A DNA stretch of 64,000 nt. Source: Flavobacterium aquaticum (GTDB lineage Bacteria; Bacteroidota; Bacteroidia; Flavobacteriales; Flavobacteriaceae). The notes beneath the pieces are model-generated. The model worked only from the letters and a program-made list of their open reading frames with translations. It was not told where the DNA came from and did no database searches. The stretch lies in the NCBI RefSeq assembly GCF_003259835.1, contig NZ_QLMI01000001.1, forward strand, positions 434,001 to 498,000, given 5' to 3'. Numbering within the stretch: the first letter of the stretch is position 1; every line of letters begins with the position of its first letter. A program made the translations under genes and the position numbers. Positions 1-64,000 of this stretch are shown one piece after another.

Positions 1-684
1 GTTCTCGGTTAAATCTTCACAAACAATTGTATTTTTTATTTGAATGGATTGATGAATTAATTCGTTTAAATCTTCTGTACTTAAATCCTTTAAGTTTTTA
101 AATTTATCCCAATAATTTTTGTCGAAAATTAAGCCATGTTTTAACATTTCGGCTAATCCGGAGCGCATTTCTCTTGGAGATAGTGTACTTAAAAACTCAG
201 TATCCACAATAACCGCTTTTGGTTCGCGAATAATTCCGATTTGATTTTTTAAATTTCCTAAATCTACACCATTTTTCCCTCCAATAGAAGCATCTACCAT
301 TGAAAGTAGTGTAGTTGGAATATTGATAAAATCAATTCCTCTTTTGAAAGTGCAAGCTACAAATCCGCCCAAATCAGAAATTACGCCACCACCTAAATTG
401 ATGATGATACTTTTTCTATCGGCACCTAATTCAGACAAAGCAGCCCAAACTTCGGAACAAGTTGCTATATTTTTATGACTTTCACCTGCTTCTAATTCAA
501 TGATTTCGATTTCAATTTCGGTTGCCAAATTATTTAATAAGTGAGGTAAACAATACTGCGAGGTATTTTCGTCAACCAAAATAAAAATTTTAGAATAATG
601 CGTTGGAACAAGATACGAAGCTAGTTTTTCATAGCCTGTTTCATTAAAAAATACGGAATAATTAGTTGCTTGTATGGTTTGCAT
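1..684 (-). CDS. aroB: 3-dehydroquinate synthase, 3' part cut by window edge
   Basis: Enzyme of the shikimate pathway that converts DAHP to 3-dehydroquinate with NAD and a divalent metal, in the cytoplasm. Reading the minus strand from the ATG at 684 gives an open frame to the window edge with no stop. It shows the NAD-binding stretch LGGGVISDLGGFVA, then FINIPTTLLSMVDASIGGKNGVD and, near the edge, GLAEMLKHGLI, all hallmarks of AroB. About 228 residues are present, so roughly the C-terminal third lies outside. It is divergent from the proline dehydrogenase gene, with 93 bp between the two start codons. Identity is clear from the motifs; only the missing end is uncertain. Confidence 0.95.
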   Translation of the reverse strand, partial: MQTIQATNYSVFFNETGYEKLASYLVPTHYSKIFILVDENTSQYCLPHLLNNLATEIEIEIIELEAGESHKNIATCSEVWAALSELGADRKSIIINLGGGVISDLGGFVACTFKRGIDFINIPTTLLSMVDASIGGKNGVDLGNLKNQIGIIREPKAVIVDTEFLSTLSPREMRSGLAEMLKHGLIFDKNYWDKFKNLKDLSTEDLNELIHQSIQIKNTIVCEDLTEN

Positions 685-748
685 GAAAATGTGTAAAATT
701 TGACTGCAAAATACGTCATTTTTTATTTATTATTCGATAACTGTGGCG

Positions 749-756
749 TATATTTG
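749..756 (+). promoter_or_regulatory. Putative -7 element (TATATTTG) of proline dehydrogenase gene
   Basis: TATATTTG fits the Bacteroidetes -7 consensus TAnnTTTG and lies 21 bp before the ATG at 778. I see no convincing TTG -33 element at the expected distance, so this is a moderate call. Confidence 0.45.
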
Positions 757-777
757 TAACACTTTATTTCAAACACA

Positions 778-1944
778 ATGAACACACTATTTAATAATAC
801 AGAAGTTGCTTTTGCTTTAAAAAGTGACACCGAATTAGAAAGAGCTTATTTTTTATTCAAATTAATCGATAGTCAACCCTTAGTAAAAATAGGAACAGCC
901 GTAACTAATTTTGCTTTAAAAGCGCATTTGCCAGTAGAAGGATTGATTCGTTCAACCGTTTTTGATCACTTTTGTGGTGGTGTAAATGAAACGGATTGTC
1001 TTCGTGTAGTAGATAAAATGTATACAAAAGGGGTTTCTTCAGTTTTAGATTATTCAGTTGAAGGTAAAGAAGAAGAGGCACAGTTTGATGCAGCTTTGAA
1101 CATGACTTTAAAAACAATTGAATTTGCTAGAGAAAGAGAAGCGATTCCGTTTGCAGTATTTAAACCAACAGGTTTTGGACGTTTAGCTTTATACGAAAAA
1201 GTAGGAGAGAAGGCTCATTTGACAGAAAACGAGCAAAATGAATGGAACAGAGTAATCGAACGCTTTGATATTGCTTGTAAAACAGCATTTGAAAAAGATG
1301 TATTGTTATTGATTGATGCTGAGGAAAGTTGGATGCAAGATGCTGCAGATGCTATTGTAACCGACATGATGCGTAAATACAACAAACAAAAAGCGATTGT
1401 TTTTAATACGTTGCAAATGTACCGTTGGGATCGATTAGATTATTTAAAAAATCTTCACGAACAAGCAAAAGCAGAAGGATTTTACATTGGAATGAAATTA
1501 GTTCGTGGTGCCTACATGGAAAAAGAGAATGAAAGAGCGGCAGAACGCGGACAAAAATCTCCAATTTGTATTTCAAAAGAAGCTACTGACATAAATTACG
1601 ATGCTGCTGTTTCTTATATGGTAGATCATTTGGATATTATGGCGGTTTTTGCTGGAACTCATAATGAAGAAAGCTCGTATAAGCTAATGCAATTAATGCA
1701 AGAAAAAGGAATTGCTAAAAATGACAAACGTATTTTCTTTGGACAATTATTGGGTATGAGTGATAATATCAGTTTTAATTTAGCAGCTGAAGGATACAAT
1801 GTTGCAAAATATTTGCCTTTTGGTCCAGTAAGAGATGTTATGCCATATTTAATAAGAAGAGCTGAAGAAAATACTTCAGTAGCTGGGCAAACCAGTAGAG
1901 AATTAACTTTAATTAAGAAAGAGAAGGAAAGAAGAAAGTTGTAA
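778..1944 (+). CDS. Proline dehydrogenase (FAD-dependent, monofunctional)
   Basis: Oxidises L-proline to 1-pyrroline-5-carboxylate, passing electrons through FAD to the respiratory chain; first step of proline catabolism. The 388-residue length matches monofunctional bacterial PRODH rather than the long PutA fusion. The barrel motifs are visible: YIGMKLVRGAYMEKE in the middle (about 240-254), FFGQLLGMSDN, and the C-terminal YLPFGPVRDVMPYLIRRAEEN signature that binds substrate and FAD. The start follows a TATATTTG element. No P5C dehydrogenase gene is next to it in the window. It is transcribed away from aroB and is followed by a separate T9SS protein gene. Confidence 0.93.
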   Translation: MNTLFNNTEVAFALKSDTELERAYFLFKLIDSQPLVKIGTAVTNFALKAHLPVEGLIRSTVFDHFCGGVNETDCLRVVDKMYTKGVSSVLDYSVEGKEEEAQFDAALNMTLKTIEFAREREAIPFAVFKPTGFGRLALYEKVGEKAHLTENEQNEWNRVIERFDIACKTAFEKDVLLLIDAEESWMQDAADAIVTDMMRKYNKQKAIVFNTLQMYRWDRLDYLKNLHEQAKAEGFYIGMKLVRGAYMEKENERAAERGQKSPICISKEATDINYDAAVSYMVDHLDIMAVFAGTHNEESSYKLMQLMQEKGIAKNDKRIFFGQLLGMSDNISFNLAAEGYNVAKYLPFGPVRDVMPYLIRRAEENTSVAGQTSRELTLIKKEKERRKL

Positions 1945-2014
1945 ATTTTTCTTAAAGTTGTTTTTTCTTACAATGAAAAGATTAAATTTGGGGGATAATT
2001 ATAAAACTTTTATT

Positions 2015-3007
2015 ATGAAAAAAACTTTACTTACTTTAAGCTTATTTGCTTCTTTTTTTAGTTTTTCACAGGTTTTGCAGTCAGAAAATTTTGACGCTTT
2101 AACTTTAGGAGATGTTGGTACAGATGTAACCGGAGTAACAGCAGGTCAAGGAGGTTACTACACTGCAAATGGAACAAATGCAAGTTATCAAATTGTTTCA
2201 GAGACAACGGGTAAATCATTACAAATTACGGGTTCAAATACCGCTACTGGCTCACGCTTTATGTGGAAAGACGGATTAGTTTCTGCTTGGGCAGGAAGAA
2301 CAAGTGGAAATGAGGTAATTAATATTGAATTTGATTTATTTACTGGTGGAGCAACAACTAGTAAAAACCGTCAAAATTTGTATTTATATAATGCAGCTGG
2401 AGATAGAGTTTTAGTTGGTTTGAGTTTTGTTGCAGAAACCAAGACTCTGTTAGGAGTTTGTTATTTGGATAATGCAGGTACATTTGGAAATTATTCTTTA
2501 AATTTAGGTGCTTCTCCAATAGTTTTAAGTGGAAATCAATGGGTTAGAATAGGAATGAGTTTTAACAAAACAACGGGTGAAGTTTTTTGGAAAGGACCTG
2601 GTTTTTATGGTTCTTTTGATGGAGCCGCAGCTGGTTCGGATCCTGCTGAAATAGATTATATAATGAGTTCAGGAACTGCTAACGCAGTTGCATACACTGG
2701 TAAGTTTGATAATTTAGTTTCTTGGGCTAATAATGTAGAAAATCTGTTAGGAACTAATGATTTTGAAGTAAATAAATTAGATTTAATAACATTGTATCCT
2801 AATCCAACTACATCCATTTTAAACATATCAAACAACAATAATCTAGATATCAAAAATATTTCAGTTGTTGATATCAATGGAAGAGTGGTTAAAAATCAAG
2901 AAGGTTCTTTAACCCAAATTAACGTTTCTGATTTAAATGCTGGTGTTTATTTTGTAACAATTGAAGCTGCAGAAGGAAAAACAACTAAGAAATTTATTAA
3001 ACAATAA
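2015..3007 (+). CDS. Secreted protein with T9SS type A sorting domain
   Basis: Protein of unknown function exported through the Sec system and the type IX secretion system. The start was placed at 2015 (MKKTLLTLSLFASFFSFSQ), which gives a clean signal peptide; an in-frame ATG at 1958 would add a polar extension before it. The 330-residue protein has a beta-rich body (about 20-245) resembling a concanavalin-like or jelly-roll fold, with no catalytic motif I recognise. The last 75 residues are a T9SS CTD, with TLYPNPTTSILNIS, VVDINGRVV and the terminal TKKFIKQ. It ends just before a strong terminator. Cargo assignment is firm; substrate or role is unknown. Confidence 0.85.
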   Translation: MKKTLLTLSLFASFFSFSQVLQSENFDALTLGDVGTDVTGVTAGQGGYYTANGTNASYQIVSETTGKSLQITGSNTATGSRFMWKDGLVSAWAGRTSGNEVINIEFDLFTGGATTSKNRQNLYLYNAAGDRVLVGLSFVAETKTLLGVCYLDNAGTFGNYSLNLGASPIVLSGNQWVRIGMSFNKTTGEVFWKGPGFYGSFDGAAAGSDPAEIDYIMSSGTANAVAYTGKFDNLVSWANNVENLLGTNDFEVNKLDLITLYPNPTTSILNISNNNNLDIKNISVVDINGRVVKNQEGSLTQINVSDLNAGVYFVTIEAAEGKTTKKFIKQ

Positions 3008-3029
3008 TTTCTTTACTACATAAAACTAA

Positions 3030-3059
3030 AAAACGACCAGATTACTGGTCGTTTTTTTT
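3030..3059. terminator. Bidirectional Rho-independent terminator
   Basis: Stem ACGACCAG (3033-3040) / CTGGTCGT (3045-3052) with A-run before and T-run after, so it can work on both strands. It ends the T9SS gene on the plus strand. The stop codon of the converging 47-codon gene on the minus strand lies in its loop. Confidence 0.85.
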
Positions 3060-3185
3060 CTTTTTATCACTATTCATCATTAGCATTACAGCGCCAACTA
3101 AGCCAAGACACACAAGAGCAAAAACAATTATCATGATGAATGTTCCATTGCTATGTGAATAAAGTGGTAATAATAAATTTGCCAT
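3042..3185 (-). CDS. Small single-pass membrane protein, 47 residues
   Basis: Minus-strand frame starting at ATG 3185: MANLLLPLYSHSNG, then one strongly hydrophobic helix (about residues 16-37, TFIMIIVFALVCLGLVGAVM), then a short lysine-rich tail ending KKKKNDQ. No family recognised. Support for it being real: a TATCTTTG promoter element 24 bp upstream, a typical membrane-protein layout, and no competing gene on the plus strand. The positive tail predicts that the C terminus stays in the cytoplasm. Its stop codon falls inside the loop of the shared terminator. Confidence 0.6.
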   Translation of the reverse strand: MANLLLPLYSHSNGTFIMIIVFALVCLGLVGAVMLMMNSDKKKKNDQ

Positions 3186-3208
3186 AGTTACAAAGGTTAG
3201 AATTTAAA

Positions 3209-3216
3209 CAAAGATA
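3209..3216 (-). promoter_or_regulatory. Putative -7 element (TATCTTTG) for the 47-residue membrane protein
   Basis: On the minus strand the bases read TATCTTTG, an exact TAnnTTTG match, 24 bp before the small ORF start at 3185. Confidence 0.5.
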
Positions 3217-3257
3217 TAATTTAACAATTGTTTATTTCCTGATAATTATCATGTAAC

Positions 3258-3680
3258 TTATTCTAAAAATTTAGCTTTTAATTCAGGAGTTGGAATCATA
3301 CAAGATTCTTTTTTGCCATACCATTTGTATCGATTTCGAGCTACATAATCATAAATAAAATCACGTATTCCTGTTGGTAATATGGTAAAAACAGTTGCTA
3401 AAGTAAAAATTCCACTCAAGCCTTTTGCAATGTGTAAAGCTGCTGTTGATTTGTAGTAATAGGAAATTCCAGGTTCATACAAAACAATACTATCTGTATG
3501 AATAGGATTAATTCCAATGTGTTTTAAAATTTTCTGTCCTATTTCTGACTGTAATGATACAAATCTGAAAACATCTTTTTTATCATGTTTAATCACATAT
3601 TGAACGGATGAATCGCACAAATTACAAACACCATCAAACAATATGATTTTTTTATCTTGTGGTAAATCTTGTATTTCCAT
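3258..3680 (-). CDS. DCC-family thiol-disulfide oxidoreductase-like protein (DUF393)
   Basis: Small 140-residue protein of the DUF393/YuxK family, which is named for its conserved N-terminal DxxCxLC motif. Here the motif reads DGVCNLCDSSVQY (about residues 16-28), and the family's later features are present: RFVSLQSEIGQ, a central LYEPG-x-YYYKSTAAL segment and the C-terminal IYDYVARNRYKWYGKKESC. The exact reaction is not established for the family; the CxxC pair suggests thiol redox chemistry. It stands alone between the small membrane protein and a repeat-rich gap before mutS2. No signal peptide, so it is likely cytoplasmic. Confidence 0.85.
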   Translation of the reverse strand: MEIQDLPQDKKIILFDGVCNLCDSSVQYVIKHDKKDVFRFVSLQSEIGQKILKHIGINPIHTDSIVLYEPGISYYYKSTAALHIAKGLSGIFTLATVFTILPTGIRDFIYDYVARNRYKWYGKKESCMIPTPELKAKFLE

Positions 3681-3718
3681 ATATCAAATTCAAGTTCAAT
3701 CTTTAATTTTTAAAAAAA

Positions 3719-3820
3719 GGAACACAGATTTTTAAAATTTAAGTAATTGAAAAAATCTCTGTGTAACACTAATCAACGCAAACATAATCAAAAAAACTCG
3801 GTGAAACTCTGTGTAACTTA
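3719..3820. repeat. Intergenic repeats of the ACACAGATT / CTCTGTGTAAC type
   Basis: The gap between the DCC gene and mutS2 holds ACACAGATTTTT (3722-3733) facing AAAAATCTCTGTGT (3751-3764), an imperfect inverted repeat, and then a CTCGGTGAAACTCTGTGTAAC block. Related GAACACAGATT arms occur at 37587, 40779 and 14567. No gene or promoter is evident in this stretch. Confidence 0.6.
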
Positions 3821-5986
3821 AACAGGTTGTACGTATTCCAATTGGTCTAAACTCACTTTTGAAGTAAAAATTCCGTAATTTACAGTTGCTTTTGTTTTTT
3901 CAATCACATCAATTGTTCCAATGGCTTTTCCATCTTTCATTCGAACTCTATCACCAACTTTTAAAGTAACTTTTGGTTTGTTTTCTTCTTCTATTTTTGC
4001 TTTGATTTTCTTTTCTTTTTTAACCGTGCGAATTTCCTCCACAATCACTTTAACTTCCTCTTCAACCTTTTTTTGAATCACTTCTTTTACCTTCTTTTCT
4101 TTAATCGAAAGTTTTTTACGTTTCGAATTTTCGATTTCAACCATTTTTAAAAATTCACCGATTAACGTTTTTTTGTCTTTATTATTGAAGTAACTTTCCG
4201 AAATATCATCAATTTTTTGACCAATATATATTAAACGCTGGTTCGCATCATACAATTCCTGATAACGTTCTAATTTATCCTGAATTTTAGCATTGATGGT
4301 TTCCATTTTCTTGCTTTCTTCACGCGCTTTGGTTTCTTCTTCTTTTAATGTTAAAGATGTTTTTTCTAATTTAGAACGCTCTTTTTGAAGGGTTGCAATG
4401 GTTTTGTCGAAACGAACTTTTCCGCCTTCAATTTTCTTTTTCGCACGATTGATTAATCCAAACGGAATACCATTTTTTTGAGCAACTTCAAACGTAAACG
4501 AACTTCCGGCTTGACCTAAAATCAGCTTGTACATAGGTTCTAATGATTTTTCATCGAACATCATGTTTGCATTGGAAGCGTAGGGCAATTCGTTTGCTAA
4601 AATTTTTAAGTTACTGTAATGTGTGGTTATAATTCCGAAAGCTTCGCGAGCATAGAATTCTTCCAAAAACGTTTCTGCTAAAGCACCACCTAATTCTGGG
4701 TCAGAACCCGTTCCAAATTCATCGATTAAGAACAATGTTTTAGCATTACATTTCTTTAAAAAGTAGTTCATGTTCTTTAATCGGTAACTGTATGTGCTTA
4801 GATGATTTTCAATGGATTGATTATCTCCAATATCTGTTAAAATTCTATCAAATAAAAACGTTTCGCTACGTTCGTGAACTGGAATTAAAATCCCACTTTG
4901 CAACATCAATTGTAGTAATCCAACAGTTTTTAGTGAAATCGTTTTTCCTCCAGCATTGGGTCCCGAAATCACAATAATGCGACTTTCGTTATGTAATTCG
5001 ATGGTTTGTGGATAAGTAACGGCTTTCTTTTCCTTGTTGTTCAAATACAAAATAGGATGGAAGGCTTCTCTAAAAAACAAGCGTTTCTCTTCGATTATTT
5101 TTGGTAAAATTCCGTTGATTTTATTGGCATATTTTGCTTTGGCAGCAATCACATCAACATCACTCAAAAAGTCTTGATAAGCAGCAATAGTTTCGGTAAA
5201 CGGACGAATTTCATTGGTTAAACGTTTTAAAATGCGCATGATTTCTTCGCGTTCTTCAAATTCTAGATTGTTTAATTCGCGAGAATAACGTTGTGCTGCT
5301 TCGGGTTCGATATAAGCAATACTTCCTGTTTTAGAATTTCCTAAAATAGAACCTTTTACTTTTTTACGATACATAGCTAAAACCGCTAAAACTCTACGAT
5401 TTTCAACTACAGTTTCTTTAATATCATCTAAATAACCAAGTGAATTATATTGGCTCAAAGCCATACCAAAACTTTGGTTGATTTTTCCTCGAACTAGATT
5501 TATATTTCTACGAATATCTACCAAATCAGGTGAAGCGTTGTCTTTTATTATTCCGAACTTGTCAACCACTTCATCAATACGCTGAATGATCAATTTTACA
5601 ATATCATTTTGAGAAGCTTTTTGGTATAAATTGGGATAATAATCTTCGAACTTCTTTAAAAACTGAATCAACGTAATTGCCGTTTCTGAAAGGTTGGCAA
5701 TCTTTTTAAAACTTCCAACTTCCAAGAAACTATCTTCGATAGCTAAGAATTTTAATTCGTAATTGATATTTTCAAATCCGTGATTCGGAATGGCGTTGTT
5801 GTTAGAAAACGAAGATAAATATTCAGAAGTTTGCTTTAAATTAATAAGCAATTCTTCTTTGTTTTTGAACGGAGTTATCGCCATAGCTTTTGCTTCACCA
5901 ATATCAGTGTTGCAACGACCAGCGATGGTTTCTAAAACCGTATTAAATTCTAAATCTTGTAGCGTTTTTTCTGTAATCGAAATCAT
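3818..5986 (-). CDS. mutS2: MutS2-type ATPase without Smr domain
   Basis: Member of the MutS2 family, which acts on branched DNA or stalled ribosomes in other bacteria rather than in mismatch repair. The 722-residue protein has the MutS core (clamp and connector helices about 1-320), Walker A GPNAGGKT at 342-349, Walker B LFLIDEFGTGSDP at about 417-429 and the ITTHYSNLK switch, then a long charged coiled coil (about 520-630) and a KOW-like C-terminal module VGDRVRMKDGKAIGTIDVIE. MutS2 proteins are normally near 780 residues and end with an Smr nuclease domain; that domain is absent here. A TAACTTTG element with TTG 21 bp upstream precedes the start. Confidence 0.92.
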   Translation of the reverse strand: MISITEKTLQDLEFNTVLETIAGRCNTDIGEAKAMAITPFKNKEELLINLKQTSEYLSSFSNNNAIPNHGFENINYELKFLAIEDSFLEVGSFKKIANLSETAITLIQFLKKFEDYYPNLYQKASQNDIVKLIIQRIDEVVDKFGIIKDNASPDLVDIRRNINLVRGKINQSFGMALSQYNSLGYLDDIKETVVENRRVLAVLAMYRKKVKGSILGNSKTGSIAYIEPEAAQRYSRELNNLEFEEREEIMRILKRLTNEIRPFTETIAAYQDFLSDVDVIAAKAKYANKINGILPKIIEEKRLFFREAFHPILYLNNKEKKAVTYPQTIELHNESRIIVISGPNAGGKTISLKTVGLLQLMLQSGILIPVHERSETFLFDRILTDIGDNQSIENHLSTYSYRLKNMNYFLKKCNAKTLFLIDEFGTGSDPELGGALAETFLEEFYAREAFGIITTHYSNLKILANELPYASNANMMFDEKSLEPMYKLILGQAGSSFTFEVAQKNGIPFGLINRAKKKIEGGKVRFDKTIATLQKERSKLEKTSLTLKEEETKAREESKKMETINAKIQDKLERYQELYDANQRLIYIGQKIDDISESYFNNKDKKTLIGEFLKMVEIENSKRKKLSIKEKKVKEVIQKKVEEEVKVIVEEIRTVKKEKKIKAKIEEENKPKVTLKVGDRVRMKDGKAIGTIDVIEKTKATVNYGIFTSKVSLDQLEYVQPV

Positions 5987-6005
5987 TTTTCTTTTTCTGT
6001 TAGGT

Positions 6006-6013
6006 CAAAGTTA
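6006..6013 (-). promoter_or_regulatory. Promoter of mutS2 (TTG-N21-TAACTTTG)
   Basis: On the minus strand TAACTTTG is preceded by TTG with a 21-bp spacer, a full match to the flavobacterial -33/-7 pattern. It lies about 20 bp before the mutS2 start. Confidence 0.65.
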
Positions 6014-6047
6014 CAAAGTAATAAATCCATATTGCAACAGAAATTTA

Positions 6048-6055
6048 TATTTTTG
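6048..6055 (+). promoter_or_regulatory. Putative -7 element (TATTTTTG) of ung
   Basis: TATTTTTG matches TAnnTTTG, 14 bp before the ung start codon at 6070. A TTG at 6032 is closer than the usual spacing, so this call is tentative. Confidence 0.4.
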
Positions 6056-6069
6056 GTAAAAATTATAAA

Positions 6070-6735
6070 ATGTTTATCAAAAACCAGAGTTGGGAAACCT
6101 TATTAGAATCTGAATTTCAGAAGCCTTATTTCGTAGAATTAATGCAACAAGTGGAGCAAGAATACGCCACAACGACTTGTTTTCCGCCAAAAGAATTGAT
6201 TTTTTCTGCTTTTGAGCAATTTGATTTTCGCGATACAAAAGTGGTGATTATTGGACAAGATCCGTATCATGGAATAGGTGAGGCGAATGGTTTGTGCTTT
6301 TCGGTGAATGATGGAGTTGCTATTCCGCCTTCTTTGAAAAATATTTTTACTGAAATTAATACGGAATACGAAAGGATTCTTTTTCCAACTTCGGGAAATT
6401 TAGAGCGTTGGGCAAAGCAAGGTGTGCTATTGTTAAACGCTGGTTTAACAGTAAGAAAAGACGAAGCCAACAGCCACAAACACTTAAAATGGAACGTTTT
6501 TACCGATGCTGTAATTGATTTAATCAATCAAAAATCTGAAAACGTAGTTTTTTTACTCTGGGGAAGTTTTGCACAGAAAAAAGGCAAACTAATCAACCAA
6601 GTAAAACATTTGGTTTTAGAAAGCGGACATCCTTCACCTTTAAGTGCCAACAGAGGTATGTGGTTTGGAAACAATCATTTTAGATTAACGAATGAATACT
6701 TAAAAATGAAGGGAAAAGGTGAGGTGGTGTGGTAG
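6070..6735 (+). CDS. ung: Uracil-DNA glycosylase, family 1
   Basis: Removes uracil from DNA to start base-excision repair, in the cytoplasm. The 221-residue length is typical of family 1. The catalytic water-activating loop GQDPYHG (about 62-68), the uracil-binding NAGLTVR with downstream FTDAVI, VFLLWGSFAQKK and the DNA-intercalating loop HPSPLSANRG (about 187-196) are all present and intact. It sits divergent from mutS2, with the two promoters sharing the 83-bp gap, and converges on a hypothetical membrane-protein gene. Nothing unusual is seen in its sequence. Confidence 0.97.
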   Translation: MFIKNQSWETLLESEFQKPYFVELMQQVEQEYATTTCFPPKELIFSAFEQFDFRDTKVVIIGQDPYHGIGEANGLCFSVNDGVAIPPSLKNIFTEINTEYERILFPTSGNLERWAKQGVLLLNAGLTVRKDEANSHKHLKWNVFTDAVIDLINQKSENVVFLLWGSFAQKKGKLINQVKHLVLESGHPSPLSANRGMWFGNNHFRLTNEYLKMKGKGEVVW

Positions 6736-6786
6736 GTATCATTCAAAAAAATGATATTATGGAATGTAATTCCTCACTAGCTAGAT

Positions 6787-7401
6787 TTAATTAAATCCAA
6801 TTTTCGTTTGTTCTTGATTAAATACTTCTTCCAATTCTTTCATTCTATTTTTGAACTCACTTGCTGAAATTACCTCGTTTTTGCGTAACCATTGAAGGTT
6901 ATTTATTTGAGACTCAAAAGACAAATTTTTATTTGGTTTGTAAAAATAAGTTTCTTTTAAATAGTTGTCACGCATTTCAAAAAGAAATTCAAGAAAATCA
7001 TCAACAACTTTTTTATTTGGAATACTTTTGAAGAAATACAGATAAGTATTATAATGAACTCTTATTCTCCAGAGATTTTCAATGCTTAATAAGTAAATCG
7101 AAGTTGAAATTAAAAAAAATCCTCCCCATATTATCCATTGATATTCTCCTAAATCATTTTGTAAATCTTTGTCATTTCTCCACATAAAAGTTACAAAAGT
7201 GAGAAAACCTAATGCGATTACAGGAATATAGAAATTTTTTCTGTTTAAAAGATAAGAGTCTTTATGGCGAGATAAATTTTCATATGGAATCGAAACTTCG
7301 AATTCTTTTCCAAATAAAGTTGATTTATAAACAACTTTTGTTTCCATTATTTTGGCTTCTCTTTTCGTAAAACCTCTTTTTTGAACAAGCTCTTTTTGCA
7401 T
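6787..7401 (-). CDS. Hypothetical protein with two membrane helices
   Basis: Not assigned to a named family. The 204-residue product has a basic/polar start, two hydrophobic helices (about 57-75 and 89-106) and a long cytoplasmic-looking C-terminal half that ends in a short-helix motif, NNLQWLRKNEVISASEFKNR, reminiscent of SHOCT-type oligomerisation tails (inference). An internal ATG at 7347 (METKVVYKS) is a possible alternative start; I kept the longer form because the gap to the upstream lipoprotein gene is then 33 bp, as in an operon. It is the last gene of a minus-strand run that starts near 9540. Confidence 0.6.
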   Translation of the reverse strand: MQKELVQKRGFTKREAKIMETKVVYKSTLFGKEFEVSIPYENLSRHKDSYLLNRKNFYIPVIALGFLTFVTFMWRNDKDLQNDLGEYQWIIWGGFFLISTSIYLLSIENLWRIRVHYNTYLYFFKSIPNKKVVDDFLEFLFEMRDNYLKETYFYKPNKNLSFESQINNLQWLRKNEVISASEFKNRMKELEEVFNQEQTKIGFN

Positions 7402-7434
7402 GAGTAGTGCTTAAAGTTGTTTAACTAATAAATT

Positions 7435-7965
7435 CTAATCTATAGTAAACTCCAAAACATTTCCAACCGCTCCTACAGTAGTTGTTTTTATAGTTACCAT
7501 AACAGCATCTTGTGCGTTTAGAGTTACAATTTCTGGTTCAACTATAACTCGGTATTGTCCAGGAGCAAGCGTGTTATTCGTTTCATATTCGTAGGTCGTG
7601 TCTAAAGCGTCTAAAACAGCAATTCCAGAGATTATTTCATCAATTTCATTTTCTCCTTCAATTACAGAAACCGTTGTTGGGGTGTAGTATTCCCAAGCGC
7701 CACTAACATTTTTCTTTTCTAATGTATAATTAAAAAATATTTTTCTAGAAGTGCTTGTCAAATAAATATCAAAAGGATTATTTGGTTGTGGTAACAATCT
7801 TGACACGTAACAAGAAACGTTAAGTTCGTTTCCAGTAACGTCTAATTCAATTAAACTATTTGCTGTAACTATAGTTGATGCAAAAAATTCGTCATCACTT
7901 TCAGTACAACTAGTAAAAAAGAATGAAGGAATGACAAGTGTTAAAATATATAAGTACTTTTTCAT
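7435..7965 (-). CDS. Hypothetical lipoprotein
   Basis: A 176-residue protein with a lipoprotein signal: MKKYLYILTLVIPSFFFTSC, with the lipobox cysteine at residue 20 followed by TESDDE, an acidic start typical of lipoproteins exported to the surface in Bacteroidetes (inference). The mature part is beta-rich with no catalytic motif and no family I recognise. It begins 11 bp after the neighbouring outer-membrane protein gene, so the two are probably co-transcribed and both act at the outer membrane. Confidence 0.65.
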   Translation of the reverse strand: MKKYLYILTLVIPSFFFTSCTESDDEFFASTIVTANSLIELDVTGNELNVSCYVSRLLPQPNNPFDIYLTSTSRKIFFNYTLEKKNVSGAWEYYTPTTVSVIEGENEIDEIISGIAVLDALDTTYEYETNNTLAPGQYRVIVEPEIVTLNAQDAVMVTIKTTTVGAVGNVLEFTID

Positions 7966-7976
7966 GATGTTTCTAA

Positions 7977-8570
7977 TTAAAATCTATAACCTAAATTAAT
8001 TCCCAATCGGGCTACTGTTGATGGACTGTTTTCTTTAAATAAGTTTTTTCCAATACCAACCGTTAAATCCAATACAAAGCTCTCTTTAAAGTATAATTTA
8101 TAGCCAACAGAACCTCCTAAAGCAACGTCGTTATAGTCTTTTTTTGTAATTACAACATAATCTGCTGCGCCATTGTTTAAAGTTGTTAATTCCTTGTATT
8201 CGCCACCATTTATATTAACAAATCCTTCTAAATAATATAAACTCGAAGCACTTTTAGACAAGGCATAACGTACATACGGAATCACTTGATAGTCAATTAG
8301 AGTTCGAGTATCATCTGTAAGGAAATCATCGGTTTTGCTTTTTTTGTTAAACATCATTCCAGTGATACCAACAGAAAAATCTTTGTTTAAAAAGCGTTCG
8401 AATGAAATACCTAATTTTCCAAAAGCAATACCATTTAAAACATCTACTTTAACTTCGTTTTTTTTAGCTAGAATAGGAGATACGATGGTGTCAGTAGTCA
8501 TCGTTTCGTTAGACTGAGCAAAAGCACCAACAGAAAGTAATAATACTAATATATAGCTTATTTTTTTCAT
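7977..8570 (-). CDS. Outer-membrane beta-barrel protein
   Basis: A 197-residue protein with a signal peptide (MKKISYILVLLLSVGAFAQS, cleavage after AFAQ) and alternating beta strands ending in LGINLGYRF, a C-terminal aromatic typical of outer-membrane barrels. Strands such as VIPYVRYAL, YYLEGFVNINGGEY and VALGGSVGYKLYF support an 8-stranded OmpA/OmpX-like barrel. No substrate can be named. It lies upstream of the lipoprotein gene with an 11-bp gap; the pair may form a small envelope unit. Confidence 0.75.
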   Translation of the reverse strand: MKKISYILVLLLSVGAFAQSNETMTTDTIVSPILAKKNEVKVDVLNGIAFGKLGISFERFLNKDFSVGITGMMFNKKSKTDDFLTDDTRTLIDYQVIPYVRYALSKSASSLYYLEGFVNINGGEYKELTTLNNGAADYVVITKKDYNDVALGGSVGYKLYFKESFVLDLTVGIGKNLFKENSPSTVARLGINLGYRF

Positions 8571-8610
8571 ATAAAAAGGTTGTTAATTTGTGTAAATATA
8601 GGAAAATTTA

Positions 8611-9540
8611 TCAATTAAAAGTAAGCGCTCCTAGAATTTCTTCACTCATGAATTTTCCTCCAGGATAGGTAGCTGTATAGTCGAGATTTAACCAAATTTG
8701 TCCTCTTTCATCAATGTGATAATAGATTTGATGATTTTTACTTTCTTCTACGAAAAGTACTTCTTTTATGTAATAAATAGCAGTTTCTAAATCATTTTTG
8801 TTTCCGATTAACATTTCTGGATACAAATGCCCACCAGTATGAATTATACGAGGTGTTCCTCCAATTGCTTTTATGCAGGCCGACATCAAAATAGCATGAT
8901 CATCACAATCACCTGAAAAATGTTGCAAACTTTCGGAAGCAGAAGCAATATATTCTCTTCCTTTTGGATCGTTAACGTAATTCCAACGATTTCTAATTTC
9001 TTTGAAAACTGCAAAACATTGAATCATTCTTCGTGTTTCGCCTGATTGTTTGATTTCTCTGAAATGTTTTGTTGTAGCAGATAGAGCAAAATTTCGAACT
9101 TTCGGATTGGAAAAATCTACCGCATTAATAATTTTGGATTTATTTGGAAAAGGAAGCAATTTGGCTACGATGATATCTTGAGGATTTGGCGCTTCGCTCA
9201 TAGAATACACCATATAGCGATAATCTTCAAACACACGATTAAAACCGTAATTTCCGAATAAAGTTCCGTACAATAAGGCAATTATATACAAAAAAACAAT
9301 CAGAATGATAATGGTTTTTACCAATCGTAAAAGAAGTTGAATGACAACTAAAATGAGAATAAAAATGATTATTCTATCTAAATGAATTACCCATTCTAAA
9401 TCGATTAAATTTTGATGCGCAATTAAAAAAACCGGAATAGCAATTAAGATATTCAATAAAAAAATGACAACAATATCCCACGGCTTTGGTAAAGAAAGCT
9501 TTTCTTTGAGTTCGGCGATAGTTGGGATTTTAATTGTCAT
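8611..9540 (-). CDS. Membrane-anchored transglutaminase-like protein
   Basis: A 309-residue protein with N-terminal membrane helices (about 22-42 and a long hydrophobic block 52-92) and a soluble transglutaminase-like (papain-fold) domain. The catalytic triad can be placed at Cys212 in SGDCDDHA, His238 in HTGGHLYP and Asp287 in NLDYTATYPGG. Members of this superfamily act as proteases, amidases or cross-linking enzymes; the substrate here cannot be told from sequence. It is separated by 27 bp from an upstream binding-protein-like gene. The family call is good; the function is open. Confidence 0.8.
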   Translation of the reverse strand: MTIKIPTIAELKEKLSLPKPWDIVVIFLLNILIAIPVFLIAHQNLIDLEWVIHLDRIIIFILILVVIQLLLRLVKTIIILIVFLYIIALLYGTLFGNYGFNRVFEDYRYMVYSMSEAPNPQDIIVAKLLPFPNKSKIINAVDFSNPKVRNFALSATTKHFREIKQSGETRRMIQCFAVFKEIRNRWNYVNDPKGREYIASASESLQHFSGDCDDHAILMSACIKAIGGTPRIIHTGGHLYPEMLIGNKNDLETAIYYIKEVLFVEESKNHQIYYHIDERGQIWLNLDYTATYPGGKFMSEEILGALTFN

Positions 9541-9567
9541 TTCGTTTAAAACGATAAAAATACGGAA

Positions 9568-10413
9568 TTATTTAAGTATCGATTCTTTTGGTAGTTTTTT
9601 ATCGATAATTTGAAGCTTCAAAAGTTGTTCCATTATTTTATCTAATGTTGGAGCTGTCATTTGTTTTTGCGACCAACGTGTTAATTTTAACCATTCCTGA
9701 ATTGCTTCTACATTTTGATTGTATTTAGAAGCTAAGGTTCGGTCAATACTTGGAATCATTTTGAATTCTTCGGTTGTTGTATTGATAATGTCTAAAATCT
9801 GTTCGATTACTTTTGGATGCTGGTCCAAAACTTCATTTCGAACTGCAATAACAAAACAAGGCCATGGAGTAGGGCAATCCGCAATTCTTCTGAAAATTCC
9901 TTTATCTACTAATGGTTGTGTCATAAAACGTTCCCACATGAAATAATCTGCTTTTCCTGAAGTTAAGCTTTCAACGGCTCCATCAATTGTGTTTACGATT
10001 TCAAATTGTAAGTTTTCGGTGTTCCAATTTTGATGTTGAGCATTCACAATACTCATCAAATGCGAGCCTGAACCTATGCGAGAAATCGCAACTTTTTTGT
10101 TTTCTAAATCGGAAATTGTATTATAACTAGAATTTGCTGCTACATGAATTCCCCAAATTAATGGACTTTGCACATAAACTTGAACAATTTTACTTGGATT
10201 TCCAGCAACAATATCTTTGATAATTCCTTCAGTAAGAATTACAGCAATATCGGTTTCGCCATCGCGCAACATTTGGCACATTTTACCAGTTCCTTCTGGC
10301 ACATCGGTCCACTGCAAATCGATTCCAACGGCTTCAAATTCGCCATCTTCAATGCACATGTGCCAAGGTAAATTAAAATGTTCTGGAACGCCAGCTATTT
10401 TGATTGTTTTCAT
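9568..10413 (-). CDS. Periplasmic-binding-protein-like (NMT1/THI5-type) protein without signal peptide
   Basis: A 281-residue two-lobe solute-binding fold: MKTIKIAGVPEHFNLPW, then GIDLQWTDVPEGTGKMCQML, the hinge-like DIAVILTEGIIKDI, and KKVAISRIGSGSHLM. These features match the NMT1/SsuA-like substrate-binding group that recognises thiamine precursors, sulfonates or similar small molecules. No signal peptide or lipobox is present, and there is no permease or ATPase gene beside it, so a cytosolic sensor or enzyme role is as likely as transport. The ligand is unknown. Confidence 0.75.
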   Translation of the reverse strand: MKTIKIAGVPEHFNLPWHMCIEDGEFEAVGIDLQWTDVPEGTGKMCQMLRDGETDIAVILTEGIIKDIVAGNPSKIVQVYVQSPLIWGIHVAANSSYNTISDLENKKVAISRIGSGSHLMSIVNAQHQNWNTENLQFEIVNTIDGAVESLTSGKADYFMWERFMTQPLVDKGIFRRIADCPTPWPCFVIAVRNEVLDQHPKVIEQILDIINTTTEEFKMIPSIDRTLASKYNQNVEAIQEWLKLTRWSQKQMTAPTLDKIMEQLLKLQIIDKKLPKESILK

Positions 10414-10436
10414 TCTAAGAGTATTAGGTACTAAGA

Positions 10437-10934
10437 TTATTCAGATAGTTTTGAGATACATTGTTCTCTAATTTTCCAAATTTCTTCAAAGGTATTATTT
10501 TGATTGGTTTCTTTAATCCATTTTTTTAAAAAAGCCATATGATATGCTACTTTAAAATCACATACTTGATTTGGAGTTATTTCGATTTCTTCAACTATAT
10601 CATGCTTTATTTTATCGTAAAATGAATCAACAGTTGTTACATCAACCGGAACATGGTTTATCTTCAAATAACAATGTGCTTCAGGAATGTAATTGATATT
10701 ATTTTTTGAGAGTAAATCACCTAGTTTTGGTGTATTTACTTCATTCATTTTGAATATTCCAATGTATAGCTTTATATTTTTAATTTCATTTTTATCAGCA
10801 AAATCCTTTAAGAAAGCGTGTTTCGAACTGCAAGTTCCTTTATTTTCAGAAAGTACTAATGTAAAATCATACCTATTAGCATTTCTTCCATAAGGAATGT
10901 TTTTTACTTTATCAATTAGCTCTTCAAAATTCAT
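10437..10934 (-). CDS. Small transglutaminase-like protein
   Basis: A 165-residue cytoplasmic protein that I read as a minimal transglutaminase/papain-like fold. Cys35 sits in KGTCSSKHAFL, the usual GxCxxxA context of the superfamily; His87 in EAHCYLKI and Asp98 in PVDVTTVD complete a plausible triad in the right order and spacing. No closer family recognised. It ends 23 bp before the binding-protein-like gene and begins 1 bp after the acetyltransferase gene, so it probably shares their transcript. The triad is an inference from motif order, not from alignment. Confidence 0.55.
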   Translation of the reverse strand: MNFEELIDKVKNIPYGRNANRYDFTLVLSENKGTCSSKHAFLKDFADKNEIKNIKLYIGIFKMNEVNTPKLGDLLSKNNINYIPEAHCYLKINHVPVDVTTVDSFYDKIKHDIVEEIEITPNQVCDFKVAYHMAFLKKWIKETNQNNTFEEIWKIREQCISKLSE

Positions 10935-10935
10935 T

Positions 10936-11490
10936 CTAACGTTCTAAATTCTGATTTCTAAATTCTAAATTTTTTAACTGCCACCATTTCCAAGTTACAC
11001 CATTTTCATCAGGATAATCTTCAATAAAATTGAAACCTACTTTTTGCAACACATGATTAGAAGCACCGTTTTCGGCATGGGTGTAAGCATTCATTTCTTG
11101 AATTTTCATTTGATTGAAACCATAGTCTAACCAAGCATTTGAAGCTTCCGTAGCGAAACCTTTGTTCCAAAATTTTTCATTTAAACGATAACCGTAATCA
11201 TAGAAATTGGTGTTTCCGTTTTCTACATGGTCGTTTACAAATTTAATTCCTGTCCAACCTATTAATTCATTAGTATCTTTAGTAATAGCTACAAAACGTC
11301 CAATTCCGTTATTGATGTATTGTTGTCTAACCATATCAATGTAAGCGTAAACTTCGTCAATTTGAACAACTGGTTTTTGCCATAAATATTTATGAACATT
11401 AGTGTTGCAATCCATTTCAAATAAAGAATTCGCATCTTCATGTCGCATTTCTCTTAGAATTAGTCTTGGTGTTTCTAGTATTAAATCCAT
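10936..11490 (-). CDS. GNAT family N-acetyltransferase (RimJ/RimL type)
   Basis: A 184-residue acetyl-CoA-dependent acetyltransferase. It begins with the RimJ/L signature LETPRLILREMRHEDANSLF and has the acetyl-CoA binding region around IGWTGIKF and YRLNEKFWNKGFATEAS, with the pyrophosphate loop GFATEA (about 116-121), followed by NGASNHVLQKVGF near the end. RimJ/L relatives modify N-terminal residues of ribosomal proteins or small-molecule amines; the target is not deducible. It precedes the small transglutaminase-like gene by 1 bp. Confidence 0.85.
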   Translation of the reverse strand: MDLILETPRLILREMRHEDANSLFEMDCNTNVHKYLWQKPVVQIDEVYAYIDMVRQQYINNGIGRFVAITKDTNELIGWTGIKFVNDHVENGNTNFYDYGYRLNEKFWNKGFATEASNAWLDYGFNQMKIQEMNAYTHAENGASNHVLQKVGFNFIEDYPDENGVTWKWWQLKNLEFRNQNLER

Positions 11491-11505
11491 TTTATAATTT
11501 CATCA

Positions 11506-11574
11506 TTCAACATTCGTTATTCGATACTCAACGTTTAAACTTGGAATAGTCAATTTTGAACAACGAATATTGAA
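11506..11574. repeat. Intergenic imperfect inverted repeat (17-bp arms)
   Basis: TTCAACATTCGTTATTC (11506-11522) faces GAACAACGAATATTGAA (11558-11574): 15 of 17 positions pair, the other two being wobble pairs. It lies between the GNAT and nucleoside phosphorylase genes and could form a hairpin in RNA. There is no T-run, so it is not a typical terminator. Confidence 0.6.
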
Positions 11575-11581
11575 GTTTTGG

Positions 11582-12448
11582 TTATTCTGCTAACTTTTTT
11601 AAAGTATATTCAATTAATTCATCTACAGCTTTGTATGGGTCTTCACTGAAAGTTCCGGTTGCACGGTTAGCGATGATAGCATTTAAAGATAAACAGTTGT
11701 GACCTAATAGTTTTCCTAAACCATAAATAGCACCAGTTTCCATTTCTAAATTAGTCATTCTAGTTCCATTAAAATTGAAACTATCCATTTTAGAATTTAA
11801 TTCTGGATCTTGAATTCCTAAACGCACCACACGACCTTGTGGACCATAAAATCCTCCAGCTGTTCCTGTGAATCCTTTATAAATTTTATCGCTTTCTAAT
11901 CTTTGTTCTAAAGTTTTGCTTCCTGCAATTACGTAGGGACGACCTTTTCTCATGTCCCAATTGGTATGCTTGATAAAAGCTTCTTCCATTTCAGTTTCCG
12001 AAATTTCATCAATTAAATAGGAGCGAAGCATGTTATCCAATCCTAATCCATACTGACTCATTACAAAACTATCGCAAGGAATATCCGCTTGTAACGAACC
12101 TGAAGTTCCGATACGTACAATGTTTAAAGAAGTCAATTCTTTTTTAACTGTTCTTGTTGCTAAATCTACGTTTACCAAAGCGTCTAATTCATTCATTACG
12201 ATGTCGATGTTATCTGGACCAATTCCAGTTGACATAACTGTAATTTTTTTGCCTTTGTAAGTTCCTGTTTGGGTTTTAAATTCACGTTTTTGAGTGGTAA
12301 ACTCAATAGAATCAAAGTGTTTCGTAATTTTCTCAACACGGTTTTGATCCCCAACGAAGATAATATCGTTAGCGATTTGTCCAGGCTTTAAGTTAATGTG
12401 ATATACACTTCCGTCTGGATTTAATATTAATTCTGATGCTGCTATCAT
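11582..12448 (-). CDS. Nucleoside phosphorylase (uridine/purine phosphorylase family)
   Basis: Phosphorolytic cleavage of nucleosides to base and ribose-1-phosphate for salvage. The 288-residue sequence has the PNP/UDP superfamily motifs: phosphate-binding IIFVGDQNRVEKITKHF near the start, VMSTGIGPDNIDIVMNEL (about 70-87), VRIGTSGSLQ, and the ribose-binding MTNLEMETGAIYGLG (about 231-245). The Bacteroidetes version is commonly annotated as uridine phosphorylase-like; specificity cannot be fixed from the motifs alone. It stands between an inverted repeat and the SUI1 gene. Confidence 0.88.
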   Translation of the reverse strand: MIAASELILNPDGSVYHINLKPGQIANDIIFVGDQNRVEKITKHFDSIEFTTQKREFKTQTGTYKGKKITVMSTGIGPDNIDIVMNELDALVNVDLATRTVKKELTSLNIVRIGTSGSLQADIPCDSFVMSQYGLGLDNMLRSYLIDEISETEMEEAFIKHTNWDMRKGRPYVIAGSKTLEQRLESDKIYKGFTGTAGGFYGPQGRVVRLGIQDPELNSKMDSFNFNGTRMTNLEMETGAIYGLGKLLGHNCLSLNAIIANRATGTFSEDPYKAVDELIEYTLKKLAE

Positions 12449-12523
12449 TTGTTTTTGTATTATGCTTTAGGCTATACGCTTTAAGCCATTTTTATTTCAT
12501 AATTTTAAATTCACTTATTGAAT

Positions 12524-12856
12524 TTAACCTCCAACTCGTTTTGTTTTGAATCCTTTGTCTTGTAGTATTTTCATGATTTTATCACGATAATCACCTTGAA
12601 TGATGATTTCTCCATCTTTAAACGTGCCACCAACGGCTAATTTGCTTTTGATTTCCTTCGCTAAGATTTTAAAATCTTCGTCTTCGCCTTCATATCCTGA
12701 AATAATCGTGGTAGGTTTTCCTTTACGCTTCTCATATTTGCAAATCATTGGTTCTTTTTGAACGAATAATTCGTGTGGAGTTTCTTCGATAGTTTCTGGT
12801 TCGTTAGAAACTTCGTGGTTAGGGAATAGTTTTTTTAATTGTTCTTGTAAGTCCAT
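12524..12856 (-). CDS. SUI1/YciH family translation initiation factor-like protein
   Basis: A 110-residue protein with the eIF1-like SUI1 fold in its second half (about 36-110): CKYEKRKGKPTTIISGYEG, then KSKLAVGGTFKDGEIIIQGD and the terminal ILQDKGFKTKRVGG. Bacterial YciH influences start-site fidelity in vitro; its in vivo role is unclear. The reading frame starts only 2 bp from a repeat element (12859-12915) that has the GxxExxY gene behind it, so the leader of this gene lies within the repeat. No separate promoter is visible in the 45 bp between them. Confidence 0.88.
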   Translation of the reverse strand: MDLQEQLKKLFPNHEVSNEPETIEETPHELFVQKEPMICKYEKRKGKPTTIISGYEGEDEDFKILAKEIKSKLAVGGTFKDGEIIIQGDYRDKIMKILQDKGFKTKRVGG

Positions 12857-12858
12857 AT

Positions 12859-12915
12859 TTTAGCACGCGGATAAAACGGATTCGCTAAAGCGAAGCGCGA
12901 ATTAAAACTGATTTT
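12859..12915 (+). repeat. TTAGCACGCGGAT repeat, left arm of the GxxExxY cassette
   Basis: Begins TTAGCACGCGGATAAAACGG and ends in AATTAAAACTGATTTTT. Read on the opposite strand, 13318-13374 gives TTAGCACGCGGATGAAACGG and ends in GATTAAAACAGATTT, so the two elements form long imperfect inverted repeats around one gene. The inner end of this arm holds the stop codon of that gene. Confidence 0.75.
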
Positions 12916-13300
12916 TTCTATTCTTTCTTTTGTTTTCGTAAATTTTTCTTCTGAATTCAGGCTTTTTTCCAAAGTTTAATAATAAACCAATTTCGCAATC
13001 AGTTCCTTTTAAGTAATTGAGCAATTGATTTTCAAACTCTTCAACAATATTATCGGCAGCTTTTAATTCTAATATGATTGTATCGTTTACAATTATATCA
13101 GCATAATAGTCACCAACGTTTTCCCCTTTGTAAAAGACTTTAATTTTTTTATTAGGAGTTGCTTCAAGTCCTTTTTTTCTTAACTCAATCAATAAGGCAT
13201 TTTGATAAACTTTTTCAAGAAAACCAAAACCTAATTCGTTGTAAACTTCGTAAAAAGTTTTTAAAATTAACGATGTTAAATCTTCATGTAATAAGTGCAT
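12902..13300 (-). CDS. GxxExxY family protein (PD-(D/E)XK nuclease-like)
   Basis: A 132-residue protein of the GxxExxY family. The naming motif reads GFGFLEKVYQNAL (about 23-35), and a nuclease-type core follows: Asp in YYADIIVND and the ELKA pair in TIILELKAADNI (about 70-81), then CEIGLLLNFGKKPEFRRK. The fold is thought to be a PD-(D/E)XK nuclease, but no activity is established for the family. It is enclosed by inverted copies of a repeat (12859-12915 and 13318-13374), and its last codons (KNQF-stop) lie inside the left copy. This layout suggests a mobile or passenger cassette. Confidence 0.88.
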   Translation of the reverse strand: MHLLHEDLTSLILKTFYEVYNELGFGFLEKVYQNALLIELRKKGLEATPNKKIKVFYKGENVGDYYADIIVNDTIILELKAADNIVEEFENQLLNYLKGTDCEIGLLLNFGKKPEFRRKIYENKRKNRKNQF

Positions 13301-13317
13301 ATATTCTATTTTTATGG

Positions 13318-13374
13318 TTTAAATCTGTTTTAATCTGCGTTTTAAGAAGTAAATCCGTTTCATCCGCGTGCTAA
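13318..13374 (-). repeat. TTAGCACGCGGAT repeat, right arm of the GxxExxY cassette
   Basis: Inverted copy of the 12859-12915 element, placed 17 bp upstream of the GxxExxY start codon. Outer ends match best (TTAGCACGCGGAT then AAACGGATT). Confidence 0.75.
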
Positions 13375-13468
13375 TATGGCGTGTATGTATTTTCAATCTT
13401 TAAACAAAAAACCAAACCCCAATGTTACTTGGAATTTGGAATTTTATTTATTTGGAATGTGATTTCCT

Positions 13469-14422
13469 TTATTTCTTAATCAATCCTAATTCTACCAAAC
13501 GTTCATGTAAGAATTCACCAGCGGTGATATCTTCATATAATTTTGGATTGTTTTCATCGATACATTCTGGTAAGCAATTTAAACTCATATCGCTTACTGG
13601 GTGCATGAAGAAAGGAATGGAATAACGAGAAGAACCCCACAATTCTCTTGGTGGATTTACCACTTGATGAATCGTTGATTTCAACTTGTTGTTGGTATGT
13701 CTTGATAACATATCTCCAACGTTAATCATTAACTCGTCTGGTTGTGCCATAGCGTCAATCCATTCTCCGTTATGATTTTGTACTTGTAATCCTTTTCCTT
13801 GAGCTCCCATTAATAAGGTAATCAAGTTAATGTCACCATGTGCTGCTGCACGAACGGCACCGTCTTTAGGTTCGTCGGTAATAGGAGGGTAGTGAATTGG
13901 ACGTAAAATACTGTTTCCGTCTTTGATGTATTTGTCAAAGTAGAATTCGTCTAAACCAATGTAAAGTGCTAAAGCTCTTAACACATAAACACCTGTTTTT
14001 TCTAACATTTGGTACGCTTCTTTACCTACTTCATTGAATTTAGGTAACTCTGTTACTTCCACGTTATCTGGATATTCGCCAGCGTACTTTGAACCTTCGC
14101 TAACGTATTGTCCAAAATGCCAAAACTCTTTCAAATCTCCAGCAGAGCGACCTTTGGCATGCTCTTTACCGAAAGAAACATAACCACGTTGTCCGCCAAT
14201 TCCTGGGATTTCGTATTTAGCTTTGGTTTCTAAAGGAAGTGAAAAGAAGTTACGCACTTCTGAATACAATCCTTCTACTAATTTGTCATCTAAAAAATGA
14301 CCTTTTAATGCTACGAAGCCGATTTCTTCGTAGGCTTTTCCGATTTCATTTACAAATTTTTGTTTACGTGCCGGATCATCCGACAGGAAATCACGTAAGT
14401 CAACACTAGGAATTTGTTGCAT
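13469..14422 (-). CDS. 2-oxoglutarate/Fe(II)-dependent dioxygenase of isopenicillin N synthase type
   Basis: Soluble non-heme iron oxygenase of 317 residues. The iron-binding facial triad is visible as His195 and Asp197 in AAHGDINLITLL and His252 in STIHQVVNPP; Arg266 in SSRYSIPFF is the 2-oxoglutarate-binding residue. The N-terminal DIOX_N-like part (IPSVDLRDFL, EIGFVALKGHF) is complete. Such proteins are widespread in flavobacteria, but the substrate is not known; amino-acid or small-metabolite hydroxylation is the usual guess. It is a single gene: long repeat-rich gaps lie on the upstream side and the GxxExxY cassette on the downstream side. Confidence 0.9.
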   Translation of the reverse strand: MQQIPSVDLRDFLSDDPARKQKFVNEIGKAYEEIGFVALKGHFLDDKLVEGLYSEVRNFFSLPLETKAKYEIPGIGGQRGYVSFGKEHAKGRSAGDLKEFWHFGQYVSEGSKYAGEYPDNVEVTELPKFNEVGKEAYQMLEKTGVYVLRALALYIGLDEFYFDKYIKDGNSILRPIHYPPITDEPKDGAVRAAAHGDINLITLLMGAQGKGLQVQNHNGEWIDAMAQPDELMINVGDMLSRHTNNKLKSTIHQVVNPPRELWGSSRYSIPFFMHPVSDMSLNCLPECIDENNPKLYEDITAGEFLHERLVELGLIKK

Positions 14423-14519
14423 ACTTAAACTTTATTGTTAATAAATCAAATGGGTTATAACCCAAGTAAATACAAATGTAATTAAATATTTTTATTGTGA
14501 AAGAGGAAAGTTGTTAACA

Positions 14520-14805
14520 ATTGGTGATGGGTGATGGGTGGTGGGTAAAAGGTTAACGGTTTTTGGAACACAGATTAAAAAAATGCAAAAAATCCAAATA
14601 ATCTATTATGAACTTTTAAACACAAAGAAATTAACTTAATAATCTTATATGACTTTTATGTTAAATGTTACAAAGTGCTAAACCGAGTTTTTTTGAAATA
14701 CTATGTGTTGAGAAAGCTACACCGAGACGTTTTATTTTAAAGAGCCATTATTACTTTTGCGTTCTTTGCGAAAAAACTTTGCGTCTTTGCGTTTAAATTA
14801 ATAGT
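14520..14805. repeat. Repeat-rich intergenic region upstream of the E1 gene
   Basis: The 472-bp gap 14423-14894 has no gene I can support. It holds a GGTGATGGGTGATGGGTGGTGGG microsatellite (14523-14545, shown as its run of GATGGGT units), a solitary AACACAGATT arm (14567-14576), an ACCGAG pair (about 14684 and 14731), and an imperfect direct repeat of CTTTGCGTTTAAA/CTTTGCG type (14766-14798). These are dispersed non-coding repeats of kinds common in Bacteroidetes genomes. Confidence 0.55.
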
Positions 14806-14894
14806 GTCTAATTTTAACTTTCTTTTTTTATAACAATTCGCTTTCAAAATGTTATTTTTATTACTTTTGAGCAAAATTTAATCGTTCCATCATC

Positions 14895-16871
14895 ATGAAC
14901 TTTGAAAGAAAAGAATTATCGAATTCGCAACTACTTGATTTATATAAGAAAATCTTAAAACCGCGTTTGATTGAAGAGAAAATGTTGATTCTAATCCGTC
15001 AAGGAAAAGTATCGAAATGGTTCTCTGGTATCGGACAAGAAGCCATTTCTGTCGGAATTACTTCGGTTTTGGATAAAGACGAATATATTTTACCAATGCA
15101 CCGTAATTTAGGAGTGTTTACTACTCGTGATATTCCATTACATCGTTTATTTTCGCAATGGCAAGGAAAGAAAAACGGATTTACTAAAGGTCGTGATAGA
15201 AGTTTCCATTTTGGAACACAAGAATATAAGATTATTGGAATGATTTCGCATTTAGGTCCTCAATTAGGAATTGCAGACGGAATCGCTTTGGCCAATAAAT
15301 TAAGAAAAAACGGAAAAGTTACGGCTGTATTTACTGGTGAAGGCGCTACTTCGGAAGGAGATTTTCACGAAGCATTGAATATTGCAGCAGTTTGGGAATT
15401 ACCGGTTTTATTTGTAATTGAAAATAATGGTTACGGATTATCAACTCCAACAAACGAGCAATACCGTTGTGAGAATTTAGCAGATAAAGGTGTAGGTTAC
15501 GGAATGGAAAGCCACGTTGTAGATGGAAATAACTTATTAGAAGTGGTGCATTTGATTTCGGAATTAAAAGCTTCTATGATTGAAAATCCGCGTCCAGTGT
15601 TGTTAGAGTTCAAAACGTTTAGAATGCGTGGACATGAAGAGGCGAGTGGTACGAAATATGTTCCTCAAGAATTAATGGACATGTGGGCTGTGAAAGACCC
15701 AGTAGAAAATTATAGAAATTACTTAAAAGCTACAGCAGTTTTATCAGAGGAAGAAGATGAAGCGATTCGTGCTGAAATTAAGAAAGAAATTGATACCGAT
15801 TGGGCAAAAGTGCAAGAAGAACCAGAAATTGTAGCTTCTTTAGAAGAAGAATTAGGTGATGTTTACAAGCCTTATACTTTCGAAGAATTCAATCCTTCTT
15901 CGGAAGTTGAAAATATCCGTGTGATTGATGCGATTTCGAATGGTTTACGTCAGTCGATGGAACGCCATGAGAATTTGGTGATTATGGGACAAGACATTGC
16001 CGAATATGGTGGAGCTTTTAAAATTACAGATGGATTCGTAGCGCAATTTGGAAAAGAAAGAGTTAGAAATACACCAATCTGTGAAAGTGCTGTAGTTTCA
16101 GCGGCTAACGGATTATCTATAAACGGATTTAAAGCGGTAATGGAAATGCAGTTTGCAGATTTCGTTTCAACCGGATTTAATCCAATCGTAAACTTATTAG
16201 CAAAGCAACATTACAGATGGCAAGAAAAGTCGGATGTAGTGGTGCGTATGCCTTGCGGTGGCGGAACTCAAGCAGGACCTTTCCATTCGCAAACTAACGA
16301 AGCTTGGTTTACCAAAACTCCAGGATTGAAAGTAGTGTATCCAGCATTTCCAAATGATGCAAAAGGATTATTGAATACTGCAATTAACGATCCAAATCCA
16401 GTATTATTCTTCGAACACAAGCAATTGTATAGAAGTGTTTATCAAGATGTACCAAAAGATTACTATACCTTACCTTTTGGAAAAGCGTCATTGATTAAAG
16501 AAGGAACAGATGTTACGATTATTTCATTTGGAGCAGGCGTTCATTGGGCTTTAGAAACTTTAGCTAAAAATCCAGAAATTAAAGCAGACTTATTAGATTT
16601 AAGAACCTTGCAGCCAATGGATTGGGATGCGATTTACGCTTCGGTAAAGAAAACAAATAAAGTAATCATTTTACAAGAAGATACTTTGTTTGGTGGTGTT
16701 GCCAGTGATATTTCGGCTATGATTATGGAAAATTGTTTTGAATATTTAGATGCTCCAGTTAGAAGAGTAGGAAGTTTAGAATCAGCTATTCCGTTTATGA
16801 AATCATTAGAAGATCAATATTTACCTAAAGGTAGATTTGAAACCGAATTAAAAGAATTATTGGCTTATTAA
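14895..16871 (+). CDS. Fused E1 alpha/beta subunit of branched-chain-type 2-oxoacid dehydrogenase
   Basis: Thiamine-diphosphate-dependent E1 that decarboxylates 2-oxoacids (branched-chain type) and hands the acyl group to a lipoyl E2. The 658-residue protein joins both subunits. The alpha part (about 1-330) carries the TPP motif GEGATSEGDFHEALN ... ENNGYGLSTPT; GEG replaces the usual GDG. The beta part (about 338-658) has IRVIDAISNGL, MGQDIAEYGGAFKIT, MPCGGGTQAGPFHSQ and the C-terminal LRTLQPMDWD. E2 and E3 are not in the window. A fused E1 is usual in Bacteroidetes. A terminator follows 20 bp after the stop. Confidence 0.92.
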   Translation: MNFERKELSNSQLLDLYKKILKPRLIEEKMLILIRQGKVSKWFSGIGQEAISVGITSVLDKDEYILPMHRNLGVFTTRDIPLHRLFSQWQGKKNGFTKGRDRSFHFGTQEYKIIGMISHLGPQLGIADGIALANKLRKNGKVTAVFTGEGATSEGDFHEALNIAAVWELPVLFVIENNGYGLSTPTNEQYRCENLADKGVGYGMESHVVDGNNLLEVVHLISELKASMIENPRPVLLEFKTFRMRGHEEASGTKYVPQELMDMWAVKDPVENYRNYLKATAVLSEEEDEAIRAEIKKEIDTDWAKVQEEPEIVASLEEELGDVYKPYTFEEFNPSSEVENIRVIDAISNGLRQSMERHENLVIMGQDIAEYGGAFKITDGFVAQFGKERVRNTPICESAVVSAANGLSINGFKAVMEMQFADFVSTGFNPIVNLLAKQHYRWQEKSDVVVRMPCGGGTQAGPFHSQTNEAWFTKTPGLKVVYPAFPNDAKGLLNTAINDPNPVLFFEHKQLYRSVYQDVPKDYYTLPFGKASLIKEGTDVTIISFGAGVHWALETLAKNPEIKADLLDLRTLQPMDWDAIYASVKKTNKVIILQEDTLFGGVASDISAMIMENCFEYLDAPVRRVGSLESAIPFMKSLEDQYLPKGRFETELKELLAY

Positions 16872-16891
16872 TTCATCAGCATATATTATTT

Positions 16892-16918
16892 AAAAGACAC
16901 TTTCGGGTGTCTTTTTTT
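16892..16918 (+). terminator. Rho-independent terminator after the E1 gene
   Basis: Stem AAGACAC / GTGTCTT with a 6-base loop (TTTCGG), followed by a T-run. Confidence 0.85.
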
Positions 16919-16941
16919 GTTTTGGTTGGTATACCTTTTGC

Positions 16942-16985
16942 ATACACTATCTATACTTTATCTATACACTATCTAAGGAGTATCT
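16942..16985. repeat. Short direct repeats, TATCTATAC / ACACTATCT units
   Basis: ATACACTATCTATAC and TATCTATACACTATCT follow each other, then GTATCTACC. Apart from these and the terminator, the 16872-17194 gap shows only AT-rich sequence without a supportable gene. Confidence 0.4.
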
Positions 16986-17194
16986 ACCTTGTAGCTTCTT
17001 AACAACAAAAAGTTGTTTTGCAAGTTTTGATGTCTTTTGATAGTTTTGGTATTGTTTAATAGGGGTTTTGTTAGCATGCGCTTTGTAAAAGAGGATTTTA
17101 TACGTAAAAAGGAAGAAAAATAGAAGGTAATAAAAAAAGATCATTGAAATAATAAAAATTATTAAATTTAACCTCAATTAAATATTCAGAACAG

Positions 17195-18001
17195 ATGAAA
17201 TTCTTTTTAAATTTTTCAGTACTCTTTGTTAGTTTGTTAAGTTGTTCTAATAATCAACAACCTAACGACCCTATTCCTGCTCATGAAACCTTTACCATTG
17301 ATTCTAAATATGTTAATGAAAAAAGAGTTATTACTGTTTGGTTTCCTGATGAATATAAAAATTCAACAGATTCATTACCTGTTTTATATATGCCTGATGG
17401 CGGAATTAAAGAAGATTTTCCACATATTGCCAATACATTATCTGAGCTAATTAAAGCAAAGAAAATTAAGCCATTTATTTTAGTTGGTATAGAAAACACA
17501 CAGCGTAGACGCGATTTAACACCACCAACATCTGTAGCAAAAGATAAAGAAATAGCGCCAGTTGTTGGAGGTTCTGCTGCATTTAGACAATTTATACAAG
17601 CGGAATTGATTCCTGAAATCCAAAAAAAGTACAGAACAACGGCTAAGAAAGGCATTATTGGGGAATCGTTAGCTGGATTATTTGTAACCGAAACATTTCT
17701 AATTGCTCCAGATATGTTTGATTTTTATATTGCTTTTGATCCTTCTTTATGGTGGAATAACAAGCAATTATTGAAAGATAGTCCAAATTATTTAGAAGCA
17801 TTTCCAACGACTTCTAAAACGTTTTGGTTTGCAGGTTCAAGTGCTAAAGATATTTTTGGTAATACAAATAAGCTAGCTGAAATTTTAACTTCAAATTCAC
17901 TTCCCAATTTAAAATGGAACTATTCACCAGAAAAGAAAGAAGAACATCATACAATCTTTAGAGCCACAAAAGAAAAAGCGTTGATTTGGAGTTTGAATTA
18001 A
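17195..18001 (+). CDS. Esterase-type alpha/beta hydrolase lipoprotein
   Basis: A 268-residue lipoprotein: MKFFLNFSVLFVSLLSC with the lipobox Cys at 17. The body is the esterase (PF00756-like, enterochelin esterase/acyltransferase) branch of the alpha/beta hydrolases: TVWFPDEYKN, LPVLYMPDGG, the nucleophile elbow GESLAGLF (Ser about 157), FDPSLWWN and a C-terminal EEHHTIFR that supplies the catalytic His. The likely location is the periplasm or outer membrane. The ester cleaved is unknown. It converges on the WYL regulator gene, 13 bp apart. Confidence 0.82.
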   Translation: MKFFLNFSVLFVSLLSCSNNQQPNDPIPAHETFTIDSKYVNEKRVITVWFPDEYKNSTDSLPVLYMPDGGIKEDFPHIANTLSELIKAKKIKPFILVGIENTQRRRDLTPPTSVAKDKEIAPVVGGSAAFRQFIQAELIPEIQKKYRTTAKKGIIGESLAGLFVTETFLIAPDMFDFYIAFDPSLWWNNKQLLKDSPNYLEAFPTTSKTFWFAGSSAKDIFGNTNKLAEILTSNSLPNLKWNYSPEKKEEHHTIFRATKEKALIWSLN

Positions 18002-18014
18002 GAAGTTGTTTTTT

Positions 18015-19028
18015 TTAGTCATCATATCTTTTTAAAGATTTTTCTAAAATACTTTTTATTCGCAATCGCAAACGTTCGGGTTTTAGGACTTCTAAGCCAT
18101 CACCAAAGCCTAAAAGAATGCGCTCCATTTCGTAGTTTTCGATTAGAAATAGGTTGATAATGATGCTTCCGTCTTCGTTTTCTTTTAGTAAGCGTTGTGA
18201 ATTATGTAATGGTTTAGTCAATACATAAGGTGCGTTGTATTGATCTATCCAAAGTTGAATTGGTTTGGGTTGTAAGCCTGAATTTACAGTAACACCAATT
18301 ACATTTTTATAATAGTTCTCTGGATTAAAAGGTTGCTCCAAAAATGGCATTTGAAAATCGTAATCTATTTTAATAATACGGTCTAAGGCTAAATTAGCGA
18401 TGGGTTGACTGGCCTTTTTTCGACCAATAACAAACCAACGATTGTTGAATTCTTTTAAGATAAACGGATGGAAATTAAATTGTTGTTCTTCTTTGGATTT
18501 GAAGGACTTATACGTGATTACTAACACTATTTTTTTAACTATCGCTTGATAGATTTCATCTAAAAAATGCAAGCCTTTTAAACTCTCATTTTTATCTAAG
18601 TGAATGACGGGTTGGGTGTGTGATTTTTCGGCATAGATTTTATCTTCTAAGCGTTGCAGAATGTCTGAAACATCATTGAACAATGAGAAGTCTTTGAATT
18701 GCTTGAGCATGGAAACGGTTTCACTCAAGACATTGATATCTGTTTCTGTTAAGGGAATATCGGTAATGGAAAAATCTTCATCGGCATAATGGTAATACTT
18801 TTTGTCATAAACTTCAATAGGCGCATTGTAGCCCAATTTTTCGCTGCGCATCATCTGAATATCCAATTGAATGGTGCGTTTGCTTACGGGGTTTTCCTTG
18901 CCTTCGTATTCGTACAAAGCTTCGCTACAAGCATACATTAAATCTTCTAATGTCCATTGACGGTAGTTGTTTTGCAAACATTTGTCGATGGTTTTGTAGC
19001 GGATGAGCGCGTTTTTATTTTGAGCCAT
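18015..19028 (-). CDS. WYL-domain transcriptional regulator
   Basis: A 337-residue regulator: N-terminal winged-HTH (about 1-70, RYKTIDKCLQNNYRQWTL ... KRTIQLDIQMM), a middle helical part, a WYL domain (about 165-225, LVITYKSF ... HPFILKEFNNRWFVIGRKK) and a C-terminal WCX-like region ending LLGFGDGLEVLKPERLR. WYL domains bind nucleic-acid or nucleotide ligands and often control phage-defence and RNA-repair genes. The gene is divergent from the Pnkp-phosphatase/RlaP operon, and an inverted repeat (19090-19112) lies in the shared promoter region. I infer that it regulates that operon. Confidence 0.9.
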   Translation of the reverse strand: MAQNKNALIRYKTIDKCLQNNYRQWTLEDLMYACSEALYEYEGKENPVSKRTIQLDIQMMRSEKLGYNAPIEVYDKKYYHYADEDFSITDIPLTETDINVLSETVSMLKQFKDFSLFNDVSDILQRLEDKIYAEKSHTQPVIHLDKNESLKGLHFLDEIYQAIVKKIVLVITYKSFKSKEEQQFNFHPFILKEFNNRWFVIGRKKASQPIANLALDRIIKIDYDFQMPFLEQPFNPENYYKNVIGVTVNSGLQPKPIQLWIDQYNAPYVLTKPLHNSQRLLKENEDGSIIINLFLIENYEMERILLGFGDGLEVLKPERLRLRIKSILEKSLKRYDD

Positions 19029-19089
19029 TTTTTGAAGTGTTCAGTGGTCAGTTTACAGTGTTCAGTTTCAAAAATACACTTCTTTTTTT

Positions 19090-19112
19090 AGTGCGCAAAA
19101 TAATTGCGTAGT
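19090..19112. promoter_or_regulatory. Putative operator of the RNA-repair operon (inverted repeat), copy 1
   Basis: AGTGCGCA-N7-TGCGTAGT, an imperfect inverted repeat of 8-bp half-sites. The surrounding 30 bp (19083-19112) match 25793-25822 at 26 of 30 positions, and in both places a -7-like element begins 8 bp further on. The site lies between the divergent WYL and phosphatase genes. Confidence 0.6.
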
Positions 19113-19120
19113 GATAAAAC

Positions 19121-19128
19121 TATATTTG
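19121..19128 (+). promoter_or_regulatory. -7 element (TATATTTG) of the RNA-repair operon
   Basis: Exact TAnnTTTG match, 17 bp before the ATG at 19146 and 8 bp after the inverted repeat. Confidence 0.6.
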
Positions 19129-19145
19129 TATCAAAGAAATATATC

Positions 19146-19613
19146 ATGAAAAAACGAATCCTAAAAGACGAACCAAAATACACCCTTCAAAATCCTGATT
19201 TACCAAAAGCGATTATCTGTGATTTGGATGGAACTTTAGCATTGATGAATGGACGAAATCCTTTTGATGCCGCACGCTGTGAACATGACACATTAAATGA
19301 GCCTGTTGGAAATCTGTTGCGAAACTATAAAAAATTAGGCTATCAAATCCTTTTGGTTTCGGGAAGAGAAGAGCAGTTTAAACCACAAACCTTGTTGTTT
19401 TTGGAAAAGCACGCTATTGCTTTTGATGCACTCATCATGCGAAAAACCAAAGACTTTAGAAAAGATGCTATCATTAAAACCGAGATTTATAACGAACAAA
19501 TAAAAGACAACTATTTCATAGAATTTGTGTTAGACGACCGCAACCAAGTAGTAGATATGTGGCGAAAAGAACTAGGATTACCTTGTTTTCAAGTTTTTTA
19601 TGGGGATTTTTAA
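19146..19613 (+). CDS. Stand-alone Pnkp-type polynucleotide 3'-phosphatase (HAD family)
   Basis: A 155-residue HAD phosphatase that matches the phosphatase half of T4-type polynucleotide kinase/phosphatase, which removes 3'-phosphate or 2',3'-cyclic phosphate from broken RNA. Motif I is Asp26-Leu-Asp28-Gly-Thr in AIICDLDGTLALM, motif II LLVSGREEQ, and the C-terminal LDDRNQVVDMW ... CFQVFYGDF is the T4 Pnkp ending almost word for word. The kinase half is absent. The ATG at 19146 was preferred over one at 19104, which lies upstream of the TATATTTG element. First gene of the repair operon; RlaP follows after 68 bp. Confidence 0.85.
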   Translation: MKKRILKDEPKYTLQNPDLPKAIICDLDGTLALMNGRNPFDAARCEHDTLNEPVGNLLRNYKKLGYQILLVSGREEQFKPQTLLFLEKHAIAFDALIMRKTKDFRKDAIIKTEIYNEQIKDNYFIEFVLDDRNQVVDMWRKELGLPCFQVFYGDF

Positions 19614-19659
19614 TTCGATAAAATTCTTACAAAAACTAAAGATAAAACGATTTTTTTAT

Positions 19660-19667
19660 TACATTTG
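19660..19667 (+). promoter_or_regulatory. Possible internal promoter (TACATTTG) before the first RlaP
   Basis: Exact TAnnTTTG match, 14 bp upstream of the start at 19682; no clear -33 element. Confidence 0.35.
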
Positions 19668-19681
19668 ATAAGTACCTAATT

Positions 19682-20428
19682 ATGAACGATAAAATACAAA
19701 ATAAACTCAAACAAATTGAACTCGAAAAAGGAGTTGAAATCTTGTATGCAGTAGAATCGGGGAGTAGAGCTTGGGGATTTTCGTCGCCAGATAGCGATTA
19801 TGACATACGCTTTATCTACAAGCACGATTTGGATTACTATTTGTCGTTGTGGGAACAAACCGATGTGATTGAGTTCATGACCGAAGACGATTTAGACGGC
19901 AGCGGTTGGGATTTACGGAAAACCGTAAAATTATTAGCAAAAAGTAACGCACCTTTGTTGGAGTGGATTTATTCGCCAGTGGTGTATTATGAAAATGAGG
20001 CGTTTATGAACCAAATGCGAGCATTAGCAAAAGACTGTTTTTCGCCAGTGGCTTGTTTGCATCATTATTTGGGAACGACAAAGAATTTTATGGACGTTTG
20101 TGAGCAAGAAGAGGTAAAATTGAAAAGCTATTTTTATGCCCTACGCACGGCATTAGCTGGAAAATGGATTATTGAACACAACACCTTTCCACCAGTAGCT
20201 TTTAGAGAATTATTGCCTATTGCACCACAAAACATTCAAGAAAAAATAAAGGAATTAATGCAAATAAAAGCCAACCAAGACGAAAGCTACTTGCACCCAA
20301 AAGAAGTTTTGATTACCGATTTTTTGAAGGAAACGGTACAATTTAATATGGAAAATGCTGCGAGTTTGAGAAGTGGGAAGAAGATGAGTGAGGAATTGGA
20401 TGGAGTGTTTAGAGAATTGATAAAATAA
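19682..20428 (+). CDS. RlaP-type nucleotidyltransferase (RNA repair), copy 1
   Basis: A 248-residue protein of the RlaP family (PF10127, earlier YcgL), polymerase-beta-like nucleotidyltransferases found by comparative genomics in RNA repair loci. The catalytic loop reads AVESGSRAWGFSSPDSDYDIRFIY (about 20-43), giving the G-S ... D-x-D arrangement, followed by the characteristic DVIEFMTEDDLDGSGWDLRKT and LLEWIYSPVVY. It probably adds a nucleotide to RNA ends; no direct activity is known to me. Ten bp separate its stop from the AAA nuclease gene. The second copy (22725) is longer and diverged, so the pair is not a recent duplication. Confidence 0.85.
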   Translation: MNDKIQNKLKQIELEKGVEILYAVESGSRAWGFSSPDSDYDIRFIYKHDLDYYLSLWEQTDVIEFMTEDDLDGSGWDLRKTVKLLAKSNAPLLEWIYSPVVYYENEAFMNQMRALAKDCFSPVACLHHYLGTTKNFMDVCEQEEVKLKSYFYALRTALAGKWIIEHNTFPPVAFRELLPIAPQNIQEKIKELMQIKANQDESYLHPKEVLITDFLKETVQFNMENAASLRSGKKMSEELDGVFRELIK

Positions 20429-20438
20429 TAATTAATTT

Positions 20439-22715
20439 ATGATTACTAGTATTAAACTTGATAAAGTTGCAACATATACTAATGAAGTTAAGATTGATGA
20501 TTTAAAAAAAGTTAATTTTTTCTTTGGAAATAATGGTGCAGGCAAATCTACAATTGCAAAATTCCTGTATGATTTGAGTTTAAATGAAGAAAAAATATCA
20601 ATTCAATTTAAGAATTGTTCTCAAATAGGATATGATAATCATAATCAAGAAATATTAGTGTTTGATGAAAAATTTATACAAAGAAACTTTATTAATAAAA
20701 ACCTCCAAAACGGAATTTTTTCATTAAATCAAGCTAATAGAGAAATTGATGAATTAATTGAGAATGAGAATTTAAAGTTAAAGCAAAATGAGAACTACTT
20801 AAATAACATATTAAAAGATAGAAAAAATAAAATTTATTTAGATAACAGAGAATATATAGAAGATTCTAAAAGTTTTTGTTTTGAAGAAAGAAAGAAAACC
20901 TTGAATTCTTTTATAAAAATAAGAGATAAATTTCCTTTTAAGCAGACACAAAATAACTATGATAAAATTATTTCTATTATTAATAACAATCCAGATTTAA
21001 CTGAAATTACTTTTGAAAATTTATTAAATAATTATAACAAACTTTATGAAATTGATCACTTTGAAATCAAATCAAATATTTCTCCTAATATATATAAAAA
21101 AATTAGAAAGATTGAATTGAAGTTAAGTTCAATTTTAAATGAAATAATCATTGGTAATGATGATGTAGATATTGCTAAAATGATAAATGATTTAGGGATA
21201 AGTAATTGGGTTGAAGGTGGATTAAATATTTTAAAAATGGATTTATCTAACACAAAGTGTCCATTTTGCCAAAACGAGAGTATAAATGAAAATTTACTCA
21301 ATAAGTTTGAAAAATATTTTGATGAAAATTATAAGGCTAAAATTTCTCAAATATTAACTCTTAAAGCAGATTACGAATTAGCATTTAATGATTTATTATT
21401 AGAAATTAAAAATCTTACTAAAGAATTTAATTCAAAAAACATTGCCTCTGATTTATTTGAAGATTTAAAGTTATTATTTGAAAAAAATATAAGAATCATT
21501 GACCAGAAAATTAAATTCTCAAATGAAAAAAAGGAGATATTTTCAATTTATAATTTCAAAAATAATATTTCAAAAATAATATTTGAAATAAAGAATCATA
21601 ATGAAGATTTTAGTAATATTGAAAAGAATAAAGAAATATTCCTAGAGGATATTTGGAATTATCTTGCATATAATTGCAAACCACAAATAGAGTTAACTTT
21701 ATTAATTAGTAATGAGTTTGCGATTGATTACTTTTTTGAATTACAGATAGAAGAATATTTAAATGATAAAATAAGTGATTCGAGAGAGAAAATTGAAATT
21801 TGGAAAGAAGAAACAATAACAACCCAAGAAGCTGTTAAAAATATAAATACTATTTTAAGAAATAGTGGTTTTGAAGGTTTTGTGATAGATGAAAAAGAAA
21901 AAGTTAATAATATTTCTCAATATTTTTTGAGAAGAATTGATTCTCAAAATAATGAAAATGTATTCAAATCACTGAGCGAAGGTGAAAAAAATTTCATTGC
22001 TTTTTTATATTTTTTTCAATTATGCTTAGGAACAGACAATGTGTTAAAGAGTTCAAAAAAGAAAATTATAGTAATTGATGATCCTGTTTCTAGTTTGGAT
22101 AGTCAAATCTTATTCATCGTTACAACTTTGATCCATCAATTGATAGCAAAGAAAGGTAAAAAACCGAATAATCTAGAGCTTAGAAATAATAATATCGAAC
22201 AAGTTTTTATTCTTTCTCATAATATTTATTTTTATAAAGAAGTTTCGTTAAATCATCGCCCTATTTGTGAGGATAAAAATTTTTATCATGTATCTAAAAT
22301 CAAAAATGTTAGTGAAATTAAATGTCATGGAAATAAAAATAATATTTTAAATGATTATAGTTTGCTTTGGAAGACTCTAAACAATTTCAAGGGAACAAAT
22401 GATACTAACTTAAATATTGCAATATGTAACATAATGAGAAGAATTCTAGAAAGTTATATAAATTTCACAAATTTAGGAAGCGGTAATAGTACTTGGGATT
22501 GTTTGATTAATATTTCTTTAGACAACCCAAAATATTATATATGTAGTGCATTAATATCAGAAATCAATGAAGGTAGTCATAAAGTATCTCCTTTAGATGA
22601 TATATTTTTTCAAAGATTAGTAAATGAAGTTCCTCAAAACTTATTTGAAGCATTTGAATTAATTTTTAAAGAAATAGGCGAAGAACATTATAATGTAATG
22701 ATAAAAATAGATTAA
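20439..22715 (+). CDS. RloC/PrrC-like AAA ATPase with probable anticodon-nuclease domain
   Basis: A 758-residue ABC-type ATPase of the AAA_13 group. Walker A GNNGAGKST spans 30-38; a long helical middle carries a CxxC zinc-hook candidate CPFC at 274-277, as in RloC; the signature SLSEGEKNFIAFLYF and Walker B KIIVIDDPVSSLDS follow at about 510-555, then a VFILSHN switch. The C-terminal part has Arg667-x3-Glu671 (RRILESY) and His714 (NEGSH), which match in order the Arg-Glu-His triad of PrrC/RloC anticodon nucleases. I infer tRNA cleavage under ATPase control. It sits 10 and 9 bp from the flanking RlaP genes, and its base composition is visibly more AT-rich than theirs, which suggests insertion into an older operon. 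Confidence 0.8.
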   Translation: MITSIKLDKVATYTNEVKIDDLKKVNFFFGNNGAGKSTIAKFLYDLSLNEEKISIQFKNCSQIGYDNHNQEILVFDEKFIQRNFINKNLQNGIFSLNQANREIDELIENENLKLKQNENYLNNILKDRKNKIYLDNREYIEDSKSFCFEERKKTLNSFIKIRDKFPFKQTQNNYDKIISIINNNPDLTEITFENLLNNYNKLYEIDHFEIKSNISPNIYKKIRKIELKLSSILNEIIIGNDDVDIAKMINDLGISNWVEGGLNILKMDLSNTKCPFCQNESINENLLNKFEKYFDENYKAKISQILTLKADYELAFNDLLLEIKNLTKEFNSKNIASDLFEDLKLLFEKNIRIIDQKIKFSNEKKEIFSIYNFKNNISKIIFEIKNHNEDFSNIEKNKEIFLEDIWNYLAYNCKPQIELTLLISNEFAIDYFFELQIEEYLNDKISDSREKIEIWKEETITTQEAVKNINTILRNSGFEGFVIDEKEKVNNISQYFLRRIDSQNNENVFKSLSEGEKNFIAFLYFFQLCLGTDNVLKSSKKKIIVIDDPVSSLDSQILFIVTTLIHQLIAKKGKKPNNLELRNNNIEQVFILSHNIYFYKEVSLNHRPICEDKNFYHVSKIKNVSEIKCHGNKNNILNDYSLLWKTLNNFKGTNDTNLNIAICNIMRRILESYINFTNLGSGNSTWDCLINISLDNPKYYICSALISEINEGSHKVSPLDDIFFQRLVNEVPQNLFEAFELIFKEIGEEHYNVMIKID

Positions 22716-22724
22716 TTTATCAAA

Positions 22725-23783
22725 ATGACCATCCAAGACCTTAAATCCCACAACCTAATCCTTTTCGAAGTCATTTCGGGGAGTAAGTCGTTTGGGTTAA
22801 GCACACCTACTTCTGATACGGATATAAAAGGCGTTTATTATTTGCCTAAAGCCCAGTTTTACGGGTTGCATTATATGCCGCAAATCAGTAACGAAACCAA
22901 TGATGAAGTGTATTATGAGTTGGGTCGTTTTGTGGAGTTGTTGTTAAAAAACAATCCTAATATTTTAGAAATATTAGCTTCGCCAGCAGATTGTATTTTG
23001 TACAAACATCCGTTAATGGAGCGTTTGCAATTGCAAGATTTCTTGTCAAAACTGTGCAAAGATAGTTTTGCTGGTTATGCCATGACACAAATTAAAAAAG
23101 CCCGTGGTTTAAATAAGAAAATCGTTAATCCATTACCCAAAGAGCGCAAGAGTTTATTAGATTTTTGTGCAATTTTAAACGGTTATGATTCGGTTCCGTT
23201 ATCTAAATGGTTAATGGAACAAAACCTTTTTCAGGAACAATGTGGGTTAATCAATGTTCCCAATGCCAAAGGAATTTATGCGGTGTTTTATGATTCTGAT
23301 ACAACCTTAGGGTATCGTGGCATCATCAAAAATGAATTGTCTAACGAAGTTTCGGTTTCTTCCATTCCAAAAGGAGCTGAACCTATTGGGTATTTGTCGT
23401 GCAATTTAGAAGGCTATTCCAAATATTGTAAAGAATATGCCGAGTATTGGGATTGGATAGAAAAACGCAATGAAGAGCGCTACAATACCAATCAACAACA
23501 CGGCAAAAATTACGACAGTAAAAACATGATGCATACGATACGTTTGCTACAATCGGCTGAACAAATTTTAGCCACTGGAACATTGAATATTCGCGTTTCC
23601 AATCGCGACGAATTGTTAGCCATAAAAGCAGGCGAAATGGAATACGATGCGTTATTACAAAAAGCAGATGATTTGATTGCTTCGATAGAAAATTTGTATA
23701 CAGTGTCAGATTTACCAGAAGTTCCTGATAGTGAAAAACTGCTTGGTGTTTTAGTGGAAATGAGAGAGGAATTATATCGTTAA
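22725..23783 (+). CDS. RlaP-type nucleotidyltransferase (RNA repair), copy 2
   Basis: A 352-residue RlaP-family nucleotidyltransferase. The catalytic loop is EVISGSKSFGLSTPTSDTDIKG (about 14-35), followed by VYYELGRFVELLLKNNPNILEIL and, near the C terminus, NMMHTIRLLQSAEQILATG. Compared with the first copy it has about 100 extra residues, including an insert at about 160-230. Two RlaP genes flanking one nuclease-like gene suggest that they act on different RNA ends or at different steps (inference). A parvulin gene follows after 10 bp on the same strand. Confidence 0.85.
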   Translation: MTIQDLKSHNLILFEVISGSKSFGLSTPTSDTDIKGVYYLPKAQFYGLHYMPQISNETNDEVYYELGRFVELLLKNNPNILEILASPADCILYKHPLMERLQLQDFLSKLCKDSFAGYAMTQIKKARGLNKKIVNPLPKERKSLLDFCAILNGYDSVPLSKWLMEQNLFQEQCGLINVPNAKGIYAVFYDSDTTLGYRGIIKNELSNEVSVSSIPKGAEPIGYLSCNLEGYSKYCKEYAEYWDWIEKRNEERYNTNQQHGKNYDSKNMMHTIRLLQSAEQILATGTLNIRVSNRDELLAIKAGEMEYDALLQKADDLIASIENLYTVSDLPEVPDSEKLLGVLVEMREELYR

Positions 23784-23793
23784 ATTATTCAAA

Positions 23794-24372
23794 ATGAAAC
23801 AACTTTTTACATTATTATTACTAATTACTTTTTCAAATTTAACTGCTCAAAAGATTGATTTAACTGCAATTAATTCAATTGAAGATGCAGAAAAATACAA
23901 AGAAATAAATACTGATAGATTTACAATTATAGATTATATCGCAACAACAAAGGACAGTTTAAATTATTATAAAAATCAATTAAGTGAAAAGAGTAAAACT
24001 GAAAACATAAAAGTTTTAGAAGTCAAACCTATTGTTGCGATGAAGGTAAATTATATTTTCTTTTATGGCAAAACCCTTTCAAAAAAAGAAATTGATTTAA
24101 AACGTAAAGAAATTTTGGATTTATATGATAAAGGTGTCTCATCTGATGAATTAGTTGCTAAATACACTATGGATCATAATAGTAAACCCGGAGGAAACTT
24201 TGGTTGGATTGATGATGTAAATGTTGAACCAACATTTAGAGAAGCCTTAAAAAAACATAAAAAAGGAGATGTCTTTTTAGTTGATACGCCAGAACTGAAT
24301 TGGTATTATGTTGTATTCAAGTTATATGATGATGTTGAAAAAGTAGCGATATATTATATAAAAGTACTTTAA
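23794..24372 (+). CDS. Parvulin-type peptidyl-prolyl isomerase, exported
   Basis: A 192-residue protein with a signal peptide (MKQLFTLLLLITFSNLTAQ) and a rotamase domain in the second half: YIFFYGKTLSKKEIDLKRKEI, DELVAKYTMDHNSKPGGNFGWIDD and LVDTPELNWYYVVFKLYD, the pattern of PpiC/SurA parvulins. It should fold proteins in the periplasm. It starts 10 bp after RlaP copy 2, so it may be read through from the repair operon, but a periplasmic folding factor has no obvious part in RNA repair and may be a chance neighbour. Confidence 0.82.
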   Translation: MKQLFTLLLLITFSNLTAQKIDLTAINSIEDAEKYKEINTDRFTIIDYIATTKDSLNYYKNQLSEKSKTENIKVLEVKPIVAMKVNYIFFYGKTLSKKEIDLKRKEILDLYDKGVSSDELVAKYTMDHNSKPGGNFGWIDDVNVEPTFREALKKHKKGDVFLVDTPELNWYYVVFKLYDDVEKVAIYYIKVL

Positions 24373-24378
24373 TTCTAG

Positions 24379-24386
24379 TATATTTG
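24379..24386 (+). promoter_or_regulatory. Promoter element (TATATTTG) of a short transcription unit
   Basis: Exact TAnnTTTG match. The expected start point falls within a few bases of the ATG at 24395, so the small ORF would have almost no leader. Confidence 0.5.
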
Positions 24387-24394
24387 CCCTCGAA

Positions 24395-24496
24395 ATGAAA
24401 ACACAAAAGCAACATATTAGTCTAAATTTATATCGCTCAGCGATAGATTTCCCTATGGAAATTAATGGACGTTGTATGTGTTTTTATGAAGAATAA
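24395..24496 (+). CDS. Small ORF (33 residues) with two embedded hairpins
   Basis: Frame MKTQKQHISLNLYRS ... EINGRCMCFYEE in a promoter-to-terminator unit of about 170 bp. I recognise no family. It may be a leader or stand-alone small protein, or the unit may be a structured small RNA in which the frame is accidental: the DNA holds two adjacent perfect stem-loops (24431-24445 and 24447-24462). It carries a Cys-Met-Cys near the end; a second small ORF at 24910 also has Cys-Met. Confidence 0.35.
   Translation: MKTQKQHISLNLYRSAIDFPMEINGRCMCFYEE
24431..24462 (+). ncRNA. Two tandem hairpins in a short transcript, possible small RNA or leader
   Basis: TATCGCT-c-AGCGATA (7-bp inverted repeat, one central base) is followed one base later by ATTTCC-CTAT-GGAAAT (6-bp stem). 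With the promoter at 24379 and terminator at 24532 this fits a stand-alone structured RNA. No downstream gene is controlled in an obvious way. Confidence 0.4.
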
Positions 24497-24531
24497 TTAT
24501 TGTTTTTAGTAAAATTACACCAAAATATACG

Positions 24532-24562
24532 AAACGTCCTTTGAAAAAAGGGCGTTTTTTTT
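24532..24562 (+). terminator. Rho-independent terminator of the first short unit
   Basis: AAACGTCCTTT / AAAGGGCGTTT stem with a GAAA-type loop, then a long T-run. Confidence 0.8.
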
Positions 24563-24592
24563 GTTTAAAAATGATTGTAGAAAGGATTTTTG

Positions 24593-24614
24593 ATGCTGAA
24601 ATCGAGTTCAGCAT
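24593..24614. repeat. Hairpin repeat ATGCTGAA / TTCAGCAT
   Basis: Perfect 8-bp stem with a 6-base loop. A related CTACGCTGAACTGAAG stretch occurs at about 25878. It resembles dispersed GTTCAGCATGACA repeats of Bacteroidetes. Nothing else is seen in 24615-24780 apart from AT-rich DNA. Confidence 0.45.
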
Positions 24615-24832
24615 GACAGAAATAGAAAAAAAAGTAAAAAAATGTTTCATGATAAAACGAAATAGTAAAAAATAAGAGTGAATGCGTAACCAAATGAGAG
24701 ACAGTCATTTGAAAAATTCGAGGTATCTGTTGGAAAACGGACAGGATTTTTATTGTCTAAAATTTAATATAACTAATTGATTGTCAATAAAATAATTTTA
24801 AAAAAGATTTGGAAGTTACTTTTTTTTGACTT

Positions 24833-24840
24833 TATCTTTG
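24833..24840 (+). promoter_or_regulatory. Promoter (TTG-N21-TATCTTTG) upstream of the second short unit and the tRNA array
   Basis: TATCTTTG with TTG at 24809-24811, a full flavobacterial promoter match. It is the nearest recognisable promoter upstream of the tRNA array, but a small ORF and a strong terminator lie between. Confidence 0.65.
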
Positions 24841-24850
24841 CCCCAGAAAT

Positions 24851-24880
24851 CAGTTGACAGTCACAGTGGTCAGTTGGCAG
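24851..24880. repeat. CAGT-type short repeats
   Basis: CAGTTGACAG, CACAGTGGT and CAGTTGGCAG in succession. A similar CAGTGGTCAGTTTACAGTG stretch lies at 19040-19058. Confidence 0.4.
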
Positions 24881-24909
24881 AAATCAGATATTTAAAAAAT
24901 ATAATAATT

Positions 24910-25047
24910 ATGAGAACACGATATAACATTCAAAAACTAAATACAATAAGCATGATTGATTGTTTTAATCCTTCACGTAACGTAGCTCCGAAATATGATT
25001 TCGGATGTATGAATAAACAGGTGCAAACTAATAGGCATTTGGGATAG
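24910..25047 (+). CDS. Small ORF (45 residues) before the tRNA array
   Basis: Frame MRTRYNIQKLNTISMIDC ... RNVAPKYDFGCMNKQ ... NRHLG, no family recognised. It lies between a good promoter (24833) and a strong terminator (25071). A perfect 7-bp hairpin (24988-25004) lies inside the frame. Promoter, small ORF, hairpin and terminator directly before a tRNA array suggest a leader that could set read-through into the tRNAs, or an independent small gene. Both readings are inferences. Confidence 0.4.
   Translation: MRTRYNIQKLNTISMIDCFNPSRNVAPKYDFGCMNKQVQTNRHLG
24988..25004 (+). other. Hairpin CCGAAAT-ATG-ATTTCGG within the leader ORF
   Basis: Perfect 7-bp stem with a 3-base loop, 67 bp before the terminator stem. 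Confidence 0.5.
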
Positions 25048-25070
25048 TAGTATTCCATTGTTATGATATG

Positions 25071-25097
25071 AAGCACCTTTTATGAGGTGCTTTTTTT
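25071..25097 (+). terminator. Terminator or attenuator just upstream of the tRNA array
   Basis: AAGCACCT / AGGTGCTT stem, 6-base loop, T-run. Only 16 bp separate it from the first tRNA, too little for a separate full promoter, so the array must be read through it or processed from a longer transcript. Confidence 0.8.
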
Positions 25098-25113
25098 ATG
25101 CCCAAAAAATATT

Positions 25114-25185
25114 GATTCTGTAGCTCAAGGGTAGAGCAGTGAGCTGTTAACTCAAAGGTTGTAAGTTCGAATCTTACCAGAATCG
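25114..25185 (+). tRNA. tRNA-Asn (GTT)
   Basis: Cloverleaf folded by eye: acceptor GATTCTG/CAGAATC (7 of 7 pairs), D arm GCTC/GAGC with GG, anticodon loop CTGTTAA with GTT at 25146-25148, T arm GTAAG-TTCGAAT-CTTAC. The top pair of the anticodon stem is a G-A mismatch. Discriminator G; no encoded CCA. Confidence 0.85.
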
Positions 25186-25190
25186 CGACC

Positions 25191-25264
25191 GATTTTGTAG
25201 CTCAATTGGAAAGAGCATTTGCCTACGAAGCAAAGGGTTGAAGGTTCGAGTCCTTCCAAAATCA
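25191..25264 (+). tRNA. tRNA-Arg (ACG)
   Basis: Acceptor GATTTTG/CAAAATC, D arm GCTC/GAGC, anticodon arm TTTGC-CTACGAA-GCAAA with ACG at 25225-25227, T arm GAAGG-TTCGAGT-CCTTC. Only 5 bp from the preceding tRNA. No encoded CCA. Confidence 0.9.
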
Positions 25265-25288
25265 CACGAGTTCTTTAGAAAGGAACAA

Positions 25289-25361
25289 GGCTTATTAGGG
25301 TTACTGGCTAACCTTCCCGACTGTCTCTCGGGAGAAACGGGTTCGATTCCCGTATAAGCCG
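25289..25361 (+). tRNA. tRNA-Asp (GTC)
   Basis: Acceptor GGCTTAT/ATAAGCC, anticodon arm CCCGA-CTGTCTC-TCGGG with GTC at 25323-25325, T arm ACGGG-TTCGATT-CCCGT. A short GTTCTTT/AAAGGAAC hairpin lies in the spacer before it and might guide processing. No encoded CCA. Confidence 0.9.
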
Positions 25362-25390
25362 CAATAAACTAATCTTTTGATTAGTTACAT

Positions 25391-25463
25391 CTGGGAAGAT
25401 AACGATTGGTTGTTTACCTGCTTTGGATGCAGGAGGTTACAGGTTCGAGTCCTGTTTCCCAGA
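25391..25463 (+). tRNA. tRNA-Pro (TGG)
   Basis: Acceptor CTGGGAA/TTCCCAG, D arm TAAC/GTTG, anticodon arm CCTGC-TTTGGAT-GCAGG with TGG at 25424-25426, T arm ACAGG-TTCGAGT-CCTGT. Position 8 is G, not the usual T. No encoded CCA. Confidence 0.87.
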
Positions 25464-25469
25464 CAAAAT

Positions 25470-25552
25470 GGAAGTACGTCAAAGTAGGAGAGTTGAGCTT
25501 GTCTGTAAAACAAGTGCTTCATGCTGAGTAGGTTCGAATCCTACTACTTTCA
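25470..25552 (+). tRNA. tRNA-Tyr (GTA)
   Basis: Acceptor GGAAGTA/TACTTTC (one G-T pair), anticodon arm CTTGT-CTGTAAA-ACAAG with GTA at 25505-25507, a 13-base variable region as in bacterial class II tRNA-Tyr, T arm GTAGG-TTCGAAT-CCTAC. Position 8 is C. No encoded CCA. Confidence 0.87.
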
Positions 25553-25558
25553 CAAAAT

Positions 25559-25631
25559 TAATTTGTGATGTAATTGGTTAGCATAAGAGATTTTGATTCT
25601 CTCTGTTCAGGTTCGAGTCCTGACAAATTAA
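25559..25631 (+). tRNA. tRNA-Gln (TTG)
   Basis: Acceptor TAATTTG/CAAATTA (7 of 7), anticodon arm AGAGA-TTTTGAT-TCTCT with TTG at 25593-25595, T arm TCAGG-TTCGAGT-CCTGA. Six bp from the preceding tRNA. No encoded CCA. Confidence 0.88.
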
Positions 25632-25635
25632 CTTA

Positions 25636-25709
25636 GCAGGAATGGCGAAACTGGTAGACGCGTCAGATTTAGAATCTGAATTTTGAGAGTTCGATTCTCT
25701 CTTCCTGTA
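25636..25709 (+). tRNA. tRNA-Leu (TAG) lacking the long variable arm
   Basis: Acceptor GCAGGAA/TTCCTGT, D region GGCGAAACTGGTAGACGC as in normal bacterial tRNA-Leu, anticodon arm TCAGA-TTTAGAA-TCTGA with TAG at 25670-25672, T arm GAGAG-TTCGATT-CTCTC. The variable region is only 5 bases (25680-25684); bacterial tRNA-Leu normally has a class II arm of more than ten. Whether leucyl-tRNA synthetase accepts it is open. Confidence 0.85.
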
Positions 25710-25714
25710 CTATT

Positions 25715-25788
25715 GGAACAGTGGTGTACATGGTGTTGCACGTTAGTCTGAAGAACTAAAGGTATTTGTTCGATTCAAATCTGTTCCA
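25715..25788 (+). tRNA. tRNA-Phe (GAA)
   Basis: Acceptor GGAACAG/CTGTTCC (7 of 7), D arm GTG/CAC around ATGG, anticodon arm TTAGT-CTGAAGA-ACTAA with GAA at 25750-25752, T arm ATTTG-TTCGATT-CAAAT. Last clear cloverleaf of the array; a T-run (25793-25799) follows. No encoded CCA. Confidence 0.88.
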
Positions 25789-25799
25789 CAAGTTTTTTT

Positions 25800-25822
25800 A
25801 CTACGCAGAATAATTGCGCAGT
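25800..25822. promoter_or_regulatory. Putative operator (inverted repeat), copy 2, between tRNA array and slipin
   Basis: ACTACGCA-N7-TGCGCAGT: the half-sites are inverted repeats with one mismatch. The 30 bp 25793-25822 match 19083-19112 at 26 of 30 positions. The T-run at its left edge may also end the tRNA transcript. Confidence 0.6.
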
Positions 25823-25830
25823 AGGTTTTG

Positions 25831-25838
25831 AATCTTTG
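25831..25838 (+). promoter_or_regulatory. Putative promoter element (AATCTTTG) of the slipin unit
   Basis: One mismatch to TAnnTTTG, placed at exactly the same distance from the inverted repeat as TATATTTG at 19121. It would drive a transcript with a leader of about 660 nt that includes the tRNA-like remnants before slipin. Confidence 0.4.
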
Positions 25839-26069
25839 TTCAGCAATAAAGAAGTTCATAAATATAATGTGATTTAGCTACGCTGAACTGAAGTTTTTCC
25901 TTACGTCGAAATGACAATATGGAGTTTAAAAATATCAAGCAAGTCTTGTTGGGTGTTTCTGTATGGCACTATTGCAGTATTCGTTTCGCAATTGCGGATG
26001 ATGTTGTACTGTTCAACTTGGCTTGGAGGTTTTGGTGGTTTTCCAAAAAATCATCTCACTCTATGGGTC

Positions 26070-26093
26070 ACGGGTTCGATTCCCGTACATACT
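26070..26093 (+). pseudogene. tRNA-like 3' fragment (T arm plus acceptor strand)
   Basis: ACGGG-TTCGATT-CCCGT followed by ACATACT is a perfect tRNA T arm and 3' acceptor strand, but I find no matching 5' half at normal distance. A TTTTGG/CCAAAA hairpin with a 7-base loop lies at about 26033-26051. It may be a decayed tRNA or one with an insertion. Confidence 0.45.
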
Positions 26094-26096
26094 TCG

Positions 26097-26160
26097 GGTA
26101 TGTTAGTTCAGTCTGGTTAGAACAATAGATTAATCGTAGGTTCGAATCCTACACACATTT
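26097..26160 (+). ncRNA. tRNA-like element lacking an anticodon arm
   Basis: GGTATGT and ACACATT can pair as an acceptor (one mismatch, two G-T pairs); D arm GTTC/GAAC with GG is intact, and T arm GTAGG-TTCGAAT-CCTAC is perfect. Between D and T arms there are only 11 bases, so no anticodon stem-loop. Either a degenerate tRNA or a tRNA mimic. Confidence 0.5.
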
Positions 26161-26162
26161 TA

Positions 26163-26207
26163 GGTATGTGTTTGACAGTGGTTGTTACCAACAGACTCAA
26201 AATCTGT
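26163..26207 (+). pseudogene. tRNA-Leu (CAA)-like 5' fragment
   Basis: A D-like region with GTGGTTGTTACCA is followed by anticodon arm ACAGA-CTCAAAA-TCTGT (CAA at 26198-26200), but no T arm with TTCGA follows. Read as a truncated tRNA-Leu. From here to 26505 I see only a TTAGGAA/TTCCTAA stem-loop (26300-26335) and no gene. Confidence 0.45.
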
Positions 26208-26505
26208 TTGACAGAGTAGCATAGCTCTTTAAAAGAATGCACCATAAGAAAATCTTCGGACTTGGTCAGTTTTGACTCGACTCGTTCGTAAAGAAACACT
26301 TAGGAAAAGACCTGAAAAAGGCTTCGTATTCCTAACCGTTCTTTTGCTTTTGTATTTGCTTGTTGTTCGCTACGGCTAACTTCAAAATAGAATAGAAACC
26401 CATTAGAATGCTTTTGATTACTAACTTTTTTCCGTTTTGAACTTTGGACGAAGGACTGAAGGTTTTCTTTTTAAATGAATGTTTAATGATAACTATAAAT
26501 AAATT

Positions 26506-27603
26506 ATGATCGACAGAATTACAATTCAGGCATACCAAGTAGGTTTGGTATTAGAAAACAGAATGTTAATCGATGTATTAACAAAAGGAAAATATTGGAT
26601 TTTAGGAAATAAAGAAGTTTTAATTTTTGAAATGAATCAACCTTTTCAATCGAGATTTGAATTAAACTCTTTGTTGAAACATGAAAAATTAGCTTCCATG
26701 TTAGAAGTTGTAGATGTTATGGATAACGAATTGGTAATTCAAATCCAAAACGGAATTTTCAAAGATGTTTTAACTACTGGAAAATATGCTTTTTGGAAAG
26801 GAGTTTATGAATTTCAATTTGTGAAAATTGATTTATCTAAAGTGGAAATTACTGAAGAAATTTCAATGTCTTTATTGGAAAATTTTAAATTAAAACCATA
26901 CACTAGAAAGTTTCAAGTGTTGAACTTTGAAAAAGGTTTGTTGTTTGTGAATGGCGCTTTTGTTAAAGAATTGGCTGCTGGAAATTACTATTTCTGGAAT
27001 AACGCCATTCCAATTGAAGTTAAAAACGTAGATATTCGTCAGCAACAAATGGAAATTGCAGGTCAAGAATTATTGACAAAAGACAAAGCAACTTTGCGAA
27101 TTAACTTCTTTGTCCGTTACCAAGTAATTGATGCAGTTAAAGCTTTGGTAAACAACAAAGAATACGACAAACAGTTGTATGTGTTGATGCAATTGGCTTT
27201 ACGAGCTTTAGTTGGTAGCTACACTTTAGACGAGTTGTTGAACAAAAAAGACACGATTTCAAAAGAAATTTTAGAAAATATGTTGGAGAAAATCAACGCC
27301 TTAGGTTTAAGTGTTGCCGATGCTGGAATAAGAGATGTTATTTTGCCAGGTGATATGAAAGAAATCATGAATCAGGTATTGGTAGCAGAGAAAAAAGCAC
27401 AAGCCAACAGTATTATGAGACGGGAAGAAACGGCTGCAATGCGAAGCATGTTAAACACCGCTAAATTAATGGAGGAAAACGAAATGTTGTGGAAGTTGAA
27501 AGAGATGGAATACGTGGAAAAAATTGCTGATCGAATTGGTGAAATCACCATTTCAGGAAGTGGTAACGTAATCAGTCAATTGAAAGACATTTTCGTTAAA
27601 TAA
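26506..27603 (+). CDS. Slipin (SPFH/band-7 family) protein
   Basis: A 365-residue SPFH-family protein. The N-terminal part repeats a short beta motif (GLVLENRMLIDVLTKGKYWIL, then GIFKDVLTTGKYAFW and GLLFVNGAFVKELAAGNYYFW), followed by the band-7 core VDIRQQQMEIAGQELLTKDKA, FFVRYQVIDAVKALVN and a helical C-terminal part rich in Glu/Ala. It has no obvious membrane helix, unlike classic slipins. I recall slipin genes near tRNA genes and RNA-repair genes in other bacteria, which fits this setting, but the role is not proven. A terminator follows immediately. Confidence 0.85.
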   Translation: MIDRITIQAYQVGLVLENRMLIDVLTKGKYWILGNKEVLIFEMNQPFQSRFELNSLLKHEKLASMLEVVDVMDNELVIQIQNGIFKDVLTTGKYAFWKGVYEFQFVKIDLSKVEITEEISMSLLENFKLKPYTRKFQVLNFEKGLLFVNGAFVKELAAGNYYFWNNAIPIEVKNVDIRQQQMEIAGQELLTKDKATLRINFFVRYQVIDAVKALVNNKEYDKQLYVLMQLALRALVGSYTLDELLNKKDTISKEILENMLEKINALGLSVADAGIRDVILPGDMKEIMNQVLVAEKKAQANSIMRREETAAMRSMLNTAKLMEENEMLWKLKEMEYVEKIADRIGEITISGSGNVISQLKDIFVK

Positions 27604-27605
27604 TT

Positions 27606-27636
27606 AAAACCTCGGAATTCATTTTTCGAGGTTTTT
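27606..27636 (+). terminator. Rho-independent terminator after slipin
   Basis: AAAACCTCG / CGAGGTTTTT stem with a 12-base loop and T-run. Confidence 0.85.
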
Positions 27637-27650
27637 AAAAACTAAGAGAA

Positions 27651-27746
27651 ATGAAAGAAGAAAACAATAATGATTTAATAATGACAGTTTTGAAAGTTGT
27701 TATTATGTTTATAAAAATTGCAATGGTGTTGAGTCAATTGAATTGA
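27651..27746 (+). CDS. Possible 31-residue membrane peptide
   Basis: Frame MKEENNNDLIMTVLKVVIMFIKIAMVLSQLN (given here as 31 residues: acidic/Asn-rich start, one hydrophobic helix at about 9-27). It lies after the slipin terminator and converges on the LysR gene. No promoter element or family is visible, so it is only a candidate. Confidence 0.3.
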   Translation: MKEENNNDLIMTVLKVVIMFIKIAMVLSQLN

Positions 27747-27760
27747 AAATAAAAAAGAAG

Positions 27761-28684
27761 CTACATCGTCTCATACCAACTAAACTTGGAATGGATAATC
27801 GCTTCTTTTTCCTTTTTTAAATAATCTAAATAGGCAAGGGCAGCAGGGTTATGGTTTTTGCCTTTTACCCAAATTAAACTCCAATTGGTTTTAATAGGTA
27901 ATCCTTTTAAAGGGATAATTTGTAAGTCCTTGTTTTGTATTTCTTTACGAATTCCAATTAAAGGCATAATTGAATATCCTAAGCCAGCTAAAATGGCTTG
28001 TTTTATGGCTTCGTTAGAGGTTAATTCCATACGTTTATTAATCTTTAAATCTTGATGTACAATGAAACGCTCCATGGTTTGGCGTGTTCCAGAACCACTT
28101 TCTCTGAATAATAACGGACGGTTTTCTAAAATATCTTCGATTTTCTTTTTCTTACTAAAATCTTCTTCCATATTACCCACTAAGAACAATTTGTTTTGCA
28201 TTAAATCAATTTTTTCTACTTTCATTTTTTCAGGTAGAATGGAAACCAAAGCAAAATCTACTTCATTGTTTTGCAAACTCTTTACTACTTTATTTTTATT
28301 GGTTACATCCATTTCTAATTCTACTCCGGGATGCATTTTTAAAAAATCAGCCAAAAAGTAAGGCATCACATATTTTCCAGTAGAAACGACTGAAATTTTA
28401 ATTTTTCCAAAAAGCTGTCCTTTATAAGCCAATGTTTTATAATCAATAGTGCTCACTTGTTGTAAGATTTGTTCGGCTGCTTCGGCAATTTCTTTACCAA
28501 AATCAGTTACATAAATCTTTCTTCCCACAACTTCTGTTAGAGGAATTTCAAATTGATCTTGAAAATTTTTTAATTGAATAGACACCGCAGGTTGTGTCAA
28601 ATGTAATTCTTCGGATGCCTTAGTAACACTCTGATTTTGTACTACTTTTAAGAATATACGTAACTGGTTTAAGGTGTAGTTCAT
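27761..28684 (-). CDS. LysR-type transcriptional regulator
   Basis: A 307-residue LysR regulator: N-terminal HTH MNYTLNQLRIFLKVVQNQSVTKASEELHLTQPAVS (first 35 residues) and a two-lobe effector domain from about 90, with ISVVSTGKYVMPYFL and LFRESGSGTRQTMERF. The effector domain is of the CbbR/CmpR group that in other bacteria senses carbon-fixation or bicarbonate status. It is divergent from the gene run that ends in an SbtA-type bicarbonate permease, so control of that run is the natural guess. Its own promoter element TATATTTG lies at 28709-28716. Confidence 0.9.
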   Translation of the reverse strand: MNYTLNQLRIFLKVVQNQSVTKASEELHLTQPAVSIQLKNFQDQFEIPLTEVVGRKIYVTDFGKEIAEAAEQILQQVSTIDYKTLAYKGQLFGKIKISVVSTGKYVMPYFLADFLKMHPGVELEMDVTNKNKVVKSLQNNEVDFALVSILPEKMKVEKIDLMQNKLFLVGNMEEDFSKKKKIEDILENRPLLFRESGSGTRQTMERFIVHQDLKINKRMELTSNEAIKQAILAGLGYSIMPLIGIRKEIQNKDLQIIPLKGLPIKTNWSLIWVKGKNHNPAALAYLDYLKKEKEAIIHSKFSWYETM

Positions 28685-28708
28685 AAAAATAATTTATATA
28701 ATGTATAG

Positions 28709-28716
28709 CAAATATA
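28709..28716 (-). promoter_or_regulatory. -7 element (TATATTTG) of the lysR gene
   Basis: Exact TAnnTTTG on the minus strand, 24 bp before the LysR start. Confidence 0.5.
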
Positions 28717-28786
28717 AATAAAAATATATGAATTATAATTCTAAAATTTGCACAAGAAACCAAATCATGATATAAAAATCCTAACA

Positions 28787-28984
28787 ATGAAAAAAATAAC
28801 CATACAATTAGTTTTAATACTCTGTATAATAATTGAAGCACTATTAATCTTAAAAATGATAGCTTCCTCTGATATTATTATACAAGAACTATATGGCGGG
28901 CTAGCAATACTTGGGATGCTTACAATAATTCGTTTAATACATAATTTAACAGACATTACTTATGGAAACCCTGAAGAAAATTAA
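28787..28984 (+). CDS. Small two-helix membrane protein
   Basis: A 65-residue protein starting MKKITIQLVLILCII; the ATG at 28787 was chosen because the in-frame codons before it (from 28748) are polar and run into the lysR-side promoter region. Two hydrophobic helices (about 4-24 and 35-51) with a short loop between. No family recognised. It overlaps the next gene by 23 bp, so it is the first gene of the presumed LysR-controlled operon. Confidence 0.65.
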   Translation: MKKITIQLVLILCIIIEALLILKMIASSDIIIQELYGGLAILGMLTIIRLIHNLTDITYGNPEEN

Positions 28985-29240
28985 TTTGATTAATGGCGAA
29001 TTTAATTCGTTTGAAGCGCGTGAAATCTTATTGGATATGTGTAATAAAAACATCAATTTCAATAAGATACAAAATTTTAGTTCTCAGATTCGTTATGGAG
29101 AAGATGATGAAAAAGCACTTTGTCGAATTGATCAATTAAGAGAAAGTGTAGCTCATATTTCAGAAATTCTAGAAGAAGCTAAAGCTCACAATAAAAAATT
29201 AAAAATAAAATCGTTTATCGAAATTGAGTATGAAGACTAA
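28962..29240 (+). CDS. Conserved hypothetical protein, 92 residues
   Basis: Soluble, largely helical protein: METLKKINLINGEFNSFEA, then a central IRYGEDDEKALCRIDQL and a charged helix SEILEEAKAHNKKLKIK. No domain recognised. Its start overlaps the membrane-protein gene by 23 bp and its end overlaps the next gene by 11 bp, which indicates translational coupling in one operon. Confidence 0.7.
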   Translation: METLKKINLINGEFNSFEAREILLDMCNKNINFNKIQNFSSQIRYGEDDEKALCRIDQLRESVAHISEILEEAKAHNKKLKIKSFIEIEYED

Positions 29241-30084
29241 ACCTGATTTTTTTTCTGGACGTCGTTTGCTCATTGTAACAAAACATGAAAAAGAAACAGT
29301 TATTGCTCCTTTACTTGAAGAAGCTCTTGGAGTCACTTGTTTTGTGGCGAAAGACTTTGATACTGATAGTTTAGGTACATTCTCGGGAGAAATTGCTCGA
29401 AAAGATGATGCTCTAACAACGCTCAGAAAAAAATGTTGGGAAGCTATACAATTAGAAGGATTTGATTTAGCAGTAGCAACAGAAGGTTCGTTTGGGAATC
29501 ATCCCACCGTGTTTTTTGCACCTGCTAATGACGAATTAATCATGCTGGTAGATAAAAAACATAATCTCGAAATTGTAGAACGCGTCTTAAGTATGGAAAC
29601 CAATTTTGATAGTTCGGAACTTCATACTCGAGATGAGTTAAAAGCTTTTTTAGACAAAGTACAATTTCCTTCGCATGGTGTTATTTTGAAAAATGCTGCT
29701 GAAAATTGGACTAAAATTTATAAAAATATTACCGATTATGATTCGGTTGAAACCAAATTTGATGAAATAATTGCTTCTAGTAATTCGTGTTTCATAGAAA
29801 CGGACATGCGTGCTATGTACAATCCAACCCGAATGAAGATTATAAATGATGTTAGTTTTAGGTTAATTAACAAGTTGCACTCGGTTTGTCCCGAATGCTT
29901 ATATCCCGGCTTTGGCGTGGTTGGTGCCGAAGCCGGTTTGTTATGTAGTAGTTGTTCTATGCCAACACGTTCAACTTCGGCGCATATTTATAAATGCCAA
30001 CATTGTAATTACGAGTCTAAAGTTTTATATCCAAATGGGAAGAAAACCGAAGACCCAATGTATTGCGATTTTTGTAACCCATAA
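29230..30084 (+). CDS. DUF6671-like protein with C-terminal zinc ribbons
   Basis: A 284-residue protein starting MKTKPDFFSGRRLLIVTKHEKE; the ATG at 29230 was preferred over a TTG two codons upstream. The N-terminal part (about 10-200) is an alpha/beta domain with FDLAVATEGSFGNHP. The last 65 residues carry four CxxC pairs (CPEC, CSSC, CQHC, CDFC), that is, two zinc ribbons. I match it to DUF6671 from memory; no biochemical function is known to me. It overlaps the previous gene and ends 3 bp before the Sua5 gene. Cys-rich ends suggest nucleic-acid or protein binding (inference). Confidence 0.75.
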   Translation: MKTKPDFFSGRRLLIVTKHEKETVIAPLLEEALGVTCFVAKDFDTDSLGTFSGEIARKDDALTTLRKKCWEAIQLEGFDLAVATEGSFGNHPTVFFAPANDELIMLVDKKHNLEIVERVLSMETNFDSSELHTRDELKAFLDKVQFPSHGVILKNAAENWTKIYKNITDYDSVETKFDEIIASSNSCFIETDMRAMYNPTRMKIINDVSFRLINKLHSVCPECLYPGFGVVGAEAGLLCSSCSMPTRSTSAHIYKCQHCNYESKVLYPNGKKTEDPMYCDFCNP

Positions 30085-30087
30085 AAT

Positions 30088-31041
30088 ATGATAAGTACAG
30101 ATATTAATTTAGCGGTTCAGCATCTTAACGACAATGGAATCATAGGTTTTCCAACCGAAACCGTTTATGGATTGGCAGGAAACGCATTTGAAATCGAAGC
30201 CATTCATAAAATATTTGACGTAAAAAAACGTCCTACTTTTAATCCCTTAATCGTTCACATTAAGGGAATTGAAGATTTAGAACAGGTTGCGCAAGAGATT
30301 CCACCAATGGCTTATGAATTAGCTAATGCTTTTTGGCCTGGGCCATTAACATTCATCTTAAAAAAGCAACCTCAAATTCCAAATTTAGTCACAGCGAATC
30401 AAAATACAGTTGCGGTTCGTGTTCCGAATCATCCTGTGGCTTTAGAACTTTTAAAACATTTAGATTTTCCTTTGGTCGCTCCAAGTGCAAATCCTTTTAC
30501 TAGTATAAGTCCAACAAGCGCTGAACATGTTGAAAATTACTTTGGAAATCAAATCAATATGGTTTTGGATGGAGGCGAATGTTCGGCAGGAATTGAATCT
30601 ACGATTATTGGATTTGAAAATAATAGAGTAGTAGTGTATCGCTTAGGAGCATTAGCCTTGGAAGAAATTGAAAAAGTATCAGGAAGTGTGACACTATTAA
30701 ACAAAAAAGATAAAAAACCAATCGCACCCGGTATGTTGCTAAAACATTACGCACCAAAAACCGATTTTATTTTAACCCGAAATGTTCAAGAAGAATTGGA
30801 TTGGTATTTTGGAAAGAAGATTGGATTGCTTCTTTTTAACTCCTATTTGCCTGAATTTGATGTCAACAATCAAATCGTTCTGTCGGAGGAAAGTGATTTA
30901 AAACTTGCAGCGTCCAAATTATACTATGCAATGCATCAATTGGATAAAATGAATTTAGATTTAATAATTGCCGAACGTTTGCCCGAATATGGTTTAGGAA
31001 TTTCTATCAACGATAGATTAGAACGCGCTTCAAAAAAATAA
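30088..31041 (+). CDS. sua5: L-threonylcarbamoyladenylate synthase (Sua5)
   Basis: Makes threonylcarbamoyl-AMP for the t6A37 modification of ANN-decoding tRNAs. The 317-residue protein has the YrdC-type catalytic domain (about 1-200: GIIGFPTETVYGLAGNA, KKRPTFNPLIVHI, FWPGPLTFIL, VAVRVPNHPVAL, PLVAPSANPFTSISPTSA, STIIGFENN) plus the C-terminal Sua5 domain (about 215-317, APGMLLKHYAPKT). It is full length. It lies within an apparent operon with the DUF6671 gene (3-bp gap) and the bicarbonate permease. Confidence 0.93.
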   Translation: MISTDINLAVQHLNDNGIIGFPTETVYGLAGNAFEIEAIHKIFDVKKRPTFNPLIVHIKGIEDLEQVAQEIPPMAYELANAFWPGPLTFILKKQPQIPNLVTANQNTVAVRVPNHPVALELLKHLDFPLVAPSANPFTSISPTSAEHVENYFGNQINMVLDGGECSAGIESTIIGFENNRVVVYRLGALALEEIEKVSGSVTLLNKKDKKPIAPGMLLKHYAPKTDFILTRNVQEELDWYFGKKIGLLLFNSYLPEFDVNNQIVLSEESDLKLAASKLYYAMHQLDKMNLDLIIAERLPEYGLGISINDRLERASKK

Positions 31042-31063
31042 CACAACAATTAAAAATTAAAAA

Positions 31064-32026
31064 ATGGATTTAAATTTATTATTAGAGAATTTAACAAACC
31101 CCGCTTTACTGTATTTTATCTTAGGTATTATTGCTGTTTACTTAAAAAGCGATTTAGAAATACCCAATAATTCTTCAAAATTTATTTCGCTGTATTTACT
31201 TTTTGCTATTGGATTTAAAGGTGGACAAGAATTATCGCATGAAATAATTAACAGTGAAATTATTTGGTCAATGTTATTCGGAATGTCCATTGCAATTGTG
31301 ATTCCGTTGTACACATTCTTTATTCTAAAGCGTAAGTTAAATGTGTATGATGCTGGTGCAATTGCTGCTGCTTATGGTTCAATTAGTGCAGTAACATTTG
31401 TAACGGCGGTTTCCTATTTAGAATCGCATCAATTAGAGTTACACGGATATATGGTAGCTATAATGGCGCTAATGGAATCGCCTGCAATTATTGTGGGGTT
31501 GGTATTGATTTCTATTTTTAATAAAGAGCAAACGCAAAAGATTAATAAAACTGAAATTCTTCGTCATTCTTTCACCAATGGGAGTGTATTGCTAATTTTA
31601 GGAAGTTTGGTCATCGGATATTTAACTAGTGCCAAAGAAGCGCAAGGAATTCAACCTTTTACAAATGATTTATTCAAAGGGTTTTTAGCAATATTTTTAT
31701 TAGACATGGGAATTACCAGTGGTAAAAAATTGAAATCTTTCTTCGCTCATGGCTGGTTTCCGTTTGCATTTGCTTTACTGATTCCATTAGTAAACGGTAG
31801 TGTTTTTGCTTGGTTAAGTGGTTTTGTTACTGACGATATTTCAAATCGATTTATCTTTTCTATACTTGCGGCTAGTGCATCTTATATCGCAGTTCCAGCA
31901 GCAATGAAAATAACAGTTCCGAAAGCTAATCCAGGGTTGTTTTTACCAATGGCATTAGCGATAACGTTTCCTGTAAATATTACTATTGGAATGCCGATTT
32001 ACTTTTACATTGTGCAACATTTTTAA
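31064..32026 (+). CDS. sbtA: SbtA-type sodium-dependent bicarbonate permease
   Basis: A 320-residue inner-membrane protein of the SbtA family (PF05982), which imports bicarbonate with Na+ in cyanobacteria. About ten hydrophobic helices are visible. The family-type start NPALLYFILGIIAVYLKSDLEIP, FAIGFKGGQELSH, and the internal-repeat counterpart FLAIFLLDMGITSGKKL, and GSISAVTFVTAVSYLE are clear. In a heterotroph it may supply bicarbonate for carboxylases. It ends the run that starts at 28787 and is probably under the divergent LysR regulator. Confidence 0.88.
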   Translation: MDLNLLLENLTNPALLYFILGIIAVYLKSDLEIPNNSSKFISLYLLFAIGFKGGQELSHEIINSEIIWSMLFGMSIAIVIPLYTFFILKRKLNVYDAGAIAAAYGSISAVTFVTAVSYLESHQLELHGYMVAIMALMESPAIIVGLVLISIFNKEQTQKINKTEILRHSFTNGSVLLILGSLVIGYLTSAKEAQGIQPFTNDLFKGFLAIFLLDMGITSGKKLKSFFAHGWFPFAFALLIPLVNGSVFAWLSGFVTDDISNRFIFSILAASASYIAVPAAMKITVPKANPGLFLPMALAITFPVNITIGMPIYFYIVQHF

Positions 32027-32140
32027 ATTTTAATTGAATTGATTTTTAAGTATTTAATCGTTTTTTGAGATATAAAATAGATTTAAAGTTTTTTTATTTC
32101 TAGGAAAATAGTACATTCGATAAACTTTAAACAAAATTTT

Positions 32141-32830
32141 ATGAACTCTGAAAACAATGTAGTGGTTTCTTATGCAACTGATGCAGATAGAGCTACCTTT
32201 TTTAAAAAGACGTATAGTCATGTTGCGTATGCAATTTTAGCATTCATGCTAGTAGAATCAATTTTATTACGAATTGTTCCAATGGAATGGATTTTAATGA
32301 TGATGGGTGGAAAATTCGTATGGTTGTTTATTTTAGGATTATTTTGGTTGGGTTCTACCTTATCAGACCGTTTGGTTTTTCATCCTGATAGAGACAAGCA
32401 ATATTTAGGCTTAGGTTTATATGTTTTACTTGAAGCCATTATTTTCTTACCAATGATTGCTATGGCGGTTTTATATTCTGGTAGCGAAATGATTATGCAA
32501 GCTGCGATTATTACATTATTCATGTTTTCAGGGTTAACTGCAGTAGTTTTTATGACAAAAACTGATTTCTCATTCTTAAGAACAGCAATCACTATCGGTG
32601 GTTTTGTAGCTTTAGGAGTTATTGTTGTAGGAGCTATTTTCGGATTTAATTTAGGATTATGGTTTTCTGTTGGGATGGTGGTATTAGCTTCTGCTAGTAT
32701 TTTATACCAAACAAGTCAAATTAAAGACCAATTTAGTACCGATCAATATGTTGGCGCATCTTTACAATTGTTTGCTTCGATTATGTTATTGTTCTGGTAT
32801 GTTTTAAGAATTTTAATGAGTAGAAAATAA
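32141..32830 (+). CDS. Bax inhibitor-1/YccA family membrane protein
   Basis: A 229-residue protein with seven hydrophobic helices, beginning with TDADRATFFKKTYSHVAYAIL and ending SIMLLFWYVLRILMSRK, as in the UPF0005/BI-1 family. The conserved Asp-rich segment near the end (ILYQTSQIKDQF, then DQYVGASLQLF) is present. Bacterial members include calcium-leak channels and YccA, an FtsH modulator; the role here is unknown. A strong terminator follows. Confidence 0.9.
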   Translation: MNSENNVVVSYATDADRATFFKKTYSHVAYAILAFMLVESILLRIVPMEWILMMMGGKFVWLFILGLFWLGSTLSDRLVFHPDRDKQYLGLGLYVLLEAIIFLPMIAMAVLYSGSEMIMQAAIITLFMFSGLTAVVFMTKTDFSFLRTAITIGGFVALGVIVVGAIFGFNLGLWFSVGMVVLASASILYQTSQIKDQFSTDQYVGASLQLFASIMLLFWYVLRILMSRK

Positions 32831-32850
32831 TTGATTTTCAATACATATTT

Positions 32851-32882
32851 AAAACCCTGAAATACTAAATTTCAGGGTTTTT
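32851..32882 (+). terminator. Rho-independent terminator after the BI-1 gene
   Basis: AAAACCCTGAAAT / ATTTCAGGGTTTT stem, 5-base loop, T-run. Confidence 0.88.
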
Positions 32883-32906
32883 CGTTTTAAAGCAATAATT
32901 TGTTTT

Positions 32907-33524
32907 ATGCGAATAGTTTTACTTTTAGTTAGCTTATTTTTATTTTCTTGTCAATCCAACGAAACCAAACAATTAACAGTTGGCATTCAGCCTTATGGTA
33001 TATTTCCAGAAGCTAAAACAGATACAATAGCTAAAACAATTGCCGATTTTTATCAGATTAAAACTGTTGTTCTTCCTTCCAAAGAATTATATAAAGAAGC
33101 TTTTACAGAAGTTAAATCACCACGCTATCGTGCAGATAAAATGATTAATCTACAGAAAAAGAACAAAGTAGATTCTTTAGATTTTGTACTGGGATTAACT
33201 TCAAAAGACATTTCTGTAACCAAAAAAGACAAGTGGGGAAAAATAAAAACCCCAACCTATAAATATGCCGATTGGGGAATTATGGGTTTGGCGTATTGCC
33301 CAGGAAATAGTTGTATTGTTTCTACATTTCGCATTCAACATCCCAATTCAAAAATACATTTTACACGTTTTAAAAAAGTAGCGGTTCATGAATTCGGACA
33401 TAATTTAGGATTATCTCACTGTCCAGACAAAACTTGTGTTATGACTGATGCTGTGGAAAGCGTAAAAACTATTGATAATGCCAAATTAGCATTGTGTAAA
33501 AAATGTAAAAATATGTTAAATTAA
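32907..33524 (+). CDS. Archaemetzincin-like zinc metalloprotease lipoprotein
   Basis: A 205-residue lipoprotein (MRIVLLLVSLFLFSC, Cys at 15). The zinc site HEFGHNLGLSHC (161-172) gives His161, Glu162, His165 and third ligand His171, followed by Met in CVMTDAV: the metzincin pattern. Four cysteines (172, 177, 197, 200) would form the second zinc site typical of archaemetzincins. The N-terminal part VGIQPYGIFPEAKTDTIAKTIADFYQIK fits the AMZ fold. Archaemetzincins are usually cytosolic; a lipoprotein version is exported. The substrate is unknown. Confidence 0.85.
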   Translation: MRIVLLLVSLFLFSCQSNETKQLTVGIQPYGIFPEAKTDTIAKTIADFYQIKTVVLPSKELYKEAFTEVKSPRYRADKMINLQKKNKVDSLDFVLGLTSKDISVTKKDKWGKIKTPTYKYADWGIMGLAYCPGNSCIVSTFRIQHPNSKIHFTRFKKVAVHEFGHNLGLSHCPDKTCVMTDAVESVKTIDNAKLALCKKCKNMLN

Positions 33525-33713
33525 AGTATAGATTTCAAATTGATTATAGCAAAAATATTTCTTTAATAATTCAAATAAAAAAAGCAAATTTATTTGTTTG
33601 AATTTCTAAATTTAAGTCAAATCTTCTCTTTTTTCTCTTTTTTAGATCAATTTATCGTCTATTATATAATCTCTTTCAGTTTTTTTCATCCACTTATTCA
33701 TAAAAGGGCAACA

Positions 33714-33743
33714 CTTAAACTTGTCTAATAGACAACTATTAAG
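33714..33743. promoter_or_regulatory. Palindromic element upstream of the T9SS/collagen-like pair
   Basis: CTTAA-act-TTGTCTA-a-TAGACAA-cta-TTAAG: a perfect 7-bp inverted repeat around one base, with an outer 5-bp inverted repeat. It lies 144 bp before the start at 33888 in a 363-bp gap that otherwise shows no gene. It could be an operator or an RNA hairpin; there is no T-run. Confidence 0.45.
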
Positions 33744-33887
33744 TTAGCCTATCATTTTATTCTTTCTTTATGGTTTTTGGATAATTTTAACAAATAATAT
33801 TTAAGAGTTTAAGTACACTTTTTGTCTTCTTATAACTAACTCTAAGAAACTTAAATTAAAAGTTAAAAACCTCAAAAACAAATCAAT

Positions 33888-34367
33888 ATGAAGAAATTAT
33901 TACTCATTGGAGCGTGTTTGGCTATAACACAAATATTTGCTCAAGAATCGATTTTATCCTCGGGAGGAAATTCCTCAGGTGCTAACGGTAATGTAAGCTA
34001 TTCCGTAGGGCAGCTATTTTACAAAACGGTTAATGGAGGTACTGCTTATTTATCGCCAGGTGTAGAACAACCATTTGAAATTCAGACTGTATTGGGATCA
34101 GATAATTTTAATATTAGTTTAGAACTGTCAGTTTATCCTAACCCAACAACAGATAAAATTTACTTAAAAGTAAAAGAATCCAGTTTTGAATCTCTTCAAT
34201 ATCAAATGTTTGATATCAATGGAAGATTGATAGAAAATAATAAAATCTATGATAATTTAACAATAGTTCAAATGGATAAATATCCAGAGGCAATTTATTT
34301 GTTGAAAGTTATAGACAAAGGAAAAGAGGTAAAAACTTTTAAAATCATAAAAAAACTAACCAATTAA
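33888..34367 (+). CDS. Short exported protein with T9SS type A sorting domain
   Basis: A 159-residue protein with a signal peptide (MKKLLLIGACLAITQIFAQ), a glycine/serine-rich short body (SSGGNSSGANGNVSYSVGQLFY) and a complete T9SS CTD (about 85-159: LSVYPNPTTDKIYLKV, YQMFDINGRLI, KTFKIIKKL). Nearly half of the protein is the sorting domain. It is 11 bp from the collagen-like gene. Such a small surface protein paired with a large adhesin suggests that the two are exported together or form a complex (inference). Confidence 0.8.
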   Translation: MKKLLLIGACLAITQIFAQESILSSGGNSSGANGNVSYSVGQLFYKTVNGGTAYLSPGVEQPFEIQTVLGSDNFNISLELSVYPNPTTDKIYLKVKESSFESLQYQMFDINGRLIENNKIYDNLTIVQMDKYPEAIYLLKVIDKGKEVKTFKIIKKLTN

Positions 34368-34378
34368 ATTAATAAATT

Positions 34379-36667
34379 ATGAAAAAAATATACTATTTGG
34401 TATTGCTGTTATTTGTTTCTCTAGCAGCATTTTCACAGAGTCAGAATTATATGAGTTACCAAGCGGTAATAAGAAATTCTTCAAACAATTTGATTACTAA
34501 TCAAGCCGTTGGAATGAGAATTAGCGTTTTACAAGGTTCTGTCGTTGGTACAGAAGTTTATGTAGAAACACAGACTCCTATTTCAAACATTAACGGATTA
34601 ATTACATTAGAAATAGGTAATGGAACTCCAACAATTGGTACTTATAATACAATAAATTGGGCAAATGGTCCTTATTTTATTAAAACGGAAACAGATCCTA
34701 CAGGCGGTAATTCATATACAATTGTTGGTGTATCTCAATTAATGAGTGTTCCTTATGCGCTATATGCATTAAATTCAGGAAGCTCAATAGCAGGTCCAAT
34801 GGGTCCACAAGGTCCAGCAGGAAATGATGGTTTAGATGGAGCTACAGGTCCAATGGGACCACAAGGTCCAGCAGGTAATGATGGTTTAGATGGAGCAACA
34901 GGTCCGATGGGTCCACAAGGTCCAGCAGGAAATGATGGTTTAGATGGAGCTACAGGTCCAATGGGTCCTCAAGGTCCAGCAGGAAATGATGGATTAGACG
35001 GAGCAACAGGTCCAATGGGTCCACAAGGTCCAGCAGGATTAAACGGTGTTGATGGAATAAATGGTTTAGACGGAGCTACAGGTCCTATGGGTCCTCAAGG
35101 TCCAGCAGGAAATGATGGATTAGACGGAGCAACAGGTCCAATGGGTCCACAAGGTCCAGCAGGATTAAACGGTGTTGATGGAATAAATGGTTTAGACGGA
35201 GCTACAGGTCCTATGGGTCCTCAAGGTCCAGCAGGAAATGATGGATTAGACGGAGCTACAGGTCCAATGGGTCCTCAAGGTCCAGCAGGAAATAATGGTT
35301 TAGACGGGGCAACAGGTCCGATGGGTCCTCAAGGTCCAGCAGGATTAAACGGTATTGATGGAATAAATGGTTTAGACGGAGCTACAGGTCCAATGGGTCC
35401 TCAAGGTCCAGCAGGAAATAATGGTTTAGACGGGGCAACAGGTCTGATGGGTCCTCAAGGTCCAGCAGGATTAAACGGTATTGATGGAATAAATGGTTTA
35501 GACGGAGCTACAGGTCCTATGGGTCCTCAAGGTCCAGCAGGAAATGACGGATTAGACGGAGCTACAGGTCCAATGGGTCCACAAGGTCCTGCAGGATTAA
35601 ATGGTGTTGATGGAATTAATGGTTTAGATGGAGCTACAGGTCCTATGGGTCCTCAAGGTCCAGCAGGAAATGATGGTTTAGACGGAGCAACAGGTCCAAT
35701 GGGGCCACAAGGTCCAGCAGGAAATGATGGATTAGACGGAGCTACAGGTCCAATGGGTCCTCAAGGTCCAGCAGGAAATGATGGTTTAGACGGAGCAACA
35801 GGTCCAATTGGGCCACAAGGTCCAGCAGGAAATGATGGATTAGACGGAGCTACAGGTCCAATGGGTCCTCAAGGTCCAGCAGGAAATAATGGTTTAGACG
35901 GGGCAACAGGTCCGATGGGTCCTCAAGGTCCAGCAGGATTAAACGGTATTGATGGAATAAATGGTTTAGACGGAGCTACAGGTCCAATGGGTCCTCAAGG
36001 TCCAGCAGGAAATAATGGTTTAGACGGGGCAACAGGTCTGATGGGTCCACAAGGTCCAGCAGGATTAAACGGTATTGATGGAATTAATGGATTAGATGGA
36101 GCTACAGGTCCGATGGGTCCACAAGGTCCAGCAGGAAATGATGGTTTAGACGGAGCAACAGGTCCGATGGGTCCACAAGGTCCAGCAGGAAATGATGGTT
36201 TAGATGGAGCTACAGGTCCAATGGGTCCTCAAGGTCCAGCAGGTAACGATGGTTTAGACGGAGCAACAGGTCCAATGGGTCCTCAAGGTCCACAAGGACC
36301 ACAAGGTCCAGCAGGTTCTCCAGCAACTATGGCATTCAGTTTTATGTCTAAAACATCAGATTACACAATTACTGCTGGTGACGCAACTAATAATCTTATC
36401 GTAAAAAATAGCAGTAACTCAGTTGTAACATTTACATTGCCAAGCGCAAGTGCAGTAGGAATAGGAAAAATGATTTATATTACATCTACTTCAACTTCAA
36501 CACCACAATCAATCAATGTATTAACAGATGGAAGTGATTTGTTCTTCGGATTTTACACAACACCTTCTGGAACAACGGATATCTCTGCAACTACATTGTC
36601 TAACATTAGTTGGGTTCAATTAATTAGTGATGGAACAAGTTGGAATATTTTAGGAATGTATTGGTAA
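34379..36667 (+). CDS. Secreted collagen-like repeat protein
   Basis: A 762-residue protein: signal peptide (MKKIYYLVLLLFVSLAAFSQ), a beta-rich N-terminal domain (about 21-136, YMSYQAVIRNSSNNLI ... VSQLMSVPYALYALN), then a Gly-X-Y region (about 139-650), and a C-terminal beta domain of about 110 residues ending SWNILGMYW. The collagen-like part consists of about 25 units of two kinds: 18 residues (GPMGPQGPAGNDGLDGAT) and 24 residues (with LNGVDGINGLDGAT or LNGIDG...). It lacks a T9SS CTD of its own. Likely a surface or matrix filament; copy number can vary by recombination. No proline-hydroxylating partner is seen nearby. Confidence 0.85.
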   Translation: MKKIYYLVLLLFVSLAAFSQSQNYMSYQAVIRNSSNNLITNQAVGMRISVLQGSVVGTEVYVETQTPISNINGLITLEIGNGTPTIGTYNTINWANGPYFIKTETDPTGGNSYTIVGVSQLMSVPYALYALNSGSSIAGPMGPQGPAGNDGLDGATGPMGPQGPAGNDGLDGATGPMGPQGPAGNDGLDGATGPMGPQGPAGNDGLDGATGPMGPQGPAGLNGVDGINGLDGATGPMGPQGPAGNDGLDGATGPMGPQGPAGLNGVDGINGLDGATGPMGPQGPAGNDGLDGATGPMGPQGPAGNNGLDGATGPMGPQGPAGLNGIDGINGLDGATGPMGPQGPAGNNGLDGATGLMGPQGPAGLNGIDGINGLDGATGPMGPQGPAGNDGLDGATGPMGPQGPAGLNGVDGINGLDGATGPMGPQGPAGNDGLDGATGPMGPQGPAGNDGLDGATGPMGPQGPAGNDGLDGATGPIGPQGPAGNDGLDGATGPMGPQGPAGNNGLDGATGPMGPQGPAGLNGIDGINGLDGATGPMGPQGPAGNNGLDGATGLMGPQGPAGLNGIDGINGLDGATGPMGPQGPAGNDGLDGATGPMGPQGPAGNDGLDGATGPMGPQGPAGNDGLDGATGPMGPQGPQGPQGPAGSPATMAFSFMSKTSDYTITAGDATNNLIVKNSSNSVVTFTLPSASAVGIGKMIYITSTSTSTPQSINVLTDGSDLFFGFYTTPSGTTDISATTLSNISWVQLISDGTSWNILGMYW
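34793..36326 (+). repeat. 54/72-bp tandem repeats encoding Gly-X-Y units
   Basis: About 25 near-identical units with only synonymous and a few coding changes (GLM or GPI in place of GPM). A four-unit block with NNG/LNGI order occurs twice (about 35279-35500 and 35873-36090), pointing to a segmental duplication within the array. Long identical runs make this region prone to recombination and to assembly error. Confidence 0.9.
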
Positions 36668-36762
36668 TCTTTTAATCTTTTGTTTTATTTATCGAATAAA
36701 GTTTTTGTAACATCAAGATTAGATGTTTTGATTAAAATTTAAAGATTCGAAATGATTACTAC

Positions 36763-36798
36763 AAAAAAGCTACAATTCATATGAGTTGTAGCTTTTTT
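36763..36798 (+). terminator. Terminator after the collagen-like gene
   Basis: AAAAAAGCTACAA / TTGTAGCTTTTTT stem, about 10-base loop. A-run and T-run on both sides allow use in both directions, also for the converging maleate isomerase gene. Confidence 0.85.
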
Positions 36799-36821
36799 AA
36801 TTTATACTATTTTAAAGTATT

Positions 36822-37568
36822 CTAATACTTTCCACTCAACAACTCACCACCAATAGCTGATTTAGTTTCGATTCCCAATTTTTTCATCATTTCATAAGTA
36901 GTACAAACAGCTGCTGAAGTCACAGGAATTCCACATTCCGCTTGAATCAAATCAATAGCTTCTAAAGATGGCATTTGTACACAAGCTGAAGCTACTAAAA
37001 CATCCACATCGGTTAAATCCAGTTGTTTGTAAATTTCTAATAAATTCATGGGGTTTTGAGCGGCAACTTCTAAGTTATCTGGAATTTCTAAAGCAATACT
37101 TTGCTTTACTTTTATGCCTTGATGTTCAATATAATCTACCACCATGTCAGTTAATGGACGCATGTAAGGTGTAATAATCGAAATTTGTTTTGCTCCTAAA
37201 ACTTTCAATCCATTAATCAAAGCTCCTGCCGAAGTTACAATAGGAGTAGGGAAGTCATTCGCCACCGTTTCTTGGTGTAAATTTACTTCCGAAACGCAAT
37301 GATAACCACGTCCCATGCTCATAATTGCAACCAAGCACGCATATCCCATTACGTCAACATGTGCATCGGATAATTCTTGAGCGCATTTTAAACTCATCGC
37401 ATCCATAGCTTCGAGTTCTTCTTTGGTTACTTTTTTCATGCGCATTCTACTGCTGTGAAACGTAAAACGTTCAGGTAAAATGGTTTCACGAGAGCGGAAG
37501 ATTGCTGGTATTTCGGTTTCCATCGTTATGTTTGAGGATGGAACTATTTGGCCTATTCTGTATTTCAT
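36822..37568 (-). CDS. Maleate cis-trans isomerase (Asp/Glu racemase superfamily)
   Basis: A 248-residue enzyme of the arylmalonate decarboxylase/maleate isomerase family, which converts maleate to fumarate. The start at 37568 (MKYRIGQIVPSSNITMETEIP) was chosen over an ATG eight codons earlier. Cys in the first half (DVMGYACLVAIMSMG, about 78-92) and the second conserved Cys in VDVLVASACVQMPSL (about 188-202) are the two catalytic cysteines. It is the last gene of the aromatic cluster and fits its final step: maleate from maleylpyruvate hydrolysis becomes fumarate. Confidence 0.85.
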   Translation of the reverse strand: MKYRIGQIVPSSNITMETEIPAIFRSRETILPERFTFHSSRMRMKKVTKEELEAMDAMSLKCAQELSDAHVDVMGYACLVAIMSMGRGYHCVSEVNLHQETVANDFPTPIVTSAGALINGLKVLGAKQISIITPYMRPLTDMVVDYIEHQGIKVKQSIALEIPDNLEVAAQNPMNLLEIYKQLDLTDVDVLVASACVQMPSLEAIDLIQAECGIPVTSAAVCTTYEMMKKLGIETKSAIGGELLSGKY

Positions 37569-37586
37569 TTGTAATGTGTCTTTTTG

Positions 37587-37649
37587 GAACACAGATTGAA
37601 AAAATTCAAATAATTTTAAAAATTTCTTAGATTTCTCTAATCCGTGTTC
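37587..37649. repeat. GAACACAGATT / AATCCGTGTTC inverted repeat
   Basis: 11-bp arms with one mismatch around 41 bp of AT-rich DNA, between two genes of the aromatic cluster. Same family as 40779-40833. Confidence 0.7.
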
Positions 37650-37656
37650 ATTGTAA

Positions 37657-38565
37657 TTATATTTCTTTAATTGTATTTACTATTGTGCCAATTCCTTCCA
37701 CAGTAGCTTCCACCACATCACCATCGTACATCCATTCTTGTGGATCGCGACCGGCACCAACACCTGCTGGAGTTCCTGTAGCAATGATGTCACCGGGTTC
37801 TAATGTGAAAACAGTACTCAAATCTTCAATCAAATCGTTGATGTTGAAAAGCATGAATTTGGTATTTGAATTTTGTTTTTCAACACCGTTTACTTTCAAT
37901 GATAAATTCAAGTTGTGTGGGTTTTCGATTTCGTCTTTTGTAACGATAACTGGTCCCATTGGAGCAAAAGTATCTTGTCCTTTAGAAACAATCCATTGTC
38001 CCTCACGACGGCAATCACGTGCCGAAATATCGTTAATTACCGTATATCCAAATACATAATCTAATGCTTCAGATTTTGGGACGTATTTCCCTTTCTTTGA
38101 GATAATTACTGCTAATTCACATTCCCAATCCAATTGCGAAGTCAACTTTGTGTTTTTGATGATTTCAGTATTTGTAGCCGTAATAGTTGTTGGTGGTTTT
38201 GAAAAGATAATTGGCTTCGTTGGAAGCTTTCCAGTTGTATCTAACGTACGAGCACTTTCTGCAACGTGTTCAGTATAATTCAACCCAATTCCAATGATAT
38301 TTTTTCTTGGTTTTTCGATTGGAGCTAAAATTGTTACTTCGTTCATTTCGTAGGCGATTTCTTCGAAGAAATTTTCAGGAGTTTCCGCAATCATTTCTGT
38401 GATTTCTGGAATAATTTCAAATCCCATGTCGATTAATTCCAACATGTCATTTGGTAATGGAAAATTGGAAATATCTCCAAAATCTTGCATATCGATGACT
38501 TGTTTGTTATGAATGAAGCCTAAACGAGGCTCGGTGTCTTGTGTTTTGTAAGTAAGTAGTTTCAT
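37657..38565 (-). CDS. Fumarylacetoacetate hydrolase family protein (probable maleylpyruvate hydrolase)
   Basis: A 302-residue FAH-family enzyme that splits C-C bonds of 1,3-diketo acids with a divalent metal. The family signature is seen as KNIIGIGLNYTEHVAES (about 88-104), the metal ligands Glu and Glu in WECELAVII (about 147-155), then GYTVINDISARD, SKGQDTFAPMGP and the C-terminal LEPGDIIATGTPAGVG. By context it would cleave maleylpyruvate to maleate and pyruvate; fumarylpyruvate hydrolysis is the usual alternative, but a maleate isomerase next door favours the direct route. Confidence 0.87.
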   Translation of the reverse strand: MKLLTYKTQDTEPRLGFIHNKQVIDMQDFGDISNFPLPNDMLELIDMGFEIIPEITEMIAETPENFFEEIAYEMNEVTILAPIEKPRKNIIGIGLNYTEHVAESARTLDTTGKLPTKPIIFSKPPTTITATNTEIIKNTKLTSQLDWECELAVIISKKGKYVPKSEALDYVFGYTVINDISARDCRREGQWIVSKGQDTFAPMGPVIVTKDEIENPHNLNLSLKVNGVEKQNSNTKFMLFNINDLIEDLSTVFTLEPGDIIATGTPAGVGAGRDPQEWMYDGDVVEATVEGIGTIVNTIKEI

Positions 38566-38620
38566 TTTTTATTTATTTTAAAAGGCTTAAACGTTGAGAC
38601 AAGGCAATGCCTTGTCTGTA

Positions 38621-39730
38621 CTATATCAATTGATGTCCGTTGTTTTCTGTTAATTCTCTTCCTTGAAATAATCCTAATTTCTCAATCACTGGTAAATCAT
38701 TGAAATTAAATAAGCAAGCATCTTCGGTTTCGGATAAATTGTGATGTTCGTGCCATGCCCAACTCGGAACACAGAAAATATCACGCTCTTTCCAATCGAA
38801 ACGTTTTCCGTTGATGATGGTGTAGCCTTTTCCTTTGGCGCATTGGTAGACAAAAGAACCTGTGTGTTTGTGTGCTTTTCCTTTGAAACCTGGAGGTAAT
38901 AATTGCATCGCAGCTCCCATAGTTTGCATTACGTGTCCACCCGTTAACGGATTTGAATATTGCATAAAAATACCATCAAAAGGATTGACTTCATTCACTT
39001 TTTGAGCTTCCAGTAACGCTGGATATGCGTTTTTCCAAGAATATTTGAATAGCGGAGAATAGGGTTTATCCCAAGTTTTATCCGCTGGAATCAATCCTGC
39101 ACCACCATATGTCATAGGAGAGAAGTTTAATGGTGCTGTTAATGGTTGTTTACCATCATAAACCGCATAATCATTGGCCTCCAAAGCATTAACTAATGGA
39201 ATATCCAAACCATCTTGCCAAATACAAGTTTTTCCGCCTTCTTCCACGCCATGTTCGTGCCAAGTGGAATTAGGAGTAATGACAAAATCATTCACTTCCA
39301 ACATAATTTTATTACCATCCACAACTGTATATCCTTTTTCACCTTCCATAATAAAACGTAGGGCAGAAGCACGATGACGATGTGCCGAAGTACTTTCGCC
39401 TGGACGTGTAACTTGAATTCCAGTGTACAACCAACCCACAGCTGCTGAAACATCTTTTCGTTTGTCGTTTACCAAATAAACAACACGTCTTCCAGCTTGT
39501 TCAGGCGTTACTAATTCGGATGATTTTAGCACTAAATCACGTAAATCGTCATATTTCCATAACATAGGAACAGAAGAAGAACGTGGTTCCCAAGGTTCTA
39601 TGTCATTGGCCACTGTCCACAATGCACCAGCACCAAGTGTTTCTAATTCTTTGTAGTACGCCATTAATTCGGGAGAGTCTTGAACTCGAGCTCTTCCGTA
39701 AACGTCGTCTGAATAGTTATTTTCTTCCAT
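38621..39730 (-). CDS. Gentisate 1,2-dioxygenase-like bicupin
   Basis: A 369-residue Fe(II) ring-cleaving dioxygenase with two cupin domains. The start at 39730 (MEENNYSDDVYGRARVQD) is preferred; a TTG 15 codons upstream would extend it. Cupin 1 (about 95-180) has HRHRASALRFIMEGEKGYT with the three metal ligands completed by WHEHGVEEGG; cupin 2 (about 265-350) has KGKAHKHTGSFVYQCAKGKGY and WAWHEH. The family includes gentisate, salicylate and 1-hydroxy-2-naphthoate dioxygenases. With the CoA ligase, hydroxylase and isomerase nearby, gentisate is the most likely substrate; 5-hydroxyanthranilate-like compounds cannot be excluded. Confidence 0.85.
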   Translation of the reverse strand: MEENNYSDDVYGRARVQDSPELMAYYKELETLGAGALWTVANDIEPWEPRSSSVPMLWKYDDLRDLVLKSSELVTPEQAGRRVVYLVNDKRKDVSAAVGWLYTGIQVTRPGESTSAHRHRASALRFIMEGEKGYTVVDGNKIMLEVNDFVITPNSTWHEHGVEEGGKTCIWQDGLDIPLVNALEANDYAVYDGKQPLTAPLNFSPMTYGGAGLIPADKTWDKPYSPLFKYSWKNAYPALLEAQKVNEVNPFDGIFMQYSNPLTGGHVMQTMGAAMQLLPPGFKGKAHKHTGSFVYQCAKGKGYTIINGKRFDWKERDIFCVPSWAWHEHHNLSETEDACLFNFNDLPVIEKLGLFQGRELTENNGHQLI

Positions 39731-39779
39731 AATCTTATGTTTTAAATTGATGACTTCGAGAGCCTCAGCCACCAATTAT

Positions 39780-40760
39780 TTATCTTTTATTAAACTCCTC
39801 GTGATTATCAATAAACGTAATTTTTCGAGTAGGAGCTGTATTAACTCGTAAGTCGAAAATATCAAATCGATTATAATGTCCTAAAATATCATGCATTTGT
39901 TTTGGTTGTATACATTTTGCTAAATCAATATCGGCATATACCATTCCTTCTTCATCAATCAATGGTTGTCCAATTACAGCGCCATTTGGACCAATAAATC
40001 CAGAGAAAGCGGAACTTTTTCTATCCAATAATTCATCAACATTCGGGACATCAGCTCGTAACGCATCTTTGATTTCTTGTGAAACGGTTGAACATGAAAC
40101 AATCGTAAATAATTTCCCTTCAAACGAATGTGCAGCGGCACGAATTTTAATTGCTTCCGCCATATCGTAATCTGGTGGCGCTACTGGAAGCGAAATGTAA
40201 TTTGCAATATGAATCAATTCACCTTGAGAAAGTAGCGTAAAGCGAGCTAATGTATTCGTGTTTTCGCCACAAGCTAAGGTTCCGATTGGACCAATTTCTA
40301 TATTGTAGACTTTTAAAGAAGAACCATCACCTGAAGACCAGGTTAGTTTTTCGGCCCATGTTGGGACTAACTTTCTATGTTTTCCAACGATAACGCCTTT
40401 GTTGTCGATGATTAAATTGGTATTGTAAATTTCGCCATAGCTTTTCCCGCGTTCATTGATTCCCATCACAATATGAATGTCATTGTCTTTGGCAGCTAAG
40501 CAAAGTTTCTTGATTTCTGGACCTGCTACGTCAACCGAATTTTTATATAATTCTTCGTACCATTTGCTACCTTGAACAGGCGTCATAATCCAATTCCAAT
40601 ACGGATATCCAGCGATAAAAACCTCTGGAAAAGCGATTAATTTGGCTCCGTTATTGCTGGCTTCTTTAATGAAAGAAATGGCTTTATCTACTGTTTTTTC
40701 TACATTAAGAAATACAGGAGAAGTTTGAACGGTTGCGGCTTTGAATTTTTTGAATTCCAT
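39780..40760 (-). CDS. Nitrilase (carbon-nitrogen hydrolase superfamily)
   Basis: A 326-residue nitrilase-superfamily enzyme with the Glu-Lys-Cys triad: Glu in AFPEVFIAGYPYWNW (about 45), Lys in GKHRKLVPTWAEKLTW (about 130) and Cys in TLACGENTNTLARF (about 164). The CGEN-x-N context and the PYWNW segment are those of true nitrilases (branch 1) rather than of simple amidases. It would convert a nitrile to a carboxylic acid plus ammonia. Its place inside a gene cluster for aromatic breakdown suggests that it feeds an aryl nitrile or amide in, or frees ammonia from an amino intermediate. Which of these is unknown. Confidence 0.88.
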   Translation of the reverse strand: MEFKKFKAATVQTSPVFLNVEKTVDKAISFIKEASNNGAKLIAFPEVFIAGYPYWNWIMTPVQGSKWYEELYKNSVDVAGPEIKKLCLAAKDNDIHIVMGINERGKSYGEIYNTNLIIDNKGVIVGKHRKLVPTWAEKLTWSSGDGSSLKVYNIEIGPIGTLACGENTNTLARFTLLSQGELIHIANYISLPVAPPDYDMAEAIKIRAAAHSFEGKLFTIVSCSTVSQEIKDALRADVPNVDELLDRKSSAFSGFIGPNGAVIGQPLIDEEGMVYADIDLAKCIQPKQMHDILGHYNRFDIFDLRVNTAPTRKITFIDNHEEFNKR

Positions 40761-40778
40761 TTGTGAATTGTTTTTTTA

Positions 40779-40833
40779 GAACACAGATTGTAGAAATTTT
40801 TAAAATTTACATAATTTATTGAATCTGTGTTCC
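40779..40833. repeat. GAACACAGATT / AATCTGTGTTC perfect inverted repeat
   Basis: Perfect 11-bp arms around 32 bp of AT-rich DNA, directly between the thioesterase stop codon and the nitrilase start. Best copy of this family in the window. Confidence 0.75.
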
Positions 40834-41261
40834 TAGTTATATAATTCGTATTGCTTTATTTTATTCTTCATTTCTTCTGTGAAAGGTTCGGCTCTAATAC
40901 CGTTTCTTTCTGGGTTGAAAACTACATTTACTAAGGTAACTTCACCTTCTAAAACGGTATTTTCTGATTCATTAACAAATTGAAATCCGCAAAGTATTGA
41001 CGAGTTTTTTAGTTCTTTTACCCAAAGTTTTTTGGTTAAGATTTCTCCCAATCTTGCAGCATTCCTAAATTGAATTTTTAAATCAACGGTTGGAATACCA
41101 TTAGTTTCGTGCATTTTTGAAAAAGGACGTTCTAAGGCTTCTTCAAACCAATCCTCAACCAAACAATTTAGCATTTCTAAAAATCTTGGATAGAAGACAA
41201 TTCCAGCATAATCGACATGTTGGAAACGTACTTTTTCTTGTTTTGTAAAATAATTTTTCAT
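40833..41261 (-). CDS. 4-hydroxybenzoyl-CoA thioesterase-type hotdog protein
   Basis: A 142-residue acyl-CoA thioesterase of the hotdog fold. It has the 4HBT signature VRFQHVDYAGIVFYPRFLEML (about 12-32) with the catalytic Asp in HVDYAGIVFYPRF. In the cluster it would hydrolyse the CoA ester made by the fused monooxygenase (for example gentisyl-CoA to gentisate) before ring cleavage. It is 7 bp from the lipoprotein gene upstream. A perfect inverted repeat follows its stop codon. Confidence 0.87.
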   Translation of the reverse strand: MKNYFTKQEKVRFQHVDYAGIVFYPRFLEMLNCLVEDWFEEALERPFSKMHETNGIPTVDLKIQFRNAARLGEILTKKLWVKELKNSSILCGFQFVNESENTVLEGEVTLVNVVFNPERNGIRAEPFTEEMKNKIKQYELYN

Positions 41262-41268
41262 TAGTACT

Positions 41269-41865
41269 TTAATCTAAGTTATTTAGAAATGTATCGTATT
41301 CTTCTTTTGTATCTTCAAAATAGGTTATCCCGAATTTTTTAAATAAATCCATTTGATTTGAAGCAGACCTTCCTATACTATATAAATTTTTTGAACTTGA
41401 AACATTGTTACATTCAAAACATATTTCAATATTGCCAATTATTACATCATTTTTGTCATAAAAAATAATGGCATGCCTAGGGTCATAACAAGCAGCTGCA
41501 ATATCGTAATATCCATTTTTGAATCCAGCTTGCAACTCTTTAACTTGTGAAGTAGATAAAACTATTCTATTTCTTAAATATTTATCTTTTATTTCAATCT
41601 TATTGTTTTTAATATAATCAGGATTTCTATAATCTGGATTATCTGATTTATCCCATTTATTTCTATCCAAATATGCAAAAATTTCTATTTTAGATACATT
41701 TGAAAAGAAATCATCTACATTTTTTTCTAACTCTGCTGGTTTTACTATTTCAAATTCTAGAACTTCTGTTTTTTTAGTTTCAATCATATTAATAGACTTT
41801 TTCTCTTCTTTATTACAAGAAAATAATCCAATTAATAAAATTAAGTATATCTTTTTAATATCCAT
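41269..41865 (-). CDS. Hypothetical lipoprotein in the aromatic cluster
   Basis: A 198-residue lipoprotein: MDIKKIYLILLIGLFSC, Cys at 17, then a Lys/Glu-rich linker and a globular part with DRNKWDKSDNPDYRNPDY and AAACYDPRHAIIFYDKND. No family recognised. It is embedded between the CoA ligase gene (9-bp gap) and the thioesterase gene (7-bp gap), so it is co-transcribed, yet no exported step is needed by the pathway. Its DNA is more AT-rich than its neighbours. It may be a late insertion into the operon. Confidence 0.7.
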   Translation of the reverse strand: MDIKKIYLILLIGLFSCNKEEKKSINMIETKKTEVLEFEIVKPAELEKNVDDFFSNVSKIEIFAYLDRNKWDKSDNPDYRNPDYIKNNKIEIKDKYLRNRIVLSTSQVKELQAGFKNGYYDIAAACYDPRHAIIFYDKNDVIIGNIEICFECNNVSSSKNLYSIGRSASNQMDLFKKFGITYFEDTKEEYDTFLNNLD

Positions 41866-41874
41866 ATTTCTAAT

Positions 41875-43464
41875 TTATTTCAACTTAAATCTTTGTATTT
41901 TCCCAGTCTCCGTTTTTGGCAAACATTCCACAAAATTAATTACTCTTGGATATTTATATGGAGCTGCTACTTCTTTGAACCAGTGCTGAATACGATTCTT
42001 CATTACATCTGATGCTTTAGATGAATCATGTAACACAATATGCGCACAAACTAGCATACCTCGTTCTTCGTCGGGTAAACCTACTACGGCACATTCCAAA
42101 ATATCTTCGTGGGTTAAAAGTACGGATTCTACTTCAATTGCCGCAATATTATAGCCAGAAGAAATAATCATATCATCGCCACGAGCCACAAAATGAAAAT
42201 ACCCTTCTTCATCTTGACGGAAAATATCGCCCGTGATGTTCCAACCGTTTTCTACATATTCTCGTTGTTTTTCTTCTCGGTTTAGGTATTTACAGCCAGT
42301 AATTCCTCGAACGGCAAGTCTTCCGGCTTCATTTCTTGGTAATTCGTTGCCTTGTTTGTCTACGATTTTAGCTTCGTAACCTGTGATGGCTTTACCAGTA
42401 GCGCCGGGTTTCATATTTTCTTCATTGGAAGAAATAAAAATATGTAACATTTCGGTAGCACCAATTCCGTCAATAATTTTTAAACCTGTAGCATCGTACC
42501 AATCTTGCCAGACTTTTAATGGTAAGGTTTCGCCAGCAGAAACGCATTTTTTCAAACTGGAAATATCGTAATCCTGAACTTTTGTAGTGATGATACGCCA
42601 AGCGGTTGGTGCAGTAAAACAAATCGTAATTTTAAAATCTTGAATCGCTTTCAATAACAAATCTGGACTTGGTTTTTCGATTAGAAATGTAGAAGCTCCG
42701 AAATACATTGGAAACAAAACCAATCCGCCCAAACCAAAAGTAAATCCTAATGGGGGACTTCCTGTGAAAATATCGTTTTGTGTTGGTTGTAAAGAATAGT
42801 TTGGAAATGCTTCGCAAATATTCAAAATATCTTTGTGATAATGCGCTGTCATTTTGGGTAAACCCGTTGTTCCAGAGGTAAATCCAATTAAAGCAATTGA
42901 ATCAGATTTTGAATGGTAGTTATCGAAAATTTTAGACTTAGAAGCCATTAATTCTTCCAATTGCGAATTTCCATAGAAACAAGTTTGTTTTAGAAAATCT
43001 GATTTTACCAAATGAATTTCTTCTTCCAATTCCTTATCGCACAACACATGCGAAATTTCAGCACAATCGATAATCGTAGTCAATTCTTTAGAACGAAGCA
43101 ATGGCATGGTTGCCACAACAATTCCACCCGCTTTTAAAATAGCAAACCAACACGCGACCATCATGGGATTGTTAGCCGAACGAATCAAAACGCGATTACC
43201 AGATTGTAATCCTAAATCATCTACCAAAACGTGAGCAATTTGATTCGCTTTTTCAAATAAATCTTGATACGTCCAAGTTTCTTCAAACGTACGAATGCAA
43301 ATACTATTTCCACGTCCTTCACGAATATGGCTATCCAATAGTTTATCCACACAATTCAGCATTTCTGGATGTTGGAATTGAGGTAAACCTAAAAAGGTAT
43401 ATTCTGGTTGTAATTCTAGATCTGGTAAGCTATTGTGAGCAAAATTATCTTCGTAATGTTTCAT
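41875..43464 (-). CDS. Benzoate-CoA-ligase-type aryl-CoA synthetase
   Basis: A 529-residue member of the ANL superfamily: adenylates an aryl acid and forms its CoA thioester. The P-loop ALIGFTSGTTGLPKMTAHY (about 189-207), the GIGATEMLHIFISS motif (about 325-338), the hinge region GDIFRQDEEGYFHFVARGDD and the C-terminal catalytic Lys in PKTETGKIQRFKLK are intact. The sequence resembles benzoate/2-aminobenzoate-CoA ligases. In this cluster salicylate or anthranilate is the likely acid. The monooxygenase gene begins upstream with a 9-bp gap. Confidence 0.88.
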   Translation of the reverse strand: MKHYEDNFAHNSLPDLELQPEYTFLGLPQFQHPEMLNCVDKLLDSHIREGRGNSICIRTFEETWTYQDLFEKANQIAHVLVDDLGLQSGNRVLIRSANNPMMVACWFAILKAGGIVVATMPLLRSKELTTIIDCAEISHVLCDKELEEEIHLVKSDFLKQTCFYGNSQLEELMASKSKIFDNYHSKSDSIALIGFTSGTTGLPKMTAHYHKDILNICEAFPNYSLQPTQNDIFTGSPPLGFTFGLGGLVLFPMYFGASTFLIEKPSPDLLLKAIQDFKITICFTAPTAWRIITTKVQDYDISSLKKCVSAGETLPLKVWQDWYDATGLKIIDGIGATEMLHIFISSNEENMKPGATGKAITGYEAKIVDKQGNELPRNEAGRLAVRGITGCKYLNREEKQREYVENGWNITGDIFRQDEEGYFHFVARGDDMIISSGYNIAAIEVESVLLTHEDILECAVVGLPDEERGMLVCAHIVLHDSSKASDVMKNRIQHWFKEVAAPYKYPRVINFVECLPKTETGKIQRFKLK

Positions 43465-43473
43465 AATTCCTAA

Positions 43474-45768
43474 TTACTTCTTATTACTTTTAGGTTTTAA
43501 TGCCTTTTTCATACTTTCCACTTGTTTTCTTTCCGAAGCTTTTAGCGGATATAAATGCGAAACGCCCATTTTATATTGATTTGGAATGTCATTCGCTTGA
43601 AATTGTTCGTAAGCTTGTGCGTTTCTCACGAAATTAGCATCCAACAATAATGGTCTTCCTAGTGCAACTAAATCAGCTCTTCCGTTTAAAAGAATCGTAT
43701 TGATTTGGTCGATATCTTGAATATAGCCAGCGGTTATAGTTGGGATATGGACAGTATTTCGAACGGCATCAGAAAATGGTGTTTGCCACATTCTACCCGT
43801 TAATGGTTTTTGACCTGCGACTGTATTTCCTGTAGAAACATTGATGATATCTGCTCCAGCATTTTTGAAAGCAGTTGCAATAGCAATGACTTCTTGTTCT
43901 GAAATTCCGTTTTCTGCCCAATCGGTAGCTGAAATTCGTACTGAGATTGGTTTTTCAGTTGGGAATACTTCACGTATGGCTTTAAATACTTCTAATGGAT
44001 ATTTCAAACGATTTTCGATCTTTCCACCAAATTCATCCGTGCGAATATTGGTTAATGGCGATAAGAAAGAAGCTAATAAAAAGCCGTGATGTGCTTGTAA
44101 TTCAATCATATCAAATCCAGCTTCGTCAGCATTTTTAGCTGCTTGTACGAATTGCGCTTTGATTTCCGCCATATCTTCCAAAGTCATTTCCTTTGGAGTA
44201 GCGAAATTTTCATTGAATGGAATAGGAGAAGCGGAAATTAAATTCCAAGGTGTTTCCATTGGTCCGTTGCCTTCCCAAGGTTTTTTAGTAGCACCTTTTC
44301 TTCCCGAATGTCCTAATTGAATTGCAATTTTTGTGGATGTATTGTTATGAATAAAATCGGTAATTTTTTTCCATTGGTTTAATTGTTCGAAATTATAAAT
44401 TCTCGCACAACCTTCTGTAATTCTTCCGGTTTCTGAAATTGCGGTCATTTCGGTAATGATTAACCCAACGCCACCGGTAGCGCGACTTCCGTAATGCACT
44501 AAATGCCAATCAGAAACCAATCCGTCTGTAGCGGAATATTGTCCCATTGGTGCCATAACGATACGATTTGGGAGTTCTAATTCTCTTAATTTGAATTTTG
44601 AAAAAGCTGCTGATTGATTTTTGATATTGACATTGCAATTGTCATTGAATTCTTCTAAAACTTTATCTGTAAACGAGCTATCTCTTAAACGTAAATTTTC
44701 ATACGTTACTTTTTTAGAACGTGTCATACATCCAAAAGCAAATTGTTGGAAAGGATGTTGCATATGACGATCCATATTTTCGAACCAATCTAAAGAAACT
44801 ACTGCTGCATATTGAATCATTTCTACCGTATTTCTTCGGGTTTTATCGTATTGTTCGAAAGCAGCTTGCACATTATTTGGATTTGCAATTACAGCATCTG
44901 ATAATCCGATAGCGCAATCCATAGCTAATTTGGTTCCAGAACCAATAGAGTAGTGGGCTGTTGCTTTGGCATCTCCTAATAAAACAATATTGTTATGATA
45001 CCAATTTTGATTTGTTACATGTGGAAATTGACGCCAATGTGATTTGTTGGAAATCAGCGGATGTCCGTCTAATTCTTCTTTGAAGATTTTCGCGATTTTT
45101 GCCATCGTATCCTCTTCGTTAGTCACTTCAAAACCGTGTTTTTGCCAAGTTTCATCACTACACTCAAAAATCCATGTACTCATACCTTCTTCGTATTGAT
45201 AGGTGTGAGCAACAATGGTTCCGTGAGGCGTACTTCTAAAGAAATAAGTAAAAGCATCTAATGGTTTTGTGGAACCCAACCAAACAAAACGGTTTTTCTT
45301 TAATTCGATTTTGGTTCCGAATTCTTTTTGGTATTGTGTACGAATTGCACTTGCGATTCCGTCTGAAGCTAAAATGATATCTGAATCTGCGAATTGCGAT
45401 AAATCATCTACATTTTGTTCGAAATGCAGATTTACGCCTTCTTCGATGCAACGTTGTTGTAATAATTGTAAAAGAGTTTTACGGGAACAACCGCAAAAAC
45501 CATTTCCTGCAATATTCACAGATTCACCATTACGAGCGACAATAATATCATCCCAATACGCAAATTTGCTACGAATTAATTCATACGATTGCATGTCGCG
45601 CTTTAAGAATTCGCCTAAGGTTTCGTCTGAAAAAACTACTCCAAAACCAAAACTATCGTCGGGTTTATTACGTTCGTAAATATCGATTTGGCAATGAGGC
45701 ATTGCTTTTTTTGTTAATATCGAAAAGTAAAGTCCGCCTGGACCACCACCTATAACTGTTATTTTCAT
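43474..45768 (-). CDS. Fused flavin monooxygenase / old yellow enzyme (salicylyl- or 2-aminobenzoyl-CoA hydroxylase)
   Basis: A 764-residue two-domain flavoenzyme. Residues about 1-380 form an aromatic-ring hydroxylase with the FAD motif VIGGGPGGLYFSI at the start and VLLGDAKATAHYSIGSGTKLAMDC at about 264-287. Residues about 395-755 form an old-yellow-enzyme domain (LPNRIVMAPMGQYSATDG, IAIQLGHSGRKG, FDMIELQAHHGFLLASFLSP, GRPLLLDANFVRN). This fusion is known from 2-aminobenzoyl-CoA monooxygenase/reductase and from proteins annotated as bifunctional salicylyl-CoA 5-hydroxylase. The start was set at 45768 (MKITVIGG); four codons upstream a GTG lies in a repeat. Confidence 0.88.
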   Translation of the reverse strand: MKITVIGGGPGGLYFSILTKKAMPHCQIDIYERNKPDDSFGFGVVFSDETLGEFLKRDMQSYELIRSKFAYWDDIIVARNGESVNIAGNGFCGCSRKTLLQLLQQRCIEEGVNLHFEQNVDDLSQFADSDIILASDGIASAIRTQYQKEFGTKIELKKNRFVWLGSTKPLDAFTYFFRSTPHGTIVAHTYQYEEGMSTWIFECSDETWQKHGFEVTNEEDTMAKIAKIFKEELDGHPLISNKSHWRQFPHVTNQNWYHNNIVLLGDAKATAHYSIGSGTKLAMDCAIGLSDAVIANPNNVQAAFEQYDKTRRNTVEMIQYAAVVSLDWFENMDRHMQHPFQQFAFGCMTRSKKVTYENLRLRDSSFTDKVLEEFNDNCNVNIKNQSAAFSKFKLRELELPNRIVMAPMGQYSATDGLVSDWHLVHYGSRATGGVGLIITEMTAISETGRITEGCARIYNFEQLNQWKKITDFIHNNTSTKIAIQLGHSGRKGATKKPWEGNGPMETPWNLISASPIPFNENFATPKEMTLEDMAEIKAQFVQAAKNADEAGFDMIELQAHHGFLLASFLSPLTNIRTDEFGGKIENRLKYPLEVFKAIREVFPTEKPISVRISATDWAENGISEQEVIAIATAFKNAGADIINVSTGNTVAGQKPLTGRMWQTPFSDAVRNTVHIPTITAGYIQDIDQINTILLNGRADLVALGRPLLLDANFVRNAQAYEQFQANDIPNQYKMGVSHLYPLKASERKQVESMKKALKPKSNKK

Positions 45769-45772
45769 ATGT

Positions 45773-45829
45773 ATTAGCACGCGGATAAAACTGATTTGCT
45801 TTGCAAAACGCAGATTTCCGCAGATTTTT
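45773..45829 (+). repeat. Solitary TTAGCACGCGGAT repeat before the monooxygenase gene
   Basis: TATTAGCACGCGGATAAAAC, then CTGATTTGC and CGCAGATTTCCGCAGATTT. Same family as the arms at 12859 and 13318, but with no GxxExxY gene. Confidence 0.65.
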
Positions 45830-45832
45830 AAT

Positions 45833-46438
45833 TTATTGTCTTTTAATTGAGAAAATTTCTCCTAATTTACTGTAATTCGAACCTGCTAAACGAGCAACAG
45901 GTTTATACGATTCTAAATTGATTCTGTGATTCTCCAATAAAATAGAATCATCAATATGCATCGTTATTATTTTACCAATGATAATACAAGCGCCACCATT
46001 TTGATGATTTTCGATAAAATAATGATGCACCATTTCACATTCAAAATGAACTAGACTTTCTTTGACACGTTTTGGTTTGACAAAAACTGCATCAATAGGA
46101 GTAACGTTTGCTAATTCAAATTCGTCAATATCAGAAGCGACGCTTTGAGAAGTAGTATTCATTTGTTCTACAACTTCTTCGGTAACTAAATTGACGACAA
46201 ATTGTTTGTTATCCAATATATTATTTAAAGTGTCTTTGTTTTTGTTTCCTGTTCTAACGGTTGAAAACATCACATGTGGCGGATCTTCGCTTACAACATT
46301 AAAAAAGGAAAAAGGAGCAAGGTTATTGATTCCGTTGTTGTCAATTGTAGAAATCCAGCCTATTGGTCTTGGAATTACTGTACCCGTTAAGAGCTTATAT
46401 AAAGCGGAAGATTCGGTATTTTGTATGTCGAATTGCAT
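45833..46438 (-). CDS. Flavin reductase-like (FMN-binding split barrel) protein
   Basis: A 201-residue member of the flavin reductase/DIM6-NTAB family. It has VIPRPIGWISTIDNNGINNLAPFSFFNVVSEDPP (near residues 17-50, quoted here only as the family-type start VIPRPIGWIST), then NKDTLNNIL and FVVNLVTEEV. It could supply reduced flavin, or act directly on a quinone or flavin-linked step. As the first gene of the cluster it lies 64 bp upstream of the monooxygenase gene, a gap that holds the repeat. Its partner is not proven. Confidence 0.82.
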   Translation of the reverse strand: MQFDIQNTESSALYKLLTGTVIPRPIGWISTIDNNGINNLAPFSFFNVVSEDPPHVMFSTVRTGNKNKDTLNNILDNKQFVVNLVTEEVVEQMNTTSQSVASDIDEFELANVTPIDAVFVKPKRVKESLVHFECEMVHHYFIENHQNGGACIIIGKIITMHIDDSILLENHRINLESYKPVARLAGSNYSKLGEIFSIKRQ

Positions 46439-46628
46439 GGTTTTGTGTTGTTTTTACAAATTAAATAAAATAACTATACTATTTCATAACAAAAATGCTT
46501 TTTTTTTCATTTTGTCAAAATTAAAAATATACCGAATTGTAACTAAAATTATACTATTCACAATTTTAAAACCTAAAAATTGAAAGAAGTAAAAAAATAA
46601 ATTGAAATTTTTATCATATTATTTTTTG

Positions 46629-46665
46629 TATATTTTGCAAAATTAGTATATTTATGCAAAAATTA
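46629..46665. repeat. Direct repeats upstream of the zinc-ribbon/HTH gene
   Basis: TATATTTTGCAAAATTA (46629-46645) and TATATTTATGCAAAAATTA (46647-46665) follow each other at an 18-bp step, right before the start codon. This is a plausible autoregulatory site, but the DNA is very AT-rich. Confidence 0.4.
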
Positions 46666-46670
46666 TATAT

Positions 46671-47090
46671 ATGGAGATTTTATCCTGTCCAAAGTGTCAA
46701 AGCGACAATATCGTTAAAAGTGGCATCATCAAAGATAGACAGCGTTATTTATGTAAATCTTGCAATTATTACTTCACTGTCAATAAATTAGGAAAAAAGA
46801 TAGATGATTACTATGTAACCAAAGCTTTGCAATTGTATTTAGAAGGTTTAAGTTTTAGAGAAATAGAGCGTATTATTGGCGTCTCGCACGTTTCTATTAG
46901 TAATTGGGTGAAAGAGTTTAAAATTAAGAAACCACCACATCCTAACTACCATCCAACATATAAGATTTTTAAACATAATGAGCTGGTTGAATTCCTTCAA
47001 AACAAAGACCAATTATCTGGTGCCGGTATGATTATTACAGAACTTGGTGATAAGTTTATGCTTATAAAATGGGAGCGTTTTAAAGATTAG
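46671..47090 (+). CDS. IS1-InsA-like zinc-ribbon/HTH protein, probable regulator
   Basis: A 139-residue protein: zinc ribbon CPKCQSDNIVKSG ... YLCKSCNYYF (about 5-40), then a helix-turn-helix ALQLYLEGLSFREIERIIG-V-SHVSISNWVKEF (about 50-85), as in InsA and related transposase heads, and a unique tail of about 50 residues. No transposase catalytic domain or IS ends are seen, so it is not an active IS. It sits between the aromatic cluster and the acetate genes, 97 bp before the porin gene, and may be a transposase-derived regulator of the acetate operon (inference). Confidence 0.75.
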   Translation: MEILSCPKCQSDNIVKSGIIKDRQRYLCKSCNYYFTVNKLGKKIDDYYVTKALQLYLEGLSFREIERIIGVSHVSISNWVKEFKIKKPPHPNYHPTYKIFKHNELVEFLQNKDQLSGAGMIITELGDKFMLIKWERFKD

Positions 47091-47187
47091 CTATACTTTT
47101 TAACAAAAATATATACTGTAATTTTTTTCGTTAACATAATTTTAGAATTTGGTCATGCAGAAATGCCCAACTAACCAAATTTTAATT

Positions 47188-48564
47188 ATGAAAAAATTAC
47201 TAACTATTTCAGGATTATTTTTATCTCTGCTAGTATCCGCTCAGGGTTCACCTGATTACGGTGGAGGTTTAAAATTCAACTTAAATCCAGAAGGAACCAA
47301 ATACATGCGTTTTATTGCATGGAATCAAATTTGGCTTCGTACAACTGATTTGAATCCGGGTTCGATGATTGGAGATGAATCCGTTTCTTCTTATGAAGAC
47401 GCTAGCTTACGTCGTTTACGTTTATTAGCCTATGCACAAATTTCTCCACGTTATATGATTTTGACTCATATAGGGATTAACAATCAAACTTTTATTAATG
47501 GAGGTGCTTCAGGTTCGGCTGGAACTGGTGGATATGGAGCAGGAAAAAAACCTGGAATATTTTTCCATGATGCATGGAATGAATATGCTGTAGTTTTACC
47601 ACAAGAATCAAAACCTTTTAGTTTATCTGTTGGAGCTGGATTACATTATTATATGGGATTATCTCGTATGACAATGTCTTCTACTTTAAATTATTTAACA
47701 GTTGATGCACCCATTTTCAACTGGCCTTTAATTGAAAATTCAGATCAATTTGCAAGACAAATTGGGATTTTCGCTAAAGGAAAATACAACAAATTCGAAT
47801 ATCGTTTTAGTATCAATAAACCTTTTTCTACAAATCAAACACCAACAAATGTTACAGATGCAAGTATTGCAAGAGCTGTAGATAATAACAATGTTACTCA
47901 ATGGTCAAAAGCGGGTTATGTGGAATATCAATTCTTTGATAAAGAAGCTAACTTTTTGCCTTATAAAGTGGGAACTTATTTAGGAACCAAAAAAATGTTC
48001 AATATTGGAGCTGGCTTTTATAATGCACCAAAAGGAACACAAACTTCTGTAAACGGGATAATTGAAGAACATCCAATCAATTTATTTGCTGGTGATGTTT
48101 TCTTAGATATGCCAATTGGAGCTAAAGAGAAAAAAATGGCTATTACTGCTTACAGTGTTTTTTATAATTATGATTTCGGACCTAATTATTTGAGAAACCT
48201 TGGAATCATGAATGAAAGTATTGCGGATCCATCGTTTTCTGGTTCACCAGCATTAGCAGGAGCAGGAAACCTTCAAGCAATGATTGGTACAGGAAATATT
48301 TGGTACACACAAGCAGGGGTTTTATTACCAACAAAAAGTGAAAAGCCAAAAGTAAGAATTCAACCATTTGGAGCTTATACTTATAAAAACTTTGAAGCTT
48401 TAGAAAAAGCAAGTAGTCAATTTGATTTAGGTGCTAATTTTTTCTTAGACGGACATCATGCCAAAATTACTACACAATATTCAACTCGTCCAGTTTACAC
48501 AGCTGTTGATAAGATTGATAAGTATAAAGGTGAATTCATCATACAATTACAAATCTATTTATAA
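47188..48564 (+). CDS. Outer-membrane porin-like protein
   Basis: A 458-residue outer-membrane protein starting MKKLLTISGLFLSLLVSAQ (the ATG at 47188 gives a clean signal peptide; one at 47149 does not). The mature part is beta-rich with short strands such as MRFIAWNQIWLRTTDLNP and KFEYRFSINKPF, and ends EFIIQLQIYL, a C-terminal aromatic-hydrophobic strand of barrels. It resembles porins found upstream of acetate symporters in flavobacteria. It should let short organic acids cross the outer membrane (inference). DUF4212 follows after 21 bp. Confidence 0.78.
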   Translation: MKKLLTISGLFLSLLVSAQGSPDYGGGLKFNLNPEGTKYMRFIAWNQIWLRTTDLNPGSMIGDESVSSYEDASLRRLRLLAYAQISPRYMILTHIGINNQTFINGGASGSAGTGGYGAGKKPGIFFHDAWNEYAVVLPQESKPFSLSVGAGLHYYMGLSRMTMSSTLNYLTVDAPIFNWPLIENSDQFARQIGIFAKGKYNKFEYRFSINKPFSTNQTPTNVTDASIARAVDNNNVTQWSKAGYVEYQFFDKEANFLPYKVGTYLGTKKMFNIGAGFYNAPKGTQTSVNGIIEEHPINLFAGDVFLDMPIGAKEKKMAITAYSVFYNYDFGPNYLRNLGIMNESIADPSFSGSPALAGAGNLQAMIGTGNIWYTQAGVLLPTKSEKPKVRIQPFGAYTYKNFEALEKASSQFDLGANFFLDGHHAKITTQYSTRPVYTAVDKIDKYKGEFIIQLQIYL

Positions 48565-48585
48565 CAACTAATAAAACTATTCATT

Positions 48586-48846
48586 ATGAGTGATCAAAAA
48601 CACGCTACGGCATATTGGAAGGAAAATTTAAAATACCTTCTAATTTTATTAAGCATTTGGTTTCTATGTTCGTATGGAGCAGGAATTCTATTTGTAGACC
48701 AATTAAACGCAATAAAACTTGGTGGATTTCCATTAGGATTTTGGTTTGCACAACAAGGATCAATGTATGTTTTCGTAATCTTAATTTTTGTCTATGTTCG
48801 TTTGATGAACAAATTAGATAAAAAATATGGTTTTGATAACGATTAA
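48586..48846 (+). CDS. DUF4212 small subunit of sodium:solute symporter
   Basis: An 86-residue inner-membrane protein with two helices (about 16-35 and 50-72) and the family-type AYWKENLKYLLILL and GGFPLGFWFAQQGSMYVFVIL. DUF4212 proteins are encoded next to acetate-type symporters and are described as their putative small subunit. The symporter gene begins 23 bp downstream, so the two form one transport unit. Confidence 0.9.
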   Translation: MSDQKHATAYWKENLKYLLILLSIWFLCSYGAGILFVDQLNAIKLGGFPLGFWFAQQGSMYVFVILIFVYVRLMNKLDKKYGFDND

Positions 48847-48869
48847 TTTAACTTAAAAATATTAAAATC

Positions 48870-50618
48870 ATGGATGTAAAAATTTGGACCTATATTATCG
48901 TAGGAATTACGTTTGCTATATATATTGGAATTGCAATTTGGACCAGAGCGGGTTCTACTAAAGAGTTTTATGTAGCGGGTGGAGGCGTTTCTCCATTAGC
49001 GAACGGTATGGCAACAGCTGCCGATTGGATGTCTGCCGCATCATTTATTTCAATGGCCGGAATCATTTCCTTTGCAGGTTATGATGGAGCTGTTTACTTA
49101 ATGGGTTGGACTGGAGGTTATGTACTTCTCGCATTACTATTAGCACCTTATTTAAGAAAATTTGGGAAATTCACCGTGCCTGATTTCATTGGAGATCGTT
49201 ATTACTCAAAAACTGCACGTTCAGTAGCTGTTTTCTGTGCTTTGATTGTATCTTTTACTTACGTTGCAGGTCAAATGCGTGGAGTAGGAGTTGTATTTTC
49301 AAGATTCTTAGAAGTTGAAATTAACACAGGAGTTATCATCGGAATGGTAATCGTTCTTTTCTACGCTGTTTTAGGAGGAATGAAAGGTATTACTTATACG
49401 CAAGTAGCACAATACTGTGTGTTGATTTTCGCTTTCATGGTTCCTGCGATTTTCATTTCAATTCAAATGACAGGAAATCCAATTCCACAATTAGGAATGG
49501 GTAGTACCGTTGCGGGTGAAGATGTTTATTTATTAGATAAATTAAACGGTTTATCAACAGAATTAGGTTTTGCTGAATACACTGATGGTTCAAAATCTAT
49601 GTTAGATGTATTTGCTATTACATTAGCTCTGATGGTTGGAACTGCAGGATTACCACACGTAATTGTTCGTTTTTTCACGGTTAAAAATGTGAAAGATGCT
49701 CGTAAATCTGCAGGTTTAGCTTTAGTTTTTATCGTTATTTTATATACGACTGCACCAGCTGTTTCTGTTTTTGCAAGAACTAACTTAATCGAAACGGTAA
49801 GTAATAAAGAGTATGCCGAAATGCCTCAATGGTTTAAAAACTGGGAGAAAACAGGTCTTTTAATGTTCAATGATAAAAATGCAGATGGAAAAATTCAATA
49901 TGTAAAAGGTGATGCTTTTATGTTGAAAGACGGAAAACCTCAAAAAGACCAACCAAATGCTGAAAATGCAAACGAATTATATATCGATAACGATATCATG
50001 GTTTTGGCAAATCCAGAAATTGCTAAATTACCAAACTGGGTTATTGCATTAGTTGCTGCTGGAGCTTTAGCAGCTGCGTTATCAACTGCTGCAGGTTTAT
50101 TATTAGTAATTTCTGCTGCCGTTTCTCACGATTTAATTAAGAAAATGGTGAATCCAAATATCTCGGAAAAAGGAGAATTATGGAGTGCTCGTATCTCAGC
50201 TGCTGTTGCTGTTGTAGTTGCAGGTTATTTCGGAATTAATCCACCAGGATTCGTTGCCGCCGTGGTAGCATTAGCTTTCGGATTAGCTGCTGCGTCTTTC
50301 TTCCCAGCGATTATCTTAGGAATTTTCCATAAACGAATGAATAAAGAAGGTGCTGTAGCCGGAATGGTTGTGGGTATGGGATTGATGTTATATTACATGG
50401 CAAAATACAAATTAGGATGGATTGGCGAAATGCCAGACAAATCAGAATGGTGGTTTGGAATTTCTCCTGAAGGATTTGGTACAGTTGCAATGGTAGCAAA
50501 CTTTATTGTTGCTTTAGTTGTAAGTAAATTTACTCCAGCACCACCTCAAGAAGTACAAGATATTGTTGAAAATATCCGTATTCCTTCTGGAGCGGGTGAA
50601 GCAGGAGCTGCACACTAA
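48870..50618 (+). CDS. Sodium:solute symporter, acetate-type (VC_2705-like)
   Basis: A 582-residue SSS-family permease with about 13 helices; likely imports acetate/propionate with Na+. Seen: YVAGGGVSPLANGMATAADWMSAASF (quoted in part: AADWMSAASFI) near 50, and LPHVIVRFFTVKNVKDARKS at about 266. The large loop near 330-390 holds a calcium-binding-like DKNADGKIQY segment, a trait of this subfamily. The pairing with DUF4212 and with two acyl-CoA synthetases downstream supports monocarboxylate uptake. A long stem-loop terminator follows, so the sensor genes may have their own promoter. Confidence 0.9.
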   Translation: MDVKIWTYIIVGITFAIYIGIAIWTRAGSTKEFYVAGGGVSPLANGMATAADWMSAASFISMAGIISFAGYDGAVYLMGWTGGYVLLALLLAPYLRKFGKFTVPDFIGDRYYSKTARSVAVFCALIVSFTYVAGQMRGVGVVFSRFLEVEINTGVIIGMVIVLFYAVLGGMKGITYTQVAQYCVLIFAFMVPAIFISIQMTGNPIPQLGMGSTVAGEDVYLLDKLNGLSTELGFAEYTDGSKSMLDVFAITLALMVGTAGLPHVIVRFFTVKNVKDARKSAGLALVFIVILYTTAPAVSVFARTNLIETVSNKEYAEMPQWFKNWEKTGLLMFNDKNADGKIQYVKGDAFMLKDGKPQKDQPNAENANELYIDNDIMVLANPEIAKLPNWVIALVAAGALAAALSTAAGLLLVISAAVSHDLIKKMVNPNISEKGELWSARISAAVAVVVAGYFGINPPGFVAAVVALAFGLAAASFFPAIILGIFHKRMNKEGAVAGMVVGMGLMLYYMAKYKLGWIGEMPDKSEWWFGISPEGFGTVAMVANFIVALVVSKFTPAPPQEVQDIVENIRIPSGAGEAGAAH

Positions 50619-50640
50619 TTTTTTGGTTCACTTAATATTT

Positions 50641-50683
50641 TACAACTCTGCTCTTGTTTTTCGAGAGCAGAGTTTGTATTTTT
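50641..50683 (+). terminator. Strong stem-loop terminator after the symporter
   Basis: ACAACTCTGCTCT pairs with AGAGCAGAGTTTGT around a T-rich loop, followed by TATTTTTAAA. Confidence 0.8.
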
Positions 50684-50704
50684 AAAAAATGTAAGCTATT
50701 CAAT

Positions 50705-50899
50705 ATGAAAAAAAGACATCAGCAAAAATTAGTTGTTTTATCGTTGTTACTGTTATTGGTATTGAATTTACCAATCGTTTTGCTATTTGATAGCGCTGAA
50801 AATGTATTGGGATTTCCAGTAATTTATATTTACATCTTTTCCATTTGGTTGTTTTCAGTGTTAATGTCTTGGATTGTAGTACAACGTTATTATGAATAG
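50705..50899 (+). CDS. Small two-helix membrane protein next to the sensor kinase
   Basis: A 64-residue protein starting MKKRHQQKLVVLSLLL (ATG at 50705 preferred; the longer frame from 50654 runs through the terminator). Two hydrophobic helices (about 9-25 and 34-54), ending VVQRYYE. It resembles small proteins next to CrbS-like sensor kinases in flavobacteria. Its end overlaps the kinase start by 8 bp, a sign of translational coupling and of a shared role, maybe as a kinase accessory subunit (inference). Confidence 0.7.
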   Translation: MKKRHQQKLVVLSLLLLLVLNLPIVLLFDSAENVLGFPVIYIYIFSIWLFSVLMSWIVVQRYYE

Positions 50900-53585
50900 T
50901 GCGATTCTTTTACTTATTCTGTTAGGCTATTTAGGTATTCTTTTTTTTATTGCACATTGGGCTGAGAAAAAAGAAAACATCAAATGGACCAATAATTCGT
51001 ACATCTATTCTTTATCATTAGCTGTTTATTGTACCGCTTGGACGTATTATGGAAGTATCGGAGTTGCTGCAAATTCAGGTTTAGGCTATTTACCTATTTA
51101 TATTGGACCAATTATTATTATTCCAGCTTGGATTATTATTTTGAAGAAAATCATTCGTATTTCTCGTGTAAATAAAATTTCAAGTATTGCCGATTTTATA
51201 TCACTTCGTTATGGTAATAGCCGTTTTTTAGGAGCAATTGTAACTGTAGTTTGCATTGCTGGAATTTTGCCTTACATCGCTTTACAATTAAAAGCAATTT
51301 CGGAAACCTTTCTTATTGTAACAAAAACACAATCAAGTTCTTACATTTTTGATGATACAACGACTTATGTTGCTATTGCTTTAGCCTTATTTGCTTCTTA
51401 TTACGGAACTCGATACGTAGATGCTTCGGAAAAACGTAAAGGAATAGTTACTGCAGTTGCTCTAGAAAGTGTGTTGAAGTTAGTTTTCTTTATAATCGTA
51501 GGAGTTTACGTAACCTTCTTCGTTTTTGATGGTTATGATGATATTTATGCAAAAGCCTCACTTTTAGAAAATTTCAAAGAAAAGAACACCATCGGTGGAT
51601 TAGAACAAGGATTGAACTGGTTCTTTTTGAGTATGGTTTCGCTTTTTGCTATTTTCTTATTACCAAGACAATTCCAAATGTCGGTGGTAGAAAATAACAG
51701 AGAACGTCATATCAAAACTGCGATTTGGTTGTTTCCTTTGTACTTATTGATGTTCAACCTTTTTGTTTATCCAATTGCTTGGGGCGGAAACGTATTATTT
51801 GATGGACAAAATGTTAATGCCGATACATATTCGCTTTTAATTCCTCAATATTTTAATAATAAAACTTTAACTGTTTTGGTTTTCCTTGGCGGATTTTCAG
51901 CAGCCATTTCTATGATTGTAGTTTCAAGCATCAGTTTGTCTACGATGTTGAGTAACAACTTATTAATTCCGTATACTTTCCTAGGAAAATTAAAGAATGA
52001 AGAGCAAATCATCAACAACAAAAAGATTGTCAACATTCGTAAAATTGGAATCTTTTCATTAATTATCGCTGCTTATTTCATTTACCGATTCTTCGCTTTA
52101 GATTACAGTTTGGTTTCTATCGGATTGATTTCTTTTGTGATTATTGCTCAATTAGCACCAGCATTTTTCGGAGCCATATTCTGGAGAAGAGGTTCAAGAT
52201 TAGGAGCTATTTACGGCATTTTAATCGGATTTTTAATTTGTATTTATACCTTGTTATTACCTTATGCTATTGGGTTAACCAATAATGAAAGTTCTTTTAT
52301 TACCGAAGGTTTTATGAAAATTGGTTTATTTAAACCATTCCAACTTTTTGGATTGGATTATTTACAACCCGTTCCTCATGCTTTGTTTTGGAGTATGTTG
52401 TTCAATACGCTGACTTATTTCGCGGTTTCGGTGAGTTTTAAAGGAAATTATCGCGAACGCAATTATGCCGAAATGTATGTGGATATCGATAAATACAGCA
52501 CCAATCATGAAAACGCTTTTGTTTGGAAAGGAACTGCTTATACACGTGATATCGAAAAAGTATTGATACGATTTTTAGGAGAAGAACGTACCAAACGCGC
52601 CATGAATATTTTCAATGTGAAGTACAACGTAGATAAAGATCAAGAATTGGCTGATGCGAGATTAGTAAAATTCGCAGAGAATTTATTAACAGGTCATATT
52701 GGAACGGCTTCCGCACGAATTCTGATTTCGAGTGTGGTGAAAGAAGAAAAAGTTACTTTACCTGAAGTTTTGAAAATTCTGGAAGAATCAAAAGAAAACA
52801 TCACCATCAATAAAAAATTGACTGAAACTTCAAACCAACTCCAAAAAATAACTTCCGAATTACAAAAAGCCAATGAAACTTTGGTACGAAAAGATGTTCA
52901 AAAAGACGAATTTTTAGACACAGTAACACACGAACTTCGAACGCCAATTACCGCTATTCGAGCTGCGAGTGAGATTTTACACGATGATGATGAAATCCCA
53001 GAAGAATTACGTAAACAGTTTTTACAGAACATCATATCGGAGTCCGACCGATTGAATCGTTTGATTGATAAAATTTTGGATTTAGAGAAATTCGAAACTG
53101 GAAAACAAACCATTCATCCAAGTCAAAACAACTTAATTGCTACAATTGAACATTCAATTGATCCGCTAAAACAATTGATAAAAAACAAAAATATTAGCGT
53201 TTATATTGAAAGTAAAGATACGGTTTTAGCCTATTATGACGAAGATAGAATTATTCAAGTAGTGACTAATTTATTATCAAACGCGATTAAATTCTGTCCC
53301 GAAACGGATGGTTTAATCACCATTCAAGTCAAAAAGAAAGATAATTTTATTGAAACTTCGGTGCAAGACAACGGAAAAGGTATCAATCCTAACGATTTTG
53401 ACGTTATATTTGACAAATTTTATCAAGCTTCCAACCAAAATTTCAAAAAACCGGTTGGTAGCGGATTAGGATTAGCTATTTGCAAACAAATTATTGAACA
53501 TCACAAAGGTAAAATTTGGGTAGAACCAAGTGTCAAAGGCGCTTGCATTGTATTCACTTTACCAATAAAAAATATTGAAAATTAA
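50892..53585 (+). CDS. Sensor histidine kinase with N-terminal sodium:solute symporter domain (CrbS/CbrA-like)
   Basis: An 897-residue hybrid: an SSS permease domain with about 13 helices (1-490), a linker with coiled coil (about 590-670), HisKA with the phospho-accepting His680 in TVTHELRTPITAIRAA, and HATPase_c with N box NLLSNAIKFCPE, G1 DNGKGI and G2 GSGLGLAICKQI (about 790-890). In Vibrio and Pseudomonas such kinases (CrbS) switch on acetyl-CoA synthetase. The same genetic setting here (two acyl-CoA synthetases, symporter) argues for an acetate switch. The receiver protein begins 6 bp downstream. Confidence 0.92.
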   Translation: MNSAILLLILLGYLGILFFIAHWAEKKENIKWTNNSYIYSLSLAVYCTAWTYYGSIGVAANSGLGYLPIYIGPIIIIPAWIIILKKIIRISRVNKISSIADFISLRYGNSRFLGAIVTVVCIAGILPYIALQLKAISETFLIVTKTQSSSYIFDDTTTYVAIALALFASYYGTRYVDASEKRKGIVTAVALESVLKLVFFIIVGVYVTFFVFDGYDDIYAKASLLENFKEKNTIGGLEQGLNWFFLSMVSLFAIFLLPRQFQMSVVENNRERHIKTAIWLFPLYLLMFNLFVYPIAWGGNVLFDGQNVNADTYSLLIPQYFNNKTLTVLVFLGGFSAAISMIVVSSISLSTMLSNNLLIPYTFLGKLKNEEQIINNKKIVNIRKIGIFSLIIAAYFIYRFFALDYSLVSIGLISFVIIAQLAPAFFGAIFWRRGSRLGAIYGILIGFLICIYTLLLPYAIGLTNNESSFITEGFMKIGLFKPFQLFGLDYLQPVPHALFWSMLFNTLTYFAVSVSFKGNYRERNYAEMYVDIDKYSTNHENAFVWKGTAYTRDIEKVLIRFLGEERTKRAMNIFNVKYNVDKDQELADARLVKFAENLLTGHIGTASARILISSVVKEEKVTLPEVLKILEESKENITINKKLTETSNQLQKITSELQKANETLVRKDVQKDEFLDTVTHELRTPITAIRAASEILHDDDEIPEELRKQFLQNIISESDRLNRLIDKILDLEKFETGKQTIHPSQNNLIATIEHSIDPLKQLIKNKNISVYIESKDTVLAYYDEDRIIQVVTNLLSNAIKFCPETDGLITIQVKKKDNFIETSVQDNGKGINPNDFDVIFDKFYQASNQNFKKPVGSGLGLAICKQIIEHHKGKIWVEPSVKGACIVFTLPIKNIEN

Positions 53586-53591
53586 GACAAA

Positions 53592-53954
53592 ATGAAGAAG
53601 ATTTTAATAGTAGACGACGAACCCAACATCGTAATGACACTTGAATACACCTTCAAGAAAAGCAATTACGAAGTTTTTATAGCGCGCGACGGACAAGAAG
53701 CTTTAGATATTTTAAAAACCAATTTCCCTGATGTTATCATTTTGGATATCATGATGCCAATGGTAGACGGTTTTGCCACTTTAGAACAAATCAGAAAAGA
53801 CGACAATTTACAACATACCAAAGTCATGTTCTTATCCGCAAAAAACAAAGAAAGCGATATTGAAAAAGGTTTAGCATTAGGAGCTGATGCTTACATGACG
53901 AAGCCCTTTTCGATTAAGAAAGTGATAGAAAAAGTGGAGGAATTGTTGAATTAA
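53592..53954 (+). CDS. Single-domain response regulator
   Basis: A 120-residue receiver: Asp8-Asp9 acidic pocket in ILIVDDEPNIV, phosphorylation site Asp52 in VIILDIMMPMVDG, Ser/Thr switch in VMFLSAKNKES and Lys in AYMTKPFS. There is no output domain, unlike CrbR, which carries a LuxR-type HTH. It must therefore act through another protein or pass its phosphate on. It lies 6 bp after the kinase and 7 bp before a cation-transporter gene. Confidence 0.93.
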   Translation: MKKILIVDDEPNIVMTLEYTFKKSNYEVFIARDGQEALDILKTNFPDVIILDIMMPMVDGFATLEQIRKDDNLQHTKVMFLSAKNKESDIEKGLALGADAYMTKPFSIKKVIEKVEELLN

Positions 53955-53961
53955 TTTTTTT

Positions 53962-54759
53962 ATGAATAAAACAATATTTAAGATTTCCAAAATGGATTGT
54001 CCTTCTGAAGAGCAAATGATTCGCATGAAACTTTCAGAAATGACAACAATTAAATCATTAGATTTTGATATTCCTAATAGAAAACTAATTGTTTTTCATA
54101 CTGATGAAAAAGATATAATATTTAAAAAGCTTGAAGAATTAAAATTTGACACTTCAATTGTTGAAAGTTTTTCAATTGAAAATTTTATAACACCAATTGA
54201 AAACGCAAATCAAGAAAGAAAATTATTATGGCAAGTTTTGGTAATAAATTTTTTCTTCTTTGTTGTTGAAATCTTAACAGGTTTTGTTGCTAATTCGATG
54301 GGACTCATTGCAGACAGTTTTGACATGCTGGCAGATAGTTTTGTTTACGCTCTTGCTCTTTTTGCTGTTGGAGGAACTTTACTGCGAAAAAAAATCATAG
54401 CCAAGTTTGCTGGATATTTTCAGTTATTAATTGCAGTATTGGGTTTTATTGAAGTTATTAGAAGATTTTTATATACTGAATCCAAAGTAAATTATCCAAC
54501 AATGATTTTAGTTTCATTTTTTGCATTACTTGGAAATGGACTTTGCTTATATCTTTTACAGAAAAGTAAAAGTAAAGAAGCACATATGCAAGCAAGCATG
54601 ATTTTTACTTCGAATGATGTGATTGTAAATTTAGGTGTCATTTTAGCAGGTATTCTAATATATATAACAAGTTCAAATTATCCAGATTTAATAATTGGTT
54701 CTATAGTTTTTGTAATTGTTGCATTTGGAGCATTTAAGATTCTAAAACTAGCTCGTTAA
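53962..54759 (+). CDS. CDF-type cation transporter with N-terminal metal-binding-like domain
   Basis: A 265-residue protein: an HMA-like N-terminal part (about 1-70, FKISKMDCPSEEQMIRMKL) and a transmembrane part with about six helices. The CDF metal site is seen as DSFDMLADSF (about 122-131) and, in the second half, SNDVIVNLG. The family exports Zn, Co or similar ions. The cytosolic C-terminal domain of usual CDF proteins is missing. It follows the response regulator by 7 bp, but its link to acetate control is unclear. Confidence 0.82.
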   Translation: MNKTIFKISKMDCPSEEQMIRMKLSEMTTIKSLDFDIPNRKLIVFHTDEKDIIFKKLEELKFDTSIVESFSIENFITPIENANQERKLLWQVLVINFFFFVVEILTGFVANSMGLIADSFDMLADSFVYALALFAVGGTLLRKKIIAKFAGYFQLLIAVLGFIEVIRRFLYTESKVNYPTMILVSFFALLGNGLCLYLLQKSKSKEAHMQASMIFTSNDVIVNLGVILAGILIYITSSNYPDLIIGSIVFVIVAFGAFKILKLAR

Positions 54760-54861
54760 ATTTTGTAAATATATATCTATTTAGCAACATTAATTCATTT
54801 AGCATTATTTTATTTTCTACATTTACTAAAGAAAATAAATCACATAAATTGAATAATATAA

Positions 54862-56757
54862 ATGAATTATTGCGATATTTATAATAAAAGTATTAGTTCT
54901 TCTGAAGAATTCTGGAAGGAACAAGCCAATCAATTAGAATGGTATAATTTACCTTCAAACATTTTATCAACCGATAAAAATGGTTATCCTTTATGGTTTG
55001 CTGATGGAAATTTAAACGCTTGCTACCTTGCAGTTGATAAACACATTCAAGATGGTTATGGCGAACAAGTAGCTATCATCTACGATTCACCCGTTACACA
55101 AACTGTTAAAAAGTATACATTTAACGAAGTTAAAACCGAAGTTGCCAAACTAGCCGGTGGGTTATTATCACTTGGTTTAGAAAAAGGCGATACGGCTGTT
55201 ATCTATATGCCAATGATTCCACAAGCTGCTTTCGCTATGTTAGCCTGTGCTCGAATAGGAGTAACGCATTCGGTAGTTTTTGGTGGTTTTGCCCCACATG
55301 AATTAGCTATTCGTATTGATGATTGCGAGCCAAAAGCTATTATTACGGCTTCATCGGGAATAGAAATAGATAGATTAATCGCCTACAAACCTTTAGTAGA
55401 TGAAGCTATTGAATTAGCGAATCACAAACCTGAAAAAGTAGTCGTTTTCAATAGAAAATTAGGAGCAAGAGTTCCATTTAAAAAATACGATGTTGATTAT
55501 GATGCATTGGTTTACGGTTCAGAAGAAACACAATGTGTTCCTGTAAATTCGACACATCCATTATATATTCTATACACTTCTGGAACTACTGGAAAACCAA
55601 AAGGAATCGTAAGAGATACAGGTGGTTATGCAACCGCACTTAAATTTTCAATGCAACACATTTACGATGCAAAAGAAGGTGATGTTTTTTGGGCAGCTTC
55701 AGATGTGGGTTGGGTTGTAGGACATAGTTATATCGTTTACGGACCATTAATTAACAGAAATACCACCGTTTTATTTGAAGGAAAACCGATTAGAACTCCT
55801 GATGCGAGTACGTTTTGGCGTGTTATTGCAGAACACAAAGTAAACATCATGTTTACCGCTCCAACAGCCATTCGTGCCATTAAAAAAGAAGATCCAAACG
55901 GCGATTTCATCAAGCAATATGATTTAAGTAGTTTAAGAATACAATTCTTAGCAGGAGAACGTTGCGATGTGGCGACTTTAGAATGGTATCGCGAACATAT
56001 ACCCGTTCCAGCTATCGACCATTGGTGGCAAACAGAATCAGGTTGGCCAATGATTGCAAACATGATGGGAGTGGAGTATTTACCTATAAAACCTGGGTCA
56101 GCCGGAAAAGCTGTGACAGGTTATGATATCCGAATTTTTGGTGAAAACGGACAAGAATTAGGTTCAAATGAAGAAGGTTATGTAGTTATCAAATTACCAT
56201 TACCTCCTGGAACATTATTGGATTTATGGAAAGATAACGAACGTTTTAAAGCAGGATATTTAAATAAATTTCCAGGCTACTATTTCTCTGGAGATGGTGG
56301 TTTTAAAGATGCTGAAGACAATATTTATATCACAGGTCGAGTAGATGATGTAATTAACGTAGCGGGTCACCGACTTTCAACTGCTGAAATGGAAGAAATT
56401 GTGGCGTCTCATCATTCAGTTGCAGAATGTGCAGTTATTGGTATCAATGATGAATTGAAAGGTCAAATCCCTTTAGCATTAGTTGTTGCAAAATCGGGTG
56501 AAGATATAGAACATTTCCAATTGCAATATGAAGTAGTGCATTTGGTTAGAGAACAAATCGGTGCCGTTGCCTCATTGCGCGATGTAGTTGTGGTAAATCG
56601 TCTACCAAAAACACGTTCAGGAAAAATTCTTAGAAAAATGATGCGTAGCATAGCTGATGGCGAACAATTTCAAATTCCATCTACTATTGATGATGAAGCG
56701 ATTATTGATGAAATCAGAGACGTTTTAGAACATGCCAAAATTGGTTTTTTTAAATAA
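54862..56757 (+). CDS. prpE: Propionyl-CoA synthetase-like ligase
   Basis: A 631-residue ANL-superfamily ligase of the acetyl/propionyl-CoA synthetase group. P-loop YTSGTTGKPKGIVRD (about 235-249), DVGWVVGHSYIVYGPL in the PrpE form, WWQTESGWPM, GDGGFKDAEDNIYITGRVDDVINVAGHR (seen as the GRVDDVIN motif) and the catalytic Lys in PKTRSGKILRKMM. PrpE-like differences from Acs (VVGHSY, SGW) favour propionate; acetate use is possible. It begins 102 bp after the transporter gene and ends directly against a repeat. Confidence 0.87.
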   Translation: MNYCDIYNKSISSSEEFWKEQANQLEWYNLPSNILSTDKNGYPLWFADGNLNACYLAVDKHIQDGYGEQVAIIYDSPVTQTVKKYTFNEVKTEVAKLAGGLLSLGLEKGDTAVIYMPMIPQAAFAMLACARIGVTHSVVFGGFAPHELAIRIDDCEPKAIITASSGIEIDRLIAYKPLVDEAIELANHKPEKVVVFNRKLGARVPFKKYDVDYDALVYGSEETQCVPVNSTHPLYILYTSGTTGKPKGIVRDTGGYATALKFSMQHIYDAKEGDVFWAASDVGWVVGHSYIVYGPLINRNTTVLFEGKPIRTPDASTFWRVIAEHKVNIMFTAPTAIRAIKKEDPNGDFIKQYDLSSLRIQFLAGERCDVATLEWYREHIPVPAIDHWWQTESGWPMIANMMGVEYLPIKPGSAGKAVTGYDIRIFGENGQELGSNEEGYVVIKLPLPPGTLLDLWKDNERFKAGYLNKFPGYYFSGDGGFKDAEDNIYITGRVDDVINVAGHRLSTAEMEEIVASHHSVAECAVIGINDELKGQIPLALVVAKSGEDIEHFQLQYEVVHLVREQIGAVASLRDVVVVNRLPKTRSGKILRKMMRSIADGEQFQIPSTIDDEAIIDEIRDVLEHAKIGFFK

Positions 56758-56812
56758 GAGCACGCGGATAATACAGATTTTTACATCAAAACGCTGATAT
56801 ACACAGATTTCT
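56758..56812 (+). repeat. Solitary AGCACGCGGAT repeat after prpE
   Basis: AGAGCACGCGGATAATACAG then CGCTGATATACACAGATTTC. Same family as 12859, 13318 and 45773. It starts at the base after the prpE stop codon. Further on (56860-56882) lies a CTATGTGCCTATGTG direct repeat. No gene in 56813-56981. Confidence 0.6.
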
Positions 56813-56981
56813 TATGTTAACTTAATAAAGTGCAACGGCTAAATATTTGTTTATCAAAAATCTATGTGCCTATGTGTTTAATTTTTAAAACATGTTATAT
56901 ATAGTAATTTAGCAAGAAATTATAAAATTCTTAAAACAGATTGGTTATCTTTACATTATCAATTAAAAATAAAGCTAAAAA

Positions 56982-58889
56982 ATGAGTTATTATAAAATTA
57001 AAGATTTAGAGAATTACTTTAAAATGTATAAGAAATCGGTACGCGAACCAAGAAAGTTTTGGGATCGCATTGCTGATGAAAATTTTACTTGGTATCAAAA
57101 ATGGGACAAGGTTTTCGAATTTGATATGCAAGAAGCGGATTTTAAATGGTTTTTAAATGCGAAAGTAAACATCACTAAAAACTGTATCGATAGACATTTA
57201 GCAAAACGTGGTGATAAAACAGCTATTATTTTTGAACCAAATGATCCTAGCGAAGCAGCGCAGCATATTTCGTACAATGAATTATATGTTAGAGTTTCAA
57301 AATTAGCAAACGTACTTCGTGAGCAAGGTATTAAAAAAGGGGATAGAGTTTGTATCTATTTACCAATGATTCCAGAATTAGCCGTAGCTGTTTTAGCTTG
57401 TGCTAGAATTGGAGCGATACATTCAGTTGTATTTGCTGGATTTTCATCTTCTGCCGTTGCCGCTCGTATTAATGATAGCGAATGTAAAATGGTCATTACT
57501 TCTGACGGAAGTTACCGCGGAAATAAAGCTATTGATTTAAAAGGAATTGTTGACGAAGCTTTAGAAAAATGTCCAAGTGTTGAAACTGTTTTGGTCGTTA
57601 AAAGAACCAATACGGAAGTTAACATGAAAGAAGGAAGAGATTTATGGTTACAACCTTTAATGGATGCTGCTGTAGGAAACAATGTAGCTGAAATTATGGA
57701 TGCAGAAGATCCTTTGTTTATCCTGTATACATCTGGTTCAACTGGAAAACCTAAAGGGATGGTACATTCGACAGCAGGTTATATGGTTTACACTGCTTAC
57801 ACATTTAAAAACGTATTCAATTACGAAGAAAATGATATTTACTGGTGTACAGCTGATATAGGTTGGATTACAGGTCACTCATATATTTTATACGGACCAC
57901 TTTTAAATGGTGCTACAACTGTAATTTTTGAAGGTGTTCCATCTTATCCAGATTTTAGTAGATTTTGGGAAGTAATTGAAAAACATAATATTACACAATT
58001 CTATACAGCACCTACAGCTATTCGTGCATTAGCAAAAGAAAGCTTAGATTATGTACAACGTTTTCCATTAAGTTCTTTAAAAGTCATTGGTTCCGTAGGT
58101 GAGCCAATTAATGAAGAAGCTTGGCATTGGTACAACGACCACGTAGGAGGTAAGCGTTGTCCGTTAGTAGATACTTGGTGGCAAACTGAAACAGGAGGAA
58201 TTATGATTTCACCAATTCCATTTGTAACACCAACAAAACCAACTTATGCCTCGTTACCATTACCTGGAATTCAGCCTGTTTTAATGGATGAATTACGTAA
58301 TGAAATTGAAGGAAATCAAGTAACAGGAGCTTTGTGTATTAAATTTCCGTGGCCTTCGATGGCTAGAACTATTTGGGGTGATCATCAACGATATAAAGAA
58401 ACCTATTTCACTGCTTTTCCAGGTAAATATTTTACTGGTGATGGTGCTTTACGCGATGAAGTAGGGTATTACAGAATTACGGGTAGAGTAGATGATGTTA
58501 TTATTGTTTCCGGACACAATTTAGGAACGGCTCCAATTGAAGATGCTATCAACGAACACCCAGCAGTTGCAGAAAGTGCAATCGTAGGTTTCCCTCATGA
58601 TATCAAAGGAAATGCTTTATATGGATTTGTTATTCTGAAAGAAACAGGTGAGAGTCGTGATAAAAATAATCTTGCAAAAGAAATAAATCAACAAATTTCA
58701 GATCAAATTGGTCCGATTGCGAAATTAGATAAAATACAGTTTGTAAGTGGTTTACCAAAAACACGTTCGGGTAAAATCATGCGTAGAATATTAAGAAAGA
58801 TTGCTGAAGGAGACTTCTCTAATTTTGGAGATATTTCCACTTTATTAAATCCAGAAATTGTGGACGAAATTAAAAACGGCAAGCTCTAG
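56982..58889 (+). CDS. acs: Acetyl-CoA synthetase
   Basis: A 635-residue acetate-CoA ligase that makes acetyl-CoA from acetate, ATP and CoA. The AMP-binding P-loop YTSGSTGKPKGMVHST (about 248-263), ADIGWITGHSYILYGPL, DTWWQTETGGIMI (about 397-409), TGDGALRDEVGYYRITGRVDDVI and the C-terminal PKTRSGKIMRRIL with the acetylatable Lys are all intact. Last gene of the plus-strand acetate locus; a bidirectional terminator separates it from the converging SGNH hydrolase. Confidence 0.95.
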   Translation: MSYYKIKDLENYFKMYKKSVREPRKFWDRIADENFTWYQKWDKVFEFDMQEADFKWFLNAKVNITKNCIDRHLAKRGDKTAIIFEPNDPSEAAQHISYNELYVRVSKLANVLREQGIKKGDRVCIYLPMIPELAVAVLACARIGAIHSVVFAGFSSSAVAARINDSECKMVITSDGSYRGNKAIDLKGIVDEALEKCPSVETVLVVKRTNTEVNMKEGRDLWLQPLMDAAVGNNVAEIMDAEDPLFILYTSGSTGKPKGMVHSTAGYMVYTAYTFKNVFNYEENDIYWCTADIGWITGHSYILYGPLLNGATTVIFEGVPSYPDFSRFWEVIEKHNITQFYTAPTAIRALAKESLDYVQRFPLSSLKVIGSVGEPINEEAWHWYNDHVGGKRCPLVDTWWQTETGGIMISPIPFVTPTKPTYASLPLPGIQPVLMDELRNEIEGNQVTGALCIKFPWPSMARTIWGDHQRYKETYFTAFPGKYFTGDGALRDEVGYYRITGRVDDVIIVSGHNLGTAPIEDAINEHPAVAESAIVGFPHDIKGNALYGFVILKETGESRDKNNLAKEINQQISDQIGPIAKLDKIQFVSGLPKTRSGKIMRRILRKIAEGDFSNFGDISTLLNPEIVDEIKNGKL

Positions 58890-58908
58890 TTTTTTAGTTT
58901 TATTGGTT

Positions 58909-58940
58909 AAAAACTGCTTCAGCAATGAGGCAGTTTTTTT
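58909..58940. terminator. Bidirectional terminator between acs and the SGNH hydrolase gene
   Basis: AAAAACTGC-x-TC / GAGGCAGTTTTT stem with A-run and T-run on the two sides; it lies between two converging stop codons. Confidence 0.8.
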
Positions 58941-59553
58941 ATTTTATATGAGTTTCAAGAATAGCTTTCATTTTTAAATAACCTGCTAAATTTGGATGAA
59001 CGCCATCATCTGTATATTTTTTATCTAAACTTAAATTTTCATCCACCATTTCAGTATAATAATCAACAAAATCTAACTGTTTCAATATGCAATATGCTTT
59101 AATCATTTGATTAAGTTGTTTGATTTTTTCAATTGGCTGAATTTTTGGATTCCAATAAAAACTATTTGCTGGAAGAATTGAACAAAGTAGTACTTCAATA
59201 TTATTTTTTAATGATTTCTCAACCATTAAAGTAATATTTAGCATAATTTCTTTTAATGAAATTGGTCCGAAGTTTTCAGCAATATCATTAATACCAACTA
59301 AAATGATAACAGATTTCGGTTTTAAACTAATAACGTCATTGTCAAAACGTTCTAAAACATGTACAGAAGTCTGACTACTAATTCCTCTATTTATATAATT
59401 ATTTTGATTAAAAAATATTGAATCATTCTGTTTCCAAAACTCGGTTATTGAATCACCAATGAAAACAATTCTGTTGCCATCATTAAGTTGTTTTAGTAAT
59501 TTCTGATTTTCTAAAGCATATTTTTCCAAGTAAGCCCAATCGTTTTGAATCAT
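58939..59553 (-). CDS. SGNH/GDSL-family hydrolase
   Basis: A 204-residue hydrolase without signal peptide. SGNH blocks are visible: block I IVFIGDSITEFW (Ser about 37), block II Gly in NRGISSQTSV, block III GINDIAENFG (Asn) and block V DDGVHPNLAGY (Asp/His near 186). Relatives act on acyl esters or acetyl groups of lipids and sugars. It is the last gene of a three-gene minus-strand run with the exonuclease and the DUF294 protein (6-bp and 1-bp gaps). Confidence 0.9.
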   Translation of the reverse strand: MIQNDWAYLEKYALENQKLLKQLNDGNRIVFIGDSITEFWKQNDSIFFNQNNYINRGISSQTSVHVLERFDNDVISLKPKSVIILVGINDIAENFGPISLKEIMLNITLMVEKSLKNNIEVLLCSILPANSFYWNPKIQPIEKIKQLNQMIKAYCILKQLDFVDYYTEMVDENLSLDKKYTDDGVHPNLAGYLKMKAILETHIK

Positions 59554-59559
59554 TTGGAA

Positions 59560-60168
59560 TTAAATTTCTAATTTTTTCTTTAGTTTCAAAAAAAGCAATG
59601 CAGTAATAAACGCATCACCACTAGCAGTATGTCGGTCAGATTTTTTTATCTTATAAATATCACATAATTCATCTAACGAAGTATGTTGTTCGTAAGGTAA
59701 GTGTTTGAGCTTTTGATACATAACATCCGTATCCATAGCCTGATTTTTCAGTGTCCCAACATTCAAACGATCTAAACCTTGGTTAATCATTTCAATATCA
59801 AAATCAACGTGATGACCAACTAAAGTGGCGTCTTTAATAAATTCCAAAAAACGAATTATTGCTTCAGCCTCAACAATTTTTTCTTCTTTTCCTTCTTTTA
59901 AAATTCCGTGAATTGGTACCGATTCAGGCTTAAAGATATCTTGCTGTACAAATACTTCCATAAAATCACCAACAATAACTTGATTATTTTGGATAGCAAC
60001 TGCACCAATTGAAAGAATTCGATCTGATTTGTAATCCAAACCTGTTGTTTCGCAATCAAAAACTACATAGCGTTTGTCTTTACTCTGATTTTCATCAAAA
60101 TAAGACAAATAGGTTTCCCAAAATTTAGGATAATCTTTTACTATTTTCTTAAACCAATTGAACTTCAT
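59560..60168 (-). CDS. DEDDh 3'-5' exonuclease (DnaQ family)
   Basis: A 202-residue exonuclease. ExoI VVFDCETTGLDYKSDRIL (Asp38, Glu40), ExoII GHHVDFDIEMINQ (Asp about 140) and ExoIII HTASGDAFITALLF (His about 185, Asp about 190) complete the DEDDh set. It lies one base from the DUF294 gene. This pair, DnaQ-like plus cNMP/CBS/DUF294, is often found next to acetate symporter and acs genes in other bacteria, which ties it to the acetate locus; its molecular role is not known. Confidence 0.92.
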   Translation of the reverse strand: MKFNWFKKIVKDYPKFWETYLSYFDENQSKDKRYVVFDCETTGLDYKSDRILSIGAVAIQNNQVIVGDFMEVFVQQDIFKPESVPIHGILKEGKEEKIVEAEAIIRFLEFIKDATLVGHHVDFDIEMINQGLDRLNVGTLKNQAMDTDVMYQKLKHLPYEQHTSLDELCDIYKIKKSDRHTASGDAFITALLFLKLKKKLEI

Positions 60169-60169
60169 A

Positions 60170-62089
60170 TTACGTAAAATAAGTTAATTGGAAACGGTTT
60201 TTAATTACTTCCTGAATGTCGTTAATCGGCTGGAAATCGTTTTTAAGTTTTACTTTATCTAATTTCGATAACTCGCTTAAATTCAAATACCTACCATCAT
60301 TTTCGTTTTTCAAACCTTCTTCGGTTCTAAACTTTAATAATTCGGCAAAAGCATCGGCACAGGCTTCGTAAACGGGTGCATTTTGTGGTTCTAATTCAGC
60401 TAATTTTGAATATCTTGAAATGGTGTTGGCTACATTCTTAATTCCTTTGCTTAACGATAAAATTCGAGCAGCGTCAATCAATGGCATTAAAGCTCTTCCT
60501 TTTAAATCGAAGGTATCTTTATGTTCTCCATCACTTTCTACCAAAAACTGACGGAAAAAACCTAATGGTGGTGGATTTTTTAAAGCATCAGCTCCTAAAT
60601 AAGCAAAAAACAACTGATTATCATTGGTTTCTTCATGAATTGTATTACTAATGGCATCTACTAAATCTTCGTTTCCGTAAACAAAATCATAATCGAAGAA
60701 AATGGTACACATTAAAATTCCTTTTTCGCCAGGAGCGTTAATCCATCCTTTGAATTGTTGTTGCCAATCGGTTACCGATTTACACCAAAGCGGATTACTC
60801 GCCATCATTTCGGCTGGGCAATATTCGTACCCGACTTTATTTAATGTTTTTGTTACTTTTTCGGCTAATTCTATAAAATATTGTTTAACAGTATCGTATT
60901 TTTCTTCTGGAACATCTTCAAAAACAATGGCATTGTCTTGATCTGTAAGTAAAAGCTGTTCTTTTCTACCTTGACTTCCCATGTTCATCCAAGCAAATTG
61001 GGCTGGAGGAGGAGTTCCTATTTTTTCAATGGCTAATTCAATCGCACGCTTGGTTATTGCTAAATTAATCTCTCCAACAATTGAAGTAATATGATTAATA
61101 GGTACGTTTTTATCAAGCGAATGTTGAATTAAATCGGTTAATTTTTCACGAACATCTTTTAAATCAGCTGATTTTTGTGCTCTTTTTGATTGTTTTAAAA
61201 GCACTCCAGGATTATTCGCTTGCGCAACCACAATATCATGTTCGGTAATAATTCCTGTTATTTCAGAGTCATTAGTACCATCTTTTGTTACACACAAATG
61301 CGAAACTTTATGCTTTAACATCATAATTTGAGCTTCAGCAATCGAAAGGTTGTCAGCTACCGTAATTACTGGTGATGACATGATTTTATCAATCGTAACA
61401 TCAATAGAATAAAGTCCGGTTGCAATTTTAGAACGTAAATCTTTGTCAGTAACAATTCCTATAGGTTTACGATTTTCGTGAATAATTATACTTCCAATTT
61501 TACTACTTGACATCGTTTGAGCTACAAATTTCACAATATCAGTTGGAGATGCAGTTATTGGATTTTCGGTATATTTTATGGGTTGGTAATACTGAATTTC
61601 CGCATTTTGATCGTTATAAATCACATTTTCAGAAACCAATTTACCTTTATTATTTTTATCGTATGGATTTCGCGTATTTGAAGCAAAACTTTCTAAAAGA
61701 AAACTCAGCACATCAGGATTTGCCGCTACATAAGGTTTAAAAATTTCTATAGGAATAGCATAAACAATACTTTCTTCACGAGCTTTTGCGGTCATTAAGT
61801 AATTGTTTTTTGCAAAGAACGGACGTAAACCTAAAATGTCACCTTCGTCACATTTATCAATTAATACATCATCGGTATCAGAAGTTACTGATAAGCCAAT
61901 TGCTCCAGAAGCTACTACATAAAAAAAAGAATGTGTAGGATCGTTTATTTTAAATAAATTTTGATTTTTTTCTAAATATAAAACTTGGCACGATTTTGAA
62001 ATTTCTAGAAGTTTAGAATATTCCAAACTTGAAAAGGGCGGATAGTGTTTTAAAAAATCGGTGATGCGTTCGGCGATAGGGTTTTTCAT
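60170..62089 (-). CDS. cNMP-binding / CBS / DUF294 nucleotidyltransferase-like protein
   Basis: A 639-residue signalling protein with domains in order: cyclic-nucleotide-binding-like (about 15-140, GAIGLSVTSDTDD, EGDILGLRPFFA), two CBS motifs (about 180-300, GSIIIHENRKPIGIVTDKDLR and VSHLCVTKDG), DUF294 nucleotidyltransferase (about 335-470, NMGSQGRKEQLLLTDQDNAIVF, giving the GS ... D-x-D site) and a helical DUF294_C domain. It resembles GlnD-type uridylyltransferases and might modify a protein in response to carbon status (inference). It starts upstream of the exonuclease, one base apart. Confidence 0.9.
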   Translation of the reverse strand: MKNPIAERITDFLKHYPPFSSLEYSKLLEISKSCQVLYLEKNQNLFKINDPTHSFFYVVASGAIGLSVTSDTDDVLIDKCDEGDILGLRPFFAKNNYLMTAKAREESIVYAIPIEIFKPYVAANPDVLSFLLESFASNTRNPYDKNNKGKLVSENVIYNDQNAEIQYYQPIKYTENPITASPTDIVKFVAQTMSSSKIGSIIIHENRKPIGIVTDKDLRSKIATGLYSIDVTIDKIMSSPVITVADNLSIAEAQIMMLKHKVSHLCVTKDGTNDSEITGIITEHDIVVAQANNPGVLLKQSKRAQKSADLKDVREKLTDLIQHSLDKNVPINHITSIVGEINLAITKRAIELAIEKIGTPPPAQFAWMNMGSQGRKEQLLLTDQDNAIVFEDVPEEKYDTVKQYFIELAEKVTKTLNKVGYEYCPAEMMASNPLWCKSVTDWQQQFKGWINAPGEKGILMCTIFFDYDFVYGNEDLVDAISNTIHEETNDNQLFFAYLGADALKNPPPLGFFRQFLVESDGEHKDTFDLKGRALMPLIDAARILSLSKGIKNVANTISRYSKLAELEPQNAPVYEACADAFAELLKFRTEEGLKNENDGRYLNLSELSKLDKVKLKNDFQPINDIQEVIKNRFQLTYFT

Positions 62090-62281
62090 AATGGTGCATA
62101 ATTATATAAACGAAGATACAAAGTTTAGGTTGTTTTTTAAAAGAATTCTTTAAAAATTCTATTTTACATAATGTATATTATAATTCAAAAATAAAACTTT
62201 CAAATTCTGTTAAAATACTATTCAAAACGTTTGTGTAAAATTAATAGAAAGTTTAGTTTTGCAAACCTTTATATAAGTATC

Positions 62282-62650
62282 ATGGAAAACAGACAAGCCC
62301 TTAAATTAATCGAAAAGATTCAGAAAGAATTATTTAAAGATAATTTTGAAGTTTCTGAAATTGTAACGGATTTAAAAAAACTAAGAGAAATTACTTTAGA
62401 ATTAAATAATCCTGTTGTAACTAAAGCTTTACGTTTAGCTTACGAACATTTAGAAAACAACAATGGATTTTTCATTGGAATTCCAGATGACGAACCTGTT
62501 GACAGTAAAGATGCTCAAGTTGAAGCAAATATTTCAGAAGAAAATAATATAGAAAGCTTCAATTATTTCCTTTCTCTTTTAACTGATTTAGATAAGAAAA
62601 ATAACGTATTAGATTTAAAAGAATACAACAAAGCTTTTTTAGCGTACTAA
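62282..62650 (+). CDS. Hypothetical helical protein, 122 residues
   Basis: Soluble, acidic, mostly helical protein starting MENRQALKLIEKIQKELFKDNFE; the ATG at 62282 was chosen over a start at 62231 because the extension is basic and improbable. A middle Asp/Glu-rich loop (DDEPVDSKDAQVEANISEEN) links two helical halves. No family recognised. It is a single gene, divergent from the DUF294 gene with a 192-bp gap that shows no other feature, and is closed by a good terminator. Confidence 0.7.
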   Translation: MENRQALKLIEKIQKELFKDNFEVSEIVTDLKKLREITLELNNPVVTKALRLAYEHLENNNGFFIGIPDDEPVDSKDAQVEANISEENNIESFNYFLSLLTDLDKKNNVLDLKEYNKAFLAY

Positions 62651-62676
62651 TTTTAAATTCTATTTTACATAATATT

Positions 62677-62709
62677 AAATCGGTAATAAATTATTTACCG
62701 ATTTTTTTG
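62677..62709 (+). terminator. Rho-independent terminator
   Basis: AAATCGGTAA / TTTACCGATTT stem with a short loop and long T-run. Confidence 0.88.
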
Positions 62710-62767
62710 TTTTTCTTAACGCTATTATACTACCAAACTAACTAATTTTGTTCAAATTTTAACCCAA

Positions 62768-63376
62768 ATGTCTAAAACTAAAAAATCAAAAGTAAAATTA
62801 CTTCATCAGTACTATAAATATACCGGATTTTATTCCTTTATTTGGCAAGGTGTCAAAGGTGCTATTTTGCCTACAGCTATAATTGTAGCCATTCTTTTTT
62901 ATGTAAATTATAAAGTTATTAACCTTAATGAAGCATTAGTTTATATTACACAAAATTTCAGTGATTTATTTATTTTTGGTGTTTTCCTTGCTTCTGAAAG
63001 TGTGTTAGGATTAATTCCACCCGATATTTTTATCGCTTGGACAAAAAATACCGAATCACCACTACTCTACTTGTCTATTTTAGCTTTTTTATCCTATTTG
63101 GGCGGTGTAATTGCTTATTTTATGGGAATGGCTATTGTTGCAATTCCATCTGTAAATAAACGTTTATATGGTAAAATGTCGAAACATATTATTAATATGC
63201 AAAAATGGGGTGGATTTTTAATTGCTGTGGGAGCATTATTACCATTACCTTTCGCAATTGCTTGTTTGGCTGCCGGAATGATTAACTATTCAAGAAGGCA
63301 TTTCTTCTTATTTGGTTTACTTCGTTTCTTCCGTTTTGCTATTTATGGATTTGTAATTTATTCTGCTTTATCATGA
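62768..63376 (+). CDS. DedA/VTT-like inner-membrane protein
   Basis: A 202-residue membrane protein with about five helices. The second half has the VTT/DedA-type arrangement: KWGGFLIAVGALLPLPFAIACLAAG (about 143-167, the re-entrant Pro-rich loop) followed by MNY-type INYSRRHFFLFGLLRFFRFAIYG. The first half has LASESVLGLIPPDIFIAW, which matches the first re-entrant loop. DedA-type proteins are linked to lipid recycling or proton-dependent membrane functions. It overlaps the next gene by 4 bp (ATGA). Confidence 0.82.
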   Translation: MSKTKKSKVKLLHQYYKYTGFYSFIWQGVKGAILPTAIIVAILFYVNYKVINLNEALVYITQNFSDLFIFGVFLASESVLGLIPPDIFIAWTKNTESPLLYLSILAFLSYLGGVIAYFMGMAIVAIPSVNKRLYGKMSKHIINMQKWGGFLIAVGALLPLPFAIACLAAGMINYSRRHFFLFGLLRFFRFAIYGFVIYSALS

Positions 63377-63651
63377 TAAAATCTTTTCGCTCTATTGCTT
63401 TATTAGAAGGAATTTCAACGCTGGCTTTGTACTTTTTTGCAATGCCTATGAAATATATTGCTAATGATCCTATTTATGTAAAAAATATTGGAATGGCTCA
63501 TGGAGTCCTTTTTATGTTGTATATTGCTTTTGCAATTTTAATTAAAAACCAACAAAAATGGGATGCTAAAACATTCGCTATTGTTTGTTTGGCTTCAATT
63601 TTTCCTTTTGGAACGTTTTATATTGAGAAAAAATACCTTCAAAATACATAA
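63373..63651 (+). CDS. DUF3817 membrane protein
   Basis: A 92-residue protein with three hydrophobic segments and the DUF3817 features: SIALLEGISTLALYFFAMPMK near the start, GMAHGVLFMLYIAFA in the middle and ASIFPFGTFYIEKKYL at the end. Function unknown. It overlaps the VTT-like gene by 4 bp and the channel gene by 1 bp, so all three are translationally coupled. Confidence 0.88.
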   Translation: MIKSFRSIALLEGISTLALYFFAMPMKYIANDPIYVKNIGMAHGVLFMLYIAFAILIKNQQKWDAKTFAIVCLASIFPFGTFYIEKKYLQNT

Positions 63652-64000
63652 TGAAAATCTTTAATTGGGCATACGATATTTTTAAAAGTTTCGACTTTAG
63701 TGATGCGCTAGCTTCTTACTTGAATCTTGTCATCAATATTGTGGTTCTTGTTGTTGTTGCCTATATTTTAGATTATCTTTTCAAGAAACTTTTCATTATT
63801 TTCTTGGCAATTGTAGCTGCTAAAACAAAATCTTCTTTTGATGATTTTCTTGTGGCTAATAAAACAGCTAAGTATTTAGCACATTTAGTTCCTTTATTAT
63901 TCATTTACAAAACAGTTCCGGTAATTCTGAAGAATTTCACTTATTGGGAATATATTTTTGAAAAAGGAGTTAAAATTTACATTATTATATTATCGCTTTG
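63651..64000 (+). CDS. Mechanosensitive ion channel family protein, N-terminal part
   Basis: Open frame from ATG 63651 to the window edge (about 116 residues, no stop): MKIFNWAYDIFKSFDF, a hydrophobic helix LNLVINIVVLVVVAYILDYLF, FIIFLAIVAAKTKSSFDDFLV, LAHLVPLLFIYKTVPVIL and a further helix at the edge. This matches the N terminus of MscS-like channels (YnaI/YbdG type) in which several helices precede the pore. The pore helix and beta domain are beyond the window, so the call rests on the N-terminal pattern only. Confidence 0.75.
   Translation, partial: MKIFNWAYDIFKSFDFSDALASYLNLVINIVVLVVVAYILDYLFKKLFIIFLAIVAAKTKSSFDDFLVANKTAKYLAHLVPLLFIYKTVPVILKNFTYWEYIFEKGVKIYIIILSL

Follow-up and report, generated by a model that had tools for sequence, protein, structure and literature searches.

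A block of 30 bp stands in nearly the same form ahead of an RNA-repair operon and ahead of a unit encoding a structured RNA and a slipin, which raises the question of whether one regulator governs both, which protein it might be and in which direction it would act. It is likely, in our judgement, that the block is the switch of a small RNA-damage regulon under the divergently encoded WYL protein. The features of the locus are listed in Table 1; the window is the whole stretch of DNA analysed (64 kb).

Table 1. Features of the locus in window coordinates; protein functions are predicted
Feature	Position	Strand	Basis or remark
WYL-WCX transcription regulator	18015..19028	-	Pfam WYL 2.2e-9, WCX 2.9e-11; proposed operator binder
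Operator block, copy 1	19083..19112	+	Palindrome 19090-19112; between divergent WYL gene and repair operon; matrix score 30.0
-7 element TATATTTG	19121..19128	+	Proposed repair-operon promoter; matches TAnnTTTG
HAD phosphatase, PNKP type	19146..19613	+	Pfam HAD_PNKP 2.1e-51
RlaP1, RNA-repair nucleotidyltransferase	19682..20428	+	Pfam RlaP 1.4e-78
AAA_13 ATPase, PrrC-like candidate defence protein	20439..22715	+	Pfam AAA_13 3.1e-96; cargo between RlaP1 and RlaP2
RlaP2, second nucleotidyltransferase	22725..23783	+	Pfam RlaP 6.6e-24
PPIC-type rotamase	23794..24372	+	Pfam Rotamase_3 5.7e-6; final repair-operon gene
Terminator-like hairpin 3' of repair operon	24531..24558	+	Terminator scan
Bacteroidota-type promoter match TTTG-N21-TATCTTTG	24808..24840	+	Ahead of array, without operator
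Leader peptide ORF, 45 aa	24910..25047	+
Terminator-like hairpin, proposed attenuator	25070..25093	+	20 bp 5' of array
Array of eight tRNA genes (Asn, Arg, Asp, Pro, Tyr, Gln, Leu, Phe)	25114..25789	+	ARAGORN
Operator block, copy 2	25793..25822	+	Palindrome 25800-25822; 10 bp 3' of tRNA-Phe; matrix score 30.4
-7-like element AATCTTTG	25831..25838	+	Proposed leader RNA-slipin promoter; TTTG 11-12 nt 3' of palindrome at named slipin loci
Slipin leader RNA, structured 5' domain	25936..26060	+	Covarying helices
Circularly permuted tRNA-like (YrlA-like) module	26061..26128	+	T-arm, capped acceptor stem, D-arm; CTAT/ATAG closing
Second T-arm of slipin leader RNA	26129..26160	+
Slipin (SPFH/Band 7 protein)	26506..27603	+	Pfam Band_7 2.4e-23

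The operator pair in the window and in the genome

An initial sequence-only reading had claimed that the two blocks agree at 26 of 30 positions, that each contains an inverted repeat, less perfect in copy 1, and that a -7-like element follows both at an equal distance; a recount upheld all of this. The operator consensus is a 23-bp palindrome, TRCGCA-N7-TGCGYA. Copy 1 reads AGTGCGCA-AAATAAT-TGCGTAGT, with two arm-to-arm mismatches, and copy 2 reads ACTACGCA-GAATAAT-TGCGCAGT, with one, each palindrome being followed after 8 nt by its -7-like element, of which only the first fits TAnnTTTG.

The two sites were the sole matches in the window to a 21-mer at up to three mismatches, and none of 100 dinucleotide shuffles contained two such matches. 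In a position-matrix scan of the window the next best site scored 11.9, and the maximum over 60 simulated 64-kb sequences was 19.7; the matrix was seeded with 18 hand-picked sites, including both window operators, so that scores at the seed loci are partly circular. Direct 30-bp pairs with at least 26 identities numbered 163 in the window, 158 of them within a protein repeat at 34.8-36.3 kb, and the operator pair is among the five outside it. A genome-wide motif count, which had been proposed as a check, gave two exact matches to RYGCRNAATAATTGCGYAGT, one at the repair operon and one at the slipin unit. At three mismatches there were seven matches, versus four with a reversed control, and thus no clear further copy. 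The genome's own rtcB-prfH-TPR cluster was considered as a third target and dropped, since the matrix scan gave no site there (best score 7.5 over L187).

Given that copy 2 is palindromic and lies directly 3' of tRNA-Phe, the inverted repeat might instead work as an RNA hairpin, for example as a terminator of the tRNA array. This is very improbable and was rejected, because TTTG stands at a fixed distance from the palindrome and a terminator scan of 24300-26600 did not return it; moreover, the T-run lies 5' of the palindrome on the plus strand, and copy 1 follows no array.

Recurrence in relatives and the candidate regulator

The same operator is found at RNA-repair and slipin genes in many genera as well as in the window. 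In relatives it lies upstream of RlaP, Hen1, RNA-ligase and slipin genes and, in many of them, of rtcB; across genera its spacer varies, and the arms and the promoter spacing are kept. The identity of the two copies could also mean that the block is a repeat dispersed in the genome, or that it was recently duplicated and has no function, but with two copies in the genome, not dozens at unrelated genes, the former is ruled out, and the conservation pattern leaves either hardly credible.

A set of 80 named slipin loci was compiled, of which 79 had at least 900 bp available upstream of slipin and were counted. A site scoring at least 20 lies within 1300 bp upstream of slipin in 64 of these and is missing from 15, the operator density upstream of slipin being 24 times that elsewhere (reversed-matrix control, 0). 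TTTG follows the palindrome by 11-12 nt at 63 of 65 named-locus sites. Among 38 further sites in these loci, 19 adjoin none of the reference genes. One genome of the same genus (G127), with a WYL protein 79% identical and no slipin match, carries five strict sites: two directly 5' of Hen1 and T4-type RNA ligase genes, with PNKP-type ligase and kinase-phosphatase genes downstream of Hen1, and three ahead of genes that either have no Pfam match or fell outside the Pfam search. Recurrence at like kinds of genes points to one regulator and to what may be a coordinated response to damaged RNA.

The WYL protein had been named as the most likely regulator, and it is still the best candidate for both units, as suggested by its co-occurrence with the operator, the fixed spacing of the operator to the WYL start and the recurrence of sites at RNA-repair genes. 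Both its domains score above the Pfam cut-off; no helix-turn-helix was matched in Pfam, residues 1-150 had no Pfam match of any kind, and sequence comparison with solved structures returned none. In 199 family genomes, with orthologs called at an E-value of 1e-98 or better (a cut-off of our own choice), 29 have a WYL ortholog, and the strict palindrome is present in 27 of these versus 27 of the remaining 170 (Fisher p=3.4e-16, relatedness of genomes uncorrected), and a reversed control pattern matched in 18 of the 199. The two WYL genomes without a strict site (G028 and G033) have weaker sites only, scoring 27.4 and 22.4. At 26 of 29 WYL loci a site scoring at least 16 lies within 1.5 kb upstream of the WYL gene, 36-41 bp from its start in 18 of the 26; the window distance, 61 bp, is outside this range. 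For 21 WYL genomes the listings give 51 strict sites, and by our reading 46 of them belong to loci of RNA repair, WYL, slipin or an array.

Across 23 slipin genomes of the family, WYL and an operator at slipin occur together in 13, WYL alone in one (G156), the operator alone in one (G196, WYL ortholog undetected) and neither in eight (p=1.6e-4, relatedness uncorrected), with L036 (score 16.2) taken as lacking the operator and L053 (21.8) as having it. It is also conceivable, if improbable, that another regulator binds the palindrome and that WYL is merely one more member of the regulon. L053 has an operator and no detected WYL ortholog, among the named slipin loci of Flavobacterium and Chryseobacterium many have an operator and no WYL in the fetched stretch (it may lie beyond 10 kb), and a kinase and response-regulator-like pair (clusters 7 and 8, assigned by eye) occurs in 8 and 7, respectively, of 54 loci. 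However, the WYL cluster occurs in 29 of the 54, many of them chosen for their WYL, and both the strong co-occurrence and the fixed spacing argue for the WYL protein.

The slipin leader RNA and the tRNA array

In the slipin leader the T-arm precedes the D-arm, which makes the module a permuted tRNA, a trait of YrlA, itself permuted. The Rfam YrlA model (RF02553) scored 35.4 bits in the window, below the cut-off of 69; for 13 of 15 relatives its scores ranged from 28.9 to 46.1 bits. The D-arm and the second T-arm together gave an Rfam tRNA match (26097-26160, 39.1 bits) of only 64 nt. Of the 18 pairs in the permuted module (T-arm, acceptor, D-arm and closing stem), 14 show changes in both partners. 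The RNA alignment (A3) held 40 of 63 aligned leaders, 62 named and that of the window; poorly aligning Cytophagales and Chitinophaga types and near-duplicates were left out, as were, for no stated reason, L198, L205, L239, L241 and L244. A phage origin of the slipin unit was considered and rejected: a viral scan gave three distant slipins, 38-47% identical, with no operator in the fetched stretches.

The label of tRNA remnant given to this region in the sequence-only reading has to be corrected: the eight tRNA genes before copy 2 are complete, and tRNA-like pieces are found after it. The proposal that 18-27.6 kb forms one regulon is only partly right: the repair operon and the slipin unit have the operator in common, but the array between them has its own promoter match, leader ORF and terminator-like hairpin, and in the window no operator lies upstream of it. 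Elsewhere, a site scoring 20-22 precedes the array in L125 and L137, and L044 has one inside the array. The array tRNAs have an altered base 37.

The layout of array control (promoter, leader ORF, terminator) seems attenuator-like. The Bacteroidota promoter consensus TTTG-N17-23-TAnnTTTG has a single match on the plus strand at 18-28 kb, the terminator lies between this match and the array, too close to the latter for a promoter to fit in, and the terminator arm has a possible pairing partner in AGGTGC at 25019-25024. The single-sequence fold of the leader is not unusually stable (z -1.35). Among relatives, a hairpin occurs at most 280 bp upstream of 33 of 39 arrays versus 71 of 3000 random windows; the 39 come from 46 loci with at least two upstream tRNAs, the rest running off the locus or lacking a cluster of two. 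For 25 of the 33 arrays that have the hairpin, its start is 31-45 bp from the first tRNA; for the other eight the distance is larger. In 25 of 33 leaders the best complement of the terminator arm lies 46-53 nt upstream; it reaches at least 6 nt in 19, and six have none. The survey of leader ORFs covered 26 selected loci plus the window, and the peptide alignment comprised 13 leader peptides.

Proposed mode of action and known systems

The palindrome ends 11-12 nt 5' of the -7 TTTG and thus covers the -33 region. A dimer of the WYL protein may bind TRCGCA-N7-TGCGYA there and would most likely block RNA polymerase, until an RNA-damage signal, probably a nucleic-acid ligand on the WYL domain, lifts the block. 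The WYL protein and the repair operon (HAD phosphatase, RlaP1, PrrC-like cargo, RlaP2 and rotamase) would then be made and, from copy 2, the structured RNA with its permuted tRNA module, followed by slipin. In the best reading of the sequence, an autoregulated WYL repressor would control RNA repair together with a structured YrlA-like RNA and slipin; we infer both the binder and the sign.

Repression would be preferred to activation on two grounds, the operator position and the precedents of BrxR and CapW, WYL repressors of defence systems with a palindromic operator. In both cases a WYL-domain regulator is encoded next to the operon concerned, for defence or for repair, and the operator is palindromic; here, in contrast, the proposed targets comprise RNA repair along with a structured RNA and slipin, and they occupy more than one place per genome. 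An activator, which we hold to be rather unlikely, would bind this palindrome, which would stand in for a -33 element, and would recruit polymerase when ligand-bound, in the manner of PafBC and DriD. Only about 14 nt separate the TTG of the right half-site from the -7 element, below the usual Bacteroidota spacing, so the promoter may have no working -33. However, the palindrome is centred at about -30, within the polymerase footprint, as is typical of repressors, and TrcR, the functional analogue, represses its targets (PMC10272220).

A wider reading, possible but offered tentatively, sees in the locus an emergency kit for translation with two sensors. The WYL protein would sense RNA damage and release the repair enzymes and the tRNA-mimicking RNA with slipin, and failure of translation on the leader peptide would lift the attenuator and release backup tRNAs. 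Their changed base 37 might let these resist anticodon nucleases, or escape a position-37 modification, that disable the normal tRNAs. Defence genes inside the repair operon (PrrC-like, Gabija, Hachiman) would be induced with it, joining attack to repair.

Burroughs and Aravind (2016) reportedly described SPFH/Band-7 proteins as partners in RNA-repair systems, together with a novel tRNA-like RNA next to a Band-7 gene; to our knowledge, the operator, the attenuator and the position-37 pattern were not described there. The closest known system is the TrcR regulon of Anabaena sp. PCC 7120. According to PMC10272220, TrcR is an autoregulated repressor acting on the promoters of rtcB, alr0739-alr0740 (alr0740 being a slipin) and a silent 26-tRNA array, relieved under translational stress; it is a ribbon-helix-helix protein, and its site is unlike the present palindrome and, at the array, overlaps the -10 box. 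Both systems would place RNA repair and slipin under one regulator. The present one differs in its WYL-WCX candidate, in a palindrome over -33 rather than -10, in an array that seems attenuator-controlled and in the inclusion of RlaP, HAD and PNKP-type enzymes.

In Salmonella, the rsr-yrlBA-rtcBA operon is RtcR-controlled and RNA-damage-responsive and yields YrlA RNA with a tRNA-like domain (PMC7790460). As proposed here, RNA repair is controlled there together with an RNA bearing a tRNA-like domain, but RtcR is a sigma-54-dependent CARF activator (PMC4012209), unlike the WYL candidate. The text of PMC7790460 does not contain the word slipin, and WYL appears in one reference title only. Bacteroidota RNA repair gains a candidate regulator and operator, where the examples found elsewhere are RtcR (Salmonella, E. 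coli) and TrcR (Anabaena), and slipin with its tRNA-mimic RNA would be placed in a testable RNA-damage response. Since one operator serves chemically different repair enzymes (RtcB; Hen1, PNKP-type and T4-type ligase; RlaP and HAD), unknown RNA-repair genes may be found by their promoter.

The AAA_13 ATPase of the repair operon matched PDC-S06 (1.8e-169) and PrrC (1.9e-9) in PADLOC. In Flavobacterium relatives, the gap between RlaP1 and RlaP2 is filled by phage-defence genes.

The operator and its proposed WYL regulator

The two 30-bp blocks that the sequence-only reading had placed before the RNA-repair operon and before the slipin gene (Band 7 protein) are present and share 26 of their 30 positions. 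Each carries a 23-bp inverted repeat; 8 nt separate this repeat from a -7-like element downstream (see table). With a position matrix built from 18 seed sites, both window operators included, they score 30.4 and 30.0; the next best site in the window scores 11.9 and the top score in 60 simulated 64-kb sequences was 19.7. Dozens of copies at unrelated genes, the outcome that the sequence-only reading had named as a refutation, were not seen in a search of the whole genome (2.82 Mb): the only exact matches are these two, and at three mismatches there are seven matches versus four for the reversed control.

Features of the operator, array and leader region of Flavobacterium aquaticum (window coordinates)
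Feature	Position	Strand	Remarks
WYL-WCX regulator	18015-19028	minus	divergent from repair operon
Operator 1, block	19083-19112		
Operator 1, inverted repeat	19090-19112		
-7-like element 1	19121-19128		TATATTTG
PrrC-like AAA_13 ATPase, cargo of RlaP1-RlaP2 gap	20439-22715		
Terminator-like hairpin	24531-24558		past repair operon; hairpin scan
Promoter match TTTG-N17-23-TAnnTTTG	24808-24840	+	sole + strand match in 18-28 kb
Leader ORF	24910-25047		45 codons; between promoter match and array
Terminator-arm complement AGGTGC	25019-25024		near end of leader ORF
Second terminator-like hairpin	25070-25093		only 20 bp before tRNA-Asn; hairpin scan
tRNA array	25114-25789		
Operator 2, block	25793-25822		
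Operator 2, inverted repeat	25800-25822		
-7-like element 2	25831-25838		AATCTTTG
Covarying slipin leader RNA	25936-26160		
Permuted tRNA module	26061-26128		closed by CTAT/ATAG
Second T-arm of leader RNA	26129-26160		3' of permuted module
Slipin	26506-27603		

Operator 1 is followed by the genes of a PNKP-type HAD phosphatase, RlaP, an AAA_13 ATPase, a second RlaP and a rotamase; past this repair operon lie eight tRNA genes, operator 2, a leader of ~680 nt and slipin. The single copy of rtcB found in the genome is located on another contig, adjoining prfH and a TPR gene, and the matrix scan detected no operator at this cluster.

The strict palindrome (TRCGCA-N7-TGCGYA) and the WYL protein were both searched in 199 genomes of the family, an ortholog being a match at 1e-98 or better (29 genomes; seven weaker matches were scored absent). 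The palindrome is found in 27 of the 29 genomes with the ortholog versus 27 of the 170 others (Fisher p=3.4e-16, a guide only because the genomes are related), and the reversed control pattern in 18 of 199. The two WYL genomes without it, G028 and G033, have sites with at least one change (scores 27.4 and 22.4). Among the 51 strict sites listed, from 21 WYL genomes, 46 lie by our own reading in WYL, RNA-repair, slipin or array loci, three elsewhere (L129, L142, L146) and two in stretches outside the fetched loci. In relatives, the operator is placed before rtcB, before RlaP1, before TPR/PrfH-rtcB units, and between array and slipin. WYL loci have a site scoring at least 16 within 1.5 kb in 26 of 29 cases, and the distance to the WYL start is 36-41 bp in 18 of these 26. 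The 23 slipin genomes comprise 13 with WYL and an operator at slipin, one with WYL only (G156), one with the operator only (G196) and eight with neither (p=1.6e-4; a score of 16.2 in L036 was taken as absent, and some sites are matrix seeds).

Within the window, CAGTGGTCAGTT is common to 19042-19075 and 24864-24880; the former may be part of an insert accounting for the operator-WYL start distance of 61 bp, not ~38 bp. In one relative (L035:9247-10968), a WYL regulator is fused with a PhyH-type dioxygenase domain; ten other loci have WYL frames of 521-609 aa, possibly of a similar kind.

A second set, 80 named loci collected via slipin, which may overlap with the family set, covers Flavobacterium, Chryseobacterium, Epilithonimonas, Winogradskyella, Aquimarina, Chitinophaga, Runella, Emticicia, Chryseolinea, Proteiniphilum and other genera. 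A site scoring at least 20 lies within 1300 bp before slipin in 64 of the 79 loci with at least 900 bp upstream, at a density 24 times that of the rest of the same loci, and the reversed matrix gave 0 matches. The 15 loci without such a site are L197, L201, L209, L212, L220, L227, L237, L245, L253, L256, L257, L263, L264, L265 and L267, three of which (L227, L245, L264) have weaker sites (17-19). Outside the slipin upstream windows, 19 of 38 sites adjoin rtcB, WYL, HAD or RNase T-type genes, and the other 19 adjoin none of the reference genes. TTTG stands 11 or 12 nt past the palindrome in 63 of 65 sites; thus, the fixed palindrome-to-promoter distance first seen in the window recurs in relatives and this rigid geometry is general.

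If transcription starts a few nucleotides after TTTG, the palindrome would extend over roughly -41 to -19 with its centre near -30, where a bound repressor would shut out polymerase until, we infer, a ligand binds the WYL domain and lifts the block. This predicted position favours a repressor, as do the WYL-family repressors already known, which set a precedent for repression, and TrcR of Anabaena; the action of the WYL protein as an activator at the palindrome is a serious rival. Repression is the mode described for TrcR (PMC10272220), which targets, among others, rtcB, a slipin-containing operon and an array of 26 silent tRNA genes. The same kind of regulon is already known from TrcR and RtcR, and the new elements here, judging by sequence, would be the regulator family, the operator, the gene content and the two-control layout. 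Among the matches listed in a literature search (listings, abstracts and passages, with few subscription papers), no paper dealt with a Bacteroidota WYL operator at rtcB, RlaP or slipin.

Repair genes and associated cargo

The regulon is independent of any single repair chemistry. The family sample has one further genome of this genus, G127, in which the WYL protein is 79% identical and five strict sites all lie within one cluster; slipin was not found there in the family-genome search. One site is located directly before Hen1, behind which come genes for a PNKP-type ligase, a PNKP kinase-phosphatase and TatD, a second precedes a T4-type RNA ligase, and three others precede genes without a Pfam match or outside the Pfam search; RlaP closes the stretch at its distant end. 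In F. cucumis (L190), rtcB and RlaP1 are preceded by the site, and in F. odoriferum (L192) HAD, RlaP1 and RlaP2.

Loci L145 and L117 give a further case: in G057, the operator past the array precedes a 750-aa protein in place of slipin. A relative of this protein (746 aa) is encoded in the G127 cluster, and a third member of the group has a weak RING-type match only.

In Flavobacterium and close relatives, the cargo of the RlaP1-RlaP2 gap is, by its gene annotation, exchangeable and of phage-defence type. Defence-type genes occupy the gap in seven of ten loci with both genes on the plus strand (Flavobacterium and close Flavobacteriaceae, window included): Gabija in L238 and L244, Hachiman in L193, a HamB-type helicase in L190, an AAA/AriA-like ATPase in L199, a weak Ppl-like match in L198, and the PrrC-like gene of the window. 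L192, L212 and L256 have an empty gap, as do the nine other family loci with both genes.

Elsewhere in the window (34786-36290), repeat units occur at multiples of 18 bp, mostly 54 bp apart, and by eye seem to resemble collagen-type repeats.

The tRNA array and its leader

The sequence-only reading had taken 18-27.6 kb as one WYL-controlled regulon; the operator is indeed shared by the repair operon and slipin, but the array is not obviously under it. A promoter match and a leader ORF of its own precede the array. Two hairpins were found in the region versus 1.4 expected by chance, so the case for an attenuator is carried by the relatives. A hairpin is present within 280 bp upstream of 33 of their 39 arrays versus 71 of 3000 random windows, and its distance from the first tRNA is 31-45 bp, counted from the hairpin start, in 25 of these and 69-217 bp in the other eight; by these criteria, the arrays of L206, L210, L213, L214, L256 and L263 have no upstream hairpin. 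Since the space between the second hairpin and tRNA-Asn is too short for a full promoter, the array should be read through this hairpin. In 25 of 33 leaders, a complement of the terminator arm is located 46-53 nt upstream; it is at least 6 nt long in 19 of 33, one of them far away, and strict pairing gave none in six.

The array leader may, in our reading, act by translation-coupled attenuation: a ribosome finishing the leader would mask the complementary segment and the terminator would form, while stalled translation would free the segment and the array would be made. Taken by itself, the array leader has a fold of no unusual stability (z -1.35), and conservation of the leader peptides is loose beyond close relatives. 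A small ORF (24396-24497), directly 3' of a TATATTTG element (24379) and 5' of the hairpin at 24531, is possibly a relic or another leader.

The main tRNAs of the genome (32 distinct) carry G37 after G36 and otherwise A37. Array tRNAs, counted in those named loci that have at least two upstream tRNAs (46 of 80), break this rule in 113 of 153 cases with G36 or C36 versus 14 of 157 with A36 or U36, counts that may include ordinary tRNAs, draw on related and not independent arrays, and apply a rule from one genome. Array Pro-UGG has A37 in 24/24 and Asp-GUC has U37 in 26/28; His and Leu-UAG are mixed (A37 in 7/20 and 7/26). In the window, A37 replaces G37 in Arg, Pro, Gln and Leu, Asp has U37 and Phe has G37 for A37, and there is no change in Asn and Tyr. 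In Chryseobacterium sp. ZHDP1, 30 of 88 matches (covering no ordinary Arg-ACG, Gln, Glu or His) confirmed G37 for Pro and Leu and included two odd Asp calls. Phage tRNAs with altered anticodon loops have been proposed to be nuclease-resistant (PMC10264068).

The structured RNA before slipin

The stretch from operator 2 to slipin contains a structured RNA of 48 pairs in 8 helices, evaluated on 40 of the 63 leaders aligned. Pairing holds in 96.2% of cells, both partners vary at 28 pairs, and on each of five measures the alignment surpasses every one of 500 shuffles and every slid version, the structure having been taken from the same alignment as tested and the closing stem added separately. The tip is a circularly permuted tRNA, with a T-arm, a capped acceptor stem and a D-arm, at which Rfam YrlA matches with 35.4 bits, below the cut-off of 69; in relatives, the match reaches 28.9-46.1 bits in 13 of 15, with none in L013 and L014. 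Across seven close leaders, that of the window among them, the flanking domains are nearly identical and the tRNA-like part between them is exchanged. A tRNA-like RNA beside Band-7 genes was reportedly noted by Burroughs and Aravind in 2016.

In G171, a GOLLD RNA match (L016:3390-3885, minus strand; 124.9 bits, below the cut-off of 150) is located between operator and slipin, the order being operator, tRNA-Pro, GOLLD, tRNA-Tyr, YrlA-like RNA and slipin; L034, L039, L042 and L134 gave no GOLLD match up to E 0.001. A GC-rich contig of a viral collection (L298:893-7044) encodes a slipin of 38% identity, preceded by 36 tRNA genes.
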